Below are positions 1 to 64,000 of a stretch of 64,000 bases of DNA, piece by piece. The DNA is taken from contig NZ_VDMJ01000015.1 in assembly GCF_006335115.1 (NCBI RefSeq), positions 1-64,000 of the forward strand, given 5' to 3'. The position numbers were made by a program, and so were the translations under genes. Numbering within the stretch: the stretch's first letter is position 1; each line of letters begins with the position of its first letter. The stretch is from Streptomyces sp. NP160 (GTDB taxonomy: Bacteria; Actinomycetota; Actinomycetes; Actinomycetales; Quadrisphaeraceae). A model generated the notes under the pieces. It made no database searches and had not been told where the DNA came from. It saw nothing but the letters and a program-made list of their open reading frames with translations.

Positions 1-119
1 ACTTCCTCGGTGCCGCCATGCCTCTCATCCTCCAGTGGGTTGAGAGCCTCCGTCAGAGTCGGGGCGAGACACCCTGGCCCGCGTGGTCGGCTGATGCCGG
101 TGCGGGCCAGGGGTGGTGG

Positions 120-440
120 TCAGGCGGGACCGGCCCCGTGGGTGGGCTCGTCCTCGTTGTCATCAGCGCGTGGCGTCAGCCCGCACTCCGGGCAGTCGTC
201 GTGGCACGGCGTCTCGTTGCGCCAGGGGCGACCGCCCTTGAGTGCAAGCTCGATCGCCCGCTGGAGTCGCAGTACGTCCTCCCAGGGCAGGTCCGGGTTC
301 AGGAACAGCACGTTCGCGCCAGACACCGGGGAGGCCACGATCTGCAGGTCGAGGTCCTCCGTGGCGAGGATGTTGTAGTGGCGTGCCCACGCCAGGGAGT
401 ACGGGTCGTGCTTGGTCTGAGTGTTGTCGGCGGTGGTCAT
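120..440 (-). CDS. Small hypothetical protein with Cys cluster
   Basis: Not recognised. The 106-residue product starts at ATG 440, which has AAGGAG eight bases upstream, so I prefer this start to the longer open frame. The middle is a mixed sequence without membrane segments. The C-terminal part has a Cys cluster, CHDDCPECG, which could bind zinc, followed by an acidic tail. It lies 25 bp downstream of the excisionase-like gene on the same strand, so the two are probably cotranscribed and the gene belongs to the integration/excision end of the element. No gene is visible in bases 1-119; if an integrase accompanies the excisionase it must lie left of the window. Confidence 0.6.
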   Translation of the reverse strand: MTTADNTQTKHDPYSLAWARHYNILATEDLDLQIVASPVSGANVLFLNPDLPWEDVLRLQRAIELALKGGRPWRNETPCHDDCPECGLTPRADDNEDEPTHGAGPA

Positions 441-465
441 CTCTAAGCTCCTTCGAGGGGTCGGG

Positions 466-669
466 TCAGGCGCTGCGCTGGGCAGCGACGTAGGCGGCAA
501 GATCGCTTTCGAGTAGGCGCCACTGAGCGCCGACCTTGAATGCGGGTAGGTCGCCGCTGTCGATCAAGCGGCGCACGGTGCGCTCGGATACGCCCAGCGT
601 CTGGGCGGCGTACGGCTTGCCGACCAGGCGGTCGGGCCACTTGATCTTGAGGGGCTTCTTCTTGCTCAC
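466..669 (-). CDS. Excisionase-like MerR-type HTH protein (Xis)
   Basis: A 67-residue DNA-binding protein of the helix-turn-helix/excisionase family. Residues about 12-60 form the winged HTH: GKPYAAQTLGVSERTVRRLI is the recognition part and GDLPAFKVGAQWRLLESDL the wing. Such proteins bend DNA at the attachment site and steer a tyrosine integrase toward excision. The GTG start at 669 has GGAGG seven bases upstream, which decides against the longer frame reaching 777. It sits about 420 bp from the tRNA-derived att segment and 310 bp from a cluster of GTTGGCC repeats, the expected setting for a Xis gene. It could also be a small copy-control or transfer repressor, since this fold is shared. Confidence 0.75.
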   Translation of the reverse strand: MSKKKPLKIKWPDRLVGKPYAAQTLGVSERTVRRLIDSGDLPAFKVGAQWRLLESDLAAYVAAQRSA

Positions 670-980
670 ACGGGGCCTCCAACGGTGGAGGCAGCGACCG
701 GGCTCAGAGACGACAAAGGGCGCGTGAGTCAGCCGCTGCCGATGATCGACAGGGCCGCTCGCGCGCCCGCACTCCACACGTCCCAGGAGCCGAGGCCCGA
801 AGCGACTGTTTCAGGGGGCCCAGGCTGCCGCCGGTTCCGCCTGCCAGGGTCCGCCGGAGCGGAGGTAGCCGGTGGTCGTGCGGGGTGAGGCTCGGGAACA
901 GTCACACGGTTGACCGGAAAGGTAAGCCGCTGACCTCTCCACCACAAGGGTGTCGAGCCAAGTGGACAGACCTGGCCGCC

Positions 981-1028
981 GTTGGCCGAGCCTGCCGAGT
1001 TGGCCGCGCCAGTTGGCCCAAGTTGGCC
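981..1028. repeat. Four GTTGGCC direct repeats
   Basis: GTTGGCC occurs at 981-987, 999-1005, 1012-1018 and 1022-1028, all in the same orientation with start-to-start spacings of 18, 13 and 10 bases. The cluster lies between the excisionase gene and the tRNA-derived att core. Direct repeats at this place are typical of integrase arm-type or Xis binding sites, which is my inference; they could instead be iterons for the replication-type protein downstream. Confidence 0.5.
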
Positions 1029-1090
1029 GATGCAGAAGTCGAGGGGCGCGTCGGCGCGCCGCAAACCGGCCCTGACCTGCGGAAACGAGG

Positions 1091-1136
1091 CGCCCCCGGC
1101 TGGATTCGAACCAGCGACCATCGGATTAGAAGGAGA
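1091..1136 (-). other. tRNA-Arg(TCT) 3'-half, attachment-site identity segment
   Basis: Read on the minus strand this is the 3' half of a tRNA-Arg: anticodon-loop CTTCTAA, variable region GGTC, T-arm GCTGG-TTCGAAT-CCAGC and acceptor strand CGGGGGC. The 5' half is missing; the bases beyond the anticodon loop (from about 1137 rightwards) do not pair as a tRNA. This is what an integrative element carries to rebuild its target tRNA gene. It is the identity block of attP or of one integrated end. It is not a functional tRNA gene. Translation of it gives the well-known spurious peptide AGFEPATIGLEG in the extended upstream frame of the next gene. Confidence 0.8.
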
Positions 1137-1344
1137 ACACCCTTCGTTCCGCTGCGTCTCCGCTCGTCGCTCCAGGTCTCTGAGCAGGCACTTCGTCTCA
1201 CGCTGCAGCGCGCTGGTCCCGCCCCGTCTCACCCCGTGCTCGCCCGTCTCATGCAGATGTTGGCGCCACGTGAGCGCGAGACGTGTCTCTGGTCGACCTC
1301 CGCGCCCCCTGCGGCGAGCCCGCGAACGCCTGCTCGGAGGACCC

Positions 1345-2448
1345 ATGACCCTTGCCCAGAACACCCCGCCGCACCCACCCGCGGAACCGCCGCCTGTTGA
1401 GCCGCTGGGGGAGGAGAACGTCCTCGTCGTCGAGGACCAGTTCTTCGCCCTCGTGCCCGAGTGGGTCATCGAGGCCGACATCCCCGACGGCCCGTTCCGG
1501 CTGTACTGCCTGCTGCTCCGGTACGGCAACAGTTCCGGGGTCCGGATGCCCTCGCGGGGCACGCTTGCGCGGCGGCTCAGGCGCAGCACCGACGCTGTCG
1601 ACCGGGCCATGCGCGCCCTGGAGAAGACCGGGCTCGTCGTCGTCCAGCACCGCCAGCGCTGCGGCGCGACGCTGACGAACCAGTACCACCTGCGCACGCA
1701 GCGGCCGTCGGGTGCAGCTGGCGCTGACGAGGGCGGCTCTGGGGGAGGGGGCCGCACTTCTGCGGCCCCCTCCCCGTCGGCTTCACTGAGCCCGGCGCCG
1801 TCGGCGGCGACGGTGAGCGGGGCCCCGCTGGGGGAGGGCCGCGGATCTGCGGCCCCCCGCCGCACATCCGCGGAGGGGGCAGCCGCAGATCTGCGGCCCA
1901 ACCCAGAGATCTCTACCCAGAGAAGTTCTCCTCCCCCTCCGTCCCCCGCTCCGCCGGCCGCCGAGCACGCCCTGCGGGAGGAGGAGGTGGAGCTCCTGAC
2001 TCAGCTGGGCCTCGGCTCCGCTGTCGGCCTGGACCAGCTCGCCGTCCACTGCGCCGCGCTGCGCGCCGCACACGGCTGCGGCGCCACGCTGTGGAAGGGG
2101 CCGCATCTGCTCGCAGCCCTCCAGCTCGCCGTTGGCACCCGAGGCTGGCCGGCGCACCTTGCGACGGCGGCGCTGCTGAAGGTCGCCAAGGACCCGACGA
2201 CGCGCTCACCGATGCGGGTCGCCGAGGCGGGGCCGTGGTGGGACGAAGCCGCCGCCGACATGAGCGCCTCTCAACTCACCGAGGTCGACGTCGAGGCGCT
2301 CGAGGAGCGGTTGCAGGCCCTCGGCGGTGGACGAGTCGCGGTGCAGATGCAGGCCCGCGCGGAGCTGCAGCGTGAGGATCTGCCGCTGACCCGGACCACT
2401 GTGTTCCAGCGCGCCTGCGAGATCCTCGACCGACAGGCGGCGTCGTGA
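1345..2448 (+). CDS. Replication-type winged-helix protein
   Basis: A 367-residue protein. Residues about 30-120 form a winged helix of the kind found at the front of plasmid and phage replication proteins (PEWVIEADIPDGPFRLYCLL, then an HTH around PSRGTLARRLRRSTDAVDRA). A long Gly/Ser/Pro/Ala-rich linker follows at about 125-210, then a helical C-terminal domain ending in an Arg/Gln-rich stretch. ATG 1345 has GGAGG just upstream; the open frame reaching back to 982 only reads through the tRNA remnant. First gene rightwards of the att region, ahead of the mob genes, so a role in replication of the circular form or regulation of transfer is likely. No Rep catalytic motif is visible, so the function is inferred. 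Confidence 0.6.
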   Translation: MTLAQNTPPHPPAEPPPVEPLGEENVLVVEDQFFALVPEWVIEADIPDGPFRLYCLLLRYGNSSGVRMPSRGTLARRLRRSTDAVDRAMRALEKTGLVVVQHRQRCGATLTNQYHLRTQRPSGAAGADEGGSGGGGRTSAAPSPSASLSPAPSAATVSGAPLGEGRGSAAPRRTSAEGAAADLRPNPEISTQRSSPPPPSPAPPAAEHALREEEVELLTQLGLGSAVGLDQLAVHCAALRAAHGCGATLWKGPHLLAALQLAVGTRGWPAHLATAALLKVAKDPTTRSPMRVAEAGPWWDEAAADMSASQLTEVDVEALEERLQALGGGRVAVQMQARAELQREDLPLTRTTVFQRACEILDRQAAS

Positions 2449-2531
2449 GGCGGCCCGCTGCTGGCTCCGTCGCTTTGCCCATGTCGGCAGAGGCGGCTTC
2501 TGCTGGAGTCGGAAGGGCGGGAGCAAGATAT

Positions 2532-2550
2532 GCATCTGGTACCCAGATGC
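2532..2550. repeat. Perfect hairpin upstream of mobC, candidate oriT
   Basis: GCATCTGG-TAC-CCAGATGC is a perfect 8-bp inverted repeat with a 3-base loop, placed in the 200-bp gap between the replication-type gene and mobC. Relaxosome origins usually carry such an inverted repeat next to the nick site and close to mobC and the relaxase gene. The nick site itself I cannot place. Confidence 0.45.
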
Positions 2551-2665
2551 GCCGTCGCTGCCGCGCCGGACTCCGCTCGCTGCGCATCGCAGGCCCCAGC
2601 GGGGGCGACGTCTACCGGGCGCGATCGTCGTCAGCGGCCGGCGCTGGGCCAGGCAGGTGGACGCG

Positions 2666-3121
2666 GTGAGCGCCGTCGGACAGCGAGCGGGTCGGGCACG
2701 TCGCTACGCCAAGGCCCGGGACCGCCAGGTCAAGTTCCGCGCCACCGCGGAGGAGCACGCGCTGCTGGTCGAGGCTGCCCGCTCGGCGGGGCTGACGCCG
2801 TCGGGGTACGCCGCGGAGGCGGCGCTGGCGGCGGCACGGGGTGTGCGGGCGCCGTCGCTGCTGCCGGTCCGTGAGGCGTTGGTGGAGCTGATGGCGGCCC
2901 GCACGCAGGTGCGCCGGTTCGCGGTGAACGTGAACCAAGCGGTCAAGGCACTGAACGCCACGGGGGAGGCGCCGGAGTGGTTGGCGACGGCAGTCGCCAT
3001 CACTGACCGTGCCGTGCTGCGCCTGGACGGCGCGGCCGCTGACCTCGTCCACGCTGCGCGATCTGCTCGGCGGTCCGCGGTCGCTCCTCCGCTAGCCCTG
3101 GCCGCGCGGGAGGAGTCATGA
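2666..3121 (+). CDS. mobC: MobC-like relaxosome accessory protein
   Basis: About 151 residues. The N-terminal third is a ribbon-helix-helix-like segment (QVKFRATAEEHALLVEAARS then GLTPSGYAAEAAL), and the helical C-terminal part contains VRRFAVNVNQAVKALNATGE, which is characteristic of MobC proteins. These proteins bind oriT and help the relaxase melt and nick it. GTG 2666 has AGGTGG at good distance; GTG 2657 would add three residues. Its stop overlaps the relaxase start (ATGA at 3118), so the two are translationally coupled. The family call is based on the RHH plus NVNQ-type signature. Confidence 0.8.
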   Translation: MSAVGQRAGRARRYAKARDRQVKFRATAEEHALLVEAARSAGLTPSGYAAEAALAAARGVRAPSLLPVREALVELMAARTQVRRFAVNVNQAVKALNATGEAPEWLATAVAITDRAVLRLDGAAADLVHAARSARRSAVAPPLALAAREES

Positions 3122-4149
3122 TCGGCAAGGTCGTTCGAGGTAACGACGTCGGGGGGTTGCTGCGCTACCTGTACGGGCCGGGTCGTGCGAACGAGCACAC
3201 CAACCCGCACGTGGTGGCTGCGTGGGACGACGGCGTCGTGGCGGACTGCGCTCCGGGCAGGAACCCGCGGTTGAAGCGGCTGACGGCGCTCTTAGAGCAG
3301 CCGCTGGCCGCGCTGGACCGCCGACCGTCGCCGTCGGTGTGGCACTGCCCGCTGCGTACGGCTCCGGGTGACAGGGAGCTGTCCGACGCCGAGTGGGCGG
3401 ATGTCGCGGCTGAGGTGCTGCATCAGACGGGCCTTGCGCCCCGTGGAGATGCTGGCGGGTGCCGATGGGTCGCCGTACGCCACGCCGACGACCACATCCA
3501 CCTGGCGGTCACGCTCGCCCGCCAGGACGGACGTCGGGCGCGCACCTCGCACGACTACGCGCGGCTTGGTGCAGCGTGCCGCACGGTGGAGGAGCGGTAC
3601 GGGCTGAAGTTGACGCCAGCTCGGGACCGGACCGCGCCCAAGCGCCCAACGCGTGCGGAGGCCGAACGCGCGCAGCGTGAGGGGCGAGCGGAGACGCCTC
3701 GCCAGCAGTTGCGTCGCCAGGTTCGCCAGGCCGCGCTATCAGTCACCGACCTTCGTAGCTTCGTCGAGGCCCTGGAGAGCGCTCAAGTGCAGGTCCGCCT
3801 CCGCTACAGCGAGCTTGACCCGACACTGGTGACCGGCTACTCAGTGGCGGACATCTCACATCGGACGACCGCCGGCGAACTCGTCTGGTACGGCGGAGGC
3901 AAGCTCGCGCCACAGCTCTCCCTACCGAAGCTCCAGCGCATCTGGACGAACGGGGCGGCGACCAGGACACGGCGAACCGCGCTTGGAACAGGTGCGACTC
4001 AGCGGCCCCGTACGCCCAAGAAACAGCAGCGGGTGCTCAGGGCTGCTGCCTCGATCGTCGCACATGTGGAGGACGGCAATGTTGGCTCGGCGATCGCAGG
4101 CCTCGCTGTTCAGGTCGTGAAGGCTAGCCGTCCCCCTCGACGTCCGTAG
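3118..4149 (+). CDS. Relaxase/mobilization nuclease
   Basis: A 343-residue relaxase that should cleave oriT and stay covalently attached to the 5' end of the transferred strand. The N-terminus has RYLYGPGR with Tyr17 and Tyr19 as candidate nucleophiles, and residues about 123-130 carry the histidine triad HADDHIHL that binds the metal. After the nuclease domain comes an Arg/Lys-rich region (about 170-205) and a poorly conserved tail. Organisation and coupling to MobC fit the MOBP-like relaxases of actinobacterial conjugative elements. It is short: many relaxases carry a helicase or primase domain, absent here. The matching coupling protein and T4SS lie downstream on the opposite strand. Confidence 0.85.
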   Translation: MIGKVVRGNDVGGLLRYLYGPGRANEHTNPHVVAAWDDGVVADCAPGRNPRLKRLTALLEQPLAALDRRPSPSVWHCPLRTAPGDRELSDAEWADVAAEVLHQTGLAPRGDAGGCRWVAVRHADDHIHLAVTLARQDGRRARTSHDYARLGAACRTVEERYGLKLTPARDRTAPKRPTRAEAERAQREGRAETPRQQLRRQVRQAALSVTDLRSFVEALESAQVQVRLRYSELDPTLVTGYSVADISHRTTAGELVWYGGGKLAPQLSLPKLQRIWTNGAATRTRRTALGTGATQRPRTPKKQQRVLRAAASIVAHVEDGNVGSAIAGLAVQVVKASRPPRRP

Positions 4150-4230
4150 GTACCTGCCCGCTCTCACTGAAGTGGCTCTGACTTCCCATCTTCCAGTGCA
4201 CCATGCGTACGTCGAACCAGGAGGAGCACT

Positions 4231-7200
4231 GTGAGCGCCATTGCCATCGCTTTCGCCACGTACGTTGCCCAAGAGGGCGGCTCCAAGATCGCGGACTCGA
4301 TTGGCGCGAAGGTCAAGAGCGGACGTTGGGCGAGGCGAGCCGTCGCAAGAGCATTTGCATCTCAGCCGCGACCAAGGCCGGTACAAGCCGCCACTGAGTG
4401 GCTGAAGCTCGACGAGACGCTTCGCGAAGTCTTATTGAGTGCGAATCGCCCGGGCGAGACAAGTCGCCAATCATTGGACTCATACCTGACGCACCACTCT
4501 AAGCGGTGGGCGAAGCTTAGTGCGCGCGATCGCGCGGCGAGACTAGAATCTGTTCTGGACGAAATTTACGACTCTGTTCTGTCAGAGCACGATCCCTCAT
4601 GGTCAAGCCGCATCGCTAGCGCGCGAACGATGGCCGCCGTCAGCGAGGTGAGCGACTCGATCAAGGTACTCAGCCAGGATCTCCGGTCAGTCGAAGCGAG
4701 AAGATCTGAAACTGAGGTTGTCTCCCGGATACAAATTTTGCCATCAGGCTCACGAGATCGACTCCTGCAATACTGGCGCGACGATCCACTAGGTGTCTGG
4801 GAGGTCTTAGCTGCCTACACCTCCATCGACGCCACACCTGCTGAGGTTTCACGGCAGTGGTACGCCCTCACTCCCGCGGCGGTCCTGGAAGGAAGCGGCG
4901 CAACGCAATTGGCCGCCGGCGAGCTCGCCTGGGCCTACGGGGAGCCCGCCCTGGCCGCGAGATTGTTTGAGGGCGCTGCCCATTCGGGTGTTCCCCAGGC
5001 TGCCTGGCACTTGACGCTCGCGGCTTTGCTTTATGGCGATAGCGGTCACCCCCAGGATGCACGGAGATCTGTAGACGCAGCCAGGGCGGTAGGTGACGAC
5101 CCGCGAGTGGAAGCTGTTTCTGCCGCCCTCGTCGAGGACTGGGCGAGTCTGGGCCCCGCCTTGGCGAGGTGGGCCCCGCATGGTCCCGTTGAGCGGTCAT
5201 GTCACTACGCCCTCACGACTCGCCAGGTGTCGTCTGGTGACGGGCCTCCTCCAACGACCGAACGGGACCGACTCATTTCGTTGGGTCAGCAGTATGTACG
5301 CCAGGGCACGCCAGGAATTGAGCTTCACGTCGCAGGCAGCCTTTTCCTTCGAGCAACGTCTGGCGAGTCCACCAACCCTTATGGAGAATTGTCCGCAGTG
5401 AAAGAAATCGCTCTCCGCGTGCGTGACTCGCGGAGAGCATGTCGAGCTGATTCTGGCGAAGCTGTGGCTCTCGCCGTTAAAGCTGCCTTTCATGCCGGCG
5501 ATCCTGATGCGGCCATCGATATCGGCACGGTTGACGGACAGGCGACTGCGGCGGAAGCAGCTCATCCAGAAGTGGCTTCGAGCGTCACTCTCGCGTCTGT
5601 AGCCCGCGGAGACACGCTGCCGGAAGATCTTGGCAATATGTCCGCATTTGACGTCGCAAGGATCCGAGCCTACGCCGCTGAACGTGATCGGACGCCCGCA
5701 GCAGAGCATTGGCGAGCGGCGTCGAGAGCGGCGACCGCTGACTATGAGCGCGTTGTGGCGCTCGTGGGAATGGCTCGTCTCGGGGCCAGTGACACCGCCG
5801 AGCTGCAAGAGCTCAGCATCCGCTACCCAGAGCTGGCACAGCAGATCCGGGCCATCGAGGACCTGGCCCAGGGGCGGGACGGCGAGGCCATTGCAAGTCT
5901 TCGGCTTCTCGCACAGACCTCCATCACGGCAGCCAATGAACTCGTCGCAGCCCTACTTGAAGTCGACGATCGCCAAGGTGCCGTTCAAGTTATGCGTTCT
6001 GCGTCTGCGACATTCCATGACCCAGAATTCCGGTACCGAGCAGCTGTCATCCTCCGGAGGATGGGAAATATTGCCAGTGCTCGCGAGGAGATCCGCGAGT
6101 GCCTATCCGGGGCTCCTGCAACCTGGCCTGGTCTGGCGGAGGCGAGACGACTAGCCGCAGGACTCGCTTTGGATGACGACGACATTGCGGGTGCTGAGGA
6201 GATGCTCCGCGCGGCCCTGGAAGCCAATCCACGGGATCGTGCGACTCGATGGGGCGTTATCCGGCTGCTCCTGTCGAGAGCCGACCACGAGGCTGCCTGG
6301 CGAGTTTTTGGAGAACACGAAACGGTACTCGAAGTTACCAATGACGATGAAGCTCTGGCCTGGATACTGCTTCACCGCGAGTTCTCGACCCCGTCGGAGA
6401 CAACGATCGGGTGCCTGCGGTTGATTCGGCAGTTCTCTGCATCGGAGCACGTCCAAGCAGCAGCCCTAACCGCTGTAGTGACGCACGAAGGAGAGAGTGA
6501 GCCGCTGGACGCGGATCTCATTGCAAATTTTCAGGCGGCAGTCGCAGCTTTCTCCGAAGCCTGGCCAGATAGCTCCTTCTTCTCAGTTCGTAGCGTGCCG
6601 GAGGACCCTGATGAAATACTGTCCTCCTTGAACGACCTCACAAGGCGGACCCCCGAACAGGAACAGATCATCCATGAAGTGACCCTCATGGTCACCCTGA
6701 GCAGGCTTCCCTTTGGAACCCTGTCGGCCATTCTGGGGCAGAATTACACTGACTTTGTCATCCGGCGGGGGCTTGATGTCATTCCGTCTCGACACCCGGT
6801 ACCGGCTGAGCACGATATCGACGTTGAAACGTACAAGCGGGCGAGGGGTGGCGGGGTAGTGGTCGATACTACGACCCTTGCTCTCCTGCCGGTGCTGCCC
6901 AGCAGCGTCTCTGATCGCTTGAAGGCATCCGTATTGCTGAACGCTGCGGATGACACCCTGATCGACGCCCGCTCAGCGCGATCGCTTGGCGTTCGTCCTA
7001 GCCCGGGGAGGCTTGGTTGGGACGAACGCAGTCAGAGCGCCCGATTCTATGAGAACGACATGGATTGGGAGCGGAAAGTTCACCAGCAGGCCGTCAGCCT
7101 GGTCGCCGACTTGCAGAAGGTGAGGAGGCATCCAGTCCCAAGAAGGGGTCTCGATTCGCGAATCGATTGGGATACGCCATGGATGCGTTCTGTCGCCCTC

Positions 7201-7914
7201 GCGCTTCACTTGGGCATTCCACTTTGGTCTGATGATGCTGGTCTACGCAGTGTTGCGCGGGCCGTCGGCGTAACTGCGTTCTCGACCACTGCCGCCTTGG
7301 ATGCGATGTCAACCGAGAATAGCATCTCGGGTGAGGAAAGAGACGAATGTGATCGGCTGCTGGTCGAAGGTCGCGTAGGCGACATCCCCTTGATCGGACG
7401 AACTCACTTTGTCTTATCGTTAGCGGAGGACGCGCACTGGGGCGCGGGAGCATTATCCCTGGCCTTCAGTCGGCCGGCCGCTTGGCGCAACGTCATCTCC
7501 ACCATGGAATCCGTCGCAAATCTGCTTCCGAGTATCTTCCGTCACGCTCCTGAAAGCGTACCGAGTTGGGCATACTCTTTCGCGCGAGGTGCGGGGTACG
7601 CGTACCAAGCGCAACCCGAGCTTTTGTCGCTCGTGCTTGGCCGGATGTTGGTCGACTTCATACATGCTTCAAGGACTCAGGCCTCTCAGGTTTCTCAGGT
7701 AGTGGACGCAATGCGTCTTGCGATGCGCGGGGTTTCGAACTCGGCCACGAGTGGAGGGAACTTCGTCGAAGCCGCTTTCAAGGTGTACTTGTCGGCGCTG
7801 ATGGCGACCCTTCCCCCACGCATGGCGGCGCAGTACGTCCTAGCGTGCTCTGCAGCGCTTAGTGAGGAGGATCGGACGGTCATCGCCCGACTGGTTATAA
7901 AAGGTGACAGTTGA
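4231..7914 (+). CDS. Large TPR-rich protein with C-terminal PIN-like nuclease domain
   Basis: A 1227-residue protein starting at GTG 4231 after a strong AGGAGGAG. The N-terminus has a short glycine/alanine segment and helices (1-150); residues about 200-770 are consecutive helical pairs of TPR/SEL1 character (for example LAAGELAWAYGEPALAARLF). Residues about 876-1015 look like a PIN domain: GVVVDTTTLAL with Asp879 after a hydrophobic strand, and later IPLWSDDAGLRSVARAVGV with Asp1001/Asp1002. A helical tail follows. PIN domains cut RNA; TPR arrays usually sense or scaffold. The gene is much richer in A/T than its neighbours (31 of 60 G/C in 4561-4620 against 48 of 60 in 2041-2100), so it was probably acquired separately. 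A defence or abortive-infection cargo gene is plausible but not shown. Confidence 0.6.
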   Translation: MSAIAIAFATYVAQEGGSKIADSIGAKVKSGRWARRAVARAFASQPRPRPVQAATEWLKLDETLREVLLSANRPGETSRQSLDSYLTHHSKRWAKLSARDRAARLESVLDEIYDSVLSEHDPSWSSRIASARTMAAVSEVSDSIKVLSQDLRSVEARRSETEVVSRIQILPSGSRDRLLQYWRDDPLGVWEVLAAYTSIDATPAEVSRQWYALTPAAVLEGSGATQLAAGELAWAYGEPALAARLFEGAAHSGVPQAAWHLTLAALLYGDSGHPQDARRSVDAARAVGDDPRVEAVSAALVEDWASLGPALARWAPHGPVERSCHYALTTRQVSSGDGPPPTTERDRLISLGQQYVRQGTPGIELHVAGSLFLRATSGESTNPYGELSAVKEIALRVRDSRRACRADSGEAVALAVKAAFHAGDPDAAIDIGTVDGQATAAEAAHPEVASSVTLASVARGDTLPEDLGNMSAFDVARIRAYAAERDRTPAAEHWRAASRAATADYERVVALVGMARLGASDTAELQELSIRYPELAQQIRAIEDLAQGRDGEAIASLRLLAQTSITAANELVAALLEVDDRQGAVQVMRSASATFHDPEFRYRAAVILRRMGNIASAREEIRECLSGAPATWPGLAEARRLAAGLALDDDDIAGAEEMLRAALEANPRDRATRWGVIRLLLSRADHEAAWRVFGEHETVLEVTNDDEALAWILLHREFSTPSETTIGCLRLIRQFSASEHVQAAALTAVVTHEGESEPLDADLIANFQAAVAAFSEAWPDSSFFSVRSVPEDPDEILSSLNDLTRRTPEQEQIIHEVTLMVTLSRLPFGTLSAILGQNYTDFVIRRGLDVIPSRHPVPAEHDIDVETYKRARGGGVVVDTTTLALLPVLPSSVSDRLKASVLLNAADDTLIDARSARSLGVRPSPGRLGWDERSQSARFYENDMDWERKVHQQAVSLVADLQKVRRHPVPRRGLDSRIDWDTPWMRSVALALHLGIPLWSDDAGLRSVARAVGVTAFSTTAALDAMSTENSISGEERDECDRLLVEGRVGDIPLIGRTHFVLSLAEDAHWGAGALSLAFSRPAAWRNVISTMESVANLLPSIFRHAPESVPSWAYSFARGAGYAYQAQPELLSLVLGRMLVDFIHASRTQASQVSQVVDAMRLAMRGVSNSATSGGNFVEAAFKVYLSALMATLPPRMAAQYVLACSAALSEEDRTVIARLVIKGDS

Positions 7915-7942
7915 CCCTGTAGCCAACGCCTATGCCAATCCT

Positions 7943-8401
7943 CTAATTCGGGCGCAGATTGCCAACGCGGTCGAGGGGCGGTATGTGTGTTTCCTCGTGA
8001 CGGGTCGATGAGCAACTTGAGAAAGGACCTCGGGAACTGAGAAGTACGACGAGTTGAGGATCAAGAAACTGATGCAGCCAAGTGGACATGCCCAATGCTG
8101 GATCGTAACGCAGCGCCTTCCACGAGCGCCAGAGCGCTTCAAAGCGCACCACAGCCTCGCGGTGCTCTCGCCACCGGGAGCACCAGCGAAACTCACCGCC
8201 GAGAGGCCGGGGAAAGGTGGCGCAGAAATAGTTCAGAACCCAGCTGTCAAGGTCGGAGTAGTCATCCTCGCCGTTATGCGCGTTGTTCGAAGGGGGGCCG
8301 AGACCGATGTCGGCGAGTTCCGCTTCGTCGGCACGAAGCTCTAACCGCGCCAGTCGAGCGTCGACCTCGGCCTGCCACCGCTCACTGTTCGCGCCGGTCA
8401 T
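7943..8401 (-). CDS. DUF4913 family protein
   Basis: A 152-residue protein with the conserved core of DUF4913: FPRPLGGEFRWCSRWREH, then RFEALWRSWKALRYDP and STWLHQFLDPQLVVLLSSRG. This family is common in conjugative and integrative elements of actinobacteria, next to coupling-protein genes; its function is unknown. The start ATG overlaps the stop of the VirD4-like gene (ATGA at 8398-8401), so it is the last gene of the transfer operon. The C-terminal end is somewhat richer in A/T, like the neighbouring TPR-PIN gene with which it converges, 28 bp apart. Confidence 0.75.
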   Translation of the reverse strand: MTGANSERWQAEVDARLARLELRADEAELADIGLGPPSNNAHNGEDDYSDLDSWVLNYFCATFPRPLGGEFRWCSRWREHREAVVRFEALWRSWKALRYDPALGMSTWLHQFLDPQLVVLLSSRGPFSSCSSTRHEETHIPPLDRVGNLRPN

Positions 8402-10143
8402 CGGTCGCCTCGTCGAGCCGGGGCCTCGTAATAGGGCTGCAGACGTACCTGGGCCGCCCGCAGGCCGGTGGCCAGCACCAGCGCCGTCCCCTTCGGCATC
8501 GCCCGCAGATGCTCAGGAGGAAGTAGCCGCTGGCGGCGCAGAGACGTCGTCACCGATCGTGATGCGCGCTGGCGACCGTCGCCGCTGCCGTCGGCGTAGG
8601 ACCGCACCGTGACGTCGTGGTCGCCTACCAGGCGACTGACATCCTCGGCGAACCTGGCGTCGTCGATCCCCGCGCCGACCAGCTTCACCGTGGCCGCTGA
8701 CCAGAGGGAATCCATCCCGGTTTCGCCCCAAACGCGCACTCCCTGCCGGTAGGACTGCAGCACCGTCAGCGGCACGACGCCGCGCGACCCGAGGTGGGAG
8801 TACAGATCGGGTAGGTCGGGGATCTTGCAGATGTTCGCCGCCTCGTCGAGGACGACGACGAGTGGGGGGTCCAGGCGGGCGCCGGAGGAGCGCTCCGCTG
8901 CGCGGATGCCGTCGTGCATCAGTCGGTCCACCAGCGCTGCCACGAGCGGCGCGGCGGTCCCGGCGCCGTTCTTGGACAGTAAATGCAGCGTCTGCCGGGA
9001 CGTGACGAACGCAGCGGTGTTGAACTCCTCGCACCCCGTGGCGCCGCTGGTCCGCGCTGGCACCAACCACCGCATGATGACCGGGTCTCGCAGCGCCGAG
9101 GCAGCGGTGCGGGCGGTCTCGTAGACGCCGTCGCGGGTTTCGACCGCCCCGTTCTGCCGACCGACGACCGCGGCAGCTGCCGCGTGGTGGCCGTGCGCAC
9201 GCAAGAGGTTCGCCGCCGTCGGGACCGCCGAATCGGTGAGCCACTCGTAGACCTCCGGCAGCGAGCGCTCCGAGAGAGCGGCAGCCAGCAGGAGGTTGGC
9301 GAGCAGGTCGTGGGCGGCGCTGGACCAGAAGTCGCGTCCGTCCTTTTCGCCGCGGATCTCGGTGATGAAGTGCCCTGCCAGCCGGGTCGCCTCCTCCACC
9401 GTGGTGACCCCGCGCAGCGGGTCCCACCACATCGCCTGCGACTGCCCGGTGACTCCCTGGGGGTCGAAGACCCACACCCGCTCACCGGTGGAGCCGGCAC
9501 GCTCGGCCCAGGTGGCCTCCCACAGATCCGGCTTGATCGAGGTCGCCAGCACCGGGCCGGGGGCATTGCGCACGATCGGCACCGTCAGCGTCGTCGTCTC
9601 GCCGGCCCGGGGCGCCATCACCGCCAACAGCACGTCCTCCCACGAGGCCCGTAGCCTGGGGCCGCGCGGCATCAAGACTCCCAGCGCGAGGCCGACGTCC
9701 TCGGCAGCGACGTCACGGTCCGGTCGCTGTGCCAGCGACCGGCGCAGGCGCCTAGCCCGCTCCTTCGCGGGAGCCGGGGTGAGCGGGGCCACCTCGTGCG
9801 CCTGCGCGAGCCCTTCGACCGGCGCTAGCACCCGCCGCCCCAGGACCGTCAGCGCGCACCCCGCGGTCGTCACGACGGCGAGAAGCAGGAAGACCAGCAC
9901 GACGACAGCCCAAGTCGGCGTCCCCGGCCACACAGCCTCGACGCCGTCGCCGACGAGGAGCCGCACGAAGTCGACGCCAAACGGCGGCGAGACCCACCCG
10001 TTCCCTGCAAGCCAGGACGCCGTCGTCCCGGCCAGCCGCACCAACCACGCGAGCCCGACGACGCCCCACACCACACCCAGCAGCGTCATCGGCAGCCCGA
10101 ACCCGGGCGTCGCAGCACCACGGGGCTCCAGCACCCGGCCCAT
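8398..10143 (-). CDS. VirD4/TraD-type conjugative coupling ATPase with aberrant Walker A
   Basis: A 581-residue coupling protein that brings the relaxase-DNA complex to the secretion channel. Two N-terminal membrane segments (about 18-40 and 76-100) precede the ATPase domain. The Walker A region at 177-184 reads APRAGETT: Glu182 stands where Lys is expected. Walker B is LVVVLDEAANI at about 428-438, and the TraM/TraD recognition part follows (MDSLWSAATVKLVGAGIDD). ATG 10143 is preferred over TTG 10146. The gene sits 7 bp after the VirB4 stop and overlaps DUF4913. Family assignment is secure from the overall layout; whether it still hydrolyses ATP is open. Confidence 0.85.
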   Translation of the reverse strand: MGRVLEPRGAATPGFGLPMTLLGVVWGVVGLAWLVRLAGTTASWLAGNGWVSPPFGVDFVRLLVGDGVEAVWPGTPTWAVVVLVFLLLAVVTTAGCALTVLGRRVLAPVEGLAQAHEVAPLTPAPAKERARRLRRSLAQRPDRDVAAEDVGLALGVLMPRGPRLRASWEDVLLAVMAPRAGETTTLTVPIVRNAPGPVLATSIKPDLWEATWAERAGSTGERVWVFDPQGVTGQSQAMWWDPLRGVTTVEEATRLAGHFITEIRGEKDGRDFWSSAAHDLLANLLLAAALSERSLPEVYEWLTDSAVPTAANLLRAHGHHAAAAAVVGRQNGAVETRDGVYETARTAASALRDPVIMRWLVPARTSGATGCEEFNTAAFVTSRQTLHLLSKNGAGTAAPLVAALVDRLMHDGIRAAERSSGARLDPPLVVVLDEAANICKIPDLPDLYSHLGSRGVVPLTVLQSYRQGVRVWGETGMDSLWSAATVKLVGAGIDDARFAEDVSRLVGDHDVTVRSYADGSGDGRQRASRSVTTSLRRQRLLPPEHLRAMPKGTALVLATGLRAAQVRLQPYYEAPARRGDR

Positions 10144-10150
10144 CAACGCC

Positions 10151-11725
10151 TCACTCGAAGAGCGCCGGATCGACGACCGCCGTCGGCCGCCCCGTGGGAC
10201 GGACGGCGCTGTCGGTGTCGTACAGCCGGGCCTCGTCGCCGACGAACTCCAGCTCCACCGGGATGCCGACCCGCTGCCCGGTCTTGATGAGGTACTTCCC
10301 CCGGCCGGGGTGACGGGCGCCGGCCTGCCAGGACTCCGGCGCGGACCAGGACGCGACCATCGTCCGCTCCTTGTCCGACAGCGGCACCACCGCCGAGACC
10401 GCGTCGAGCTCCCGCGGCGGCAGCCCCGCCAGGACGGTGACGGCGTTGCGCTCGACGAAGCCGCGGGCCTTGGCGCGGTCTTCCTCGGTCGGCAGCGCCG
10501 AGAGGTCGTCCAGGGAGTGCGTCGCCATGGCGTGCGCGACGTCTCGGCCCCGGTAGACCCGGGTGAGGGCGTCGGCGTGGTCGACCAGCCCGGGCGCTCC
10601 GCGTAGGGCTCGCCACAGCTCGTCCATGACGGCGAAGTACTTGCGCCGCGGTGCGAGGCCAGCCTCGGCGAGGGCGGTGGAGGCGTCGATGGTGGCGAAG
10701 CCGTAGGACCAGGTCGACAGCATCGCCGCGGCCACCAGGGTGTCCCCGGAGGCAGCCACGGCGGAGATGTCGACGCTGACCGCAGGCGCCTCCAGGTCGA
10801 TCGGCTGCGTGGTCGGTCCGTCGAAGACGCCCTTCAGGGAGCCCTCGCACAGCAGCGCCAACGTCTGGCGCAGCTCCTTCGTCTCGGCGCGGTAGGCGTC
10901 GTGGTCGTCGAGCTCGGAGGCGGCCACGAGCCGGTCCGGGCCGTCCCGGACCACCTTGAGCACCTCCGGGATGGTCGGAGACATCTCCCGGCGCTGCGCG
11001 GCGGTCATCCCCGCGGGGAGGCGGCCTCGGGGCTTGCGGTCGGTGAGCAGGTCGACGGCCGCGCCCAGGACCACCTCTTCGCCGTTGGTCATCCCGCCGT
11101 GGCGGCGGACCAGGGAGCAGAGCGCGAGGGTCGCCGACAGGCGCCGTCCGCGGACCTCCAGGCGCAGCCGGTCGGCGGCCTCCCCGCTGAGCTGGCTGAG
11201 CGCCGAGCCCAGGGGCCCGGCGTCCAGGGGGTTGATGCGGTCCAGGCCGCGTCCGACGCGGATGACCTGTCCGCCGGCGGCCTCCACGACGGCGGAGTAG
11301 TCCGGCTTCAGGTCGCCCAGGAACAGCGGCCGCACGCCGAAGGCCATGAGCCCGCGGGCCAGGCGCTTCAGCGCGGCGGACTTGCCGGTGCCGGGCTGGC
11401 CGAGCAGGGTCAGCCCGCGGTTGGTGACCAGGCCAGCCTCGAGCCAGGCGAAGGGGTCCAGGCAGACGACCTCGCCCCACATCATGTGGCGCCCGAAGGG
11501 CACCCCGACCGACGGCGCCCCGGAGCCGGCGACGAAGGGGAACAGGCCGCAGGCCTGCACGGTGGTGGCCTGGTACTCCGGGGCGACCCCGGCGTGGGCG
11601 AGGCGCCCGGCGCCGCGGTCGCGCCATCCCCAGGCGGGGGCGACGACGTCGGGCAGCTCCGGCCGTGCTGCCGTGCGGGCCGCCCGTGTCGTCGTCCTGC
11701 TCTCTCGACGGAGGGTGCGGCTCAC
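10151..11725 (-). CDS. VirB4-like conjugation ATPase
   Basis: A 524-residue ATPase powering pilus or channel assembly at the membrane. Walker A is GQPGTGKS at about 109-116, Walker B is KYFAVMDELWR at about 362-372, and the family-typical GDLKPDY and a C-terminal arginine-rich region are present. GTG 11725 overlaps the stop of the SCO6880 gene (GTGA), which sets the start; the longer frames upstream would run into that gene. It is shorter than proteobacterial VirB4 because the N-terminal domain is supplied by the separate SCO6880-family protein encoded just before it, the usual arrangement in actinobacterial T4SS. Confidence 0.85.
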   Translation of the reverse strand: MSRTLRRESRTTTRAARTAARPELPDVVAPAWGWRDRGAGRLAHAGVAPEYQATTVQACGLFPFVAGSGAPSVGVPFGRHMMWGEVVCLDPFAWLEAGLVTNRGLTLLGQPGTGKSAALKRLARGLMAFGVRPLFLGDLKPDYSAVVEAAGGQVIRVGRGLDRINPLDAGPLGSALSQLSGEAADRLRLEVRGRRLSATLALCSLVRRHGGMTNGEEVVLGAAVDLLTDRKPRGRLPAGMTAAQRREMSPTIPEVLKVVRDGPDRLVAASELDDHDAYRAETKELRQTLALLCEGSLKGVFDGPTTQPIDLEAPAVSVDISAVAASGDTLVAAAMLSTWSYGFATIDASTALAEAGLAPRRKYFAVMDELWRALRGAPGLVDHADALTRVYRGRDVAHAMATHSLDDLSALPTEEDRAKARGFVERNAVTVLAGLPPRELDAVSAVVPLSDKERTMVASWSAPESWQAGARHPGRGKYLIKTGQRVGIPVELEFVGDEARLYDTDSAVRPTGRPTAVVDPALFE

Positions 11726-13278
11726 GCGAGCACCCGCCCGGCGACGTGCGCGGGGTGCAGCCCCGCGGGCAGCGTGGTGGCGAAGCCGAGGGCCTGGGAG
11801 CCCCACAGCCGGCGCAGCCGGACCTTGGACTGGTCGGCGCGAGCCTCGGTGTCGGCGATCGCGGCTGCCAGCGCCGTCGGGTCATCCCCGTCCAGCACGG
11901 TGACGGTGGCGTACAGGCTCATCAGCACGACCCCGGCGCCGAGCGCCTCCTCGCGGGCGGCGGCCATGGCCTGCTCGCGGTCGGCCGCGTCACGGGCGGT
12001 GGCGTCGCGGCCCTGGCTGCGGCGATAGGCGTCCCGGAAGGCGGCGGCGTTGACCTGGCTCTCCAGCACCCGGGCCGCGGCGCCTGGCGGCAGCGGGCGG
12101 AAGAGCAACGTCACGCGGCGCGGGAACCGGCCCGGGGAGAGCAGGCGGGTGAGGACGTTGGCGGTGACCTGCTGGCGGGGTGCCTCGTGCCACGCCCAGG
12201 ACACCGAGGTGCCGGAGTCGTGGCGGTAGGTGCCCCACCCGTCCTCGGCGGCCACCGGCCCGGCCTCTCCCCAGGCCAGCAGCGGGCAGGTTCCCGCGCC
12301 GGAAGAGGAGGGGAGAGCGTCGTCGAGCAGGGCGTTGACATCGCCGCGGCTGGCCGGGTCGAACGCGGTCCGCACGGTGCCGGCGAGCTCGGCGGCGCTG
12401 GCGCGTCCGAGGACGGTGACGCCGCACTGCCCGAGCGCGGCCTCCATCCCGGTCAGGGCGCGGGCGACCTCGGCGGTGCGGTCGGCGAGGTCGGGCAGGC
12501 GCTCGTCGGCGCGCGAGGGGTCGAAGGTGATGGAGACGCGGGTGTCGACGTCGGCGGCTGCGGCGGGGGAGCGCAGGATCAGCTCGCGCAGCAGGGCCAC
12601 GACGTCGGCGGGTGCCTCGGGGTGCAGACGGGAGGCGACGTTGCGGGCCAACGTCGAGCCCGGCTCGGGCGCGGTGTCCACGGTGACCGCGACCCAGGCC
12701 ACCAGCGGGTCGAAGCCGCGCGAGGCCAGCCAGGAGTGCCACGAAGCGACCCAGCCGTCGGCGGCGTCGCTGTCGACCAGCCATGTCGAGGACGACGCGC
12801 AGCGCAGCGTGGCGGTGAGCATCCCCGAGCGCTGGTCGTGCACCAGGCCGAACGCGCTTCCGCGCCCGTCGGCCACGGACAGCAGACGCGTAGTGGCCAG
12901 GGCGCCAGGCAGCTGCCAAGCGGAGGGGTGCTCGACGACAACCCCGGCGCGCAGGCTCGTGTAGCCGCGCATCCGGGCCCAGGCGAACTGCCCGCGCCGC
13001 AGCACGACGTCCGTCAGCGGGGCCCCGTCGAAGCGCGCCACCGTCAGCGCCGCCACGAGTGCGCACGGCAGCGCGACGACGAGCCCGGCGCGCAGAGACG
13101 TGCTCAGCGCCAGCAGGGGAAAGACGATGCAGGCCAGGACGACGGCGGTGGCCACGGCGCCGAGGCCGAACAGGCCGATGCCGCGGGTGCGGCGCCAGCC
13201 GCCGTAGGTGCGTGGTGGCTGCGCCGACATCGAGGCCATTGAGGACGTCGTGTGCGGGCGTGTGGTGGTGGTGCTCAT
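11722..13278 (-). CDS. SCO6880-family conjugation protein
   Basis: A 518-residue membrane protein of the SCO6880 family, the partner of the VirB4-like ATPase in actinobacterial conjugation systems. Two adjacent membrane segments lie at about 33-80 (GLFGLGAVATAVVLACIVFP and RAGLVVALPCALVAALTVAR); the rest is cytoplasmic. The segment QFAWARMRGYTSLRAGVVVE is typical of the family. The start ATG overlaps the stop of the VirB6-like gene and its stop overlaps the VirB4-like start, so all three are translationally coupled. Confidence 0.85.
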   Translation of the reverse strand: MSTTTTRPHTTSSMASMSAQPPRTYGGWRRTRGIGLFGLGAVATAVVLACIVFPLLALSTSLRAGLVVALPCALVAALTVARFDGAPLTDVVLRRGQFAWARMRGYTSLRAGVVVEHPSAWQLPGALATTRLLSVADGRGSAFGLVHDQRSGMLTATLRCASSSTWLVDSDAADGWVASWHSWLASRGFDPLVAWVAVTVDTAPEPGSTLARNVASRLHPEAPADVVALLRELILRSPAAAADVDTRVSITFDPSRADERLPDLADRTAEVARALTGMEAALGQCGVTVLGRASAAELAGTVRTAFDPASRGDVNALLDDALPSSSGAGTCPLLAWGEAGPVAAEDGWGTYRHDSGTSVSWAWHEAPRQQVTANVLTRLLSPGRFPRRVTLLFRPLPPGAAARVLESQVNAAAFRDAYRRSQGRDATARDAADREQAMAAAREEALGAGVVLMSLYATVTVLDGDDPTALAAAIADTEARADQSKVRLRRLWGSQALGFATTLPAGLHPAHVAGRVLA

Positions 13279-14552
13279 CGGTTCTCTCCTGCGGAGGTGT
13301 TGGTCATGGCGCCGCCGGCGGTGCGGCTGGCGGCGACGGTGGTGTCGTAGGCGCCCTTGGCGGCGGCGATGCCTGCACCGGCGACGCCCCCTGCTGCACC
13401 GGCTCCTGCGGCAACGCCGGCCGAGGAGCCGCTCGCCGCCGTGGACGCAGCCCCAGCGCTGGCACCCGAGGCCGTCGAGGACGCGGCGGTCGTGGAGGCG
13501 GCACCGGTGGCCGCGCCGCTCGCTCCGCCCCCGGTGGCCGCGCTGCCCGGGGCTGCGTAGACCGACGCCGCTGCCGGACCCAGGTCGGACTTCATCTGCG
13601 TGGCGTGGGCACCCGCGTCACCACCGGAACCAGAGCCCGCGCCCCGCAGCGCCGAGATGCCCTGCGCGCCGGCGGCGGCGAGCGACAGCGTCGTCGACAG
13701 GCCGCGGCTCGGGCCGCCGCTGTCGCCGGTGGCCCACCTGAAGAACCGCATGAGCACCGGCAGCGCCACGACGCTCATCACGATCATCGACAGACCGACG
13801 ATGACGGTGCGCGGGTCGCCACCTGCCTGTAACGAGCCCTCTGGCCCGGCGGTCATCCGCAGCGCGACGGCGTACACGAGCGCGGCGACCGGCTTGTAGG
13901 CGATCAGCGCCAGCATCCAGGCGAGCACCTTGCCCAGCCACGGGCGTCCGTAGCCGGTGACGTTGCCGGCGGCTGCCAGCACCAGCAGCCCGGCCAGGAC
14001 GACGACGGCGCCCTCGCGGAACATCATCAGCACCGCCTGGATGAGCCCGGCGAGCATGACCAGCAGCCCGATGACGATGGCGGCGCCAGCGGAGTTGATG
14101 CCCCGCAGCCCCGCCAGGGCCACGAGGCGCTCGACGACCTGCCCGCTGGCGGCTCGGTCGAGCACCCAGGAGGAGAAGTCGTCCCCGGCGCGCAGCGCCA
14201 GGGCGGAGCCGGTGATGCCGACGGCGGCCCACAGCGCAAGGGTCACGAGCCCACGGCCGATGTCGAGCAGCGGATCCAGGCGATGGGTGATCGCCATCCT
14301 CATGCCCTGCCACGTCACGCCTGCGGCGGCGATGACGAGGGAGAGCCACCAGACGTCGTCGCGAATCGCCAGGGCAGGGGAGTTGGCGACGTCGATGGCG
14401 GGTACCTCGACCCACCAGCCGATGGTGGTCTTGATGACCCAGGTGGCGCCCTCGCGCATGGCGTCGGCGAAGGAGTTGCCGAGGCTCGCGGTGGCCGCGT
14501 CCGCCACCGCGCCCACGACGCAGCTGGCGGGATCGAGGACGTCGCACGGCAT
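13275..14552 (-). CDS. VirB6/TrbL-like polytopic conjugation protein
   Basis: A 425-residue inner-membrane protein that should form part of the transfer channel. An N-terminal periplasmic-type segment is followed by at least six hydrophobic helices between about 65 and 270 (for example VWWLSLVIAAAGVTWQGMRM, AAIVIGLLVMLAGLIQAVLM, AVVVLAGLLVLAAAGNVTGY). The C-terminal 130 residues are a low-complexity Ala/Gly/Ser/Thr tail. The start overlaps the stop of the preceding VirB8-like gene by one base. Assignment rests on topology, tail and operon position; sequence identity to Gram-negative VirB6 is not claimed. Confidence 0.75.
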   Translation of the reverse strand: MPCDVLDPASCVVGAVADAATASLGNSFADAMREGATWVIKTTIGWWVEVPAIDVANSPALAIRDDVWWLSLVIAAAGVTWQGMRMAITHRLDPLLDIGRGLVTLALWAAVGITGSALALRAGDDFSSWVLDRAASGQVVERLVALAGLRGINSAGAAIVIGLLVMLAGLIQAVLMMFREGAVVVLAGLLVLAAAGNVTGYGRPWLGKVLAWMLALIAYKPVAALVYAVALRMTAGPEGSLQAGGDPRTVIVGLSMIVMSVVALPVLMRFFRWATGDSGGPSRGLSTTLSLAAAGAQGISALRGAGSGSGGDAGAHATQMKSDLGPAAASVYAAPGSAATGGGASGAATGAASTTAASSTASGASAGAASTAASGSSAGVAAGAGAAGGVAGAGIAAAKGAYDTTVAASRTAGGAMTNTSAGENR

Positions 14553-15394
14553 CAGTCGTCACCGCCTGTGGAGGGCTGGGCGGGGTCGAAGCGCGTGATG
14601 TCCGTCGGGACGTCGGGCAGCTGGGCCACGACGCTGTTCCAGGTGCCGGCGCTGGGGGCGAGCAGGCGCCAGTCCCCGTCCTGCCGGGTCATGACGACGT
14701 CGACGCTGAACGTCTGCGGCGCGCCGTCGGCGTCCACGGCGGTCAGCACCAGCTGCACGTGCCGGTTGCTCCGGGGCAGCTGCTCGACGCGGTAGCCGAG
14801 CAGGGTCGCGTCTCCGGCGGGCAGCGGCTGGCCGTCGCGCAGCCCGGCGGTGACGCGTGCCTCGGCGTAGTCCTTCTCGACGGCGACGCTGAGCGCCTGG
14901 CGCGCCGGGCCGGTGACTTGCTGCTCGAGTGCCGGGCGGAAGGTCGCCGACCCGGCCGACGGGCCAGCGGCGTAGGAGATGTGGACGGCCGCGAGGGCAG
15001 CGCCGAGGTCGGTATCGGCGTACCCGATGTCGAGCGGACCGCCCTGGCCCGTCGGGCCTGCCGTCGCCGAGACGGGCAGCGGGGTGCCCTGGCGGTCGAC
15101 CCAGGTGAGGTCGCTCGCCGGGGAGGGCGCCGGAGACTGGCTCGTCCCGTCTGGAGCTGCGCTCTGCTCGGCGGCCGGAGGAGCGCCGCCTGCGCTCTCG
15201 CCGTTGCGCAGGACGGTCCAGGCCGACAGGGCCGTGGCCGGGAAGACCGCGGCGATGACCGCGAGGACCGCGATCTGGCGCCGGCGGCGCCGGTTCTGCA
15301 GCCGTGCCGGGGAGTAGGCGCGCCCATTGAAGATGGTGCTCGGCTGGTGGGTGCCAGGGGTGCGGCGTGGTGGCGGCACCAGCGGCGTGGGCAC
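14552..15394 (-). CDS. VirB8-like bitopic conjugation protein
   Basis: A 280-residue protein: basic cytoplasmic N-terminus (about 1-40), one membrane helix at about 41-62 (IAVLAVIAAVFPATALSAWT), a Ser/Pro/Ala linker, and an extracytoplasmic domain from about 95 with the mixed alpha/beta pattern of VirB8/TcpC-type NTF2-like domains. It starts at GTG 15394, directly adjacent to the stop of the pilin-like gene, and ends on the start of the VirB6-like gene. It probably acts as an assembly factor of the channel. The function is inferred from topology and position. Confidence 0.65.
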   Translation of the reverse strand: MPTPLVPPPRRTPGTHQPSTIFNGRAYSPARLQNRRRRRQIAVLAVIAAVFPATALSAWTVLRNGESAGGAPPAAEQSAAPDGTSQSPAPSPASDLTWVDRQGTPLPVSATAGPTGQGGPLDIGYADTDLGAALAAVHISYAAGPSAGSATFRPALEQQVTGPARQALSVAVEKDYAEARVTAGLRDGQPLPAGDATLLGYRVEQLPRSNRHVQLVLTAVDADGAPQTFSVDVVMTRQDGDWRLLAPSAGTWNSVVAQLPDVPTDITRFDPAQPSTGGDD

Positions 15395-15664
15395 TCAGAC
15401 CACCGCCCCGACGATGGCGGCGGAAAAGGCGATGACGGTCAGGCCGCCGAGCACCCAGGGGATGCCCGCGGCGCCGTCGGCGGCGACGGCGGAGCGGTTG
15501 CGTCGGCCGATCATCATCATGATTCCGCAGATCAGCAGGCCGGCGACGCCGGCGACGAGGCCGCCCCATTTGAGCCAGCCGAGCAGGGTGTTCACCGCGT
15601 CGCCGAGTCCTGGTGGGGCGACGGGCGCGGGGTTGGGGATGGCGGCGGTCAGCAGCCAGCTCAT
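15395..15664 (-). CDS. Small two-helix membrane protein, pilin-like
   Basis: An 89-residue protein with two hydrophobic helices (GGLVAGVAGLLICGIMMMIG and PWVLGGLTVIAFSAAIVGAV) joined by a short basic loop GRRNRS, the layout of VirB2/TrbC pilins and of the small SCO6882-type proteins at this place in actinobacterial transfer operons. ATG 15664 overlaps the stop of the MinD-like gene. No clear signal-peptidase site is visible, so processing into a pilin is unproven. Confidence 0.65.
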   Translation of the reverse strand: MSWLLTAAIPNPAPVAPPGLGDAVNTLLGWLKWGGLVAGVAGLLICGIMMMIGRRNRSAVAADGAAGIPWVLGGLTVIAFSAAIVGAVV

Positions 15665-16242
15665 GGGGTGGCTCCCTTCTGCTGGCGTCGCTGAGCTCTG
15701 CTCGTGGCGACGGGGGCGGGTTCGACGGCGGTCACGAGCCGCGTGACGGCCTTGGCGTAGGCCGGTGAGGGGCTGCGCTGGTCGCTGGCCTCGTAGCGCC
15801 ACCGTTGGACGTGGGGGACCTCGGTGATGGAGGCGACGAAGACGCTGAGGGCGCGCACCCGAGCTCGGGCCCCGAGGGGCTCCTGCCCGCGGCCGTCGCG
15901 CACAAGGGCGAGGTGTATGGCGGGCGCTGACGTGACGGTGGTCAGGCGCCTGACGGCGTGGGTCGCGGCGATGACGCCGTCCACGGTTGCAGCGGCGACG
16001 ACGACGCAGTGGGCGGTGCCGTGAACCGCGACGGGCGTGAGGTCGACCTCGCGGTAGGTCTCGGGCAGGTGGGCGGCCAGGGTGCTGGCGCCGCTGCCGC
16101 CGTGGGCGCTGACCAGGACGACATCGGTCGTCGGGGCCTTCGCCACGGGCGGCGCAGGGGTGCTGCTGGGGCCGTCGGTGGGCGTGGGGATCGGTGGCGC
16201 CGGGGCGTCTGGAGCCGCGGTCGTCATCACTGTGGTTGTCAC
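15661..16242 (-). CDS. MinD/ParA-like protein with degenerate P-loop
   Basis: A 193-residue protein and first gene of the transfer operon. After a Pro/Thr-rich N-terminus it has the strand and loop DVVLVSAHGGSGASTLAAHL (about 40-59), which resembles the deviant Walker A of MinD/ParA proteins (KGGxGKS) but lacks both lysines. The following part alternates strands and helices as in a truncated P-loop fold. It may be a non-hydrolysing adaptor. I believe it corresponds to the DUF6668-type proteins seen in such operons, but that label is from memory. GTG 16242 with GAGGTG upstream is preferred; ATG 16227 is the alternative. Confidence 0.6.
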   Translation of the reverse strand: MTTTVMTTAAPDAPAPPIPTPTDGPSSTPAPPVAKAPTTDVVLVSAHGGSGASTLAAHLPETYREVDLTPVAVHGTAHCVVVAAATVDGVIAATHAVRRLTTVTSAPAIHLALVRDGRGQEPLGARARVRALSVFVASITEVPHVQRWRYEASDQRSPSPAYAKAVTRLVTAVEPAPVATSRAQRRQQKGATP

Positions 16243-16407
16243 TGGACAGGCACCTCATTCACATGAGTTGATGGCCGGACGCTACAACGCCACTACGGCG
16301 ATGTCACGCGCCCCGAGCCGCCCCAGCCAGCGACCACCGCGACCTGTGCACGGGGCGATCTGCCCTGCCCACCTGTGGAAACACCCTGTGGAAAGACGAG
16401 GCCCGAC
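16243..16407. promoter_or_regulatory. Divergent promoter region of the transfer operon
   Basis: The 165-bp gap separates the eight-gene minus-strand transfer operon from the plus-strand genes that follow, so promoters for both directions must lie here. A short repeated TGTGGAAA-type sequence (about 16376-16394) stands just before the plus-strand start. I see no clear -10/-35 pair. Confidence 0.4.
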
Positions 16408-16794
16408 ATGACCACCACCCCCACCGCCGCAATGACCGCCGACCTGACCGAGGGCCCAAGCGCGGAAGCAGCGCTCGAGTCCGCCCGGCACCTGCTCACC
16501 GCGCTGACCCAGCACGCCCGCAACGAGGGCGAGCAGGCGCGCGCCCAAATGGCTCTCGCCCACCTCGACGACGTCTGGCCCCTGCGTGCCCCCGTCGACG
16601 CCGCCGACGTCGACGGCATCGACGCCCGCGGCGCCGTCCTGCTCGACGAGGCGATGAGCGCACTCGTGAGCGTCGTCGCCACGGCCGAGGATGCCCAGGC
16701 GCGCGCCCGGGCCCTGCGGGCGCTGGCACTGCTCACCTCGAACCTCGACATGCCCGGCGACGTGCCCGCTGACGTGCCTGCCGGGCAGCCGTGA
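16408..16794 (+). CDS. Hypothetical acidic helical protein
   Basis: Not recognised. 128 residues, acidic and alanine-rich, predicted mostly helical, without membrane segments. ATG 16408 has AAAGACGAGG upstream. Its stop overlaps the start of the next gene (GTGA at 16791-16794), so the two are coupled. It faces the transfer operon across a divergent promoter and is likely part of the transfer module. Confidence 0.6.
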   Translation: MTTTPTAAMTADLTEGPSAEAALESARHLLTALTQHARNEGEQARAQMALAHLDDVWPLRAPVDAADVDGIDARGAVLLDEAMSALVSVVATAEDAQARARALRALALLTSNLDMPGDVPADVPAGQP

Positions 16795-18074
16795 ACGTCG
16801 CCGACACCCTCGGCGACCTCACCGGCCAGCTCGCACAGCTCTACGTCCAGCGCGGCCCGACCGTGGCGAACGACCTCGACGTCGACGCCGCCCTGCACGC
16901 CCGCTCCGCCGTCATCGCGCTGACCCGCGAGCTGCTCTTCTGGGGCACCAGGCTTCGCCAGGGCACCCGCCCCACGCTGGTCGACGCCGAGACCAGGCCC
17001 GCCCACGGCCTGGCCTGGCACCTCACCCGCCACCCCGTCCCGGAAGCGACGCGGTCACCGATGGACGTGGCCCGGCTCGCCGCACCCGGCTCGGCCGCGG
17101 AGCGCTGGGAGCGCGTGGCCACTCAGGCGACCCTCGTGCAGACGCAGTGGGAGGCCAGCCCTAGCAAGCCGATGGGCCCAGCGGTGCGGACCGTCGTCGC
17201 CGACGCCACCGTCCTGGCCCTCAGCGTCAGCCACCTCGACCAGCGCCTGGCGACGACGGCTGCAGCCAGCGGGCGCCCCGACGTCGCCGAGGCCCTCACC
17301 TCCCAGGCGGTGCACGGCCTGCGCACCAGCGCCGAGGCCACGCTGCGACACCTGGCCCGCGGCGACCTGCCGGCCTGGCGCGCCGACATCGCTCTCCCCG
17401 CACGCCGCCTCGACGTGCTGCCGATGCGAAGCCCCGCCGACCTCCCGAGGGGCCTCGCCCGTCTGATGTCGCTGCTGGACGCGGGCACCCACGTCAGCCC
17501 CGCCCACCTGCACCTGGTGCTGCGCGGGCAGGAGCGGATCGCGTCGGCGCTCGGCAAGGAGTGCGCCACGCTGTGGCGAGCCACCGCGGACCCGGCCATC
17601 TTCGACGCCGGACGACGGCTCACCGAGCTCCGCCTCAGCCTGCAGGGCGCGGCCCCGGCGCTGCGCAAGGACATCGGCAGCATCGAGCCGGCCGATCCCC
17701 GTGCGCTGCTGCAGGTCAACGAGTGCCTGCGGGCCCTCGGCTTCTCCCTGCCGGAGGCGCGGCGCGGTCTGCCGCAGCGCGTCGACCTCGCCGTCGACCA
17801 GACCTCCACGCTGCTCTACAGCGTCGAAGCCGTCGGGTCCTGCGCGCGCAGCCAGGTGAACGGACGTCGCTGGCTGACCGCTGAGTGGAACCGCGACGAG
17901 ACCGCACAGACCTGGCACCGGGCTGACCGGCACGACCACTCCCGCATCGGCCCGCTCCTCATCCTCGGGGAGACGGCGCTCGACCTCCTCACCCGCCCCG
18001 CGGCCCTCATGACGCACGCGGCGCAGCAGCCCGCGATGGCCCAGACGGCCAGCCGCGGGCACGTCATGGCCTGA
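16791..18074 (+). CDS. Hypothetical helical protein of the transfer region
   Basis: Not recognised. 427 residues, almost entirely alanine/leucine/arginine-rich helices, no membrane segment, no nucleotide-binding motif. A mid-protein segment with many His, Leu and Arg residues (about 195-260) and a basic patch near 360-380 could contact nucleic acid. The GTG start overlaps the stop of the preceding gene. Context suggests a transfer or element-maintenance role; nothing more specific can be said. Confidence 0.55.
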   Translation: MNVADTLGDLTGQLAQLYVQRGPTVANDLDVDAALHARSAVIALTRELLFWGTRLRQGTRPTLVDAETRPAHGLAWHLTRHPVPEATRSPMDVARLAAPGSAAERWERVATQATLVQTQWEASPSKPMGPAVRTVVADATVLALSVSHLDQRLATTAAASGRPDVAEALTSQAVHGLRTSAEATLRHLARGDLPAWRADIALPARRLDVLPMRSPADLPRGLARLMSLLDAGTHVSPAHLHLVLRGQERIASALGKECATLWRATADPAIFDAGRRLTELRLSLQGAAPALRKDIGSIEPADPRALLQVNECLRALGFSLPEARRGLPQRVDLAVDQTSTLLYSVEAVGSCARSQVNGRRWLTAEWNRDETAQTWHRADRHDHSRIGPLLILGETALDLLTRPAALMTHAAQQPAMAQTASRGHVMA

Positions 18075-18133
18075 GCGCCAGACCTCGTCTCAGCACCGCC
18101 CTACCCATCCACCCCGATCAGAAAGACATCGCC

Positions 18134-19513
18134 ATGCCCAAGCACCGTCAGCCCACCCCCGCCGCTCGCCGCGCAAGGCCCGCCGCCGTGACGATCGGAG
18201 CGTTGACGCTCCTGTGCAGCGCTACCGGCGTCGCCTTGGCCGCTACGAACCCGGCAGCCGAGGAGACGCCGATGCCGGCCAGCACCACCACCACCACCAC
18301 CGCCGCGCCCTCGACCCTGGAGGTCGCGCCGCAGCCGACCGCGATGACGCCTGTCGGTTCCGAGACCACAGCACCTAGCGAGCCGACCGCCGCCCAGCCC
18401 CCGCAGGGCGACGGCGAGGCGTGGCTATCGGGAGCCTCGGGCGACGGCGCGGCCGACGGGGCCCTGGGGGAGTGGCGTGGTGACCCCGTCGACATCGTCG
18501 GCACCTGGGCCGACGTTGGTGACAACCAGACCCAGTTGTACTCCATCGCCCCTGGCGGCGAGGTCGCCGACTTCGACGGCGCCATCGACATCGCTCCCGG
18601 CGGGCTACTCGAGGGCGACACCTGGGCTGCGGCCGCCGACGGTGCTTACGACGACCGCTGGCGAGAGTCGCTGACCCGCATGGCAGAGCTTCGCCAGGGC
18701 CGCGGAACGACGTACGTGCGCCCTTTCCACGAGTTCAACCTCGGTGGCTGGAACTGGTCGGTCAGCCCCGGCGACGCCGAGGACTTCAAGGCCGCCTGGG
18801 CCCGCTACCGGGCGATCCAGCAGGAGGCCTTCCCCGACGCCCAGCTCGTCTACGGCGTCAACGTCACCAGCTCGGGCACTGACCTGGACTGGCGCACCAC
18901 CTGGCCCGGCAGCGACCAGGCCGATGTCCTCGGCGTGGACACCTACAACGGTTGGCCCACCATCACCTCAGCCGACGAGTTCGACGCTCAGCTCGACGCC
19001 CGTGGCGACGACGGCATCCCCGTCGGGCTGCAGGCCTACAGCGAGCAGGCTGAGCAGTGGGGGGTGCCGCTGGCGGTGCCGGAGTGGTCCGGCCGCGCCG
19101 GGATGGGCGACGAGCCCGCCTACGTGGAGGGGATGGTCGACTGGTTCGACGCCAACGCCGGCGACGGGCCGGGACAGCTGGCCTACGAGATCCTGTTCAA
19201 CGCTCCGCAGGACGACGGCAACTTCCAGCTCTTCGCCGACGACACGAAGATGCCCGACTCAGCCCAGGCGTACGTAGACGCCGTCGCTTCGACCGAGGAT
19301 GACCGCACAGCCGACGACCCCTCCTCGGCGAAAGAGGCAGCCGCGGCGCAGGACGAGGGGCCGCTGCCGGCGCCCTCGTCAACCTCGACGACCACTGCGG
19401 CCACCGAGCCGGGTCAGCCGGTGGGAGAAAAGACCACTCCTGCCTCGCAGGCGGACGTCGATGAGCTCGTGGCTCGGCTGGACGCGCTGCTGGACCGCCT
19501 CGAGCAGAGCTGA
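18134..19513 (+). CDS. Secreted GH26-like glycoside hydrolase
   Basis: A 459-residue exported protein. Residues 1-36 form a signal peptide (basic start, TIGALTLLCSATGVALA), then a Thr/Pro/Ala-rich stretch to about 95. Residues 100-385 resemble GH26 beta-mannanase-type domains: RPFHEFNLGGWNWSV with Glu200 as the likely acid/base, VDTYNGWP, and VPEWSG with Glu317 as the likely nucleophile. The tail from about 395 is low-complexity and ends in a short helix (VDELVARLDALLDRLEQS) that may form a coiled coil. It follows the two transfer-region genes and precedes a terminator, so it appears to belong to the conjugation module, perhaps to remodel extracellular polysaccharide during mating. The substrate is unknown. 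Confidence 0.7.
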   Translation: MPKHRQPTPAARRARPAAVTIGALTLLCSATGVALAATNPAAEETPMPASTTTTTTAAPSTLEVAPQPTAMTPVGSETTAPSEPTAAQPPQGDGEAWLSGASGDGAADGALGEWRGDPVDIVGTWADVGDNQTQLYSIAPGGEVADFDGAIDIAPGGLLEGDTWAAAADGAYDDRWRESLTRMAELRQGRGTTYVRPFHEFNLGGWNWSVSPGDAEDFKAAWARYRAIQQEAFPDAQLVYGVNVTSSGTDLDWRTTWPGSDQADVLGVDTYNGWPTITSADEFDAQLDARGDDGIPVGLQAYSEQAEQWGVPLAVPEWSGRAGMGDEPAYVEGMVDWFDANAGDGPGQLAYEILFNAPQDDGNFQLFADDTKMPDSAQAYVDAVASTEDDRTADDPSSAKEAAAAQDEGPLPAPSSTSTTTAATEPGQPVGEKTTPASQADVDELVARLDALLDRLEQS

Positions 19514-19534
19514 CGCCTCCAGCGTTCGTCCGGA

Positions 19535-19870
19535 GTGTCAGTGGCCGGGGCGAGCATCGCGCCAGTGGCTGGAGGGATGGCGAAGAAGGGGGCACCGCTA
19601 CCAGGGTGGCTCGTCGCTGCCAACACGGAGCGACGGCTCGCGGCAGAGGAGGCGATGCGCCAGCGGCGCCCGCCGGGCAACCCGTTCGTGTGGGTCATCG
19701 GCTCGGAGGCCGACTATTCAGGGATCGTCATCGACCGGCGTCGCGTCGGTGCCGGTTGGCAGATCTACGTGGCCTACACCTCGCTATGGCACGAGCTGAT
19801 GCAGCAGTGGCTCGACGCCGAGCAGCTGGTGCCCTGCGAGAGCCCACAGTCGAGTGCGCCGCCATCGTGA
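19535..19870 (+). CDS. Small hypothetical protein
   Basis: Not recognised. Up to 111 residues; ATG 19577 would give 97 (MAKKGAPLPGWLVAANTE...). The core VWVIGSEADYSGIVIDRRRV and GWQIYVAYTSLWHELMQQWL looks like a small beta-sheet protein of SH3/KOW type, with several tryptophans. It lies 21 bp after the GH26-like gene and is the last gene before the strong hairpin at 19879. The start is uncertain because GTG 19535 has no clear ribosome site and ATG 19577 has GGAGGG only two bases away. Confidence 0.55.
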   Translation: MSVAGASIAPVAGGMAKKGAPLPGWLVAANTERRLAAEEAMRQRRPPGNPFVWVIGSEADYSGIVIDRRRVGAGWQIYVAYTSLWHELMQQWLDAEQLVPCESPQSSAPPS

Positions 19871-19878
19871 TGACGCCC

Positions 19879-19919
19879 GTAGAAGGCGCCGATCCCCGCT
19901 GGGGATCGGCGCCTTCTAC
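19879..19919 (+). terminator. Perfect 19-bp hairpin terminator
   Basis: GTAGAAGGCGCCGATCCCC is followed, after a GCT loop, by its exact reverse complement: a 19-bp stem with no mismatch. No T-run follows, so it would be an L-shaped or bidirectional terminator typical of high-GC actinobacteria. It lies eight bases after the last plus-strand gene of the transfer module. Confidence 0.8.
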
Positions 19920-20344
19920 GCGGTCGCCGGTTGGTGCAGCGGCTCGCCGCGCGACGCCCGGGGCGCGTCCCGGCGGCGGTTGAGGCGGCTCACCGACGGT
20001 GGTCCTTCACCGAAGACCGGCCACCGAGCGGGAGTGGAGCGAGCAGTCGGGTTGACCCTGGAGCGGCACGTTCCCGCGTGGCGGCGCCCGTCACGCGGGC
20101 GGCCCCGGGCGCTTCGCGCTTTTCGTACGACGCACTCAGGTGAGACGGACCACCGAACAGGGCAAATGCGACTCGGGCACGTGGTGTGACGAGGACCGGC
20201 CCGAAGACGCTGGCACGTCCGCTCAGCGGTCGTCATCTGAGACAGCTGCAAAAAGGACCTCGCTGGTGTGTCCCTGCCACGCCATAGACCGCCAGCGCGT
20301 CGTTGTCTATGACGATCTCTCTCGGCCACCCGCAGGAGCTCACG
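19920..20344. other. Non-coding stretch before the lipoprotein gene
   Basis: About 425 bp after the terminator. Open frames here have no ribosome site and no recognisable content. I see nothing beyond the expected promoter of the lipoprotein gene, for which CAGGAG stands before ATG 20345. Confidence 0.4.
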
Positions 20345-20878
20345 ATGCGCAGCCCCGACTCAAGCTCGACGGGTGCCCCCACACCCTCGCGTGCTCACCG
20401 GAAGGTGCACCGCCTTCTGGCGGCGCTTCTCCTGGTTGCCGCAGGCGTCGTCATCACGTCCGGCTGCACTGGTGGCGGCGATGCGACAGGCGGAACGGGG
20501 CAACGTGGAGAGCAGGTCGCGCCGTGGGGGGTCTCGACGACGCTCTTCATCACGGCCGAGGCCCTGGGGCAGGACTCCTACTTCCTTCTGCGTCCGCCCC
20601 CGCCGAAGAACGGAGCCTCCTCAGGGGCACGCGTCTTCGGGGAGCTGGCCGTGCTGCAGGGCGGCTGCCTGGGATTGAGTCCGGACACAGCGGTGGCGTG
20701 GCCGAACGGCACCACAGCCCTGCCCGATGGAGACGGCGTAGAGCTGTCTGACGGACAGGTCCTGCGCATCGGTGACACGCTCGACACCGGAGGCGGCTTT
20801 GCAAACGTCGCCTTCACAGGCGTGGCCGCTGGGTGTCCGGGCAGCGATGTCGCCTTCATCAACGATCCCTTGAACTGA
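20345..20878 (+). CDS. Putative lipoprotein
   Basis: Not recognised beyond its export. 177 residues, start ATG 20345 chosen for AGGAG seven bases upstream rather than the 14-residue longer frame. An N-terminal signal peptide with a lipobox (LLVAAGVVITSGC, Cys at about 41) predicts attachment to the outer face of the membrane. The mature part is Gly-rich and seems to be a small beta-domain (GVELSDGQVLRIGDTLDTGG). It stands alone between the conjugation module and the IS701 element. Confidence 0.65.
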   Translation: MRSPDSSSTGAPTPSRAHRKVHRLLAALLLVAAGVVITSGCTGGGDATGGTGQRGEQVAPWGVSTTLFITAEALGQDSYFLLRPPPPKNGASSGARVFGELAVLQGGCLGLSPDTAVAWPNGTTALPDGDGVELSDGQVLRIGDTLDTGGGFANVAFTGVAAGCPGSDVAFINDPLN

Positions 20879-20992
20879 GACGCGTCTGCAGTGGTCTCGT
20901 GACTGGGCAGCGACAGCGGGACGCGGTTCGCTCGGCGATCGGCAATTGAGACGGCCTGCGTCACCGCGACGAGGGGGCACTCGAGCCCCTAG

Positions 20993-21009
20993 TACTGCAG
21001 CCGTAGATC
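20993..21009. repeat. IS701 terminal inverted repeat, transposase 3' side
   Basis: TACTGCAGCCGTAGATC, the exact reverse complement of 22543-22559. It borders the CTAG target copy at 20989-20992 and ends just before the transposase stop region at 21008. Confidence 0.9.
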
Positions 21010-22450
21010 ATTTCGATGGCGGAACCTGCCCTCGGGCCGCGTAGTGGCTGGTCCTGGCCCTGTGCTGGTGACGTCGTCTCCACCACGACCACGCTGCGGT
21101 GAAGGCCGCGTCACCTGCTCGGCGGGCAGCGGCGATGACCAGGCGGCGGACCTCGGCGCAGGTCAGCGGGATGAGTCCCTCCCGGGTGGCGGCCTCGCGG
21201 TCGCGGGCCCTGGCGGTCAGCGTCGCGATCGCCAGCACCGCGTGAGCGGCCATCACCAGCAACGTCCACCGCCGCCAGGAGGTCCACCGACGCACCTGAT
21301 GCTCATCCAGCCCCGTCAAGCCCTTGGACGCCTGGAAGGACTCCTCGATCGCCCACCGCCGCCCCGCCACGGCCACCAACGCCGCCAGCGACACCGCCCT
21401 GGCGGCGAAGGCCAGGTAGTACGCCATCTGTCCGGTCTTGATGTTGCGCCGCACCAGCAGCCACCACCGATGACCACTGCGCCGGGCGGCAGCTGCAGTG
21501 CGCGCCAGCATCACCGCCCACGACCTCGAGTGCGTTGGCTTGCCACCCTTCCCACCGGCGCGCGGGGCGGAGTTCGCCTTCTCGATGATCCGCGGGTGCA
21601 GGTCCACCTGGGCCCACTCGTACTCGCGCTGGCCGTGCGCGCCCGGGCCAGCGGAGCGCTGCTGCCAGGACCTGCTCGGCAGGTCAGCTGCGACCCGTGA
21701 TGCGGGCCGTGAGGTCGTCGCGGTGATCGGCACCTTGCGTGTGGCCGAGATCGCCAACACGTACCCCAACCCCTGCTGGCCTGCAGCGATGCGCTGCTCG
21801 GACAGGGCTTCCAGGCGCCTGGCCAGCTTCGGGTCCCCGCCGTAGACCTCATCGCCAGCGACCCAGCCCGCTGGCAGCCCACCGGCCAGGGCGCGCTCAA
21901 CCATGTCGGCCAACAGCGCCGGCTTGGTGGCGAAGTCGACGTCGTCAGGGACGCCGGCCTGCTCACAACGTCCCCGGTCCTCGGTCCAGGAGGTCGGCAG
22001 GTACACCTCCCGGTCCACCAGCGCGTGACCTCGGCGAGTGGCGTAGGCCAGGTACACCGCGACCTGAGCATTCTCAGTCCTACCCGCGGTGCCGGTGTAC
22101 TGGCGCTGGACCCCGACGGTGTGGGTGCCCTTCTTCATGTCGCCGGTCTCATCGCCGATCAACACCGCGTCGGGATCGGCCAGGTAGTCGGCGACGAAGC
22201 CCGCCAGCTCACCGCGGGCGGCGTCCTCATCGAAGTTGGCCCGGCTCAGCAGGTGCTGCACCCCGTGCGGGTCACCTTCCCCGGCGTGCTCGGCGATCGT
22301 CCAAGCGTTCTTGGTCGGCAGGTCAGCGGCCAACGCGGCGATCACCTTCGGGATCCGCTCACGGGACTCGGGCCGCGCAGCGCAGGAGGCGATGCGCCCA
22401 CCGAGGTCGTCCAGGTGCCGCTCGAAGGCGGCCACTCCTACGCTGGCCAT
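21008..22450 (-). CDS. IS701 family transposase
   Basis: A 480-residue DDE transposase moving the surrounding element by cut and paste. The first Asp is in VLIGDETGDMKKGTHTVGVQ (about 98-117), the second in WVAGDEVYGGDPKLARRLEA, and the Glu in RRWAIEESFQASKGLTGLDE, the spacing and signatures of the IS701/IS4-like fold. Length is slightly above the usual 400-450. ATG 22450 lies 93 bp inside the right inverted repeat. No frameshift is seen, so the gene looks functional. Confidence 0.92.
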   Translation of the reverse strand: MASVGVAAFERHLDDLGGRIASCAARPESRERIPKVIAALAADLPTKNAWTIAEHAGEGDPHGVQHLLSRANFDEDAARGELAGFVADYLADPDAVLIGDETGDMKKGTHTVGVQRQYTGTAGRTENAQVAVYLAYATRRGHALVDREVYLPTSWTEDRGRCEQAGVPDDVDFATKPALLADMVERALAGGLPAGWVAGDEVYGGDPKLARRLEALSEQRIAAGQQGLGYVLAISATRKVPITATTSRPASRVAADLPSRSWQQRSAGPGAHGQREYEWAQVDLHPRIIEKANSAPRAGGKGGKPTHSRSWAVMLARTAAAARRSGHRWWLLVRRNIKTGQMAYYLAFAARAVSLAALVAVAGRRWAIEESFQASKGLTGLDEHQVRRWTSWRRWTLLVMAAHAVLAIATLTARARDREAATREGLIPLTCAEVRRLVIAAARRAGDAAFTAAWSWWRRRHQHRARTSHYAARGQVPPSK

Positions 22451-22542
22451 GCGGTCGTCGCGTTCTGGTCAGTAGTCCACACACCTACCGATGCTGTCGC
22501 GGCGGCCGTTTCTGCTGGTCACCGGGTCCCACGCTCAGTAAC

Positions 22543-22559
22543 GATCTACGGCTGCAGTA
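22543..22559. repeat. IS701 terminal inverted repeat, transposase 5' side
   Basis: GATCTACGGCTGCAGTA, followed by the CTAG target copy at 22560-22563. The promoter of the transposase must lie between this end and 22450. Confidence 0.9.
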
Positions 22560-23312
22560 CTAGGGGCCCAGGTGCTTGCGCAGGAGCCCCGAGACGACCT
22601 CGGGAAGCTCAGCGTTGAGCAGGTGCGAGACACCGCTGACCACTTCGAACCGCGCATGGTCGATGCCTGTGGCGATCTCCCGGACCAGTGGCACAGGGGT
22701 CACGGGGTCCTCTCCGCCGGCGATGACCAGGCTTGCTGCGGTGATGCTCGGCAGTTCGTCTCGGACGTCGTGGAGCCCTACGGCCTCGGCGCAGGCTGCG
22801 TAGCCCTCCGGGGTGGTCGCCCGCAGCATGGCCAGGAGCCGCTCCGCCTGGCCGGGGTGGCGCGCGGCGAACTCGGGGGTGAACCAGGCGCCGGTGCGCG
22901 AGTCGACGAGGAACTCGGTCCCCTGTGAGCGCACCCTGGCGGCTCGGAGCGGCCAGGACGCCGGGTCGGGGAAGCGGGCCGCCGAGGCCAGCACGACGAG
23001 GCGGTCCACGCGGTCGGGGGCGTCCAGCGCCAACTGCAGCCCGATGGCACCTCCGATGGAGACACCTGCGTAGCTGAAGCGGTGGACGCCCAGCTCGTCG
23101 ACGGCGGCGAGGACGTCGGCCGCGATGCTGGCGATCGTGACCGGGCCGCGCGGGACGGGACTGCGCCCGTGGCCCGGGAGGTCGAAGCGCAGCACCCGGT
23201 GCTCGTCAGCGAGAGCTGCGGCCTGTGGGTCCCACAGGCCAAGGTCGGTGCCCAGGGACGGGCCGAGCACCACCAGAGGGCCGTCGGTGGGCCCGTCCAC
23301 CACGACGTGCAT
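22560..23312 (-). CDS. pcaD: 3-oxoadipate enol-lactonase (alpha/beta hydrolase)
   Basis: A 250-residue alpha/beta hydrolase that opens 3-oxoadipate enol-lactone to 3-oxoadipate in the cytoplasm, the step where catechol and protocatechuate branches meet. The triad is visible: Ser85 in GVSIG, Asp202 in GGEDPVTP and His230 in GVSHLLN. ATG 23312 overlaps the stop of the FAD-synthetase gene by one base. The stop codon TAG lies inside the CTAG target duplication of IS701, so the C-terminus (RKHLGP) is probably full length or nearly so. Last gene of the phenol operon; downstream 3-oxoadipate CoA-transferase genes are not in the window. Confidence 0.85.
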   Translation of the reverse strand: MHVVVDGPTDGPLVVLGPSLGTDLGLWDPQAAALADEHRVLRFDLPGHGRSPVPRGPVTIASIAADVLAAVDELGVHRFSYAGVSIGGAIGLQLALDAPDRVDRLVVLASAARFPDPASWPLRAARVRSQGTEFLVDSRTGAWFTPEFAARHPGQAERLLAMLRATTPEGYAACAEAVGLHDVRDELPSITAASLVIAGGEDPVTPVPLVREIATGIDHARFEVVSGVSHLLNAELPEVVSGLLRKHLGP

Positions 23313-24247
23313 CAGGTGTCCCGCCGGCCACCGGGGCCGGTCGCCCCGTCGAGGCGGTCCAGCAGGTCCACGGCGAGCGGTCCGCGCTGGGCGAGCACCC
23401 ACGCGCTGCCCGTCAGCACCCGCAGCGCGGGGCCGGCACCCGAGGGAAGGACGTCGACGTCGAGGACCGGGCCCACGTCGCAGCCCAGGGGCAGGACCCG
23501 GGCGCGGTAGCGCCCCGGCGCCAGCCGGGCCGCGCCGGCGTCGAGGGGGTCGAGGTCGACGCCGGTTCCGCGGCGCGGTCCATCCTCGTCGACCGCGAGC
23601 CGGTCACCTCGGCGGACGGCCACCTCCACCCGGTGAGGCCTGCCCAGCAGTTCCTGCAGGGCCTGCACGCGCCCCTGAGCGGCCAGTCCTCGGGCGAGGG
23701 TGGAGGAGCACCGCTCGTCCTCGCGGCGGACCGGAGCGACCGCGACGACGGTGGCCTCGGGACCGAGGGTCCGCTGCAGGGTGGCGGTGTCTCCCCGGCC
23801 ACTGGCTCCGAAGCGGTAGCCGGCCCCGACCACCACGCCGCGGCAGTCGAGGGCTGCGCGCAGAACGCGCTCCGCGAAGGCCTCGGAGGGCTCGGCCGCC
23901 AGCTCGTGGGTGAAGGGCAGGACGAGGACGTCGTCAGCGCCCGCCTGCAGGAGCAGCTCCGTCCGGCGCCGCACCGAGACCAGGGCGTCAGGCTCCAGGC
24001 GCCGTCCGAGCACCACCGCGGGGTGCGGGTGGAAGGTGACCACCACGGAGCGCACGCCCCGGCTGCCGGCCAGCCGCGCGGCCTCGGCGACGACCGCAGC
24101 GTGTCCCCGGTGCACGCCGTCGAAGACGCCCATCGCCACCACGCTCGGCCCCGGACGCGCCGGCACCTGCTCCAGGCCCCACCACACCCGCGAGGGCGCG
24201 CGCATCGGCAGTGGGTCGGGTGCAGCGGAGAGGGTGGCGGCGCTCAC
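23312..24247 (-). CDS. RibF-like FAD synthetase with degenerate flavokinase domain
   Basis: A 311-residue protein of the bifunctional RibF family. The N-terminal FMN adenylyltransferase domain is convincing: GVFDGVHRGH at 40-49, then RSVVVTFHPHPAVVL, and an SST-type motif (CSSTLARGLAAQG) before the domain end. The C-terminal third, where riboflavin kinase should be, lacks the usual GxPTAN motif and is probably inactive. The GTG start overlaps the catC stop (GTGA). Inside a phenol operon that begins with a flavin reductase and FAD-dependent monooxygenase, its job is probably to raise FAD supply. A housekeeping ribF would be expected next to truB or rpsO, which are absent here. Confidence 0.8.
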   Translation of the reverse strand: MSAATLSAAPDPLPMRAPSRVWWGLEQVPARPGPSVVAMGVFDGVHRGHAAVVAEAARLAGSRGVRSVVVTFHPHPAVVLGRRLEPDALVSVRRRTELLLQAGADDVLVLPFTHELAAEPSEAFAERVLRAALDCRGVVVGAGYRFGASGRGDTATLQRTLGPEATVVAVAPVRREDERCSSTLARGLAAQGRVQALQELLGRPHRVEVAVRRGDRLAVDEDGPRRGTGVDLDPLDAGAARLAPGRYRARVLPLGCDVGPVLDVDVLPSGAGPALRVLTGSAWVLAQRGPLAVDLLDRLDGATGPGGRRDT

Positions 24248-24531
24248 GGGTTCTCGGACAGGGCTGAGGGGTGCGCGGTCAGAGCCGTCACCTCGATGGT
24301 CATGTAGGGAAACAGCGGCAAGGACCACAGCAGGTCGTGCAGGGCCGTGCCGTCCGGCACCTCGAAGACCGAGACGTTGGAGTAGTGGCCGACGACACGC
24401 CACAGGTGGACCCACGTCCCCGCGCGCTGCAGCTCCAGAGCGCGGGTCTTCTCCCGCGCCAGCAGGTCCGCTCGCACATCCGGGTCGAGGGTCGGGGGAA
24501 CGGCGACGTCCATGCGCACGTGGAACAGCAC
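24244..24531 (-). CDS. catC: Muconolactone delta-isomerase
   Basis: A 95-residue protein of normal length for muconolactone isomerase, which converts muconolactone to 3-oxoadipate enol-lactone. The typical start FHVRMDVAVP, the LRAxEK-like DLLAREKTRALELQRAG segment, and HLWRVVGHYSNVSVFEV are present. The enzyme forms large oligomers in the cytoplasm. GTG 24531 has GGAGG upstream. It stands between catB (53 bp gap) and the RibF-like gene (overlap). Confidence 0.92.
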   Translation of the reverse strand: MLFHVRMDVAVPPTLDPDVRADLLAREKTRALELQRAGTWVHLWRVVGHYSNVSVFEVPDGTALHDLLWSLPLFPYMTIEVTALTAHPSALSENP

Positions 24532-24584
24532 AGCGGCCTCCGATGGGTCAGGTGGTCAGCGACGGGACAGTGGCACGTCGTGGG

Positions 24585-25706
24585 TCAGCGGCGGGTCAGC
24601 CGCTCGACGACGGCGGGGTCGAGGTCCACGCCGAGCCCCGGGCCGTCGGGCAGGTGCAGGTGGCCGTCGGCGTAGCGCAGCGGCTGGACGGCCAGCTGCT
24701 CGGTCATAAGCAGCGGACCGAAGAGCTCGCTGCCCCACGTCATGCCCGGGGCTGCGCACGCCAGGTGGAGGGTGGCCGCAGTGCCGACGGGTCCCTCGAT
24801 CGAGGTGCCGGCGTGGCAGGGCACCCCGGCAGCGGCTCCGATGGCGGTGATCTCAGCGCAGCGGCGCAGACCCCCGGACTTGGTGGTCTTGACGCTGAAG
24901 ACGCCGGCCGCGCCGGAGCTCGCCAGGCGGAAGGCGTCCGAGGGGGTGCGCAGGGACTCGTCCGCCATCACCGGGATCCGTAGGTCCGCGCTGATCTGCC
25001 GGAGCCAGTCGACCTCGGCGGCCGGCACGGGCTGCTCGACGAGGTCGACACCAGCATCAGCCAGCGCAGGGAGCCAGCGCAGGGAGGTCGCCAGGTCCCA
25101 GCGGGCGTTGAGGTCCACGCGCACGCTGGCGCTGTCGCGCAGCTTCTCGGCCACCTCGACCACCCGTGCGACGTCCGCCGCTGGCTCCTGTGCGCCCATC
25201 TTGAGCTTGAAGCTCGTGTGCCCTCCGCCGTCCAGCTTGGCGAGGGCCTCGTCGACCACCTCGCCGGCGGGTTCAGTGCCCAGGGCCCAGGTCACCGGGA
25301 CGCTGGTGCGGGCGAGGCCCCCCAGCAGGGTGTGCACCGGCACGCCGAGGGCGCGGGCCCAGGCGTCGTGCAGGGCTACCTCGACGGCCGCCTTGGCGAA
25401 CAGGTTGCCGGCCACGACGTCACCGAGGTCCCGCTGGAGGCAGTCGATGTCGTCGACCCTGCGGCCCAGGAGGACGGGCGCCAGGTAGCGCTCGACGACC
25501 AGCTGCATGGTCTCGACGGATTCCCCGCCCCACCAGGGGCCACCGGGGACCACGCCCTCGCCGGTGCCGGTGGCGCCCCCGGAGGTGGTGATGGTCAGCA
25601 GCATGACTGGCTGCGCCGTCATGCCGGTGCGGGCGAAGCGGTGCGGCCGCACCAGGGGGACGTCCAGCAGCCGGGTCTGGACCCTGTCGATGGTCAGGTC
25701 GTGCAC
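24585..25706 (-). CDS. catB: Muconate cycloisomerase
   Basis: A 373-residue enolase-superfamily enzyme that cyclises cis,cis-muconate to muconolactone. The N-terminal capping domain carries the loop around VRPHRFARTGMTAQ; the barrel has the lysine pair in SFKLKMGAQ, metal ligands in RVDLNARW, EQPVPAAE and MADESL, and the opposite lysine in VKTTKSGG. GTG 25706 is the start (VHDLTIDRVQTRLLDVPLV). The gene lies between catA and catC. It could in principle act on chloromuconates, but the catABC setting favours the ordinary enzyme. Confidence 0.9.
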   Translation of the reverse strand: MHDLTIDRVQTRLLDVPLVRPHRFARTGMTAQPVMLLTITTSGGATGTGEGVVPGGPWWGGESVETMQLVVERYLAPVLLGRRVDDIDCLQRDLGDVVAGNLFAKAAVEVALHDAWARALGVPVHTLLGGLARTSVPVTWALGTEPAGEVVDEALAKLDGGGHTSFKLKMGAQEPAADVARVVEVAEKLRDSASVRVDLNARWDLATSLRWLPALADAGVDLVEQPVPAAEVDWLRQISADLRIPVMADESLRTPSDAFRLASSGAAGVFSVKTTKSGGLRRCAEITAIGAAAGVPCHAGTSIEGPVGTAATLHLACAAPGMTWGSELFGPLLMTEQLAVQPLRYADGHLHLPDGPGLGVDLDPAVVERLTRR

Positions 25707-25772
25707 GGGGGCTCCTCGGGGAGGGCCCCGGGACGGCTCACCGAGTGGTGGGCCGCTCCGGGGTGCAGGGGG

Positions 25773-26654
25773 TCAGTCGCGCTCGAGGGCGAAGTCGTAC
25801 TCCGCCACGCGCTCGCCGGAGGTGTTCTCGACGGGGTGCAGCACCAGTTCGGGCTTGGTCGCCTCGGCGACGTCGTCCTCGAGGTGCTCTCCGCCGGCGA
25901 AGTACAGCTGCGTGGTGATGGTGCGGTGGCCCGGCGCGCTGACCAGCAGGTGCAGATGGGCCGGGCGCCACGGGCTCCAGCCGGCCGCGCGGGTGAGCGC
26001 GCCCGTCGGCCCGTCGGTGGGGATCTGGTAGGGCGCGGGCTCGATGGTGCGGATCTCGAACCGGCCGTCGGAGTCCGCGGTGACCACGCCGCGCAGGTTG
26101 CCCTCAGGCAGGCTAGGGGCGAACCCGGAGTACAGCCCGTCGGAGTCGGCGTGCCAGATGTCCAGCGTGGCGCCGGTCAGCGGGGAGCCGTCGAGGTCGG
26201 TGACGCGGCCGGTGAACACCAGGGGGGTGCCTGCCTCGTCGGCGCGGGCGGGCAGGGTGGCCGGGCTCGTCAGCTGCACCTGACCCGGCAGGTAGTACGG
26301 GCCGAGGATGGTGCCCTTGCTGCCGTGCTGGGAGCGGGAGGCCACCTCCTCCACCGCGTGCTCGACGAAGACGTCGAGGAACAGCGGCCACTCGCCGACC
26401 TCGCCGACGTCCATGAGCCACTTCTTGGCGGCCTGGAACTCGGGGTAGGTCACCTCGTGCTCGTCGATGACGCGGTGCACGGCCTTGAGGAGGGCCCGGG
26501 CGACGGCGTCGACCCGCTCGGTGGAGCTTCCCGCGGCCGCGCCGCTGTAGACCTCGTTGGTGCGGAAGGAAGCGCTGGCCGACGCTCCCGAGGCGGCGGC
26601 GGAGGTGGTGGCGAGGGTGTCGATCTCCTCGTCGGTCCTGTCCAAGGTGCTCAT
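25773..26654 (-). CDS. catA: Catechol 1,2-dioxygenase
   Basis: A 293-residue intradiol dioxygenase that cleaves catechol to cis,cis-muconate. The N-terminal helical dimerisation domain precedes a beta-sandwich with the Fe(III) ligands Tyr175 (GLYSGF), Tyr209 (PAPYQIP), His233 and His235 (WRPAHLHL). GPYYLP at 119-123 is also typical. ATG 26654 has AGGAG upstream. It lies 49 bp after the hydroxylase gene that would feed it catechol. Confidence 0.93.
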   Translation of the reverse strand: MSTLDRTDEEIDTLATTSAAASGASASASFRTNEVYSGAAAGSSTERVDAVARALLKAVHRVIDEHEVTYPEFQAAKKWLMDVGEVGEWPLFLDVFVEHAVEEVASRSQHGSKGTILGPYYLPGQVQLTSPATLPARADEAGTPLVFTGRVTDLDGSPLTGATLDIWHADSDGLYSGFAPSLPEGNLRGVVTADSDGRFEIRTIEPAPYQIPTDGPTGALTRAAGWSPWRPAHLHLLVSAPGHRTITTQLYFAGGEHLEDDVAEATKPELVLHPVENTSGERVAEYDFALERD

Positions 26655-26703
26655 GTCTGCTCCTGCGGTAGTGAGAGGTGGGTGGGGGCGAGGCTTCGCG
26701 CGG

Positions 26704-28299
26704 TCAGCGCCCGCGGCCTCGGCCGGTGAAGATCGACACGTCGTCGTTGCCGATCAGGTCGGGCACGGTCCAGCCGTCGAGGTCGTACTCGGACAGGCAG
26801 GCCTCCGCCAGCCCGGTCATCGCCGCGGTCGTCCCCTGCGCCTGGGCGGAGAAGAGCAGCTCGGCCTTGACGTTCTCGTGGTTGCCCGAGTAGTTGCGCT
26901 CGTACAGCTCGTGTCGACCGCCGAACTCCGTGCCGACGGCGTCCCACAGAGCCTTCATGACCTTGACCCTGTCCACGGCGTCGTAGCCGTTGGAGCCGCG
27001 GACGTACTTGTCCAGGTAGGGCCGCACCTCGGGGGTCTTGAAGTCGATGGAGTGGGAGTTGAGGTAGATCAGGCCGCTGGCGACGTCGGACTCGATGATC
27101 TCCTTGATCCGCGGGTAGGCCTGGATCATGAGCATGCGGTAGGTGAGGCCGTAGTCGAGCTTGGGCAGCAGCGCCCCGTTGGTCCACTCGTCGGGGTTCC
27201 GCGCCATGGCGTCGGCGAGGGCGTAGAAGGCGTTGCGCCAGCCGATGACCTCACCGACGCGGGTCTGCACGCCGCGGAAGTCCTTGCTGCCCGTGATCTC
27301 GAGGGCCTTGAGGAGCAGGCCCGCGATGAAGTCGATCTTCGTGGCGAGGCGGATGCATCCGTGGAAGGTGAAGCGGGGGATGAAGCCGGACACGGGGAAG
27401 AACCCGTTGATCTTCTCGATGTCGCCGTACAGGAAGACGTTCTCCCAGGGCACCAGCACCTTGTCGAAGACGAAGATCGTGTCGTTCTCGTCCATGCGGC
27501 TCGACAGCGGGTAGTCGAAGGGACTGCCCATCACCGCGGCCTGCTGCGTGTAGGAGGGGCGGCAGATGAGCTTGATGCCCGGTGCGTCCATCGGCACCGT
27601 GCAGATGAGGGCGAACTCCTTCTTCTTGATGGGCAGGCCGTAGTGGGCGATGAAGTTGTAGTTGGTGATCGCCGAGCCGGTGGCCACCACCTTGGCGCCG
27701 GAGACAACCAGGCCCGCGTCGGTCTCCTTCTCCACCTTCATGAAGACGTCGCCGACTTCGTCGGGGCTCATGTCGCGGTCGACCGGGGGGTTGATGATGG
27801 CGTGGTTCCAGTACAGGAGCTTCTCCTGGGACTCCTTGTACCAGCGCTTGGCGTTGTCCTCGAAGGGCGCATAGAAGCCGCTGTTGGCGCCGAGGGTGCC
27901 TAGGAAGCTGGCCTTGTAGTCGGGGCTGCGGCCCATCCAGCCGTAGGACATCCGCGCCCATCCCTCGATGGCGCGGCGGTCCGCGAGCAGGTCGTCCACG
28001 CTATGAGGGCTGCGGAAGAAGGGGTGGGTGTACCCGCCGTTGCCGGTGTCGGTGGGCACGGTGAGCTGGTCGTGCGTCTCCGGGGCGTGGACGGCGTCGT
28101 AGAGGCGCGCGGTCATCCGCACGGGGTTGCGGAAGGCGGGGTGGGTGGTGACGTCCTTGACGCGCTCTCCGTAGATCCACACCTCGCGGTCGTCCTGGAG
28201 ACTCTCGATGTACTCCTGGCCGGTCATGGGGCGCTGCGTCGGGGCGGCGTCGGCGTCGCCCTCCGCGGTGGTGGGCGTGGGGTTCTCCTGCAGGGTCAT
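26704..28299 (-). CDS. Flavin-dependent phenol/4-hydroxyphenylacetate hydroxylase, oxygenase component
   Basis: A 531-residue oxygenase of the HpaB/PheA1 family (acyl-CoA-dehydrogenase-like fold) that uses reduced FAD from a separate reductase to hydroxylate phenols. The family is clear from [60 protein letters not shown] and the C-terminal [19 protein letters not shown]. Because it is followed at once by catABC and preceded by a flavin reductase, phenol to catechol (PheA1 role, as in Rhodococcus) is more likely than 4-hydroxyphenylacetate hydroxylation; no homoprotocatechuate genes are nearby. It begins at ATG 28299. Confidence 0.88.
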
Positions 28300-28410
28300 G
28301 GTGGTCCCTTCGTCGTCGGAGGTGTCTGACCTGTTCTGCCGGCTGGTCGGCCGGTGACCTGAGGGGGGGCTGGGCGGCCGGGTGGATGGGCGCGGTCAGC
28401 CGGGGTGTGA

Positions 28411-28983
28411 CTAGGAGGCGGCGCGCTGTTGGTGCGGGCGCAGCCGGGTGAAGGTGGTGCTGGCGTCGAACCAGCCCAGCTCGGGTGAGTCCATGGAGCC
28501 CTGCCAGTGCCCGTCGCTGAGCTGGGCGCTCAGCTCTCGGAAGCGCCCGCCGTGGTAGACCAGCGGCGCCGCGCCGGAGACGACGGCGTCGACCACCTCG
28601 CCGATGACGATGACGTGGTCACCGCCGTCGTAGGTGCGCCACGGCAGGCAGGAGATGGTGGCGGCGCAACCGGTGAGGACGGGCGCCACCGACCCCTGGG
28701 CCCACTCGGGCTCGGGGTCGCGGGGGCGCCCTGCGAAGTGCAGGGCCGTCCGCAGCTGGTCGGCCGCCAGGACGTTCACCGCGAACGGCCGACCGTCCAG
28801 GTGGGCGCAGACCTTGGCGGTGCGGGTCAGTGTCACCTGGCACAGGGCCGGCTCGGTCGAGACGGCCGTGAACGCACTGATGGTGGCGCCGTGGGGAGCA
28901 CCGTCCTCGCGGGCGCAGGTGACCACCGTGACGCCGCTAGCGAAGCTGTTGAAGGCGTCGCGGAGGAGGTCTGGAGCTAGCAT
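28411..28983 (-). CDS. Flavin reductase, partner of the hydroxylase
   Basis: A 190-residue NAD(P)H:flavin oxidoreductase of the HpaC/PheA2 type. Residues 1-160 form the split-barrel flavin-binding domain: FNSFASGVTVVTCARE, PHGATISAFTAVSTEPALCQ, FAVNVLAADQ and DHVIVIGEVVDA. It supplies reduced flavin to the oxygenase encoded next. ATG 28983 with GGGAGATG upstream is chosen; the much longer open frame would read backwards through the IclR gene. First gene of the operon, right under the two operator palindromes. Confidence 0.88.
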   Translation of the reverse strand: MLAPDLLRDAFNSFASGVTVVTCAREDGAPHGATISAFTAVSTEPALCQVTLTRTAKVCAHLDGRPFAVNVLAADQLRTALHFAGRPRDPEPEWAQGSVAPVLTGCAATISCLPWRTYDGGDHVIVIGEVVDAVVSGAAPLVYHGGRFRELSAQLSDGHWQGSMDSPELGWFDASTTFTRLRPHQQRAAS

Positions 28984-28996
28984 CGTTGCATCTCCC

Positions 28997-29033
28997 TGCA
29001 CGCTATGCGTACAACATGCACGCTGTGCGTGCA
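28997..29033. promoter_or_regulatory. Two tandem palindromic operators of the phenol operon
   Basis: TGCACGCTATGCGTACA (28997-29013) and TGCACGCTGTGCGTGCA (29017-29033) are two copies of one 17-bp element. Each is a 7-3-7 inverted repeat, the second perfect and the first with one mismatch. Their centres are 20 bp apart, two turns of the helix. They lie 14-50 bp upstream of the flavin reductase start and about 85 bp from the divergent IclR gene, so they are the likely binding sites of that regulator. Confidence 0.8.
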
Positions 29034-29115
29034 GCCGAGTTTGCACACGTCGGATCAGCGCCGTCAACCCCCTCTGAAGACCGGCAGGGCCTGGGGCTGG
29101 GAGGCTGGGTGCGTG

Positions 29116-29940
29116 ATGCGGACCGAGACTGGCGGCGAGGGCAGCGATCGAGACCACGTTCAGTCCCTCGAGCGGGGTCTCGCCCTGCTCCTCGCCTTCG
29201 ACGCCGAGCACCCGGACCCGACGCTCGCCGAGCTCGCGCAGCTCACTGGCTACTCCCGTCCCGCCGTGCGCCGCTTCCTCATCACCCTCGAGCGCCTCGG
29301 CTACGTCACGGCGCACGGCGGTCGCTGGTCGCTGACACCGCGCGTGCTGCTCATCGGCCAGCACTACACCGAGTCGCACGCCCTCATCGCCGTGGCCCAG
29401 CCGCACCTGCTGGCGATCGCCGAGCAGACCGGCGAGTCCGCCTCGCTCGCCGTGCTCGACGGGGGCGAGGTCGCCTATGTCGCCCGTGTTCCCGTCCGCC
29501 GGATCATGAGCATCAACGTGCAGGTGGGAACTCGGGTCCCTGCCCACGCCACCTCGATGGGGCGCGTCCTGCTGGCCTGGGCCCCCGCCGACGTCGTCGA
29601 CGACGTGCTGACCCGCCACCCCCCGCGGGCGCTCACCTCCCAGACCACCACCGACCCGGTGGCTCTGCGCGACGCCCTGCACGAGGTGCGCGCCCAGGGG
29701 TATGCCGTGGTCTCCGGTGAGCTGGAGCCCGGCCTGCTCTCCGGAGCCGTTCCGGTGCGCGACCGCTCCGGCACAGTGGTCGCGGCGCTGGCGTCTTCTA
29801 CCAGCAGCGGACGGGCCAGCGAGCAAGTGATGCGCCTCGAGACGGTCCCGCTGCTCCTCCAGGCCGCCGATCGCATCAGCACCGAGCTCGGCTTTCGCAG
29901 CCCTGTCCATCGGTCGACGGCGTACGAGGGATTCTACTGA
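29116..29940 (+). CDS. IclR family transcriptional regulator of the phenol operon
   Basis: A 274-residue regulator: N-terminal winged HTH (SLERGLALLLAFDAEHPDPT, AELAQLTGYSRPAVRRFLIT) and a C-terminal effector domain (TSMGRVLLAWAP, LEPGLLSGAVPVRDRSGTVV). It resembles the PcaR/CatR/PobR branch of IclR proteins that respond to aromatic intermediates, which is an inference from context. It is divergent from the phenol operon with the two palindromes between. ATG 29116 is preferred; GTG 29113 directly before it is possible. Confidence 0.88.
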   Translation: MRTETGGEGSDRDHVQSLERGLALLLAFDAEHPDPTLAELAQLTGYSRPAVRRFLITLERLGYVTAHGGRWSLTPRVLLIGQHYTESHALIAVAQPHLLAIAEQTGESASLAVLDGGEVAYVARVPVRRIMSINVQVGTRVPAHATSMGRVLLAWAPADVVDDVLTRHPPRALTSQTTTDPVALRDALHEVRAQGYAVVSGELEPGLLSGAVPVRDRSGTVVAALASSTSSGRASEQVMRLETVPLLLQAADRISTELGFRSPVHRSTAYEGFY

Positions 29941-30059
29941 TCAGCCTCAGCAGCAAGACTATCGCCCCTGACGCTGTCGGGTAACGGCCGCATCTGTCCG
30001 GTCAGCGATGGTCATCCGGTCATGCTGACGAGTGAGGATCGCGAAGAGCGGTACGTGTT

Positions 30060-31592
30060 CTATCCGATCTCCGGACCGCCAGCCGCTCCGGAGCGGCTGT
30101 CGAGGCGAGAGCCGAGGCGGCGACCCACCGCCGCCGTCATCGCCACCAGGACCCCGACCACGCTGGCGACCAGCACCACTGCGGGCCACCGCGCCAGCGG
30201 TCCGCGGTCCCACACCAGAGGGGACTGCGGCCGGGGGCCGAGGGAGCCGCTGAGCGCTGCCGGGGGGACCTGCACGTCACCGACGTGGTAGTTGCCCGAG
30301 CCCTTCGGGATCGCCGTCAGCTCCGTGCGCGAGCCCTCGTCGATGTCGACGGCGACCAGCGCCTGCTGTTCCGCACCGGTCTGGCTCTCGGTGGTCGTGC
30401 TCAGGACCAGCACCCGGGGAGCTGCCCATCCCACCGGCTGGTTGCCCACGCCGACCGGGATGCAGGTGGGGGCTGCGCCGTCGGTGGAGCCCGACGCGTC
30501 GACGGGGACGACCACGACGTCGTAGGTGGACGGGCCGACCTGGCCCTCCGGCGAGCAGGCGCCGCTGGTGGCCAGCAGCGCGCCGTCCGGTGACCACGGC
30601 GGTGTGCCCGCCAGGTTCGCGCGCACCCCGAGGGGGCGTGAGGCGCCCGTCGCGGCGTCGACGACGGCGAGCTCCTGATCGGCGCCCTGCACGACCAGGC
30701 GGTGACCGTCTGGGGCCCAGGCCACCTGACCCGCCTCTGCCGAGACCCCAGGAGGCAGGGGCAGCAGGTCACCGTCCAGCCCGACCAGCACCAGCCGAGC
30801 AGGAGGGACGTGGACCGGCTGGTCCTCGGGCGCGAGCCACGGCAGGGCGCCCAGCGACGCGATCACCGAGGTGCCGTCGGGGGACCACGCCACCGGCGCG
30901 ACGGAGGGGTAGCCGAGGGAGGCGGTGGTGCTGACCTTCCCGGTGCTCAGGTCCTGGATGGCGATGTCCGCTCGGCCGCCGAGGTCGTAGCGGCCGCTGG
31001 CCACGTGGGAGCCGTCGGGGGAGAGCAGGAAGGAGCCCGGGGAGCTCTGCATCGCCTCGTCGCGGTTCTCGGCCAGGTCCAGGCGGCGCACCGAGCCGCC
31101 GGCGCCGACCACGACCGCCTGGGGGAAGTCCGCGAACTCCACGCCGTTGCCGTGGCGGTAGGCGGCGACCGCTGGTCCCGGGGGCGAAGTCGAGACCGAC
31201 TGGGTCACGTAGGAGTAGGCCGGCAGCTGCGGGGGCAGGGACGCAGGTTGCACCTGCAGGGGAGCGCCCGCTGCGGCCAGCAGGTAGGCCGTACCGCCGA
31301 TGAGGGTCACCAGGGCTGCTGTCCGGCCGGGAGCGTCGCGCGCTGCGCGCTGGCCGGCGCGCCCGTGCTCGCGTCCGGCAGCCAGCAGCAGGTCGCGGCG
31401 TTCGGCTGCCGTTGCTGCGGCCTGGCCAGGGGCCGCTGACTGCAGCAGGACGGCGAGCACCTCCTCTTCGCGGTGACGTCGCCAGCGGGAGGGGTAGAGC
31501 CGCAGCAGGCGGCGGTAGGAACGCTCCAGCCCACCCACCGGGGCGCCGTCACCACTGCTCGGCGGAGAGGGCCGCCGGAAGAAGGCGCTCAT
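30060..31592 (-). CDS. Membrane-anchored TolB/WD40-like beta-propeller protein
   Basis: A 510-residue protein. The N-terminal cytoplasmic segment (YRRLLRLYPSRWRRHREEEV) is of a kind common in actinobacterial PadR-linked membrane proteins. A membrane helix (about 90-112) leads to an extracytoplasmic propeller with repeated SPDGxxxA blades (LLSPDGSHVASGRYD, WSPDGTSVIASLG, WAPDGHRLVVQG, WSPDGALLATSG), and a second helix near the C-terminus (ARWPAVVLVASVVGVLVAMT). Its start ATG overlaps the PadR stop (ATGA). The role is unknown; it is presumably a sensor or scaffold controlled by PadR. Confidence 0.75.
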   Translation of the reverse strand: MSAFFRRPSPPSSGDGAPVGGLERSYRRLLRLYPSRWRRHREEEVLAVLLQSAAPGQAAATAAERRDLLLAAGREHGRAGQRAARDAPGRTAALVTLIGGTAYLLAAAGAPLQVQPASLPPQLPAYSYVTQSVSTSPPGPAVAAYRHGNGVEFADFPQAVVVGAGGSVRRLDLAENRDEAMQSSPGSFLLSPDGSHVASGRYDLGGRADIAIQDLSTGKVSTTASLGYPSVAPVAWSPDGTSVIASLGALPWLAPEDQPVHVPPARLVLVGLDGDLLPLPPGVSAEAGQVAWAPDGHRLVVQGADQELAVVDAATGASRPLGVRANLAGTPPWSPDGALLATSGACSPEGQVGPSTYDVVVVPVDASGSTDGAAPTCIPVGVGNQPVGWAAPRVLVLSTTTESQTGAEQQALVAVDIDEGSRTELTAIPKGSGNYHVGDVQVPPAALSGSLGPRPQSPLVWDRGPLARWPAVVLVASVVGVLVAMTAAVGRRLGSRLDSRSGAAGGPEIG

Positions 31593-31930
31593 GGCTGCCA
31601 CCCCAGGCGCGGGGAGCGAGCGAGCCGGCTCATCGCAGCTGCGCTCTGCTCGTGGCGGCGCTGGGCCTCTGCGGCCAGCAGCGCGGCGCCGTCGGGGGTG
31701 AGGCGGTAGGTCCGTCGTAGTCGGGAGTCGACGACCTCCTCGGCGGCGATCTCGACGAGCTGTCGCTCAGCAAGGCGCTCGAGGGCGCCGTACAGCGTGC
31801 CGACGCCCAGGCGGACGGAGCCGCCGGAGGTGGCTTCGACGTCCTTGAGGATGGCGTAGCCGTGCAGGGGGCCCTGGGCGAGCGCAGTCAGGACCAGGAA
31901 GGACGGTTCCTGAAGACCGGCTCGGCTCAT
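31589..31930 (-). CDS. PadR family transcriptional regulator
   Basis: A 113-residue PadR-type repressor with the standard winged helix: SFLVLTALAQGPLHGYAILK, then VRLGVGTLYGALERLAERQL and RRTYRLTPDGAALL. These repressors usually control themselves and a downstream membrane protein, which fits the coupled propeller gene. An ATACTC/GAGTAT palindrome lies ten bases upstream of its start. Confidence 0.9.
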   Translation of the reverse strand: MSRAGLQEPSFLVLTALAQGPLHGYAILKDVEATSGGSVRLGVGTLYGALERLAERQLVEIAAEEVVDSRLRRTYRLTPDGAALLAAEAQRRHEQSAAAMSRLARSPRLGWQP

Positions 31931-31939
31931 GTCGCGATC

Positions 31940-31960
31940 ATACTCTGGTCAATGGAGTAT
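31940..31960. promoter_or_regulatory. PadR operator-like palindrome
   Basis: ATACTC-N9-GAGTAT, a perfect 6-bp inverted repeat, between the PadR gene (start 31930) and the divergent GIY-YIG gene (start 32010). AT-rich arms in otherwise GC-rich DNA and this spacing are typical of PadR sites. Confidence 0.7.
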
Positions 31961-32009
31961 GCGCGAGGGGTCGCGCCGTCGCGGCCGAGGGACCGATGGA
32001 GGGGATGCC

Positions 32010-32474
32010 GTGATCGACGCTGTGGGGGATCTGGCTGGTTGGAGCTCGTTCGTCCCGTTCGGTGATGCGCCATCGCTCGCGCCGCTGCTGCCGGGGGTCT
32101 ACCTGGTCCGGCAGGCTCACGACCCTCTGAAGCTCATCTATGTGGGGATGGCCGGTGAGCGCGCCGGCAGTGGGCGCCCTCAAGGGCTGCGCGGCCGCCT
32201 GCGGGTCTACGTGTCCGGCAAGGCGGCAGTCAGCGGGTTGGGCGAGGCGGTGATGGACAGGGCGCTTGCCTCGCCAGAGTTCCTCAGGGCTCGGGTTGCT
32301 GAGGCTGAGGCCGGTCGCGCGGTGACCGTGCGGGCCATGAATCGTCTCGCTTTCGATTGGGCCGCGCTGGAGGTGGCGTGGGCGACGACGGCGACCAAGC
32401 AGGATGCGCTTGACCTAGAGAGGGCTGTTCTCAACTTCCTCGCCGCAGAGCCGCTGTGGAACAAGGCGCGGTGA
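32010..32474 (+). CDS. GIY-YIG nuclease-like protein
   Basis: A 154-residue protein with a GIY-YIG fold: PGVYLVRQ (about 28-35), LIYVGMAGER (42-51), LRGRLRVYV with the conserved Arg, LERAVLNFL with the catalytic-type Glu, and a final Asn in PLWNKAR. These signatures are those of single-domain GIY-YIG nucleases; the target is unknown. GTG 32010 has GGAGGGG upstream and is preferred over frames starting inside the PadR promoter. It shares the intergenic region with PadR. Confidence 0.75.
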   Translation: MIDAVGDLAGWSSFVPFGDAPSLAPLLPGVYLVRQAHDPLKLIYVGMAGERAGSGRPQGLRGRLRVYVSGKAAVSGLGEAVMDRALASPEFLRARVAEAEAGRAVTVRAMNRLAFDWAALEVAWATTATKQDALDLERAVLNFLAAEPLWNKAR

Positions 32475-32530
32475 GGCTTCCCGACCGGACCGATGCGCGG
32501 GCCGCAACCCCGCCTCACCGCCCGAGCAGG

Positions 32531-32869
32531 TCACCCCACGCGGGCCAGCGCCAGCTCGCCCGGTGTCCCAGCTTGAGTACCAGGCTGAACCCCCTTGCCG
32601 CGATAGATGACCATGTTGCCGTCCGACTGCGACCGCAGCGTGGAGCCGCCGCTTGCCCAGGTGAGGGAGTGCCACAGCACCCGGCCGTCGGCGGCGTACG
32701 TCAAAACCTTGCCCTCGGGCTGCAGGGTGAAGCGGGCATCGGGGTTGCCGAAGGTGCCGGCGTGCCACAGCGGCCGGTCGTTCGGGCAGTAGGCGACGAG
32801 GTTGCCGTCAGCCTGGAAGGCCGGCCCGTAGCGACCGTTCGGGGCCATGCGCCACTGCCCATTACTCAT
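32531..32869 (-). CDS. Bulb-type (mannose-binding) lectin domain protein
   Basis: A 112-residue B-lectin with three sugar-site motifs of QxDxNxVxY type: QADGNLVAY, QPEGKVLTY (degenerate) and QSDGNMVIY, each in one strand group of the beta-prism. It has no visible signal peptide, unlike most secreted lectins, so it is either a cytoplasmic stand-alone domain or the remnant of a larger exported protein. ATG 32869 is used; GTG 32878 would add three residues. It lies 20 bp after the sigma-factor gene on the same strand. Confidence 0.75.
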   Translation of the reverse strand: MSNGQWRMAPNGRYGPAFQADGNLVAYCPNDRPLWHAGTFGNPDARFTLQPEGKVLTYAADGRVLWHSLTWASGGSTLRSQSDGNMVIYRGKGVQPGTQAGTPGELALARVG

Positions 32870-32889
32870 CGACGGCACCGCGGACAGCG

Positions 32890-33441
32890 TCAGCGAAGCT
32901 GCATGCCGCTGGCCGGTCCGCGCAAGACCCGCAGTGCCCGCAGCGCGGTGCTGCGCACCGTGCTCGGCCTCACCCCCAGCAGCGCGGCGATCTCCTCATC
33001 AGGCAGGTCCTCCGGGTAGCGCAGCACCACCACGGCGCGTTGGCGTGGGGGCAGCCCACGCAGCACCGCCACGACAGCGCCGCGATCGTCGTTCACGTCC
33101 ACCGCTGCGGCATTTCCTGCCCACAGCGGACGCTGTTCGAGGCGCCCGGTGGCCAGAACGTGCTCGGCGGATCGTGAGTTCTGCTCGCGGTGGCGGCGCC
33201 GCCAGGTGCTGGTCGAGGTGTTGACCATCATGAGCCGCGCGTACAGGTAGGGATCCTCCGCCTGCTCCACCCTGCGCCAGTGCGCCAGCACCTTGGTCAA
33301 CGTCTCCTGCAGCAGGTCCTCCGCGTCCGCCGCGTTGTTCGCGAGCCCTTTGGCCAGCCCACCCAGTGCCGTCTCGTGGCGGACGACGAAGCCTTCGAAG
33401 GCCGCCAGGTCGGCTTTGCTCGGGGGTCGCAGCACGCTCAT
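32890..33441 (-). CDS. SigE-family ECF-type RNA polymerase sigma factor
   Basis: A 183-residue sigma factor with region 2 (AEDLLQETLTKVLAHWRRV, then LYARLMMVNTSTSTWRRRHR) and region 4 (LPPRQRAVVVLRYPEDLPDE, EEIAALLGVRPSTVRSTALR). The MVNTSTSTWRRRHRE signature marks the actinobacterial SigE-family group. ATG 33441 overlaps the end of the partner membrane-protein gene in its restored frame (ATGA), which confirms both the start and the pairing. It is likely held in check by that partner, now frameshifted. Confidence 0.88.
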   Translation of the reverse strand: MSVLRPPSKADLAAFEGFVVRHETALGGLAKGLANNAADAEDLLQETLTKVLAHWRRVEQAEDPYLYARLMMVNTSTSTWRRRHREQNSRSAEHVLATGRLEQRPLWAGNAAAVDVNDDRGAVVAVLRGLPPRQRAVVVLRYPEDLPDEEIAALLGVRPSTVRSTALRALRVLRGPASGMQLR

Positions 33442-34369
33442 GGCAGGCCCGCCTGCGCGGCTCTGGCGGCGGCGAAGGTGGCCAGGCGCGCCACGCCACG
33501 GGCGGCCTGCAGGTGACCGTGAGCGGTGTCCGGTCCTGGCACCTGGGCGGACATGTTGGAGACGTAGCGGCCGTTGACCGCGACGGCGGAGACGTCGTAC
33601 CCCCCCCGTCGCGGTAGCCGGTGGAGCGAATGGCTGCGGCCTCGCCGTCGAGCTGCTCGAGCACGTCAAGCGTCTGCTTATCCGTCGGCGCAGCACACGT
33701 GACCGTGTCCTGGTGCACCGCGGCGGCGTAGGCCTGAGCGTCGTCGGCGTCCTTGAAGATGTACATGTTGTCGATCACCTTGATGAACATCAGCGGGTAT
33801 CTGGTGTCCTTGATCCCGTCGGCCCCGATGTTGGGCTTCACCAGCCCCCAGTCCGCGAACTGGGCCGAGTACAACGGACCCACGCCGTGCACGGGCTCAC
33901 TGCCGCACCAGCCGTGCAGCTCGATGCTGTTGACGTCGAGCCACTGGTACTCACCGTTCTGCGTCAGCGACTCCGCCCCGGGCACTACAGCCTGCACCTC
34001 TGAGGGGGTCAGGTACGTCAGCACTGTGGCGGGTATCTGGGTGGGGGTCGCGGTGCTCGAAGGGGTCGCCGCAGCGCCAGAGGGTGCTTGGGCGCGTCCC
34101 CACAGGGCCAGCGGGGTGAGCATCACGCTCGCCACGACGACGGCGGCCCCCGCTGCGAGGAAGCCTGCGAGCAGATGACGGCGTCGCCGACGCTGCAGAC
34201 GGGCAGTCGCGGCGCCCACGAGCCGGTGGGCGCGGTGAGGCTGATCGTTGGCATTCAGCAGGGCGTGGCGCACGGCGGTGGCGACGTCCTCATCATCGGC
34301 TTCGACGCGGCGAGGTGGCAGCTCCTCGGCCTGCGGCGCACCTGGTTGGGGACCGTCTGGTCGGGTCAT
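33438..34369 (-). pseudogene. Membrane partner of the sigma factor, frameshifted
   Basis: From ATG 34369 a 310-residue protein can be read if one base is added in a run of eight G (minus strand, 33600-33607). It has an N-terminal cytoplasmic part (VATAVRHALLNAND), one membrane helix at about 63-90 (HLLAGFLAAGAAVVVASVML) and an extracytoplasmic domain with two conserved-looking Cys. Without correction the frame continues out of register through the sigma gene. With correction it continues YDVSAVAVNGRYVSNMSAQV and stops at 33438-33440, exactly overlapping the sigma start. It is either a sequencing error, a recent mutation or a phase-variable tract. Confidence 0.75.
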
Positions 34370-34545
34370 GCGCCGTAGACGCGCGAGGCGCCGTAGATGT
34401 TGCCTCCAGCGACGAGGTCTTCCATGGGGATACCGGCCGCCGGTGCTCCGGCCGCGAACGGGGAGGGCCGCCGGTCCATCGTTCCTGGGACATCGGTCGA
34501 ACGCACGTGATGCGGCGCGGGACGAGACCTACCTACCGTGACGCC

Positions 34546-35280
34546 ATGCAGGGCGAGCAGCTGGCGGCGCCGGGATGGGTACCGGGCGCTGCCCGGGAGG
34601 CCATGGTCAGGTTGCTGGGGCACGCCGAGGGGTTCGGCCTGGAGAACACCGAGGAGTTCACCTACCGGTCCTTCTTCATGGCCAGCGCTCACGTCCGCCT
34701 GGAGCAGCCGATCTTCCACACCGAGTGGCGCACCTTTGACCTGCTGGTGCTCCACGGGGACCAGGCCACGCTGGTCGAGTTCAAGTACTACCTGTACCGC
34801 TGGACCCGTGACCTGGACGGGAGAGTGGGAGACACCAAAGGCGGCGCAGGCGTCCAGAACGAGCAGGAGTTCGCGGCATGCCTGGCCAAGCTCGGCAGCC
34901 GGGTCGTGCCGGGCATCACCGCGCGGCACCTGGTGCTGGTCTACCAGCGCGAGACACGAGGCCGCGCCCGGCGAAGCTACGAGACCAGCTTCGGCGAGCT
35001 AGCGCCCTTCCCGGCGGTGGAGCGAGTGTGGCGGTGCAGCGTGGGCCCCCTAGAGCTGCGGGTCTTCGACATCGGGGTACCGGACCCGGCGGGCGGACCG
35101 TCCTCTGCTCCGCTGGGAGTCTCCATGGCTGAGCTGCGCGCCCAGGAGCGAGCGCCGCTGCTGTGGTTCGGTGAGGACGCTGCCGCCATGTGGATGGATG
35201 CAGAGCACGACTTCGATGCGTCTCCGCTGCGCCGAGATGAATGTGTTCTCTGCGGCCTGCCTCAGAACCATCACCGCTGA
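34546..35280 (+). CDS. PD-(D/E)XK nuclease-like protein
   Basis: A 244-residue protein not matched to a named family by me. The segment WRTFDLLVLHGDQATLVEFK (about 60-80) has the spacing Asp-N12-Glu-x-Lys of a PD-(D/E)XK nuclease core, and a helix-rich part and a strand (ITARHLVLVYQRET) follow as in that fold. The C-terminus has a Cys pair (CVLCGL). ATG 34546 is preceded by no strong ribosome site. It is divergent from the sigma-factor pair and alone on its strand. A DNA-repair or restriction-type role is possible. Confidence 0.5.
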   Translation: MQGEQLAAPGWVPGAAREAMVRLLGHAEGFGLENTEEFTYRSFFMASAHVRLEQPIFHTEWRTFDLLVLHGDQATLVEFKYYLYRWTRDLDGRVGDTKGGAGVQNEQEFAACLAKLGSRVVPGITARHLVLVYQRETRGRARRSYETSFGELAPFPAVERVWRCSVGPLELRVFDIGVPDPAGGPSSAPLGVSMAELRAQERAPLLWFGEDAAAMWMDAEHDFDASPLRRDECVLCGLPQNHHR

Positions 35281-35303
35281 CACCAGCCCGCTAGACCAGA
35301 TTA

Positions 35304-35357
35304 GTGACCATTAAGGGCAGCACTAGGCCTTTGAGCTGCTCGTTTGCCCTTGGTCAC
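35304..35357. repeat. Long imperfect inverted repeat after the nuclease-like gene
   Basis: GTGACCA-TTA-AGGGCA (35304-35319) is mirrored by TGCCCT-TGGTCAC (35345-35357): 13 paired bases with a three-base bulge and a 25-base loop. It starts 24 bp after the stop at 35280 and may act as a terminator, or be the end of a lost mobile element. Confidence 0.4.
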
Positions 35358-35840
35358 CCGCCGGCCCCTGCAGGGGCCTGACGTCCCGCGCTCAGCAGTA
35401 GCTGAGCGACGTTCGGCCGGTCGACCTCTCCGGCGGCCCGCACTGTGGCCCCGTTCGCACACTCGTGCAGAGTGAGGCTGAGGTCATCCTGCATCTCGAC
35501 TCCCGAGTCCGTCGATGGTCCGTGGCACTGATGGTCGCCGCAACTGTCCGGGTCGTGCGAATTCGGCTGCTCAAGGCTCCGTTGGCTGTGTCATCCGCAG
35601 ATGGGAGCAGGTCCGCGACGAACGGTGTCATCGACCTGAGCACAGCAACGGGCACATGCCTGAACACATCCTCTCGCGCTCGTCAGCGTCCGATGAGCGA
35701 TGGTCAGCGTCCGATGAGCGATCAGGAGTGAGACGGCTCCTGGCGCCGGGGCGATGACTGCGCGCCCCTTACGGGGATCACCACCAGCACGTGGTGCAGC
35801 AGCCGGCGTGAGAGCGGCGCTACGCGTGCTTGGCTGAAGC
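35358..35840. other. Non-coding stretch with a 21-bp tandem repeat
   Basis: About 480 bp without a convincing gene. It contains GTCAGCGTCCGATGAGCGAT twice in tandem (35682-35701 and 35703-35722, unit 21 bp). Small open frames on both strands have neither ribosome sites nor recognisable sequence. Confidence 0.4.
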
Positions 35841-36485
35841 GTGCCCACTCGTGAGCAGATCGTCGACTTCTCTGAGCCGATCACCCCGCCGGAGGCGAGC
35901 CCGTGGGTGGTCCAGCCCGTCGCCGCGGTCATCGAGGTGGTCCCCTACGACCCGACGTGGCCCCAGCAGGCCGAGCTGGTCCGCGCGCGCGTCCTCGGCG
36001 CCTTGGGGCAGCGGGCGGTTCGCCTCGAGCACGTCGGGTCGACGGCGGTGCCAGGTCTAGCAGCCAAGGCGGTCATCGACCTGGACCTGACGGTGGCTGA
36101 CCCCTCCGACGAGCGGGTTTGGCTCCCGCGCCTGGAGGCGGCCGGGTTCGTGCTGACGGTGCGCGAGCCGTGGTGGCGCCAGCACCGGCTGCTGCGCGCC
36201 GGTGCTGGCGCACCGGGTGTCGACGCGGGGTTCCCGGACGGACAGCCGGCGGTGAACCTGCATGTGTTCGGCCCGGACAGTCCCGAGCTGGTCAAGCACG
36301 TCGTCTTCCGGGACTGGCTGAGGGCGAGCGCGCGGGACCGCGAGCTGTATGCGTCGATCAAGCGCGCCGCTGCTGACGGCCCGGGCCAGCGTGTCATGGA
36401 CTACAACGCCCGCAAGGAGGCGGTGGTCCACGAGATCTACCAGCGGGCCCTGCAGGCGGCGGGCTTCTTCGACGACGCCATCTGA
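35841..36485 (+). CDS. GrpB family (nucleotidyltransferase-like) protein
   Basis: A 214-residue protein of the GrpB/UPF0157 family, a minimal nucleotidyltransferase fold. The diagnostic segment EHVGSTAVPGLAAKAVIDLD (about 60-80) contains the GS motif and the acidic pair; ARDRELYASIKRAAADG and YNARKEAVVHEIYQRAL are typical of the C-terminal helices. GTG 35841 is the start. Activity is unknown for most members; some are fused to dephospho-CoA kinase. It is isolated from neighbours. Confidence 0.85.
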   Translation: MPTREQIVDFSEPITPPEASPWVVQPVAAVIEVVPYDPTWPQQAELVRARVLGALGQRAVRLEHVGSTAVPGLAAKAVIDLDLTVADPSDERVWLPRLEAAGFVLTVREPWWRQHRLLRAGAGAPGVDAGFPDGQPAVNLHVFGPDSPELVKHVVFRDWLRASARDRELYASIKRAAADGPGQRVMDYNARKEAVVHEIYQRALQAAGFFDDAI

Positions 36486-36625
36486 AGGCCGGTCAGCCGG
36501 CTCGGTGATCAGAAGGCGACCTAGCCACTGTCCGGACGGCAATCCCGCAAGCGACAAGGCGTGGGGTCTAGTCGAGCCGTCGAGACGGCTTCAGTGCCCG
36601 GTCGACGGGCAGCTGGTGAGACCGG

Positions 36626-37383
36626 TCACGAGAGCACCGCCGCCGAGCTGGCCGTAACCGCGGCCACCAGCAGCAGCCCCAGCCACAGCGCCTCATAACG
36701 CGCCGCGTCCAACCGCCGAAACACCGACTGCCCCACGAGGTACCCACCCCACCCCGACACCACCAGATACCAGGGATGACCACGAACACCCCACCGGCGA
36801 CCAGCGCCACCACGCTCAGCGGCAGCCGCACCATGTTCAGCACCACCAGGGTGTCTCGCACCACCCCCGGCACGTATGGGCGGTGGGACAGGTAGAACAC
36901 CGTCGGCGGGCCCGCCAGCGTGGTCGCCGTCCCCAACGTCCCCGAAGCCAGCCCTGCCAGAACCCCCCAGCGCCGGCTGACCACCCTTGCCCGCCCTGAG
37001 CGGCGGCTGACCCAGCGCAGCACCACCGCCAGCACCACCGCCGCCGCGATCACCACCAGCAGCACCCGCCTTAGAGCAACGGCGAGCAAGACGGCACCCA
37101 GGGCCAGTCCCGGCAGAGAGGACGCCCCCAGGACGGCGACCTCGTCCCACCGCGGCCGAGGTAGGGAGCGGTGAAGGGACAGGATGAGGACGTCCACTGC
37201 GGTGCCGGTGATGAGCACCATGCCCACCGCGGCTGGGCCGCCCAGCAGGGCCGCCCCGATGGGGGCGGACAGGATGGCGAAGCCAAAGCCGGTCGCGGTC
37301 TGCAGCACTGAGCTGAGAAAGACCAGCGCGCATAGGCCCACAAGCAGCGCAGTGCTGTCAGGAACGAGCAGCGCCTGAATTAC
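36626..37383 (-). pseudogene. TauE/SafE-family permease, frameshifted and lacking its start
   Basis: Reads as a TauE/SafE sulfite/organosulfonate exporter: STALLVGLCALVFLSSVLQT then ATGFGFAILSAPIGAALLGG at the N-terminus, and the second repeat SGTLGTATTLAGPPTVFYLS. After VALVAGGVFVV (about 36780) the frame breaks; the true continuation PWYLVVSGWGGYLVGQSVFR is in another frame and ends at 36626. At the 5' side no start codon fits before the sequence runs into the integrase remnant at about 37384. Both ends therefore look damaged, and the gene is most likely inactive. Confidence 0.75.
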
Positions 37384-37798
37384 GACACGTTCCTGCCCGT
37401 GCGGGCCTCGGGTCCGGCCTGCGCCTAGTCCGCAAGGGCTCCAAGCGCCCGCGTGGTGCTGCCCGTCGCCGCCGTGCGCGCACTGGAGACCTACTTGGGC
37501 GGGCGCACCAACGGTCCGGTCTTCCTGACCGACGACGGAACCCAGCGCTGGGGCTACGCCCACGCCGCACGCCTGCTGGGCCGGTTGTTCACCGCCGCGG
37601 GAGTCTCCGCGGAGGTCACCGCGCACTCCTTCCGCCACGCCTACGCCACCCAGGCCCTGGGCATGGGGGTACCGCTGCAGGACGTGCAGGACGCAATGGG
37701 TCATGCCGACCCGCCCACCACCCGGCGCTACGACCGGGGGCCGGGGGCACCTGGACCGCTCTCCCAACGACCGCCTGGCCGCCGCCCTGCTTGGCTGA
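37384..37798 (+). pseudogene. Tyrosine recombinase/integrase, C-terminal fragment with frameshifts
   Basis: Only the catalytic C-terminal part remains: GLRLVRKGSKR, then in another frame VVLPVAAVRALETYLGGR, HSFRHAYATQALGMGVPLQD with the HxxR box, MGHADPPTTRRYDRG with the His and nucleophile Tyr, and after a third frame change HLDRSPNDRLAAALLG with the stop at 37796-37798. Two frameshifts (about 37430 and 37740) and the missing N-terminal two-thirds make it a dead remnant. It abuts the damaged TauE gene, so an older mobile element once ended here. Confidence 0.8.
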
Positions 37799-37883
37799 GC
37801 CTTCACAAGCCCGGACCAGGTGCTGGATGCCGAACCGCTGCAAGAGCAGTCACAGCACCCAGCACCAGCACTACTGGTATCGG

Positions 37884-38693
37884 TCACTGGTCGGTGTAGG
37901 GCCACTCCAGCTCGGGCAGCAGGTAGTCGTTCGTGGAGAACTCCCCGCGCTGGGTCTGACCCAACGAGGTGGGACCGGGGAAGCCGATGGTCCGCCACCC
38001 GACGTGGTCACGGTTGCCGCCGTAGGCGGGATCGGCGTAGAAGCCCTGCCGCACGTGCAGCAGCAGCATGGGGAAGAAGGCCAGCGCGTCATCGGGAACC
38101 GGCTGGTTGGACGGCGGGGCGCCGCCCTCCTCAGCGGGGCTGAGGTCGACCCCGCTGGCCGAGCGCTGCTCACCTTGGGCGGTCAACTTGCCCTCGGCCC
38201 GCAGCCTCGCGACGAAGTCACTCGGCTTGGGCCTACCTGACACCTCGACCAGGACGGCGTCCTGCTGCTCCGGGTCGAGGTCGATGTAGGAGGTGCCGTA
38301 GCGACGGTCGCTGATGTCCTCGATGTCGCTCACCCCCTGGGTGTAGCGCTCCTGCATCGTCTGCGTGCGCTGGGCCCAGGCAGCCGCGGCCTTGCCGGTC
38401 TGGACCAGGAAGCCGTTGCCGTCGGCGGCGGCGTAGACGTGGCCGGCGAGGTAGCGGTCGATGAAGCGCACCACTCCTGCGTCCTTGGCGCCGGGGTCAT
38501 GGTCGGCGGGGATGATCCGCTCAGCAGCGGCTTCGATGACGGCCCACTGGTGGGCGTCGAAGAAGAGCCGTCCCTCTTCGGGCAGGTGCACCACACCCCA
38601 GTCGGCCTGGGAGGTCGAGGACGAACCACTCCCGTCCTGTCCTGCGCCGTCGGCGATGGGCCCGGTCCTCGCCTCAGTCCTGTCGGTGCTCAT
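37884..38693 (-). CDS. Gluconate 2-dehydrogenase subunit 3 family protein
   Basis: A 269-residue small subunit of an FAD-dependent sugar dehydrogenase. The family core is RLFFDAHQWAVIEAAAERII, PADHDPGAKDAGVVRFIDRY and, at the end, FPMLLLHVRQGFYADPAYGG followed by GWRTIGFPGP. Its start overlaps the stop of the GMC subunit (ATGA). Many homologues carry a Tat signal that exports the complex; here the N-terminus (MSTDRTEARTGPIADG) has none, so the enzyme may stay in the cytoplasm. Confidence 0.85.
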   Translation of the reverse strand: MSTDRTEARTGPIADGAGQDGSGSSSTSQADWGVVHLPEEGRLFFDAHQWAVIEAAAERIIPADHDPGAKDAGVVRFIDRYLAGHVYAAADGNGFLVQTGKAAAAWAQRTQTMQERYTQGVSDIEDISDRRYGTSYIDLDPEQQDAVLVEVSGRPKPSDFVARLRAEGKLTAQGEQRSASGVDLSPAEEGGAPPSNQPVPDDALAFFPMLLLHVRQGFYADPAYGGNRDHVGWRTIGFPGPTSLGQTQRGEFSTNDYLLPELEWPYTDQ

Positions 38694-40333
38694 GCCACAC
38701 GCTCCTTGACCAGGTGCTCAGCACAGCGCCAGGCGTTGGCCATGATGGTCAGTGTCGGGTTGACGCCAGGCCCCGTGGGGAAGCCGCTGCCGTCCAGGAC
38801 GAACAGGTTCGGCACGTCATGGGCTCGTCCCCACTTGTCCAGCACGCTGGTCGCCGGGTCGTTGCCCATGCGGGCCGTGCCGTGCTGGTGGCAGGAGTTG
38901 CCCTTGGCCTGCTCGAACCACACCGGGATGGTGCTGGCCGCTCCAGCGGCGTCGAGGATCTCCAGGTTCTTGCGCACCTGCCAGTTGCCGATGACGACGT
39001 CGTTGGGGTGGTTGGTGTGGGTGATCCGCGCCGCCGGCTGGCCCCAGGCGTCCTTGACGTCGGGGTCCAGGTCGACGCGGTTGCTCTCCCGCGGCAGGTC
39101 GTTGAGCAGCACACCGATCTTCATGCTGTGGTTGAAGAACTCCCGGTCGGCGTCCTTGGCGGCCTGTCCCCAGGTGGGCCGGCCCGGGAAGGTCCAGTTC
39201 ACCGGCGGCCCCAGACCCGAGGCGGTGATGACGCAGCCGGCGATGCCCCCGCGGTCCTCGTCGGTCTCGTAGAAGTCGAAGGTGGTCCCGTTGACGTAGT
39301 TGCCGGCCCAGCCGTAGAGGGGGTCGGTGAGCTCGCGGTCGAACAGGCCGATGGCGAAGAAGTAGTCGTGGAAGGTCGCGTTGCGTCCCAGCTGCCCGCT
39401 GTTGTTGGCCAGCCCGTCGGGGAAGTGCGCGCTGCGGGAGGCCAGCAGCAGACGTGCGGACTCGATGGCGCCGCAGCACACGATGACGGCGGTGGCCTCC
39501 TGCTCGACCATGCGGCCCTGGGGGTCCTCGTACAGAGCGCCCTTGGCGCGGCCGTCGGCAGTGGTCGTGATCTGGTGGACGTAGCAGTCGGTGCGCAGGT
39601 CGTACCGTCCGGTGGCCAGAGCGTCCGGGGTGAAGACGCGCTGGGTGGTGGACCGTCCGTCGGTGGGGTCACCGAACTGCTGCACGAACCCGGCGTTGGG
39701 GCTGGGCTGACGCCCGTTGTGGGGGCGCGTGAGGATGGACTGGGGCATGGGGAAGGCGTTGTGGCCCAGCTTGGCCATCGCGTCGTAGAAGACCTTGCCG
39801 TAGCGGGACACCGGCGGCGGCGGACAGGGGTAGTCCCTGCTGCGGCGCCCTTCGTGCTTGTTGGCGCCCTGCTGGCCCGAGACGCCGAACTCCCACTCGA
39901 TGCGGGTGTAGTAGGGCTCGAGGTCGTCGTAGCTGAAGGGCCAGTCCGCGAGGCTGGCGCCCTCGACGTCCCCGTGCAGGGACCGCATCTTGAAGTCGGA
40001 CTCGGTGGCCCGGGGGAACCAGCCGCTGTAGTGGATGGTTCCCCCTCCCACGCAGTGGGGGGTGTTGGAGAACTGCTCCTGCACGGCGGTCTGGGTCTCG
40101 TCACGCCGCACGGTGCGGGGGTTCAGGACGGGGTCGGGCCACAGGTAGTTGCGGTTGATGTACTTGATCTCGTCACCGGAGAAGTGCTCAGGGCGCAGGA
40201 ACGGCCCTCGCTCGAGGCCGACGACGCGCAGTCCGGCTTCAGTGAGCACCTTGGCGGTGGTGGCGCCCGAGGCGCCGCCGGCGCCGATGATGAGCACGTC
40301 GACGGGGTCGGGACGTGTTGCTGGGGTCGTCAT
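38690..40333 (-). CDS. GMC family oxidoreductase, sugar dehydrogenase large subunit
   Basis: A 547-residue FAD enzyme of the GMC family. The FAD-binding motif is VLIIGAGGASGATTAKVL near the N-terminus; the central GGGTIHYSGWFPRA and the C-terminal NSCHQHGTARMG and DGSGFPTGPGVNPTLTIMAN are typical of the gluconate/hexose dehydrogenase branch. With the subunit-3 gene coupled behind it and a sugar ABC transporter in the same operon, oxidation of a sugar or sugar-derived polyol (possibly at C3, as in glucoside 3-dehydrogenases) is likely. ATG 40333 is the start. The specific substrate cannot be read from sequence. Confidence 0.88.
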   Translation of the reverse strand: MTTPATRPDPVDVLIIGAGGASGATTAKVLTEAGLRVVGLERGPFLRPEHFSGDEIKYINRNYLWPDPVLNPRTVRRDETQTAVQEQFSNTPHCVGGGTIHYSGWFPRATESDFKMRSLHGDVEGASLADWPFSYDDLEPYYTRIEWEFGVSGQQGANKHEGRRSRDYPCPPPPVSRYGKVFYDAMAKLGHNAFPMPQSILTRPHNGRQPSPNAGFVQQFGDPTDGRSTTQRVFTPDALATGRYDLRTDCYVHQITTTADGRAKGALYEDPQGRMVEQEATAVIVCCGAIESARLLLASRSAHFPDGLANNSGQLGRNATFHDYFFAIGLFDRELTDPLYGWAGNYVNGTTFDFYETDEDRGGIAGCVITASGLGPPVNWTFPGRPTWGQAAKDADREFFNHSMKIGVLLNDLPRESNRVDLDPDVKDAWGQPAARITHTNHPNDVVIGNWQVRKNLEILDAAGAASTIPVWFEQAKGNSCHQHGTARMGNDPATSVLDKWGRAHDVPNLFVLDGSGFPTGPGVNPTLTIMANAWRCAEHLVKERVA

Positions 40334-40397
40334 TGACGTGGGTCCTCTCGTGCTGTCGTGCTTGGGGGTCGAGTCGAAGGGGCCTACTGGGGCGTCG

Positions 40398-41339
40398 TCA
40401 CAGGCCGACGCCGCTGCGCCCCTCCGCGGCCAGCTCCAGCAGCTGGCTCCACAGCTCTTCGGGGATGGGGTGCTCAGCCAGTGCGGTGGTCTGCGCCACG
40501 CGCTGCGGGGTGGACATGCCCACGATCGTCGAGGCGACCCGCTCATCGCGCAGGGAGAACTGCAGGGCTGCAGCGGCCAGGGGCACTCCGTGGCGCTGGC
40601 AGGCCTGCTGCATCGCCTCTACGCGGGAGATGACCTGCGCGCTGGCGGGCTGGTAGCAGTAGTTGGGTACGGCCTGGGGTCCGCGCACGAGCATGCCGCC
40701 TCCGTAGGGCGCGGCGTTGAGGAAGGCGACTCCCCGAGAGGCGGCGTCGGCGATGAGCGGCTCGGCGGAGGAGTCCACGAGGGTGTAGCGGTTGTGACTG
40801 ATGACGGCGGCGAAGACGTCCAGCTGCAGGTAGCGCAGCATGAGGTCGATGGGCCCTCCGGCCACCCCCAGGTGTTCGATCAGACCCTCCTGCTGCAGGT
40901 CCACCAGGGCCTGCACGGCTCCGTCCGGTGCAGTCGCCTCCTCGAAGGAGATCCGCTCCGGGTCGTGCAGGTGGACCAGCTGCAGGCGGTCCAGGCCCAG
41001 GCGCTCCAGGCTCTCGTGGACGGAGGCGCGCACGCGCTCGCCGGAGAAGTCCTCGCTGCCCGGCAGCGGGTCGACCTTGGTGGCCAGCACGAACCCCGGC
41101 GGAGGTCCACCCGCTTCGGCGAGCGCCTTGCCGATGCGCCGCTCGCTCTCCCCGTCGCCGTAGTTGTTGGAGGTGTCCATGAAGTTGAGCGGACCGCCGA
41201 GCACCGACAGGACGGTCTCCACGGCTTGGTCCTCCCCGACCTCGTACCCGTACTGGGAGGGGAAGTTGCCCAGCGGGCTGGTGCCGACGCACAGCGGCGT
41301 CACCTGGAGGCCGGTGGTGCCGAGTTCGCGCTTGTCCAT
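40398..41339 (-). CDS. Aldo/keto reductase
   Basis: A 313-residue NAD(P)H-dependent oxidoreductase with the (beta/alpha)8 barrel. The catalytic tetrad is visible: Asp and Tyr in FMDTSNNYGDGESERRIGKA, Lys in VLATKVD and His in LQLVHLHDPE. It resembles the D-threo-aldose dehydrogenase/galactose dehydrogenase-like subgroup (the DTSxxYGDGESE motif). It lies between the LacI regulator and the GMC dehydrogenase on the same strand, thus probably handles the same sugar or its keto product. Confidence 0.87.
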   Translation of the reverse strand: MDKRELGTTGLQVTPLCVGTSPLGNFPSQYGYEVGEDQAVETVLSVLGGPLNFMDTSNNYGDGESERRIGKALAEAGGPPPGFVLATKVDPLPGSEDFSGERVRASVHESLERLGLDRLQLVHLHDPERISFEEATAPDGAVQALVDLQQEGLIEHLGVAGGPIDLMLRYLQLDVFAAVISHNRYTLVDSSAEPLIADAASRGVAFLNAAPYGGGMLVRGPQAVPNYCYQPASAQVISRVEAMQQACQRHGVPLAAAALQFSLRDERVASTIVGMSTPQRVAQTTALAEHPIPEELWSQLLELAAEGRSGVGL

Positions 41340-41422
41340 GGTGGGTCCTCTCTCAAGGAGCTCGTGAGGGGTCGTGGGTCAGGACGTGGAGCGCAGACGC
41401 CGTGCGTCCGCGCTGAGACCGG

Positions 41423-42448
41423 TTAGGTGATGACCGGGGGCGCTGCGCTGCTCGCGCGCGTCAGCAGGTGGGGTCGGACAGCCTCGGTGGTCTGGACCTC
41501 GTCACCGTCGATGTAGCCCAGCAGACGCTGCACGCAGCGGCGTCCGACCTCGGCGAAGTCAAGTTGGACCGTGGTCAAGGCGGGCCGGGTCCAACTGACC
41601 TCGGGGATGTCGTCGAAGCCGACGATGCTGACCTGAGACGGCACCTGGCGACCGGCGTCGGCCATGGCGGCCATGACCCCGATCGCCATCTGGTCGTTGG
41701 CGACGAAGACCGCCGTCACCGAAGGGTCGCCAGCCAGCCGTTGCCCAGCGTGGTATCCCGACAGCGAGCTCCAGTCTCCGGCGACCGGCGCATAAGCGGG
41801 ACGTCCGGCGGCAGCCAGTTCTGCGCGCCAGCCCTCGATGCGCGCCCGGGTGCCCAGCCAGCCTTCGGGACCGCTCACGTGGTGCACCGTCGTGTGGCCG
41901 AGGTCGAGCAGGTGGCGGGTGGCCAGCCGAGCCCCGAGCGCTTCGTCGATGGCGATCTTGGTGGTGCCGTTGTCGATGCCGGGCTCGAACATCACCAGGG
42001 GGATGTCGGTGGGCTGCCCTTCGACGGAGCTGGCAGCGGCATCGGTGGGGGCGATGACGAGGATCCCGTCGACGGCATCGCGGGTGAGCTGGTCCAGCGC
42101 GACGCGCATGGCGCGACGGTCCACGGTCTCCAGTGGGTGCAGGTTGCAGGTGTAGCCGGCCTCGCGCGCCGCGGCCGCAGCCGCCATGAGCGTCAGCGAG
42201 GGGCCGTACTGCTCCGCGCCGACGCACACCACCCCCAGGTGCATGGTGCGCTTGGTGGCCAGCGCCCTGGCGGAGGCGTGAGGGCGGTATCCCAGCTGAG
42301 CGACCGCCGCCTGCACCTTCGCCCTGGCCGCCTCGCTGACCATGGGGCTGTCGTTGAGGACGCGGGAGACCGTCTGGTGGGAGACGCCAGCCAGACGCGC
42401 CACGTCGCGCAGCACGGGAGCTCGAGTGCCAGCACCGGACTTGGTCAT
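41423..42448 (-). CDS. LacI family transcriptional regulator
   Basis: A 341-residue repressor with N-terminal HTH (VLRDVARLAGVSHQTVSRVL, hinge AQLGYRPHASARALA) and a periplasmic-binding-protein-like effector domain (IDGILVIAPTDAA, VFVANDQMAIGVMAAM, SIVGFDDIPE). It most likely controls the surrounding sugar operon in response to the transported sugar or its oxidation product. I found no clear LacI palindrome upstream of the binding-protein gene by eye. Confidence 0.92.
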   Translation of the reverse strand: MTKSGAGTRAPVLRDVARLAGVSHQTVSRVLNDSPMVSEAARAKVQAAVAQLGYRPHASARALATKRTMHLGVVCVGAEQYGPSLTLMAAAAAAREAGYTCNLHPLETVDRRAMRVALDQLTRDAVDGILVIAPTDAAASSVEGQPTDIPLVMFEPGIDNGTTKIAIDEALGARLATRHLLDLGHTTVHHVSGPEGWLGTRARIEGWRAELAAAGRPAYAPVAGDWSSLSGYHAGQRLAGDPSVTAVFVANDQMAIGVMAAMADAGRQVPSQVSIVGFDDIPEVSWTRPALTTVQLDFAEVGRRCVQRLLGYIDGDEVQTTEAVRPHLLTRASSAAPPVIT

Positions 42449-42535
42449 GACCGGGACCTCCTGGACCTGGGATGGGGTGACATGGCGGTCATCCTGCGCT
42501 GGCGGGTCGGCGGTTCGGCCGGCGCAGGAGCGTGC

Positions 42536-43660
42536 TCAGCTGGTCACCGTCGCCGTCGGCACCGGCGGGGTGTTCTGCGCGCCAGGTCCCGACCTCGAGG
42601 AGGGTCGCTTGCGCAGGGCGGAGCGGATCCGGGCAACGCCGCCGGCGCTGGACAAGAAGACGGCGATGATGATGACGGCGCCCTTGATGACCAGCTGAGG
42701 CTCGGAGGAGATGCCGATCAGGTTCATGATGTTGGTGATGATGGAGATGACGAAGCAGCCGATGACGGCGCTGATCGGGTCTCCCTTTCCCCCGAAGAGC
42801 GAGGCACCTCCGACCACGACGGCGGCGATGGCGTCCAGCTCGTAGCCCTGACCGATCAGCGAGCTCCCTTGGAGCAGCTGGGCAGCCGCGAGCAGTCCCG
42901 CCAGCCCTGCCAGCAGTCCGGACAGGATGTAGGTGGTCATGAGGTCACGGCTGACGGGCAGGCCGGAGAGCCGAGCGGCCTCACGGTTGCCGCCGATGGC
43001 GTACAGGCGCCGCCCGAAGGTCGTGTACTTGGCCACGAAGGCGGCGATGAGCATCACGACCAGGAAGATGGACACGGGGTTGGGCAGTCCGAGCCACGCG
43101 CCGTCGGAGAACCACTGCACGAAGCTGGTGTTGCTGATGGAGATCAGGCTGGTGGACTGGATGATGTAGCTGGCGCCCTGGACGATGCTCAGGGTCGCCA
43201 GCGTGGCGATGAACGGTGCCAGTCCGAGGACGACGACGAGCACTCCGTTGAGCAAGCCGACCAGCGCTGCGACTGCCAAGGTGGCGATGACGGCGACTCC
43301 TGCCGGGACGCCCTGCTGCATGAGCAGAGCGCTGACGACGGTGGAGATCGCGACGGTCGATCCCACGGACAGGTCGATGCCACCGGTCAGGACGACGAAG
43401 AACTGCCCGACGGCAAGCACAGCGACGATGGCCGAGAAGGAGATGACGTTGGTCGCGTTGCGGACCGTGAGGAAGTCGGGCGTGGCGATGAAGCCGATGA
43501 TGACGATGCCGACCAGCACGATGAGCAGGTAGGACCGCGGCAGGGCGGCCTTCGTCCGGCCCCAGAGGACTGCGGCCGCTGCCGGCGCGGCAGGACCACC
43601 GCCGCTGGAGGTGGATGAGCCGTTGGCTGGGCCCGGGGTCGTGGTCGTTGAGTGGGTCAT
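42536..43660 (-). CDS. Sugar ABC transporter permease (RbsC type)
   Basis: A 374-residue membrane protein of the ribose/xylose/galactose permease family, with about nine or ten helices (LLIVLVGIVIIGFIATPDFL, ILAVGQFFVVLTGGIDLSVG, GLLAGLAGLLAAAQLLQGSS). The GGIDLSVGS and GNREAARLSGLPV motifs are diagnostic. It starts at ATG 43660 and lies 184 bp after the ATPase gene, with a small hairpin in the gap. It forms the channel of the transporter with the flanking ATPase and binding protein. Confidence 0.92.
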   Translation of the reverse strand: MTHSTTTTPGPANGSSTSSGGGPAAPAAAAVLWGRTKAALPRSYLLIVLVGIVIIGFIATPDFLTVRNATNVISFSAIVAVLAVGQFFVVLTGGIDLSVGSTVAISTVVSALLMQQGVPAGVAVIATLAVAALVGLLNGVLVVVLGLAPFIATLATLSIVQGASYIIQSTSLISISNTSFVQWFSDGAWLGLPNPVSIFLVVMLIAAFVAKYTTFGRRLYAIGGNREAARLSGLPVSRDLMTTYILSGLLAGLAGLLAAAQLLQGSSLIGQGYELDAIAAVVVGGASLFGGKGDPISAVIGCFVISIITNIMNLIGISSEPQLVIKGAVIIIAVFLSSAGGVARIRSALRKRPSSRSGPGAQNTPPVPTATVTS

Positions 43661-43749
43661 GTCGCCTCTCCGGTCCTCGTCGCTGTTGGAGTGACACGCG
43701 GTTCGTGGGGTTGGTGTCCGTGGCTGCCCGACCGCGCCCGTGCCGGTGA

Positions 43750-43765
43750 GCGCCCGTCAGGGCGC
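43750..43765. repeat. Small hairpin between transporter ATPase and permease genes
   Basis: GCGCCC-GTCA-GGGCGC, a perfect 6-bp stem with a 4-base loop, in the unusually wide 184-bp gap between two genes of one operon. It could tune the amount of permease relative to ATPase mRNA by stopping decay or partially terminating. Confidence 0.35.
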
Positions 43766-43844
43766 CGGCTCCGCTGAGCGGCCTGCCTCACCGGTACGAC
43801 CGATGAGCGGGCGTGCGGACCGCGGGGCGCTTCCACCCGAGCGG

Positions 43845-45407
43845 TCATCCGAAGCGCTCGATGATTGCTTCGCCGCGGGGATCGATGTCGTCGTGGTCGA
43901 GCTCAGCGACCATCTGCCCGCTGGCCATCACCAGGACCCGGTCGCACATCAGTGCCTCGGGGATCTCCGAGCTGGCCACGATCACGGTGCCGCCGGAGGC
44001 CGCGAACTCCCTCAGCAGCTCGTAGATGTCTTCCTTGGCGCCTACGTCCACGCCGCGCGTGGGCTCGTCGCAGATCAGCACTCGGGCTGAGCGCACCAGC
44101 CACCGTGCCAGGATCGCCTTCTGCTGCGTCCCCCCTGAGAGGGTCTTCACAGGCTGGTCGACGCTGGTGATGCGCATGCCCAGCCGCTCGGCCAGACGAC
44201 GTGCTTCCGCGTTCTCCTTGCGCTGGTCCCGGACGGAGAAGCGGCTGAACATCGGGAGGCTCGCCAAGGTGATGTTGCCGGCCACTGACATGTCGGGGAC
44301 GAAGCCGGACGTCTTGCGGTCTTGCGGCAGCAGGCCGATCCCGTGCTTAATCGCCTCACGGGGACTGGCCAGAGCCGCAGGCGTGCCGTCGACGGTGGTC
44401 TGTCCGCCGGTGCGGGGGCGGGCGCCCGCCAGGCATGAGGCCAGCTCTGACTGTCCGGAGCCGACCAGCCCCGCGATGCCCAGGACCTCTCCCTCGTGCA
44501 GGTCGAAGGAGACGTCTTGGTACTTCCCCTCCTCGCTGAGGCCCCGCACGGAGAGGATGACCTCACCTCGGGCGCCGGTGCCGATGCGGGGACTTCGCTG
44601 ACCCGACAGGGCGGCCTCGGCGAGAGAGCCTTTCAGGTCGCGTCCGACCATGGCGGAGACGACTTGGGCGGCGGTGCTGTCCTGTGTGGAGAAGGACTGG
44701 GCCAGGACACCATCTCGCAGGACCGAGACGGTGTCGCATAGACGGTAGAGCTCGTCCATGCGGTGCGAGATGTAGACCATTCCCACGCCCTGGGTGGACA
44801 GGCCCTCGAGCACCTCGAAGAGACGTCGAACATCCGGTGGCGGCAGCGTGGACGTCGGCTCGTCGAGCAGCAGCACCCGCGCGTTGCGGTGGATGGCCTT
44901 GGCCAGCTCGACGGCCTGCTGTTCCGCCACCGAGAGGTTGCCCACCAGCGCGGTGACGTCCAGGGAGAACCCGACCCGCTCCAGGGCTTGGCGGGCCTGG
45001 TTGCGCATCGTGGGCCACGACACCGCTCGCAGGCTCCCAGTGGGCAGACCACCGAGGAGGACGTTCTCCGCGACGCTGAGCTGGGGGACCAGGCTGAGTT
45101 CCTGATAGATCGTCTGGATCCCGGCGTCCTGGGCGTCCTGGGGGCTCCGGAAGGCGACCTCGCGGCCGGCGACGGTGATGCTGCCGGCGTCAGGTGACTC
45201 GGCTCCTGAGAGGATCTTCACCAGGGTGGACTTGCCCGCGCCGTTCTGCCCCGCGAGGGCGTGGATGCTGCCGGCGCGGAGGTCCAGGTCGACACCTTTG
45301 AGGGCAGGGACGCCCACGTAGGCCTTGGTGATGCCGCGGACCTGGAGCAGGCCATCACCACCAGGCATCGGTGCACTGCCGGCGGCGGTGTGCGCCGGAG
45401 AGCTCAC
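43845..45407 (-). CDS. Sugar ABC transporter ATP-binding protein (RbsA/MglA type)
   Basis: A 520-residue protein with two fused nucleotide-binding domains. The first has Walker A GQNGAGKSTLVKIL, a signature region NLSVAEQQAVELAKAI and Walker B VLLLDEPTSTL. The second has the degenerate P-loop GLVGSGQSELASCL usual for this family, signature LSGGTQQKAILARWL and VLICDEPTRGVDV. The GTG start overlaps the stop of the binding-protein gene (GTGA). It drives monosaccharide uptake. Confidence 0.92.
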   Translation of the reverse strand: MSSPAHTAAGSAPMPGGDGLLQVRGITKAYVGVPALKGVDLDLRAGSIHALAGQNGAGKSTLVKILSGAESPDAGSITVAGREVAFRSPQDAQDAGIQTIYQELSLVPQLSVAENVLLGGLPTGSLRAVSWPTMRNQARQALERVGFSLDVTALVGNLSVAEQQAVELAKAIHRNARVLLLDEPTSTLPPPDVRRLFEVLEGLSTQGVGMVYISHRMDELYRLCDTVSVLRDGVLAQSFSTQDSTAAQVVSAMVGRDLKGSLAEAALSGQRSPRIGTGARGEVILSVRGLSEEGKYQDVSFDLHEGEVLGIAGLVGSGQSELASCLAGARPRTGGQTTVDGTPAALASPREAIKHGIGLLPQDRKTSGFVPDMSVAGNITLASLPMFSRFSVRDQRKENAEARRLAERLGMRITSVDQPVKTLSGGTQQKAILARWLVRSARVLICDEPTRGVDVGAKEDIYELLREFAASGGTVIVASSEIPEALMCDRVLVMASGQMVAELDHDDIDPRGEAIIERFG

Positions 45408-46498
45408 TTGTCGTCCTGGGCGCGGACGTAGGTGTCCTCAGGCTTGTAGTACTGCGCAGCGTTCTCGGGGGTCACCACGGTGGTCTGGACGTACTTGGTG
45501 CCCCCCGGGCAGGCCTCGGTGTTCTTGTTGTAAGCCTGCAGCGCCATGCGCACGGCTTCGGCGCCCTGGTCCCACGGCTGGTTGGACGCTGTGGCCTGCA
45601 GCGGACCCGTGGGGTCGTCCACCATCTGCTTGACCGACTCCATGCCGCCGTCGTAGGAGCCCTCCAGGATCCCGTCTCCCCACAGCCCTGCCTGCGTGAG
45701 CGCCTGCTGGACGCCGGCCTGCATGACGTCGCTCTCGCTGTAGACGATCTTCAGGTCGGGATTGGCGGTGGCCACGTCGCGCATGGGAGCCAGCGCCTTG
45801 TCCGGCAGCCAGTTGCCGTACTTGAAGTCCAGCTCGGTGGTAGTGACACCGGGGTTGGCCCCCATGACCTCGTTGTAGCCCTGCATGAAGCCCTGGTAGC
45901 GCAGCTCGCTGAGGACGTCTCCGGGGTAGCCGCCGATGCCGACCAGCTTGATCTCGCCGCTGGTGCCCCACTTGGCGATCGCTTTCTGGGCGATGGCCTT
46001 GCCCGCCAGCGCTCCGGTGGCGACCTGGTCCTCGGCGACGTAGCAGAACTGCTGGTCGACTAGGGAGGGGTCGAGGCTGGAGTTGACTGTGACCACCGGG
46101 ATGCCAGCATTGGCCAGGGCCTTCACTGAACCGGCCAGGCCGAGTGGGTCATTGGGGTTGATGATCACGACGTCCACGCCCTTGCTGATGAGGGTCTGCA
46201 CGTCCTGGTTTTGCTGGGTGGTGTCGCGGTTGGCGTCCAGCACCTCAATGGTGGCGCCCATCTGCTTGGCCTCGTCCTGGCCGCCGGCGACCAGCGTCTT
46301 CCACCAGTCGCTGCCCGAGATGCCGCGCTGTGACCAACCGATGACGAGGCCTTCCCCGGTAGCCTTGTCCTCTGCGCTGGCGGTCGCAGTGTCTCCGCGT
46401 CCGCAGCCGGTCAGGACTAGTCCAGTGACGGCGACAGCCGCTGCGGCGGCCAGCAGACGCGAACGCTTGCGCGCGCGCAGGGGTGTGGTGGGTGCCAT
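45404..46498 (-). CDS. Sugar ABC transporter substrate-binding lipoprotein
   Basis: A 364-residue lipoprotein starting at ATG 46498 (AAGGAG eight bases upstream). Signal peptide with lipobox VTGLVLTGC, then a periplasmic-binding protein of the ribose/galactose cluster: LVIGWSQRGISGSDWW, GVDVVIINPNDPLGLAGSVK and NAGIPVVTVNSS. The mature protein sits outside the membrane and delivers the ligand to the permease. The ligand is unknown; the family covers ribose, xylose, galactose, inositol and rhamnose. First gene of the sugar operon. Confidence 0.92.
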   Translation of the reverse strand: MAPTTPLRARKRSRLLAAAAAVAVTGLVLTGCGRGDTATASAEDKATGEGLVIGWSQRGISGSDWWKTLVAGGQDEAKQMGATIEVLDANRDTTQQNQDVQTLISKGVDVVIINPNDPLGLAGSVKALANAGIPVVTVNSSLDPSLVDQQFCYVAEDQVATGALAGKAIAQKAIAKWGTSGEIKLVGIGGYPGDVLSELRYQGFMQGYNEVMGANPGVTTTELDFKYGNWLPDKALAPMRDVATANPDLKIVYSESDVMQAGVQQALTQAGLWGDGILEGSYDGGMESVKQMVDDPTGPLQATASNQPWDQGAEAVRMALQAYNKNTEACPGGTKYVQTTVVTPENAAQYYKPEDTYVRAQDDK

Positions 46499-46633
46499 GG
46501 GGACCACTCCTTCGTGGAGATGACGGGGCGAATGGCTCTGGCAGGCGCGGTGGGCCGGCCGATGGATTGGGCTGCGAAGCCATCTAGGGATGACCTGGTG
46601 CGAAATGGTGCGCCGCGGTGACGGCGTTGAGGC

Positions 46634-46669
46634 GGCTGGGCGCGCGAGGCTGGACTTGCGCGCCCAGCC
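46634..46669. terminator. 12-bp perfect inverted repeat upstream of the sugar operon
   Basis: GGCTGGGCGCGC and its exact complement GCGCGCCCAGCC enclose a 12-base loop. It lies between the nitrilase gene (ends 46840) and the binding-protein start, about 136 bp upstream of the latter. Either a second terminator or a leader structure of the sugar operon. Confidence 0.5.
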
Positions 46670-46737
46670 CGCTTTGGAGCTGGTGACCCCAGTGGTGGCG
46701 GCTACGGTGCGCCAACGGGGGCCCCGCGGTGGGAGGC

Positions 46738-46779
46738 GGTCAACCCCACCCGGGTTCGGGAGCCCGGGTGGGGTTGACC
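46738..46779 (-). terminator. 17-bp perfect hairpin terminator after the nitrilase gene
   Basis: GGTCAACCCCACCCGGG and its exact complement form a 17-bp stem with an 8-base loop, 60 bp downstream of the nitrilase stop. It separates the nitrilase transcript from the sugar operon running in the same direction. No T-run follows. Confidence 0.75.
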
Positions 46780-46839
46780 GCGGAGGGCTGCAACCCCCGG
46801 ATGCTCACCGGGCTCAGCCGGTCAGCTCACGCATGTAGG

Positions 46840-47979
46840 TCAGGCCTTGTCGCCGGACTTCTCAGCGGTAGAGGTGATGGGTTCGCGCTCACCACTGCCA
46901 GACTCGGGCCGGACGAAGACGCCGCGCTCGACCAGCAGGTCGATGTTGCGAGCACGCGTGGCGTCCTCACGGGCCAGCCATCCTTCGGTTGGCGGCGCGT
47001 CCAGGTACTGGTTCTTCGGGTAGATCGGCTTGTCGTAGATGGCGCGGTACTGCTCGGTGCGCAGGTCCTTGAACTGGTTGTAGAGGCCGTTGGCGATGCG
47101 TCGACGGCGCAGTGCCTCGATGTCGATGGTGGTGCAGACGAAGGAGTCACCTGAGGTCCAGCCGGTCTGCTGGGCCACGATGTGACCACTTGGCTCCACG
47201 ATCATGGAGCGACCACCGAACAGGTCCTGCATGCCTCCGTCGTCCATGACCTCGGGACCGAGGTTGGGAGCAACGACGTACATCTGGTTGAAGACGGCGT
47301 GGGCGCGGTTCTGCAGCTCCCAGAAGCCCTTCATGACGGCGGGCTCGATGAGGGTCGGGCGGATGAGGATTTCGGCGCCGTTCATCGCCAGACCGCGACC
47401 GATCTCGGGGTAGACACCCTCGTGGCAGATCGCGATGCCGATGTTGCCGATCTCAGTGCGGGCGACGGGGAAGATCGCCTCCATCACGTCCCCGCCACCC
47501 TTCTTGGCGATGAACTCGTCCCACACGTCGTGGGGGTTCATGTTGCCGAGCATCCCGCCTTCGTAAGCGTCACTCGTGGCCTTGTACCGCTTGTAGACGA
47601 TCTCCCCCTGGGGGTCGATCACGAAGGCGACGTTGAAGTAGCGGTCTTCGAAGTCCGGGTCCTTGACCATGTACAGCTCCGCGGCGATGAACACGTCGAG
47701 CTGGCGCGCCTTCTTGCCCAGCTCGTCGGTCTCGGGCCCCGGGATGGTGACCGCGAAGTGCTTCTCGCGCTCTCGGTTGCCGGGAGTGTTGGGGATCATC
47801 CCCTGGATGGCCATCTCGGGAATGGCCACCAGGCGGACCGGCGCCCCTTCCCACGCGGCGACCATCACCGCCGTGTCCATGAACTTGTTGATGCGCTTGA
47901 CGTTCTCAAGCGCATCCCCCTTCTCCTTGGCCGTGAAGGTGCGGGGTGAGAGTGCTGTGACCGCGTACGGCTCCACCAT
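46840..47979 (-). CDS. Nitrilase-superfamily carbon-nitrogen hydrolase
   Basis: A 379-residue amidase/nitrilase-fold enzyme hydrolysing a carbon-nitrogen bond. The Glu-Lys-Cys triad is visible: Glu55 in VAIPEMAIQG, Lys130 or Lys133 in IVYKRYKATSD, and Cys185 in GIAICHEGVYPEIG. The C-terminal ~80 residues beyond the core are an extension with charged residues. Size and the ICHEGVYPE motif resemble aliphatic amidase/formamidase-type members more than classical nitrilases, but the substrate is not readable. It is monocistronic, ended by the hairpin at 46738, and preceded by operator-like palindromes. Confidence 0.82.
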   Translation of the reverse strand: MVEPYAVTALSPRTFTAKEKGDALENVKRINKFMDTAVMVAAWEGAPVRLVAIPEMAIQGMIPNTPGNREREKHFAVTIPGPETDELGKKARQLDVFIAAELYMVKDPDFEDRYFNVAFVIDPQGEIVYKRYKATSDAYEGGMLGNMNPHDVWDEFIAKKGGGDVMEAIFPVARTEIGNIGIAICHEGVYPEIGRGLAMNGAEILIRPTLIEPAVMKGFWELQNRAHAVFNQMYVVAPNLGPEVMDDGGMQDLFGGRSMIVEPSGHIVAQQTGWTSGDSFVCTTIDIEALRRRRIANGLYNQFKDLRTEQYRAIYDKPIYPKNQYLDAPPTEGWLAREDATRARNIDLLVERGVFVRPESGSGEREPITSTAEKSGDKA

Positions 47980-48015
47980 GAGCGAGTCCTCCTCGAGTCG
48001 CTTGCGTGCCCCAAG

Positions 48016-48029
48016 TGTGACCGGTCACA
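48016..48029. promoter_or_regulatory. Operator-like palindrome upstream of the nitrilase gene
   Basis: TGTGACCGGTCACA is a perfect 14-bp palindrome 36 bp upstream of ATG 47979. Its half site TGTGACC recurs further upstream. The position fits a repressor or activator site of the nitrilase promoter; no regulator gene is adjacent. Confidence 0.6.
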
Positions 48030-48091
48030 TTTGGTCGTGTCAATCCCCCAGCGCCTCCGACGTGCTGGATCGCATCCAAGCAAGATTGGCA

Positions 48092-48105
48092 TGTGACCGC
48101 TAACA
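48092..48105. promoter_or_regulatory. Second, weaker copy of the nitrilase operator
   Basis: TGTGACCGCTAACA matches the perfect palindrome at 48016 in 12 of 14 positions, 76 bp centre to centre. Confidence 0.4.
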
Positions 48106-48422
48106 ACGTCTGGGAAGGCACTGAGCAGCGCATAGTCGCTGCTCAGGTCGCCCTCGGGCCACCCGAGCCCAAGGCGCGAAGGATCAGTGGACGAAGCAAC
48201 TGCCGCGGGCCGCATCTATTCACTGGCTCCGTGTCGACTCCGATGCCTGCCCTTACCTTGTGGGCACTGCAGCACGCGGCGACTGAGGTACGCGTGCACC
48301 GCTTCGCGCAGCCCGCGTAGCGGGAGGTCAGGCGACGCCCGGTTCGACCGACTGACTCATCGCGGTCACGTCCCCTGTAGTGGTGTAGATCGTTCTCACC
48401 GTGCGGGGTCAGCTGGTGGGGA
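48106..48422. other. Non-coding stretch between nitrilase promoter and IS remnant
   Basis: About 315 bp without a recognisable gene. The last 60 bases before the transposase fragment (around CTGTAGTGGTGTAGATCG, 48375-48392) may be the end of the former IS256-type element. Confidence 0.4.
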
Positions 48423-48821
48423 TCATGCCGTCATGGCGGCCCCGGTGTCGATGCTGGTGCCGCCGGTGGTGAGGCTTGCCGGCAGCTCGGTGATGTTGGT
48501 GCCGTTCAACGCGGCCATCGACGCCTCGGACAGATAGCGACGCTCGCCGGCGGCCCACTCATCGTGCGCCTCGATCAGCACACAGCTCGTCAGCCGCAGC
48601 AGCGCAGCGTCGTTGGGGAAGACCCCCACCACGTCGGTACGCCGCTTGATCTCCTTGTTCAGCCGCTCCAGCGGGTTGGTCGACCAGCTCTTCTTCCAGT
48701 GCGCCGCCGGGAAGGCGGTGAACGCCAGGACGTCCTCGCGGGCGCCGTCCACGCAGACCTCGCGGCGCAGCGTCGTGGACGTCGCGCTCGTCGGGACACG
48801 AAGCGGTTCCACAGGAGACAT
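48423..48821 (-). pseudogene. IS256-family (Mutator) transposase, C-terminal remnant
   Basis: Only the last ~110 residues of a roughly 400-residue transposase remain: VLAFTAFPAAHWKKSWSTNP then LERLNKEIKRRTDVVGVFPN, followed by LIEAHDEWAAGERRYLSEAS. The Glu of the DDE triad would be in the LERLNKEIKRR helix; both Asp residues are lost. The first 30 codons of the open frame do not resemble the family, so the break is near 48750. It ends 22 bp from the creC stop, marking an old insertion or recombination point at the edge of the cresol cluster. Confidence 0.82.
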
Positions 48822-48843
48822 GCCGACTCGGCTGGCTGTTGAG

Positions 48844-50334
48844 TCAACCGGTCCGGCGGTGGATGGACTTGAACGTCAGGTAGGCGTGCAGGCCCTCGAC
48901 GCCGTACTCGACCCCGAGCCCGGAGTCGTGCCGCCCTCCGAAGGGGGCGTTGTGGTTGGAGGCGAAGAAGCCCAGGCCGACGGAGCCGGTGTCCATGCGC
49001 TCGGCCACGCGCTGCGCAGCGGCGGCGTCGCCGGAGAAGACGAGCCCCCCGAGCCCGAACCCGGTGGAGTTCGCCAGCTCCACCGCCTGGTCGACGTCGT
49101 CGTACGCCATGACGGTCAGCACCGGGCCGAAGACCTCCTCCCGGGCCACGCGCATCGACGGGGTGACGTCGGCCAGCACCGTCGGCTCGACGAACCAGCC
49201 TGACGAGCCGTGGACGGCGTCCCCGCCCGTGACCACGCGGGCACCTTCGCGTCGCGCGTCCCGCAGGTGCTCCAGCACGTGCTCGTACTGCCGGTGGTTG
49301 GCCAGCGGCCCGAAGGCGGTGGCGGGGTCGAGGGGGTCGCCGAGGGGTGCCGCGCACACCGTCCGTGCTGCTACCGCCAGCACCTCCTCGTAGCGCGAGG
49401 CCGGGGCCAGCAGGCGTGTGGAGATGTAGCAGGTCTGACCGGTGTTGCGCAGGCAGGAGCGCAGCAGCACCCCCGCCAGCTGGGCGAGGTCGGCGTCCTC
49501 CAGCACGACCGCCGAGGACTTCCCACCGAGCTCGAGCGTCACCGGGCGCAGGAGCTCGCCGCACGCGGCCGCGATCCGGCGTCCCACGGCCGTGGATCCG
49601 GTGAAGGCGACCTTGTCGACCAGCGGGTGCCGGACCAGGGCGTCGCCCACATCCCCGGCACCCGTCACCAGGTTCACCACGCCGTCGGGCAGCCCCGCCG
49701 CCGCCACCGCCTCGACCACGAACCGGATCGACAGCGGCGTGGTCTCCGCTGGCTTGAGCACGACCGTGCAACCCGCCAGCAGCGCCGGGGCGAGCTTGAC
49801 GACCATGAGGTTGATGGGGAAGTTCCACGGCGCGATGAGCGCGCAGACTCCCACCGGGTCTCTCATGACCACCGTCTCGCCCTCCCCGGACGGGAACGGG
49901 CGCACGTCGTCCGCCTCGAGGAAGGGCGCCAGCCCGGCCACGTGGCGCAGGATGCCCGCGGCGTTCGCCGCCGCTCCGCGCGTCTCGGTGATGGGGGAGC
50001 CGTTCTCACGGGTGGTGGTCAGCGCGATCAGCTCGGCCCGAGCTTCGACCTCGTCGGCGATCCTGAGCAAGTGCTCGGCCCGCTCGGTGGGCGACAGGCG
50101 CGGCCACAACCCCTCCCGGAACGCCCGGGCGGCAGACTGCACGGCAGCGTCGACGTCCGACGGAGCGGCGCACGGGACGCTGCCCCACACCTGTCGGGTG
50201 GCCGGGTCGACCACGTCGAGACGCCGGGCACCTGTGGCCGCGACCCACCGGCCGTCGATGAACAGGTCGTCGACGTGCTCATGGGGCAGGGCTAGCCCCG
50301 TCCGCAGGTCGTGCAGCTCACCCGTTGCGGTCAC
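48844..50334 (-). CDS. creC: Aldehyde dehydrogenase, CreC-like
   Basis: A 496-residue NAD(P)-dependent aldehyde dehydrogenase with all hallmarks: WNFPINLMVVKLAPALLAGC cofactor region, FTGSTAVGRR, Glu268 in TLELGGKS and nucleophile Cys302 in NTGQTCYIS. The GTG start overlaps the CreD stop (GTGA). In the p-cresol pathway it would oxidise the (phosphorylated) 4-hydroxybenzaldehyde intermediate to the acid. It is last in the operon, directly before the IS256 remnant. The symbol is assigned from gene order creJIHGFEDC and family. Confidence 0.85.
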   Translation of the reverse strand: MTATGELHDLRTGLALPHEHVDDLFIDGRWVAATGARRLDVVDPATRQVWGSVPCAAPSDVDAAVQSAARAFREGLWPRLSPTERAEHLLRIADEVEARAELIALTTTRENGSPITETRGAAANAAGILRHVAGLAPFLEADDVRPFPSGEGETVVMRDPVGVCALIAPWNFPINLMVVKLAPALLAGCTVVLKPAETTPLSIRFVVEAVAAAGLPDGVVNLVTGAGDVGDALVRHPLVDKVAFTGSTAVGRRIAAACGELLRPVTLELGGKSSAVVLEDADLAQLAGVLLRSCLRNTGQTCYISTRLLAPASRYEEVLAVAARTVCAAPLGDPLDPATAFGPLANHRQYEHVLEHLRDARREGARVVTGGDAVHGSSGWFVEPTVLADVTPSMRVAREEVFGPVLTVMAYDDVDQAVELANSTGFGLGGLVFSGDAAAAQRVAERMDTGSVGLGFFASNHNAPFGGRHDSGLGVEYGVEGLHAYLTFKSIHRRTG

Positions 50335-51005
50335 CGGATCACGCTCGTCTTGAGCAGCGCTTCGGAGCGCACCAGGTCGGCGTGGGCCATCTGCACCGCT
50401 GCCTCGGTGAGCAGCTCCGGCACGATCTCGCGCCACAGCCGGTCGCAGTAGGTGGCGGGGTCGAGCCCGAACCACCCGGACGCCAGCGCGATGCCCGCGT
50501 GGTCGAAGCGCCACAGGCGGTCGGCGTCGCGCACGAGGGCGTCCTCGAGGGTGTGCGCCTCCTTGCGGGTGTCATGGCCGCGGATGATGTCGACGACGGC
50601 GTCGACGAACGCCGGGGAGTACCCAAGGCCGGGCAGCACCTCGCGGGCGATGGCGCAGCCCTGTTCCTCGTGCTCGAAGCGGATGGCCGCCTTGCGCCAG
50701 TCCCCGCCGAAGCCCTCGGAGATGATGCGGCTCTCGTCCACCCGGGCCCAGCCGGTGTCGTGCAGGAGGATCGCGACCCTCACCACGAGCGCGTCCGCCT
50801 GCGGGTAGGCGGCGCACAGGCGCTCCGCGTACGCCAGGGAGATGGGCAGGTGGATGTCGTTGCCCCGGGTGCGGGTCTCGGGCACGACCGCGGTCCAGAC
50901 GGCATCGAGGTCGTCTCCGCGGGCGGGGGTGCAGGCGATGGGGGAGGTGTCGACGGTGCAGTGCAACGCCACCGGCACCGGGGTCGGGGGCAGGGAGGTC
51001 CTCAT
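50331..51005 (-). CDS. creD: HD-domain phosphohydrolase, CreD-like
   Basis: A 224-residue HD-domain metal-dependent hydrolase: VAILLHDTGWARVDESRI carries the HD pair, FEHEEQGCAIAREVLPGLGY and IIRGHDTRKEAHTLEDALVR add further His/Asp ligands, DADRLWRFDHAG follows. In the cre pathway this enzyme removes the phosphate group after methyl oxidation, releasing 4-hydroxybenzoate. ATG 51005 overlaps the CreE stop. A paralogue is encoded at the other end of the cluster (58736-59422). Confidence 0.82.
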   Translation of the reverse strand: MRTSLPPTPVPVALHCTVDTSPIACTPARGDDLDAVWTAVVPETRTRGNDIHLPISLAYAERLCAAYPQADALVVRVAILLHDTGWARVDESRIISEGFGGDWRKAAIRFEHEEQGCAIAREVLPGLGYSPAFVDAVVDIIRGHDTRKEAHTLEDALVRDADRLWRFDHAGIALASGWFGLDPATYCDRLWREIVPELLTEAAVQMAHADLVRSEALLKTSVIR

Positions 51006-52285
51006 GCCGGCTGCTCCACGGGCTTCGTCGCGGTGGTGGGCGCGGTGGTGATGCTCTTCAGCGGCACCGACGGGTCGCCCGCGAGGTCGGCGGGGACATC
51101 GGCACCGGCGCCGAGCGCCTGCCGCACGGCCATGAAGTCCAGCGGGGCGTTGAGGCACTCGGCGGCGATGATCCGGCCGCCGGCGTAGTGCAGCACCGTG
51201 AACCGTCCCTTGGTGTCGTCCCGCCGGACCACCGTGCGGTCGGAGCCCTGGGAGAGCCCGGCGATCTGCAGCTTCAGGTCGCCCTGGTTCGACCAGAACC
51301 AGGGGATGCCCGCGTACTCCTCGCGGCGCCCGGTGATGGCGTACGCCGCCACCTTCGCGTGCTCGATGGCGTTGTTGACGCTCTCGAAGCGGACGCGGTC
51401 TCCGGGGGGAGAGCCCGGGACGGGATTGGGGAGGTTGGCGCAGTCGCCGATGGCCACGGTCACGCCGTCGGAGGTCAGGGCGCAGGCGTCGACGCGGATG
51501 CCGTTGTCGCACTCCAGCCCCAGCTGCTCTGCCAGCTCGGTGTTGGGCAGCACCCCGATACCGATGAGCACGACGTCGGCGGGCAGCGTGCTCCCATCTG
51601 CCATCCGCACGCCACGCACGCCGTCGTCGTCTCCGACGAGCGCCTCGGTGCGGGCGCCGAGCTCGATGCGGATGCCGCGGGCGGTGTGGTGGGCCAGCAG
51701 GTGTGCGGCCACCTCCTCACCGACGGCGCGCCCCACCAGTCGGGGCCCGGCCTCCAGGACAGTGACGCGCTTGCCCATCTTCTGGAGGCTGGCGGCGGCT
51801 TCGAGGCCGATGAACCCTCCGCCGATGATGACCACGTCGGTGGCGGTCTCGGCGCGGGCCTTCAGCTCGAGGGCGTCGTCGGCGTTGCGCAGGTGCAGCA
51901 CCCCGGGCAGGTCGGTCCCCGGCAGGGGCAGCGGACGGGCCCTGGCCCCGACGGTGAGCGCGAGGCGGTCGAAGGCGAAGACCGCTCCTGAGCGCGAGGT
52001 CGCGGTGCCGCTGCCGTCAGCACGCTTGTCGATGCGGGTGATGCGCTCGTTCTTGACCACCCTGATGCGGTGCTCGTCCCAGTAGTCCTGGGAGCGGTGG
52101 ATGAGCTTCTCCTTGGAGATGCTCCCCTGCAGGAAGTCCTTGGACAGGGCTGGCCGCTGGTAGGGCCGGTGGTCCTCGTCGCCCAGCAGGGTGATGGGGG
52201 CGTCATACCCCAGGGCGCGCAGGGAGACGGCCAGCTGCACGCCTGACTGCGAGGCTCCGATGATGAGCAGTCCGTCGGCGGCCAC
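51002..52285 (-). CDS. creE: FAD-dependent ferredoxin reductase, CreE-like
   Basis: A 427-residue NADH-dependent reductase with two dinucleotide motifs: LLIIGASQSGVQLAVSL (FAD) at the N-terminus and VVIIGGGFIGLEAAASL (NADH) near 150; RPYQRPALSKDFLQG and VAIGDCANLPNP are typical of putidaredoxin/rubredoxin reductases. It passes electrons from NADH to the [2Fe-2S] ferredoxin for the P450. GTG 52285 lies just before the ferredoxin stop at 52288. Confidence 0.88.
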   Translation of the reverse strand: MAADGLLIIGASQSGVQLAVSLRALGYDAPITLLGDEDHRPYQRPALSKDFLQGSISKEKLIHRSQDYWDEHRIRVVKNERITRIDKRADGSGTATSRSGAVFAFDRLALTVGARARPLPLPGTDLPGVLHLRNADDALELKARAETATDVVIIGGGFIGLEAAASLQKMGKRVTVLEAGPRLVGRAVGEEVAAHLLAHHTARGIRIELGARTEALVGDDDGVRGVRMADGSTLPADVVLIGIGVLPNTELAEQLGLECDNGIRVDACALTSDGVTVAIGDCANLPNPVPGSPPGDRVRFESVNNAIEHAKVAAYAITGRREEYAGIPWFWSNQGDLKLQIAGLSQGSDRTVVRRDDTKGRFTVLHYAGGRIIAAECLNAPLDFMAVRQALGAGADVPADLAGDPSVPLKSITTAPTTATKPVEQPA

Positions 52286-52287
52286 GG

Positions 52288-52608
52288 TCAGACCTGGGTC
52301 GCCGGGGTCGTGACGTGCAGGTCGGTGTGCTCGGTGACGGGCAGCTGGCAGCTGAGGCGGGAGTTCTCCTCCCGGTCGACGGCGGTGCCGTAGAGCATCT
52401 CGTCCTCCATCTCGTCCATCTCCGGGAGGTCGGGCAGGTCGTCGGCGGCCACGAAGACGTGGCAGGTGGCGCACGACAGCGAGCCGCCGCACTCGGCGAC
52501 GATGCCCGGCACGCCGTTGCGCACGGCGGTCTCCATGACCGAGTCGCCGGGGGTGGCCTCGATGACGCGGACGCCGCCGTCGGCGTCGGTGAAGCTGACC
52601 TGGGGCAT
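52288..52608 (-). CDS. creF: [2Fe-2S] ferredoxin, CreF-like
   Basis: A 106-residue putidaredoxin-type ferredoxin. Cluster ligands are Cys40, Cys46, Cys49 (ECGGSLSCATCHVFV) and Cys87 (RLSCQLP). It links the reductase to the P450 encoded upstream. The MDEMEDEMLYG acidic segment is the usual partner-binding helix. ATG 52608 has AAGGAG upstream. Confidence 0.92.
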   Translation of the reverse strand: MPQVSFTDADGGVRVIEATPGDSVMETAVRNGVPGIVAECGGSLSCATCHVFVAADDLPDLPEMDEMEDEMLYGTAVDREENSRLSCQLPVTEHTDLHVTTPATQV

Positions 52609-52676
52609 CGGGACTCCTTGGTGAGCAGGTCCGGTGGGTGGTGCGGGGCGGGGAGCGCGCCGGGGCGGACGGGTGG

Positions 52677-53450
52677 TCAGATGAACTGACGACCGCCGTC
52701 GACCACGAGCGTCTGCCCGGTGATGTAGGTGCTGTGCGGGCCGGCGAGGAAGAGCGCGGCGCCGACGACGTCCTCGGGGTGCGCGGGCCGGCGCAGCGCG
52801 CTGCGGTCGACGCCGTAGGCCTCGGCGTCCTCGACGAGGCCGTAGCTGGCCTCGGTGAGCGTGAAGCCGGGGGCGATGGCGTTGACGGTGATGGACCGCC
52901 GTCCCAGCTCCTTCGCCATCACGCGGGTGAGCGCGATGACGCCGCCCTTGGACGCCACGTAGTGCAGCCAGTGCTCCGACCCGCTGTAGACGGTGGCGGA
53001 GGAGAGGTTGACCACGCGGCCGCCCTCGGGCAGGTGCGGGCTGCAGGCCCGCACCACCAGCCACGGCCCCTTGAGGTTGACCGCCATGACGCGGTCCCAC
53101 TCGGCGGGGTCGATGTCCTCCAGGGGAGAGCGCGTGACGGTGGCGTAGACGGCGGCGTTGTTGACGACGACGTCGATCCGTCCGCCGCCGAAGTCCGCCA
53201 CGGCCGCAGCGGTCTCCTCCGCCGAGGCCAGGTCGGTGACGTCTGTGCGGCCGGCCCAGGCCTGAGCACCGGCGTCGCGCACCAGACGCGCGGTCTCTTC
53301 GACACCGGCGAGGTCGACGTCGGCCACGGCGACCCGGTACCCCAGCCCTGCGAAGCCGAGGGCGAAGCTGCGGCCGAGCCCCCCGGCGGCGCCGGTGACC
53401 AGGACGGTGCGGTCGTAGCCCTCGGCGACGCGGGAGGTGTCCGTCGCCAC
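52677..53450 (-). CDS. creG: Short-chain dehydrogenase/reductase, CreG-like
   Basis: A 257-residue classical SDR: cofactor motif VTGAAGGLG (about 18-26), NNAAVY, catalytic Ser151 (NLSSATVYSG), Tyr164 and Lys168 (YVASKGG). In the cre pathway it would oxidise the benzyl-alcohol intermediate to the aldehyde. GTG 53450 follows the CreH stop at once (2 bp), so they are coupled. The long open frame upstream runs antisense-like through CreH and is ignored. Confidence 0.87.
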   Translation of the reverse strand: MATDTSRVAEGYDRTVLVTGAAGGLGRSFALGFAGLGYRVAVADVDLAGVEETARLVRDAGAQAWAGRTDVTDLASAEETAAAVADFGGGRIDVVVNNAAVYATVTRSPLEDIDPAEWDRVMAVNLKGPWLVVRACSPHLPEGGRVVNLSSATVYSGSEHWLHYVASKGGVIALTRVMAKELGRRSITVNAIAPGFTLTEASYGLVEDAEAYGVDRSALRRPAHPEDVVGAALFLAGPHSTYITGQTLVVDGGRQFI

Positions 53451-53452
53451 GG

Positions 53453-55315
53453 TCAGCCCTCGAGGATCTCGACCCGGCCGCGCGAGCCGTCGACGCGGAT
53501 GCGCTGGCCGGTGCGGATGGTGGTCGAGGCGCTGCCGGTGCCGGTGACGGCGGGCAACCCGTACTCGCGGCACACGATCGCGGCGTGGCTCATCATCCCG
53601 CCGATGTCGGTGACGGTGGCTCGGATCTTGCCGAAGATCGGACCCCACGACGGCGCGGTGATGGTGGCGACGAGGATCTCGCCCTGCTGGACCTCGAACA
53701 GCTGGTCAGCGCTGGTGATGACCCGCGCCAGCCCCTCCACGACGCCGGGGGAGGCGGCCATGCCGGTGATGGCGCCGTCGGACCCGCCGTCGTCGTCGCC
53801 GAGCCACTGCTGCACCTGCTCGGTGGTGATGCCGTAGAGCATCATCGTGAACGGCTCGGTGATCTCCGCGGGAGGCGTGTTCAGCGCCGGCTGCGGACGG
53901 CGCGTGGACAGCGCGTCGATGATGCCGCGGCGGCGCTCGATCTCAGCGGGCCAGTAGTGGGGACCCGTCGCCTGCGAGCCGACGCCCCACGCGGTCGCGT
54001 GGTCGAACAGCGCGTCCCGGACCTCGCCGCGGGTCAGGTACAGCACGTCGTCGACGTCAGCCCAGAAGCCCGCCTCGACGAAGACGCGGCTCAGCTCGCG
54101 CACCTTGCGCCAGAAGACCCCCATCGTCCAGTGCTCGATGTAGAAGTTGTGGTTCTCCACGTACGGGTAGGCCGTCGCGGCGAGCTGGCGCTTCGCGTCG
54201 AAGGTGGCCAGCGCCTCGCCGTCCAGCAGCTCGCCGTACTCCTCGACGATGCGGTGGCGCTCCGCCAGCAGCTCCTCGACGGGCCGCACGATGCGCTCCC
54301 CGGCGTCCAGGCGGCGCACGTAGTCCTTGATGAACCCCAGCGGGATCTCCTGGTGGTCCTTCCAGTACTTGTCCGTGCCGTAGAAGCCGTTGCCGATGGT
54401 GAAGTTGAACCACGGGTCCTGCGCCTCGCGGTAGCTGTCCAGCCACTCCTGCCCGCGGTCGGCGGCCGCGAAGCGCCCCAGCGTCCCCTCGACGTCGTCG
54501 GTGTCCGACAGCGCGTCCTGCAGCCCCAGCTCGACGGCAAGCGCCGCGAGGCGCTTGAGCTCGTCGTCGGGGCGGAACAGCTCCATGTCCACGCCCTGGA
54601 CCATCGTGGCGATGGCCTGGTCGGGGATGCCGGGGAAGACCTGCTTGCAGTAGCCGAAGAAGTCGAGGTAGGCGATGTAGCCGAGGTTGAGGAACTCGAA
54701 GTGGTACTGCCAGTTCTGGTAGCAGAGCTGGATGAGCCGGTCGTAGTTCTCCATCAGCACCTCGGTGCCGTCCTTGGCCTTCCCGCTGACGATGTCGTCG
54801 AACGGCACCACGTCCGGGAGCAGGGGGAAGCTGAGCGCCTCCATCTCGTCGATGGTCGCGCGGACCTTGACCTTCCACTGCTCGAGCAGGCTGTCCCAGT
54901 TCTGGAAGTAGTGGCCGGCGCGCCGCTCGAACTCGGGGACTCGCGCTCCGATCTCCTCGGGCGGCACGGGGACCGGGCTCATGTAGAGGTAGCCCAGGTG
55001 GATCTTGAACTCGATGCCGTTGGCCGGAGGGATGAGCAGGTGGCGGGTGTTGTACTGCCCGAGGCACTTCACGGCGAACTCCCCGCCGATGGTCTCGAAG
55101 GGCTTGAAGACGGCCGGCCAGTGCTGGCTGTCGCAGAACCAGAACTTCTCGTCCTCCTGGCCGCTCAGGTTCCGGAAGGCGAGGTGGTACGGGTACAGGT
55201 CCTCCCAGCCCTCCGCGCCCTCGGGCACGGTCAGGTCGGACGGCTTGGGGAAGGACTTCAGGGTCGGCCGGGGCTCGTCCGCCGCCGTGGTGGGGGAGGG
55301 GTCGATCGCGGTCAT
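53453..55315 (-). CDS. creH: Split PEP-synthase-like kinase, swivel-His subunit, CreH-like
   Basis: A 620-residue protein. The first 500 residues are an aromatic-rich domain of the kind found in phenylphosphate synthase alpha subunits; residues about 515-615 are the mobile swivelling domain of PEP-utilising enzymes with the phosphoryl-carrying His577 in DIGGMMSHAAIVCREYGLPA. With CreI it forms a two-subunit ATP-dependent kinase that phosphorylates p-cresol, as known for CreHI of C. glutamicum and, for phenol, in Thauera. Length matches those proteins rather than full-length PEP synthase (about 790). 115 bp separate it from creI. Confidence 0.85.
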   Translation of the reverse strand: MTAIDPSPTTAADEPRPTLKSFPKPSDLTVPEGAEGWEDLYPYHLAFRNLSGQEDEKFWFCDSQHWPAVFKPFETIGGEFAVKCLGQYNTRHLLIPPANGIEFKIHLGYLYMSPVPVPPEEIGARVPEFERRAGHYFQNWDSLLEQWKVKVRATIDEMEALSFPLLPDVVPFDDIVSGKAKDGTEVLMENYDRLIQLCYQNWQYHFEFLNLGYIAYLDFFGYCKQVFPGIPDQAIATMVQGVDMELFRPDDELKRLAALAVELGLQDALSDTDDVEGTLGRFAAADRGQEWLDSYREAQDPWFNFTIGNGFYGTDKYWKDHQEIPLGFIKDYVRRLDAGERIVRPVEELLAERHRIVEEYGELLDGEALATFDAKRQLAATAYPYVENHNFYIEHWTMGVFWRKVRELSRVFVEAGFWADVDDVLYLTRGEVRDALFDHATAWGVGSQATGPHYWPAEIERRRGIIDALSTRRPQPALNTPPAEITEPFTMMLYGITTEQVQQWLGDDDGGSDGAITGMAASPGVVEGLARVITSADQLFEVQQGEILVATITAPSWGPIFGKIRATVTDIGGMMSHAAIVCREYGLPAVTGTGSASTTIRTGQRIRVDGSRGRVEILEG

Positions 55316-55430
55316 GGTTGCTCCTTCGCAACGAGGGGGGCGGCAGCTGCGTCGCGGCCGGCGTGTGGGAGTCAGGGTGGTGGGGCTGGCGGAGGTCGGT
55401 GAGGAGACGGCGGGACGCTGACCCGAGGGC

Positions 55431-56555
55431 TCAGCCGCGCCCGGGCGTGGAGGCGCGCGTCAGGGCGGAGAAGCTGAAGGCGCTGGCTGCGGTGGGTGGC
55501 GCCGCGGGGACGGCAGGTGCTGCCGTCGCGGCAGCGAGCGGGACACCCCGCGGGACTGCGGAGTGGACCGTCTCCGGCCGTGCCTGCAGCAGGAGCAGGT
55601 CCTGGCCGGGGGGCAGGTCGGCGTCGAAGGCCCACTCGACGTCCTGCGGGCAGCGGTAGTGCTTCTCGGCACGCTTGGCGAGCGTCGCCACCGCCACCAG
55701 CTCGGCCTCGGTCAGGCAGCGGCGCTGCCTGCGCTCGGCCTCGACCTCTCGCTCGACCAGCTGGCACTGCCCGGCGTCCGGGACCAGCTCGGCGTGCTTG
55801 TCACCGATCGTCTCCGAGACCACCGCGAGGACCACCTTGTCGAGCACGTGGTTGTCAGGGGTCACCTGGCCCGACACCACCATCTCACCCACGCCGTAGG
55901 AGGAGTCGATGGTGATCTTCGAGCGGTCCCCGGTGAGCGGGTCGAGGGTGAGCGCCACTCCCGACGCGCGGGCGTTGACCATCTTCTGGACGGCGACCGC
56001 CATGGACAGCCCCTCATCGGGGATGCCGTTGCGCAGGCGGTACAAGATGGCTCGGCTGGTGTACAGGGACGCCCAGCAGCGGCGGACGTGCTCCAGCACG
56101 GATGACTCCCCCCGCACCCAGAGGTAGGTGTCCTGCTGGCCGGCGAAGCTGGCGTCGGGAAGGTCCTCGGCGGTGGCCGACGAGCGGACGGCCACCGGCA
56201 CCTGCTGGTCGAAGCGCGCCTGCAGGGCCTGGTAGGCGCGCACCACGTGCTCGCGCAGCTCGGTGGGCACCTCGAAGGAGCAGATCAGGTCTCGGATCTC
56301 GGCGGAGGCCGCGTCGACGGCCGTCACGTCCTCCGGGTCCAGGTGCTCGAGCGCGGAGGCGATGGCTGCGGCAGCGCCGGACCTCTCCAGCACCGCGTCG
56401 AAGTGGGCGGTGGTGATGGCGAAGCCCGGCGGGACGGGCATGCCGGCCGCCGTCATGGTGACCAGCGAGGAGCACTTGCCGCCGAGGAGCGCGTGCTCTG
56501 GCTCAGCGGGGTCGTCGAAGAAGCGGACGTAGGCCGACTCGATCTGTCCATCCAT
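55431..56555 (-). CDS. creI: Split PEP-synthase-like kinase, ATP-binding subunit, CreI-like
   Basis: A 374-residue protein equal to the N-terminal nucleotide-binding domain of PEP synthase/PPDK: GGKCSSLVTMTAAGMPVPPG, VPVAVRSSATAEDLPDASFA, and EWAFDADLPPGQDLLLLQAR near the end. It would donate phosphate from ATP to the His of CreH. The last 45 residues are an Ala/Pro tail. It starts at ATG 56555, directly adjacent to the P450 stop (56557). Which of H and I is which is inferred from gene order. Confidence 0.85.
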   Translation of the reverse strand: MDGQIESAYVRFFDDPAEPEHALLGGKCSSLVTMTAAGMPVPPGFAITTAHFDAVLERSGAAAAIASALEHLDPEDVTAVDAASAEIRDLICSFEVPTELREHVVRAYQALQARFDQQVPVAVRSSATAEDLPDASFAGQQDTYLWVRGESSVLEHVRRCWASLYTSRAILYRLRNGIPDEGLSMAVAVQKMVNARASGVALTLDPLTGDRSKITIDSSYGVGEMVVSGQVTPDNHVLDKVVLAVVSETIGDKHAELVPDAGQCQLVEREVEAERRQRRCLTEAELVAVATLAKRAEKHYRCPQDVEWAFDADLPPGQDLLLLQARPETVHSAVPRGVPLAAATAAPAVPAAPPTAASAFSFSALTRASTPGRG

Positions 56556-56556
56556 G

Positions 56557-57822
56557 TCAGGCCTCCCAGGTCACGGGGACGCGCACCGGTGCGCGGAAGG
56601 AGAGGTTGTCGCCGAAGCGGATCTGCTCGCCGTCGACCAGGCTCATGCTCGGAGCGAGCCGCGCGACCTCCTCGACCGCGATCCGGGTCTGCAGCTTGGC
56701 GAGCATGTTGCCCAGGCAGTAGTGGATGCCGAAGCCGAAGGACAGGTGGTCGCGGGCGTTGGGACGGGACACGTCGAAGGCGTCGGCGTCCTCGAAGTGC
56801 GACTCGTCTCGGTTCGCTGAGCCCATGACCAGCAGCAGCTCCGCGCCTGCAGGCACGTGCTGGCCACCGACCACGGCGTCGGCCAGGGCCTTGCGGCGCC
56901 ACGCGACGATCGAGGGGCTGTACCGCAGCACCTCGTCCACGGCGGCGGGGACGAGTGCCGGGTCCGCGACGACGGCGTTCCACTGGTCGCGATGCGCCAG
57001 GAGCACCCTCAGCGCGTTGGAGATGAGTGTGGTGGTGGTCTCGTGGCCGGCGAACAGCAGGCTGTAGCAGATGGAGGCGATCTCGTGGTCGCTGATCTCC
57101 GCACCCTCGCCCTGGGCCCGCACGAGGTCGCCGACGAGGCTGTCGCGCTCCTCGCCGTGGGCCTCGGCCACCAGGCGCTGGCACTCGCTCCAGTACTCCA
57201 CGAGGTTGTGCGCGTGGGGCACCTGCTCCTCGTCGGACAGGTCGCCCCACGTCATCGCCGCGCGCGAGTCCGACCACCGCTTGAACGTGTCGACCTGGGA
57301 GGTGTCGGCACCGATGAGCGTCAGGATCGTGGTGGTGGGCACCTCGTAGGCGAGGTCGGCCACGAGGTCCCCGCGGTGGTCGGGGCGGGAGAGCAGCTCG
57401 TCCAAAAGCCGCACGACGTTCACCCTGATCGCCGGCTCCAGCACCTTGTACCGCCTCGGCGTGAAGGCCCTGGAGACGATCTTGCGGATGCGGGTGTGGT
57501 CCGGGGGGATGCGGGCGGACAGCCCCGAGTAGGCGGTGAAGCCACCGTCGAGCATGATCTGCGTCGCCGCGTGGCCCCGTTCGCGCACGGGCGCCTGGGC
57601 GTTCTCGCTGCTGAAGGTCTGCCAGTCCTCGAAGACGGCCTTGATGTCGTCATAGCGGGTGACCACCCAGTACCCGACCCGCTCGTCGTAGTGGACGGGA
57701 GCCTCGGCGCGCAGGGCGGCGTAGGAGGGGAACGGGTCGTCCTGGGCGAAGGGCTCGTAGCCGTGGTGGGCGGGGCACCCCGTCGCCGCTGGGCTCGGGG
57801 CTGTCTGCCGGGACTGCGGCAC
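56557..57822 (-). CDS. creJ: Cytochrome P450, CreJ-like
   Basis: A 421-residue soluble P450. The I-helix has AGHETT (258-263), ExxR is Glu297/Arg300 and the heme loop FGFGIHYCLGN has the axial Cys369. In the cre pathway it hydroxylates the methyl group of the cresyl phosphate, with electrons from CreE and CreF. GTG 57822 has AGGGAG upstream. First gene of the operon; a TTCC/GGAA palindrome lies 78 bp upstream, between it and the IclR gene. Confidence 0.9.
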   Translation of the reverse strand: MPQSRQTAPSPAATGCPAHHGYEPFAQDDPFPSYAALRAEAPVHYDERVGYWVVTRYDDIKAVFEDWQTFSSENAQAPVRERGHAATQIMLDGGFTAYSGLSARIPPDHTRIRKIVSRAFTPRRYKVLEPAIRVNVVRLLDELLSRPDHRGDLVADLAYEVPTTTILTLIGADTSQVDTFKRWSDSRAAMTWGDLSDEEQVPHAHNLVEYWSECQRLVAEAHGEERDSLVGDLVRAQGEGAEISDHEIASICYSLLFAGHETTTTLISNALRVLLAHRDQWNAVVADPALVPAAVDEVLRYSPSIVAWRRKALADAVVGGQHVPAGAELLLVMGSANRDESHFEDADAFDVSRPNARDHLSFGFGIHYCLGNMLAKLQTRIAVEEVARLAPSMSLVDGEQIRFGDNLSFRAPVRVPVTWEA

Positions 57823-57899
57823 GCTGGCTCCCTGGTCTCGTCGTCGGTGACTGACACGTGCAGTCTGTTGATCCCGGCGTCCCGGTCACAAGCGCGCAC

Positions 57900-57914
57900 T
57901 TCCGACTGTTGGAA
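57900..57914. promoter_or_regulatory. IclR operator candidate upstream of creJ
   Basis: TTCCGACTGTTGGAA, a 7-1-7 palindrome with one mismatch, in the 125-bp gap between the IclR gene and creJ. The same element, perfect, stands at 59591. Confidence 0.7.
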
Positions 57915-57947
57915 GCGATGCCCTGGCCCGCCGACGTCATCGGTGCG

Positions 57948-58691
57948 TCAGTCCGTCGCTCCTCGCGCAGCGAAGGGCTCCAGGGCACTGCCGATGCGCC
58001 GAGCGACCCCGTGCAAGACAGGAAGGTGGCGGTTCATCTGCGTGGCTTGGGAGGAGAGCATCGACAAGCCGAGGGCGGCCACTGCGCTCCCAGTGCGGGT
58101 CAGGACGGGGACGGCGATGGAGCAGGCGCCTGCTCGGACCTCCTCGTAGGTGGTGGCATAGCCCTGCTCTCTGATCTGCTTCAGCTCGACGAGCAGACGC
58201 TCTCCATTGACGTGCGTGCGGAGCGTGGGGGCGTGCATCGGGGTCGCGACGTACGCCTCCTGCAGCCAGGTCTCCTCGTGCGCGAGCAGCACCTTGCCCA
58301 CTGCCGTCGCGTGCAGCGGCAGCCGACCTCCGACGCGAGAGGCACGGGGGACGCGCTTGGAGCTGTAGACCCTGTCGACGTAGAGCGCGTCGCGTCCCTC
58401 GCGCACTGCCATGTGGGCCGTCTCGTGCGTCAGGCTGAAGAGGTCCTGCAGGTAGGGGCGAGCCGCGTCGCGCAGACGCCGACCACCGAGCTGCGCCACT
58501 TCCCACAGTCGCAGTCCCACCTGGTAGCGGCCCATGCTGTCCTTCTGCAGAGCGCCCCACTCCACGAGCTCACCGACGAGGCGGTGAGCGGTAGGAAGCG
58601 GCAGTTCGGCGGACTGCGCGATCTGGGTCAGCGTCAGTGGGGCCGTGGTGCCTTCGAAGGCCTGGAGGACACGAAGGACCCGGGTGGTCAC
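57948..58691 (-). CDS. IclR family regulator of the cre cluster
   Basis: A 247-residue regulator: N-terminal HTH VTTRVLRVLQAFEGTTAPLT and LTQIAQSAELPLPTAHRLVG, effector domain with LHATAVGKVLLAHEETW and EVRAGACSIAVPVL. GTG 58691 is taken as start although it places the HTH right at the N-terminus; a longer form starting at a CTG overlapping the HD gene stop cannot be excluded. Same strand and direct upstream neighbour of creJ, so it is the likely controller of the operon, comparable to the CreR position in other clusters. Confidence 0.85.
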   Translation of the reverse strand: MTTRVLRVLQAFEGTTAPLTLTQIAQSAELPLPTAHRLVGELVEWGALQKDSMGRYQVGLRLWEVAQLGGRRLRDAARPYLQDLFSLTHETAHMAVREGRDALYVDRVYSSKRVPRASRVGGRLPLHATAVGKVLLAHEETWLQEAYVATPMHAPTLRTHVNGERLLVELKQIREQGYATTYEEVRAGACSIAVPVLTRTGSAVAALGLSMLSSQATQMNRHLPVLHGVARRIGSALEPFAARGATD

Positions 58692-58735
58692 TGACTCCCC
58701 GGTGGGTCGTCTCCGGCCGCGGGCGATCTCGCCGC

Positions 58736-59422
58736 TCAGCCCAGTGCCCTGAGCTGCGAGGAGGTGTCCGTCCGCACGACCGCCGCCAGTCCTCGCGCCA
58801 TGGTCCGGCCGGCGTCGGTGAGCAGGTGCGGGTGGACGCGGCTGCCGATGAGCAGGTGCGCCTCTTCTCTCGTGAGGCCGAACCAGTCCATCACGGTGTC
58901 GACGCCGTGCGGCGTGAGGCGCCACAGCTTGTCAGCGTCCTTGACGACGGCGTCGTCGATGGAGGTGGCGTGCGCCCGCGAGTCGTGGCCGTCGACGATG
59001 CCGACCACTCGGTCCACGACATCGGAGCTGCACCCTGAGCGAACCAGGATCTCGCGTGCGATCGCCGCGCCTTCCACCTCGTGCCGCCGTACCAGGTCCG
59101 GCCGGCCCCCGCCGGGAGCGATCGCCTCGAGCACCTCATCTTCGGGAACGCGGGACCAACCGGTGTCGTGCAGGAGGATGGCCGGGAGCACCACTTCGGG
59201 ATCAGTGCCTGGAACGAGGTCGACGAGTCCTCTGGCGAGCTCGTAGGAGTAGAGGGTGTGCACGTCGTTGCTGCGCACGTGGAGGTGCGGCGCTGCGAGG
59301 CGCCAGATCCCCTCGTGGATCGCCGGCATCGGTGCGGTGCCCACGACCTGCTCGACGGTGGGCACGTGAGCAGTGACGTCGCGACCGATCAAGTTGTGCG
59401 AGGGCGTTCTCCTGGGGTTCAC
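58736..59422 (-). CDS. Second HD-domain hydrolase, CreD paralogue
   Basis: About 228 residues; an HD-domain protein clearly related to CreD: LPAILLHDTGWSRVPEDEVL, RHEVEGAAIAREILVRSGCS, IVDGHDSRAHATSIDDAVVK and DADKLWRLTPHGVDTVMDWF follow the same order and spacing. A second phosphatase with a different ring-substituent preference is plausible. The start is unsure: GTG 59422, GTG 59365 or an internal ATG (PAIHEGIWRLAAPH) are all weak; I use 59422. It precedes the IclR gene by 44 bp and has its own operator-like palindrome upstream. Confidence 0.75.
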   Translation of the reverse strand: MNPRRTPSHNLIGRDVTAHVPTVEQVVGTAPMPAIHEGIWRLAAPHLHVRSNDVHTLYSYELARGLVDLVPGTDPEVVLPAILLHDTGWSRVPEDEVLEAIAPGGGRPDLVRRHEVEGAAIAREILVRSGCSSDVVDRVVGIVDGHDSRAHATSIDDAVVKDADKLWRLTPHGVDTVMDWFGLTREEAHLLIGSRVHPHLLTDAGRTMARGLAAVVRTDTSSQLRALG

Positions 59423-59590
59423 AGTGGTCCCATCTGGAAGTCGGCACTCACGCCGTCGACCGCCTTCGCAGACCTCTTCATCGTGCGCACAAGTCCTCCT
59501 GCGGTGCAGCGGCACAGCGCGGTGAGGCGCTGCCGATCACGGATCTGTCGCGAGACTAGGAACGTGAGCGCCTCTCACCAAAGCACTCGT

Positions 59591-59605
59591 TTCCATCTGA
59601 TGGAA
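59591..59605. promoter_or_regulatory. IclR operator candidate upstream of the second HD gene
   Basis: TTCCATCTGATGGAA, a perfect 7-1-7 palindrome of the same form as 57900-57914, about 170 bp upstream of the assumed start of the HD gene. Confidence 0.7.
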
Positions 59606-59958
59606 GAGCCGCCTCCACGGCCGAGGGCATCCGTCGGGCGGGCGGGCCGCCCCGAAGTGCCGGGATCCACCTCTTACCCGATCCGCCAGCTCACAGCTCG
59701 ATCAGCTGGTCTGCGCAGGCGCAGAAGCATCGGCGACCTCGGAGAGGGCGGCTCGGGATGACGCAGAGCCGACCGGGTCGGAAGCCCGAGCCGCCTTCAC
59801 CGTTGTCGCGCTGATCGAGGGCCGGAGGCGACTGGCTTGACTCGCTCCGCCAGGGCCGTCGCAGTGAACGATGGTCAGCGTGTTGCTGACCGGTCGGGGA
59901 TCCTCGCCGAGCCGTCGTCGCGCTGGGTGACTTTCGTAGAAGCCGCCGACGGCCGCGC
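59606..59958. other. Non-coding stretch
   Basis: About 350 bp between the cre locus promoter region and the four-TM gene. Open frames on both strands have no recognisable content. GAGCC-, CGG- and TCC-rich sequence only; I see no repeat or hairpin of note. Confidence 0.35.
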
Positions 59959-60717
59959 TCATAGACGCGGATCGTCCAGTGCGGCGTAGAGACGGGTGGT
60001 GTAGTCATCGGCGGCCTCCTGCACCCACACAGGGCATACCTGCGCTGCCCACCCGAGCAGCATGGCGGCGTGCACGGCTAGCACCAGCGCTGTAAGGGGC
60101 TGCCCGGTTGGCAGAGCGCGGCTCGCGATCGGCACGGTGCCGCTGATCAGAGCAAGGTCAGCGACAAGGCAGGCGGCCAAGACGGAAAGCGCGACAGGTT
60201 TGACCCCGAGGAGGTTGCGGCGGAAGCCGTAGTGGGCGTTCTCCTCGGCCACCAGAGGGAATATGTCCGACTGGGCGCGTACTCGGGCGATGAGCTGCTC
60301 GACGGCGAGCTGGTAGTGCTCATCAGCTCCAATTGGGTCTTGCTCCTCCTCCGCGGCGGTCGGCAGCTGGACACCGAGCCGCTCCTGGAGCCGCTGGCGG
60401 CGGTGTTCGCGCCGTTGGGGTGAGCCGGTGTCGCGATGCCGGAGAGCCCGGGTGCTGGAGAACCCGTCCCAGTCAGCCAGGAGACGGTGTTGCGTGGCCT
60501 TGCCGCGGGAGCGTACGAGGGTGACGAGCAGGAACGGCACTCCCGCTGTCACCAGCACCGGCCACATCAAGCCCACCCATGCTGGTTGCCCCTTCGCTGT
60601 AGTCAGCCCGGGCAGCTGCGGCAGCAAGTACATCAGCAGGGGTAGGACGACGAGCAGCGCTGGGTACAGTCGCGCTCGGCGGCTGTAGGAGTCGAAGAGG
60701 TCCGCCAGAGCCTTCAC
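59959..60717 (-). CDS. Four-TM membrane protein paired with an MBL-fold protein
   Basis: Not assigned to a named family. 252 residues with four membrane helices: two near the N-terminus (ARLYPALLVVLPLLMYLLPQ; WVGLMWPVLVTAGVPFLLVT) and two near the C-terminus (PVALSVLAACLVADLALISG; LTALVLAVHAAMLLGWAAQV), separated by a charged cytoplasmic loop of about 100 residues (QRREHRRQRLQERLG). This layout resembles pore-forming effector membrane proteins of bacterial conflict systems. GTG 60717 begins 16 bp after the MBL gene, so the pair is one operon. Confidence 0.65.
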   Translation of the reverse strand: MKALADLFDSYSRRARLYPALLVVLPLLMYLLPQLPGLTTAKGQPAWVGLMWPVLVTAGVPFLLVTLVRSRGKATQHRLLADWDGFSSTRALRHRDTGSPQRREHRRQRLQERLGVQLPTAAEEEQDPIGADEHYQLAVEQLIARVRAQSDIFPLVAEENAHYGFRRNLLGVKPVALSVLAACLVADLALISGTVPIASRALPTGQPLTALVLAVHAAMLLGWAAQVCPVWVQEAADDYTTRLYAALDDPRL

Positions 60718-60733
60718 CGTGTGCCGACGACGC

Positions 60734-61810
60734 TCAGACGTCGTCCTCGACCAGCGGCCCGATCGGCGGGATCGGACCGTAGTCAGGGCGCTCGGGTGTA
60801 CCCCGATGGCGCCAGATGTTGATGCCCTCGGTGGCCAGTACAACCGCGCCGCGCCGGCCGAAGGCGTTGGTGACCTTGGGGGAGGGGTGCTTCGGGTCAG
60901 CCTTCGCTGAAGAGACGTAGGCGGCGAGCGAGGTGTAACCCGAGTCGCGGGGGCCGAGCCAGCGGTTCAGCAGACTGGGAGAGACGTTGCGCCGACTGCC
61001 GTGGTGGGGCACCTGCACGAAGTCGAAGGGGGAAGCGTTGATCGCGCCGTGCATCCGCTCGTAGTGGTCCAGTGCCGCGTGCACCGCTGGAATGCCGGCG
61101 TCCCCCGTCAGCAACCAGCGCTCCTGCCCCGGACGAACCAGGGTGACCACCGAGGTGTTGTTGCGGGCGCTGGTCACGCCATCCTCTCCGAGGGTCTCGA
61201 AGGGGAAGGTCGCCAGCGCCCGCTCCAAGAGAGCCACTGCTTTGTACATCAGTCGTCCCGCTGTCAGCCGCGATGCCGAAGGTGCGGCCAGCCCTGCTGC
61301 GCCCGTGGTCTCTGCGAGGCTGTCGGCGAGCAGCTGTTCGTAGGAGGCGCGGCTGGGCCCCAGAACGGTCAGCAGCCCGCTGAAGCGGCTCTCCCCGGCG
61401 AAGGGCTCTGTGATGGTGGTGCCGTGGAGGGTGGCGGCGGCGAGGAGGGCGTCGATGGCCTCGAGGTTGGGGTAATCCCGGACGTCCAGGCCGTGCTCGC
61501 GGGGGCGGTGGATGAACAGCTCGCTGACGTACAGGGACTCCACCACCGTCTGCAGGCCGTTGAGATGGTCTCCGTCGGGATGGGTGGAGATCGCAAGGTC
61601 GACGCGGCTGGTCTTATAGCGATCGCGGATGTGGTCGACCACGCGGTGGCCGGTGTCGCGAAAGCCGGCGTCGATAACGACCACGGCCATGCGGCCCAGG
61701 GCGTCGCTCCAAAAACGCAGTGCGATTGCGTCACCGCTCTTGGAGCCGGCCTCGTTCTCCACCGACAGGAAGTCGATCTCGTGCATGACGATCTGCTGTG
61801 GCCAGGACAT
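60734..61810 (-). CDS. ComEC/Rec2-like metallo-beta-lactamase fold protein
   Basis: A 358-residue cytoplasmic MBL-fold hydrolase like the C-terminal domain of ComEC, without membrane helices. Metal-binding motifs: STHPDGDHLNGL (HxDxDH), LLTGDAG, and QVPHHGSRRNVSP. It has the ALRFWSDALGRMAVVVIDAG start typical of this group and an additional C-terminal segment. ComEC-type MBL domains are nucleases or phosphodiesterases. Paired with the four-TM protein; ATG 61810. Competence is unlikely as no com genes are near. Confidence 0.75.
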   Translation of the reverse strand: MSWPQQIVMHEIDFLSVENEAGSKSGDAIALRFWSDALGRMAVVVIDAGFRDTGHRVVDHIRDRYKTSRVDLAISTHPDGDHLNGLQTVVESLYVSELFIHRPREHGLDVRDYPNLEAIDALLAAATLHGTTITEPFAGESRFSGLLTVLGPSRASYEQLLADSLAETTGAAGLAAPSASRLTAGRLMYKAVALLERALATFPFETLGEDGVTSARNNTSVVTLVRPGQERWLLTGDAGIPAVHAALDHYERMHGAINASPFDFVQVPHHGSRRNVSPSLLNRWLGPRDSGYTSLAAYVSSAKADPKHPSPKVTNAFGRRGAVVLATEGINIWRHRGTPERPDYGPIPPIGPLVEDDV

Positions 61811-62151
61811 CGCGCCCCCTTACCCCGCATGCAGCCGCCCGGTGCGGCCGATGAGGTGACCTTCGCACCCACCACTGACAGTTGGTGATGGTCCGAACAC
61901 TGAGTATCAGCGGATCACGATCGACCATCTCTGCGACGTCTCACAGCGCCTACGGCGTCCAGGGGCGAGGGCTGTCCACAACTCTTGTCCAAGAGCATGC
62001 GACACAGCCTCTTCGCAGGGGCAAGTTCTGAGATGGACGCGGCGCGGTTACGGCACTCCAAGCTCTGTTGGCGGGGATGCATCGGGCAAAGGCGCTGCTG
62101 GGCGAAGAAGCTCTGGTGGCCAGCCCCCTCCGCTCGCGTGCTGAACGGCGC
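61811..62151. other. Non-coding stretch with promoter of the MBL-4TM pair
   Basis: About 340 bp. CACCA-CTGACAGT-TGGTG (about 61869-61886) is an inverted repeat about 60 bp upstream of the MBL start and could be an operator. Nothing else is seen. Confidence 0.35.
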
Positions 62152-62781
62152 CTACTTAACGAAGGCGAGCAAGGACAGGACCACGGCACCGAGAGCCGCT
62201 CCGGCGGTCACCTGCGCCGAGGTGTGGTCCCGCAGCACGACGCGTCCCCACGAGACCGCGACCACGGCGATACCGGCCAGCAGCGCCCAGGGCCCTAGGG
62301 CGACGACGAGGGCCGCCGCCGTTCCCGCTGCCACCGCGGAGTGCATCGAAATCTTCCAGAATTTCGAAATCACCAGGCAGGCAAGGACCAGCAGAACCTC
62401 GCTCGCCAACAGGCAGACCAGCAGCGGCGGCGCTCCTAGGAGCACGAGCACCGAGATACCAGCTGCCAGGCATATCAGGACAGCCACGAGAACCTTCGGG
62501 CGGTCTTCCCGGCGGGACACGTGCCGGTCGGTCGCCCCGCCGGTGCGGATCAGCCACGCGATGTAGGCGTACGGCAGCCCGATAGCGAAGACCGCGCCCA
62601 GTAGGCCCAGACCCGCGCCGCGCCAGGCGTGCGCGTCGCTGAGCGCACCGACAGCCACGGGGCAGATGACGCCGACGACCGACGGGGCCAGAAGTTCGGT
62701 GAATACCCGCGCCAGCCGCAGGCGCAAGCCGCCGCTCTCGCCGTCTGAGGTCCTCGCCTTGACGTCCACCTGCTCGGTCAT
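62152..62781 (-). CDS. PAP2-like membrane phosphatase
   Basis: A 209-residue membrane protein with about six helices. The KISMHSAVAAG and RDHTSAQVTAGAALG segments match the second and third motifs of PAP2 phosphatases (conserved His residues, and the usual H..(D/Q)V..G). ATG 62781 overlaps the stop of the preceding gene (ATGA). Likely acts on lipid phosphates at the membrane. It is coupled to the MAB_1171c-type gene. Confidence 0.7.
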   Translation of the reverse strand: MTEQVDVKARTSDGESGGLRLRLARVFTELLAPSVVGVICPVAVGALSDAHAWRGAGLGLLGAVFAIGLPYAYIAWLIRTGGATDRHVSRREDRPKVLVAVLICLAAGISVLVLLGAPPLLVCLLASEVLLVLACLVISKFWKISMHSAVAAGTAAALVVALGPWALLAGIAVVAVSWGRVVLRDHTSAQVTAGAALGAVVLSLLAFVK

Positions 62782-64000
62782 GACGTGGCCTCGTTCCGCT
62801 GGTTCTTGACACGTCGGTTCGCTTGCCTGCGGCGCACCCGGTACCGGTGGGCCACCTTGGTCCACCAGGCCACTTCCTGCTCGACAGTGGCCGCCGTTGG
62901 GGGCACCGGAATGGTCATCTTCGGCATCGGCGCCCCTACAGACTCGGCGACGACGACCTCGGCCAGCGCTGTCGCCGCCCGGTCGGCCTTCTCATTGGAG
63001 ACTCGGGGTGAGACCAGCGCATCGGGCGTGACCGGTCTGACGGTCACGCGCCGGCCGCCCAGGATCCGCACGGCGTCGAGCAGCTCGATGACGCGCCGGT
63101 AGAGCCGCCATGCCCCGGTGCGAACGGACAGGACCTCCCGGACCGGTCCGGGGTCCGGCTCCATCGCGACGCCGGGACGCAGGCGCACCAGGTCCCTCCA
63201 CAGCGGGTACAGACGGACGCTCCTTGTGTGGGCCGTCAGCCCGTCCGAAGCCGCACGTGCTCTGGCCACAGCGGCCAGCCACAGGGTTCCTGCGACCAGC
63301 AGGATGCTGGCGGTCGCGGCGAGGACCGCGCCCGGCCAGGCCAGCGCCTCCAACACGCCGGGGCGATCGGCGGCGAGCGCGCCGAGCCCGACCAGGCGCA
63401 GCGCCACGTAGAGGCAGCCCGCCGAAGCGCCGAGGGTGATCAGCCAGCCGCTGGTCGCCAGCCGGCCGGTCATGGTCGCGTGCATCTGCCACCCCAACCG
63501 CAGCAGCTCGGCGAAGGCGCCTCCGACGAAGGCGACGAAGACCAGCGTGTAGATCTGTACCGGTGCTTGGTCGCCGAAGGTCACCATGTAGGACCGGACT
63601 TGCTGGCCGTGCGGCCCGAATCCGAAGCAGGCCCACAGGACGACGACGGCGACCGCCAGCCACGTCCGGCGGCGCCGCCCCCAGCCCGTCCGTCGTCGCC
63701 ACGGATCTGCACCACCGGCATCAACGCCCGCGTGAACGGCGAAGTGACCGACCATCGTCAAGATGCCTATGGCACATGCCATGAGGGCGGTGCGGGCGAT
63801 CGGCTCGCCGATGTTCGCGACACCCGTCAGCCGCGTCAGTGCCGCGTACACGGGGGAGGCCAGCGCCGTCGTCCCCACGGTCAGACCCCACAGTGCGACG
63901 GCCAGGCCCTGGCGGTCACGACGGCTCCCGGGCAGCAGGTCCCTGGCGCGCAGCAGAGCGGCGATGCCGACGAAGACGGCCACCGCGGGGATGGCGTACG
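62778..64000 (-). CDS. MAB_1171c-type multi-spanning membrane protein, partial
   Basis: At least 400 residues with about seven membrane helices in the first 250 (MACAIGILTMVGHFAVHAGV, WLAVAVVVLWACFGFGP, YTLVFVAFVGGAFAELLRL) and a cytoplasmic C-terminal domain with the RLYRRVIELLDAVRIL helix. This is the layout of the MAB_1171c (DUF6545) putative transporters common in actinobacteria. The frame is open to the end of the window, so the 5' end is missing. Function unknown. Confidence 0.7.
   Translation of the reverse strand, partial: YAIPAVAVFVGIAALLRARDLLPGSRRDRQGLAVALWGLTVGTTALASPVYAALTRLTGVANIGEPIARTALMACAIGILTMVGHFAVHAGVDAGGADPWRRRTGWGRRRRTWLAVAVVVLWACFGFGPHGQQVRSYMVTFGDQAPVQIYTLVFVAFVGGAFAELLRLGWQMHATMTGRLATSGWLITLGASAGCLYVALRLVGLGALAADRPGVLEALAWPGAVLAATASILLVAGTLWLAAVARARAASDGLTAHTRSVRLYPLWRDLVRLRPGVAMEPDPGPVREVLSVRTGAWRLYRRVIELLDAVRILGGRRVTVRPVTPDALVSPRVSNEKADRAATALAEVVVAESVGAPMPKMTIPVPPTAATVEQEVAWWTKVAHRYRVRRRQANRRVKNQRNEATS

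Follow-up and report, generated by a model that had tools for sequence, protein, structure and literature searches.

A TPR-PIN gene as probable defence cargo in an exchangeable slot of an actinobacterial conjugative element

The gene at 4231-7914 of the window (the whole stretch of DNA analysed here, i.e., 64,000 nucleotides of contig NZ_VDMJ01000015.1 from Streptomyces sp. NP160) encodes a TPR-PIN protein, for which context gives good support to a role in defence, and which would represent exchangeable anti-invader cargo, most likely anti-phage, of an actinobacterial conjugative element. In the likeliest reading, this protein is probably a mobile anti-phage system made of one protein, with a PIN RNase that is autoinhibited until the TPR portion senses infection. 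The protein is new as a variant of a predicted kind, and the hotspot at the relaxase/T4SS junction is the more useful new point, since three more candidate systems, unrecognised or recognised only in part, emerge from it.

The gene and its place in the transfer module

The gene and its surroundings have the following layout:

2657..3121, forward strand: MobC/NikA-like relaxosome gene (Pfam)
3118..4149, forward strand: MobA/VirD2-type relaxase gene (Pfam); the DNA homology with sister elements ends at about 3925
3925..8009, no strand assigned: exchangeable cargo segment, non-homologous among sister elements (DNA comparison)
4219..4224, forward strand: ribosome-binding site AGGAGG, 6 nt 5' of the GTG start (direct reading)
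4231..7914, forward strand: TPR/PIN cargo gene with a helical N-terminus, 1227 aa (ORF list, Pfam, structure model and alignment)
7943..8401, reverse strand: DUF4913 gene (Pfam); the DNA homology with sister elements restarts at about 8009
8398..10146, reverse strand: T4SS coupling protein (T4CP), TraG/TraM-recognition (Pfam)

The initial annotation had taken the 1227-residue open reading frame as real, and the GTG start with its AGGAGG motif agrees with this. The frame did not arise by chance, given that the longest stop-free run among 200 same-base shuffles had 335 codons, against the 1227 codons observed, and that full-length relatives are known. The GC content of the gene is 60.5% (GC3 62%), whereas the T4CP and ATPase genes on its right reach 72-75% (GC3 87-94%), and all the 1-kb steps from 4001 to 8500 make up the lowest GC of the window, which has about 70% GC. 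The gene is of foreign origin, as read from its composition. The low GC reported initially was thus correct in its direction, although the contrast given for it (31/60 against 48/60) was overstated.

The position between the relaxase and the T4SS operon was also confirmed, with the MobA/VirD2-type gene recognised by Pfam on the left, and the DUF4913 and T4CP genes on the right. The relaxase lies about 80 bp upstream, DUF4913 follows on the opposite strand, and, as these two genes are the flanks, no small antitoxin gene adjoins the TPR-PIN gene. A search for a sigma-70-type promoter or a terminator at the gene came back empty, which tells little for this host. Elsewhere in the window, a secreted glycosyl hydrolase-like gene (18134-19513, GH26-like by eye) adjoins the T4SS operon, and a similar gene is present in another element (L071, 8153-9625).

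Anatomy of the protein and distribution of its family

The protein is divided into the following parts, all of which are encoded on the forward strand:

4231..4695, forward strand: N-terminal helical domain, residues 1-155 (weak profile match; low-confidence all-helix model)
4708..6495, forward strand: TPR-type alpha solenoid, residues 160-755 (TPR_19 match; model pLDDT about 80-94)
6673..6798, forward strand: small conserved HTH-like stretch before the PIN domain, residues 815-856 (alignment)
6862..7263, forward strand: PIN nuclease domain, residues 878-1011, PF20698 (profile match)
6865..6867, forward strand: codon of Asp879, a predicted metal ligand (unchanged across the 12 family members aligned)
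6964..6966, forward strand: codon of Asp912, a predicted metal ligand (unchanged across the 12 family members aligned)
7231..7236, forward strand: codons of Asp1001-Asp1002, both predicted metal ligands (unchanged across the 12 intact family members aligned)
7288..7911, forward strand: C-terminal helical extension, residues 1020-1227 (family-conserved)

The long helical-repeat part that had been described was borne out by a Pfam TPR_19 match at residues 646-689 and by the predicted alpha solenoid at 160-755, which is a predicted sensor or scaffold. The N-terminal domain that precedes it has no Pfam match or recognisable enzyme domain, and is related to the N-termini of five relatives by a weak profile match (hhalign E 3e-4, probability 40%). 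This domain lies in the same position where the relatives bear swapped effector or adaptor domains. Beyond the solenoid, the HTH-like stretch at residues 815-856 occupies the place expected for a GreA/B-C domain, and one relative matches HTH_upst_double_PIN (PF24407) in a hit under the cut-off (E 0.003).

The PIN-like domain had been assigned to the C-terminus, and, while its PIN identity stands, given the match to PF20698 (32.6 bits, cut-off 27.8), it does not lie at the extreme C-terminus, as approximately 215 mostly helical residues follow it. The same profile matched all 12 family members scanned. In an alignment of the window protein with 11 intact relatives, which have 20-30% identity to it, D879, D912, D1001, and D1002 are invariant in the PIN region, and no other acidic residue there is, so that Asp879 and Asp1001/1002 had been correctly picked out in the initial annotation, and D912 completes an acidic tetrad.

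The structure prediction by which the PIN fold was to be checked, performed on residues 600-1227, stayed under a pLDDT of 50 across most of the PIN domain, and for this model TPR proteins were all that Foldseek returned, so the assignment of the fold rests on the HMM evidence. The sole match of the PIN region in a PDB profile search was weak and covered 40 residues of TTHA0540 (3ix7, E 0.0077). The RNA-ligase-partner/HARP profile (TIGR03875), which reached 13-17 bits against a cut-off of 95 in the window protein alone, and in none of the relatives, was dropped.

Relatives were recovered by protein search in 10 of the 395 genomes of the class, and PF20698 passes its cut-off in 5/395 genomes of the class sample and 3/396 of the phylum sample, the window's own genome included; the genus's five other genomes lack a copy. 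One relative (P0002; G068) bears a PNPase N-terminus (PNP_UDP_1 domain), and those from Micromonospora and Dactylosporangium have a different N-terminus, PD-(D/E)XK or REase-like by eye and without a Pfam match. The helical type is found in the window protein, in which the match is modest, as well as in the Arthrobacter plasmid relative and others. The core of the window protein clusters with the Micromonosporaceae proteins (93/96), yet its N-terminus is of the other, helical, type, which fits domain swapping. Weak N-terminal matches in two other genomes (G033 and G365) sit in unrelated proteins, and were rejected.

Broken copies of the family are present in Frankia QA3 and in a second genome (G222), and they fit defence-gene turnover. 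Neither the phage-record search nor two alignment scans of viral contigs yielded a viral relative, and no PADLOC model matches the window protein. In Frankia sp. QA3, the homologue is broken within its PIN part by a transposase-like gene (L025, 12648-13889).

Neighbourhoods of the relatives and the exchangeable cargo slot

The survey of homologue neighbourhoods showed that housekeeping loci are not the setting of this family, whose members have either defence genes or relaxase/T4SS genes nearby. For example, two relatives adjoin Wadjet JetABC, one of them also being near AbiD and the other near a HamB-like (Hachiman-like) helicase, and Cas3g, a PrimPol/PbeA-like protein, and a SIR2-like protein are neighbours of one further relative each. 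The Arthrobacter relative lies beside relaxase/MobC genes and near PDC-S02, and another (G406) has a TrwC relaxase on one side and a T4CP on the other, in an unrelated conjugative element and in the orientation opposite to that of the window. L029 and L015 are the unrelated elements in which relaxase/T4SS genes adjoin a relative, and tyrosine integrases are found near two relatives, although transfer modules are not the setting of most of the other relatives. As the neighbours included in the scan had been selected by eye, without a genome-wide background rate, this evidence is strong, but not statistical.

The cargo itself is exchangeable between closely related elements. Three further genomes of the genus encode T4CPs approximately 90% identical to that of the window, with two copies in one of them, and the DNA homology between the window and these sisters stops inside the relaxase gene (at about 3925) and returns inside DUF4913 (at about 8009). 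In one decayed sister copy, in which the relaxase has been lost, the homology stops at about 3006 instead. Between these breakpoints, the sister segments have 3-4.3 kb and 56-60% GC, and their contents are different every time, whereas the TPR-PIN gene is the only gene of the 3.8-kb slot of the window.

One sister (L062, G002:C18, 8288-11974) carries a Lamassu/ABC-3C operon composed of LmuA-CTD7, MC3/LmuC, and LmuB/DUF3732, with 60% GC in an element of 70% GC. At the same junction of a second sister (L063, G003:C5, 11820-14601), there is a low-GC DUF6119 protein together with a GIY-YIG-like protein, a pair that is a candidate defence system. The third (L064, G004:C11, 10784-14222) has, also at this junction, a low-GC HATPase-like protein of 726 aa and a protein of 403 aa, the latter without a Pfam or PADLOC match, and this pair is a candidate new defence system. 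The fourth (L065, G004:C6, 5447-9512) contains an IetA-like AAA ATPase, a DUF6414 protein, and a protein of 396 aa, in a decayed element with a broken T4CP and a lost relaxase. PADLOC recognises no defence system in two of these four cargos.

At the corresponding junction of a more distant ICE, there is a type III restriction-modification pair, and Streptomyces plasmids with a related backbone have small hypothetical genes only at that spot. The second element of the host (G000 C102) and a G003 relative are without a low-GC insert at the junction. As the cargo differs in each sister, and some related elements have no insert, the slot is exchangeable, and dispensable for the backbone. No direct repeats flank the cargo, so recombination in the flanking genes is likelier than the action of a dedicated integrase. 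At the corresponding junction of the host's second element (L068, G000:C102, 5456-6316), there is another protein, PIN-like by eye (LVPDTSVLM), which is not of low GC.

Proposed mechanism, alternatives, and known systems

PIN domains are RNases that depend on metal and carry clustered acidic residues, and TPR-based sensors are well established, which, together with the anatomy of the protein, makes an autoinhibited RNase the likeliest reading. In the course of events that we infer, which includes the defence activity itself, the trigger, the autoinhibition, the RNA substrate, and any abortive outcome, the protein would remain silent until infection, when the TPR solenoid would detect either a product of the phage or a host complex that the phage has altered. 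The N-terminal helical domain, which is in the slot of the PNPase or REase-like effectors of the relatives, may serve in assembly or in the recruitment of a partner. The PIN domain would then bind metal through D879, D912, D1001, and D1002 and cut RNA, either transcripts or tRNA, which would halt phage production or the cell. The single-protein defence or abortive-infection cargo proposed in the initial annotation is a reading that PF20698, the neighbourhoods, and the sister cargos support.

An alternative that has a small chance of being correct is that the PIN domain is an RNA-binding sensor rather than the killing part, with the N-terminal helical adaptor recruiting a separate effector encoded by the host. 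The N-terminus is indeed the part that is swapped among the relatives, being a true enzyme in some of them (PNPase), and that of the window protein has no recognisable enzyme domain, although the four invariant acidic residues would argue for catalysis, and the gene is alone in its slot. It is slightly less probable that the protein works for the element itself and not against phages, through competitor exclusion, addiction, or the regulation of transfer. This would be consistent with a gene inside the transfer module and with relatives beside relaxase/T4SS genes in other elements, but the sisters with T4CPs of about 90% identity have other genes in place of TPR-PIN, the related Streptomyces plasmids hold only small backbone genes at this spot, and transfer modules are not home to most of the other relatives.

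The model of Kaur et al. (2021), in which a GreA/B-C-like domain docks on RNA polymerase, phage transcripts are cleaved by the PIN domain as they are extruded, and the cell is spared, is the least probable of these alternatives for the window protein. The PIN family and the order of TPR before PIN are the same, and a region of 120 residues lies between the two, where GreA/B-C would sit. However, the conserved part of this region looks HTH-like, and GreA_GreB (PF01272) was matched by Pfam in none of the 12 family members. The GreA C-terminal domains of related genomes (n = 13) reached a probability of only 0.2-0.3% against the TPR-PIN profile in hhalign, although the structure model is poor there, and a very diverged copy could escape. 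RNA-polymerase docking is thus less likely here, as the docking domain is not detectable.

The comparison with known systems brings the window protein close to several of them. Toxins of the VapC type are small proteins with a PIN fold, an acidic metal site, and a cognate antitoxin. The window protein shares the PIN nuclease and the acidic metal site with them, but its PIN domain sits inside a protein of 1227 aa, and the antitoxin gene is absent.

The initial annotation knew of no named system with exactly this layout, which proved incorrect, as a prediction of essentially the same layout exists. This is TPR-GreA/B-C-PIN, a predicted and mostly stand-alone conflict protein composed of a variable N-terminal effector, TPR, GreA/B-C, and PIN (Kaur, Iyer, Burroughs, Aravind 2021, eLife 10:e70394), for which the PIN domain of Pfam PF20698 was made. 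The likeness extends to the large stand-alone protein, the variable N-terminus, the TPR before the PIN, and the PIN family itself, and the PNPase and REase-like N-termini of the relatives match those listed for that system. The window protein and its relatives differ in having no detectable GreA/B-C domain, and the window protein also differs in its helical residues after the PIN domain, its helical N-terminus without a Pfam name, and its carriage by a conjugative element. It is thus a variant rather than a full member, given the absence of GreA/B-C from all 12 proteins by Pfam and from the profile comparison. The open literature searched yielded no paper that names PF20698 or that tests a protein of this sort. 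The 2021 prediction of the family was made from sequence, and the copy in the window, a single gene with an acidic tetrad that is invariant throughout, is a clean example.

DS-3 (DefensePredictor, Science 2026, PMC13092281) is a one-protein defence system without an antitoxin, in which the catalytic residues of the PIN RNase are needed for protection, and for which autoinhibition has been proposed. Its PIN domain is split between the N- and C-terminus, and it is likened to the window protein by description, no sequence link having been found.

There is about an even chance that two proposals hold together, i.e., that the actinobacterial PF20698 branch without GreA/B-C is a distinct family of single-protein RNase immunity, and that the relaxase/DUF4913-T4CP junction is a dedicated slot for defence cassettes. 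If so, the HATPase + 403-aa, DUF6119 + GIY-YIG, and AAA + DUF6414 cargos would also be new defence systems, and reading the contents of the slot would provide a simple route to further systems in actinobacterial conjugative elements. No report of the relaxase/T4SS junction as a defence slot was found in the open literature searched. In P2/P4 satellites (PMC9122126) and Pseudomonas islands (PMC12629846), various defence systems are reported to replace one another at a fixed locus between conserved genes of the element; the slot of the window differs from these hotspots in lying at the convergent junction of the relaxase and the T4SS operon, in an actinobacterial conjugative element.

Follow-up and report, generated by a model that had tools for sequence, protein, structure and literature searches.

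An exported, putative GH26-like glycosidase is encoded within a conjugative module of about 19 kb in the window, by which we mean the whole stretch of 64,000 nucleotides, from a soil bacterium, analysed here. Its relatives outside such modules often stand among exopolysaccharide (EPS) genes, and in Kineococcus a PslG-related protein occupies the corresponding slot of the transfer module. We lean towards the reading that an EPS glycosidase was recruited to conjugation, where it would thin surface polysaccharide for mating. The element spans from a helix-turn-helix gene (1345) to a hairpin ending at 19924, and homology between elements runs from about 1084 to about 20240; direct repeats at the element ends amounted to short, weak matches. 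A T4SS operon runs leftwards from 16230, and a divergent unit comprising o16408, o16791, the GH26-like gene and o19541 runs rightwards from 16408. Gene models came from a simple codon-usage script trained on 17 ORFs of the window, including the GH26-like gene and several T4SS genes. The genes of the element are as follows.

1345..2448, +, helix-turn-helix protein at the left side of the element
2657..3121, +, NikA-like mobilisation protein
3118..4149, +, relaxase
7943..8401, -, DUF4913 protein
8398..10143, -, type IV coupling protein (T4CP)
10151..11725, -, VirB4-like ATPase (partial NCBIfam match, E 2.7e-10, under the model cut-off)
11722..13239, -, SCO6880-family T4SS protein
13275..14552, -, membrane protein, VirB6-like by position only (no Pfam or NCBIfam match)
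14552..15394, -, membrane-anchored protein, VirB8-like by position only (no Pfam match)
15395..15664, -, small TrbC/VirB2-like protein (Pfam E 0.039, under cut-off)
15661..16230, -, first gene of the T4SS operon, 189 aa, no assigned function
16408..16794, +, o16408, first in the divergent unit, 128 aa, no assigned function
16791..18074, +, o16791, 427 aa, no assigned function
18134..19513, +, exported GH26-like glycosidase (putative), 459 aa (ORF, profile search, AlphaFold2 model)
19541..19870, +, o19541, 109 aa, no assigned function, behind the GH26-like gene in six of seven modules
19875..19924, +, terminator-like hairpin closing the divergent unit, no T run (-46.9 kcal/mol, z -9.8)

A sequence-only reading of this DNA had placed the gene in a transfer region lacking a peptidoglycan hydrolase. 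The T4CP, VirB4-like, SCO6880-family and relaxase genes around it bear out the setting, with the TrbC-like match falling below the Pfam cut-off, and six-frame scans with four Pfam families (NlpC/P60, SLT, M23 and CHAP) found none of these domains in the module or elsewhere on the window's 263-kb contig. The same reading had put the gene at the end of the region, before a terminator; a hairpin does lie downstream, but o19541 stands in between. The promoter and terminator scan found no promoter and left this GC-rich hairpin unflagged because it has no T run. For the VirB4-like gene, an ORF at 10146-11885 was rejected as being in the wrong frame in favor of 10151-11725. Homologues of o16791 stand before a glycosidase gene in both Quadrisphaera and Kineococcus, and the predicted structure of o16791 (pLDDT 39.5) was too low in confidence for use. 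Between the relaxase and DUF4913 genes, the stretch of lowest GC content (59-62%) encodes a TPR-PIN protein of 1227 aa (4231-7914, +). Related modules have other genes at this place (L119, L120, L121 and L164), which makes it a possible hotspot for cargo genes, perhaps ones with defence functions. A DDE transposase gene (21008-22450, -) lies just outside the right element end.

Fold, catalytic residues and tail of the glycosidase

From its N-terminus, the protein consists of an export signal joined by a low-complexity linker to a barrel, after which another linker leads to a terminal helix. The main parts map to the window as follows.

18134..18241, +, N-terminal export signal, residues 1-36 (read by eye; common to six of seven module copies)
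18416..19288, +, (beta/alpha)8 catalytic domain, residues 95-385, within a barrel modelled at 95-392 (model, dN/dS)
18731..18733, +, Glu200, acid/base candidate, after strand 4 (alignments, DSSP of the model)
19082..19084, +, Glu317, nucleophile candidate, at the end of strand 7 (alignments, DSSP of the model)
19448..19507, +, C-terminal amphipathic helix, residues 439-458 (model, tail comparison)

The codon-usage caller accepts the ORF at 18134-19513, which was itself among its training ORFs, and purifying selection acts on the barrel, whose dN/dS was 0.12-0.20 in all six comparisons. Export had been proposed earlier and agrees with the Arg-rich start, the hydrophobic stretch that follows it and a possible cleavage after ALA, all read by eye.

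Assignment to GH26 stands on profile and model comparisons. The window protein alone scored 14.4 bits against Pfam Glyco_hydro_26 (PF02156; cut-off 20.2); four of five relatives scanned scored 24.2-29.2, a LysM fusion gave no match, and neither did two plasmid relatives (L126 and L155). A family profile of 17 sequences found solved GH26 chains at E=3.5e-11, the single sequence only at 0.0053. In the AlphaFold2 model, ten-residue means of pLDDT were 89-99 across the barrel and 91-95 across the terminal helix. The best structural match of this model was the lichenase CtLic26A (2bv9, 2vi0; Z 25.4 over 262 residues at 3.0 A), whose seven entries, one of them a fusion, gave Z 24.2-25.4. Entries 8 to 29 (Z 18.5-21.9) were further xylanases and mannanases, many of them GH26 by title or profile, led by the xylanase AlXyn26A (21.9), the mannanases reaching about 21 at most. 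Since GH5, GH39 and GH51 entries begin at Z 18.4, only the lichenases stand clear. On the model, then, the window protein has the GH26 fold, as the sequence-only reading had claimed.

Both catalytic Glu residues named in that reading are in place: neither E200 nor E317 varies in an alignment of 17 sequences or in one of 32. The larger alignment omits L071, which carries a stop, and neither alignment includes the viral-contig relatives L138 and L139, in which the HE pair is missing. In CtLic26A, the residue aligned with E200 is the Glu within LRPLHEAN, the acid/base of that enzyme. The two proteins thus share the barrel fold and a Glu in the aligned HE motif, although they are only 15% identical, CtLic26A is a lichenase by its entry titles and we know of no link between it and conjugation. 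From sequence and model together, the window protein is predicted to be a secreted endoglycosidase of GH26 fold.

Copies in SCO6880-type modules differ from their relatives in the tail. All seven such copies have 74-96 residues past the barrel ending in the helix, which is found in none of the other 33 of the 40 sequences compared. Among those 33, 29 end within 10 residues past the barrel, 31 residues follow it in L046 and L064 (one and the same gene), and two domains of the G000:C123 locus have different tails. Over 24 codons the helix shows a dN/dS of 0-0.36, far more constrained than the linkers (0.54-0.90). Its amphipathicity is modest evidence alone, as an equal moment occurred in 57 of 2000 shuffled tails. 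The helix may serve to keep the enzyme at the donor surface or to oligomerise it.

Link to conjugative modules and relatives among EPS genes

The window protein was matched in 11 of 59 related genomes, including all five of the same genus. Searches for SCO6880 (E up to 1e-10) gave seven places in six Quadrisphaera genomes and 14 outside the genus. A survey of related conjugative elements, which the sequence-only reading had proposed, found a GH26-like gene within about 10 kb of SCO6880 in all seven Quadrisphaera modules, and two genomes of the set (G001 and G005) have neither an SCO6880 place nor a copy of this type, though other relatives are present. Outside the genus, a GH26-like gene is present only in G065:C34, where it shares a contig with the T4SS and lies about 16 kb from SCO6880; this survey covered 11 of the 14 outside places plus four new ones from a search of 13 genomes (G032, G052 and G027, the weakest, were left out), and the G042:C352 and G042:C508 modules are cut by contig ends. 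Four of the seven Quadrisphaera modules (the window, G002:C18, G003:C5 and G004:C11) have the gene in the divergent unit. In G000:C102 and G003:C3 it is found on the far side of the relaxase, and in G003:C8 it follows the T4CP and DUF4913 genes. In G000:C102 and G003:C3, a Tad/Flp-pilus-like cluster, recognized by eye from TadE-like proteins and a TadA-like ATPase, lies 5′ of the T4SS operon (L052 1465-11224 and L118 10049-19760).

The glycosidase and the T4SS appear to have separate histories. Relative to the window, the SCO6880 proteins of the other six modules are 94, 95, 95, 51, 50 and 37% identical, and the GH26 cores of the same modules, in the same order, 89, 91, 83, 87, 90 and 86% (r=0.05). 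As GH26 similarity is independent of T4SS similarity, the gene moves between modules. The downstream gene o19541 tracks it, at 83-91% identity in five modules, and was not found in G003:C8. In a tree, the seven module copies and two domains from G000:C123 form one clade (support 100/99, bootstrap not settled), with the third G000:C123 domain, which carries LysM by Pfam, placed elsewhere. G000:C123 is a second type of T4SS, with VirB4-like, TrbL, SLT plus NlpC/P60, T4CP and relaxase genes as well as a GH6 gene. Because the clade spans two T4SS types, one GH26 lineage serves unlike conjugation systems. In this second module, one protein (L036 10728-14669) joins a GH26-like domain to PT repeats and three LysM domains and adjoins a two-domain GH26-like protein, and nearly the same locus is present in G001:C14 (L044).

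Outside T4SS modules, we read the contexts of seven loci by eye and found an EPS-gene setting at five: L037 (three copies), L046, L057, L058 and L068, in Quadrisphaera, Pseudokineococcus, Blastococcus, Geodermatophilus and Kineococcus. Their neighbours are glycosyltransferase-like, sugar-nucleotide and multi-pass membrane genes, and the family is often found in such settings in Kineosporiaceae and Geodermatophilaceae. No EPS genes were seen at L038 (Quadrisphaera) or L074 (Corallococcus). Pfam scans of ten neighbours identified GT2 in L037, GT1 in L046 and Wzz in L057, with Wzz just below cut-off in L068; six of the ten had no match, including the sole L058 neighbour run, so that L058 is assigned by eye only. 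The EPS-locus proteins share E200 and E317 with the window protein and have core identities of 43-44% (the three Quadrisphaera EPS copies) and up to 52% (Blastococcus). Unlike them, the window copy is not inside an EPS biosynthesis cluster but in a T4SS module, and most of the EPS-locus proteins end within 10 residues past the barrel. Pfam also identified extra domains in two relatives, CWB2 repeats in one Quadrisphaera paralogue and Malectin in one from Pseudokineococcus. Three plasmid records matched the GH26-like protein and none matched o16791 or o19541. A phage origin was rejected, as no match was found in 50,697 phage records. Eight viral-contig loci (L133-L140) encode GH26-like relatives at 31-47% identity.

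In Kineococcus, the same divergent slot can hold a different enzyme. After the o16791 homologue, G025:C99 and G042:C372 each encode a secreted protein of a family that we call P0002. These slot proteins have no Pfam match, and P0002 alone also lacks a PDB or NCBIfam match; the family profile, however, matches PslG at E=5.4e-5 and the GH39 entry 5jvk at 4.5e-5, its closest solved relatives. The nine-member alignment has invariant VEG-NE and TE-G motifs, as expected of clan GH-A. On this profile evidence the family is probably related to PslG, a glycosyl hydrolase of an EPS cluster in Pseudomonas aeruginosa, as reported (PMC9075953). Other P0002 members adjoin genes that look glycosyltransferase-like, and both families occur side by side on pKRAD01 and in G065:C34. 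PslG belongs to another GH family than the window protein (GH39) and is, to our knowledge, not on a conjugative element. On pKRAD01 one P0002 member is fused to GH6 beside a GH26-like gene. This plasmid, from Kineococcus radiotolerans, also has an SLT-NlpC/P60 gene and an FtsK-like ATPase gene near the GH26-like and PslG-like/GH6 genes (L126 8849-13555).

These distributions bear on whether the enzyme is simply cargo that benefits the host, through EPS remodelling, dispersal or polysaccharide use, and merely rides on the element. Relatives are encoded at eight other places in the host genome, and two of the seven modules have the gene on the far side of the relaxase, at a distance from the T4SS operon, as cargo might be. 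Such an explanation nevertheless seems rather unlikely to us, given the presence of the gene in every one of the seven modules, the helix that is confined to them, the exchange between different T4SS backbones and the PslG-related protein that the same divergent unit holds in Kineococcus.

The divergent slot and peptidoglycan hydrolases

What usually flanks the T4SS operon at its 5′ end can be seen in nine plasmids that carry SCO6880 modules (H1-H8 and H10, from 448 records). Eight of them have an annotated peptidoglycan hydrolase gene there, which is divergent in six of the nine (H1 across the record start, H2, H6, H7, H8 and H10) and codirectional in two (H3 and H4); H5 has no peptidoglycan hydrolase at that place. 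Within the order, we compared near-type modules, defined by an SCO6880 at least 50% identical to that of the window (n=9: the window, five from Quadrisphaera, G025, G042 and G066), with 13 modules at 33-39%. An EPS-type glycosidase is present in eight of the nine near-type modules and a peptidoglycan hydrolase in none, or in one if an M23 domain about 8 kb past the T4SS genes of G025:C99, behind an RHS gene, is counted; G066 was checked with representative hydrolase queries only and G042 is cut by contig ends. All 13 far-type modules have a hydrolase (two G067 modules by BLAST only) and three have a glycosidase (G003:C8, G042:C286 and G065:C34). Fisher p-values for near versus far type were 2e-6 for the hydrolase and 0.0075 for the glycosidase, and are descriptive only because the modules are related to each other. 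In Kineococcus, a large RHS-repeat protein adjoins the T4SS module (L107 16121-19999 with L141 121-5037).

The sequence-only reading had the GH26-like enzyme stand instead of a peptidoglycan hydrolase. As strict replacement, this did not survive: in both G003:C8 and G000:C123 a peptidoglycan hydrolase is encoded alongside GH26 copies, which rules the model out. The window protein resembles the VirB1-like peptidoglycan hydrolases of Gram-positive T4SS in being encoded with the T4SS, in its predicted export (by eye) and in its divergent slot, and differs from them in having no SLT, muramidase, CHAP, NlpC/P60 or M23 catalytic domain. One could still suppose that the protein is a true VirB1 substitute whose GH26 domain now acts on a glycan of the cell wall, either peptidoglycan or a wall polymer, to make way for the channel, considering that the window-type gene is in the divergent unit where other SCO6880 modules hold a hydrolase and that near-type modules are so poor in hydrolases when far-type modules all have one. 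With relatives among EPS genes, two modules carrying both enzyme types, and no clan GH-A enzyme known to us to act on peptidoglycan, we consider this improbable.

Surface polysaccharide and mating

The kinship with enzymes often found beside EPS genes, together with a place usual for cell-wall hydrolases, suggests a clearing of surface slime for mating. We infer that the gene was recruited from EPS clusters into transfer modules and that the enzyme would be expressed together with the module and then exported. It may cut surface exopolysaccharide of the donor, the recipient or both, which would bring their walls close enough for the T4SS to work. Of the substrates proposed in the sequence-only reading, capsule, widened here to EPS, gains from the EPS-gene neighbours and from the PslG-related protein in the Kineococcus slot. 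Mannan finds no such support, since the nearest solved structure is a lichenase and lichenase and beta-1,3-xylanase entries precede most mannanases in structure and profile matches, although fold does not fix substrate. Overall, the observation behind that reading holds, and its interpretation holds for fold, export and module link, is unsupported for mannan and fails as strict replacement.

Capsules lower conjugation, and phages answer capsules with depolymerases. By analogy, the window enzyme may likewise be a mobile element's own means against host surface polysaccharide, although, unlike phage capsule depolymerases, it is not on a virion and phage records hold no match to it. In Klebsiella, capsule loss is reported to have raised conjugation 8-fold on average in four strains (PMC8259999), and greater capsule volume to lower it, by volume and not by type (PMC10918111); conjugative systems there reportedly show no serotype bias (PMC8259999, PMC10918111). 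The effect by volume and the lack of serotype bias argue against a role in recipient choice. Several points stand against the EPS reading: transfer of ICEBs1 reportedly benefits from biofilm matrix (PMC9578413); Kineococcus G066:C40, with an SCO6880 71% identical to that of the window and o16791 present, has neither glycosidase; a peptidoglycan hydrolase accompanies the glycosidase in two modules; only four of seven Quadrisphaera modules share the slot; and two loci of relatives lack EPS genes. That the domain is a surface lectin or adhesin which binds EPS and holds mating partners, with cutting secondary, can be largely dismissed, for although inactive VirB1 homologues are proposed as adhesins in a recent review (PMC12857230), both catalytic Glu are invariant in the 32 aligned sequences and the core is under strong constraint.

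In the open-access literature we found no description of EPS-cutting enzymes as parts of conjugation modules. The main text of a 2025 T4SS review contains no word starting with "glycos", "capsul" or "exopolysaccharide", and its section on peptidoglycan-degrading enzymes names only peptidoglycan-cutting domains (PMC12857230). As a wider and more tentative proposal, for which we would claim less than even confidence, conjugative elements of the Kineosporiaceae may have depolymerases of their own: swappable secreted EPS glycosidases (GH26-like, PslG-like and GH6) drawn from EPS clusters, at the VirB1 position or complementing it, which may set the recipient range by surface polysaccharide as a conjugative counterpart of phage tail depolymerases, with the C-terminal helix perhaps docking or oligomerising the enzyme. 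If an EPS glycosidase has indeed been recruited to mating, the range open to these elements would be shaped by surface polysaccharide.
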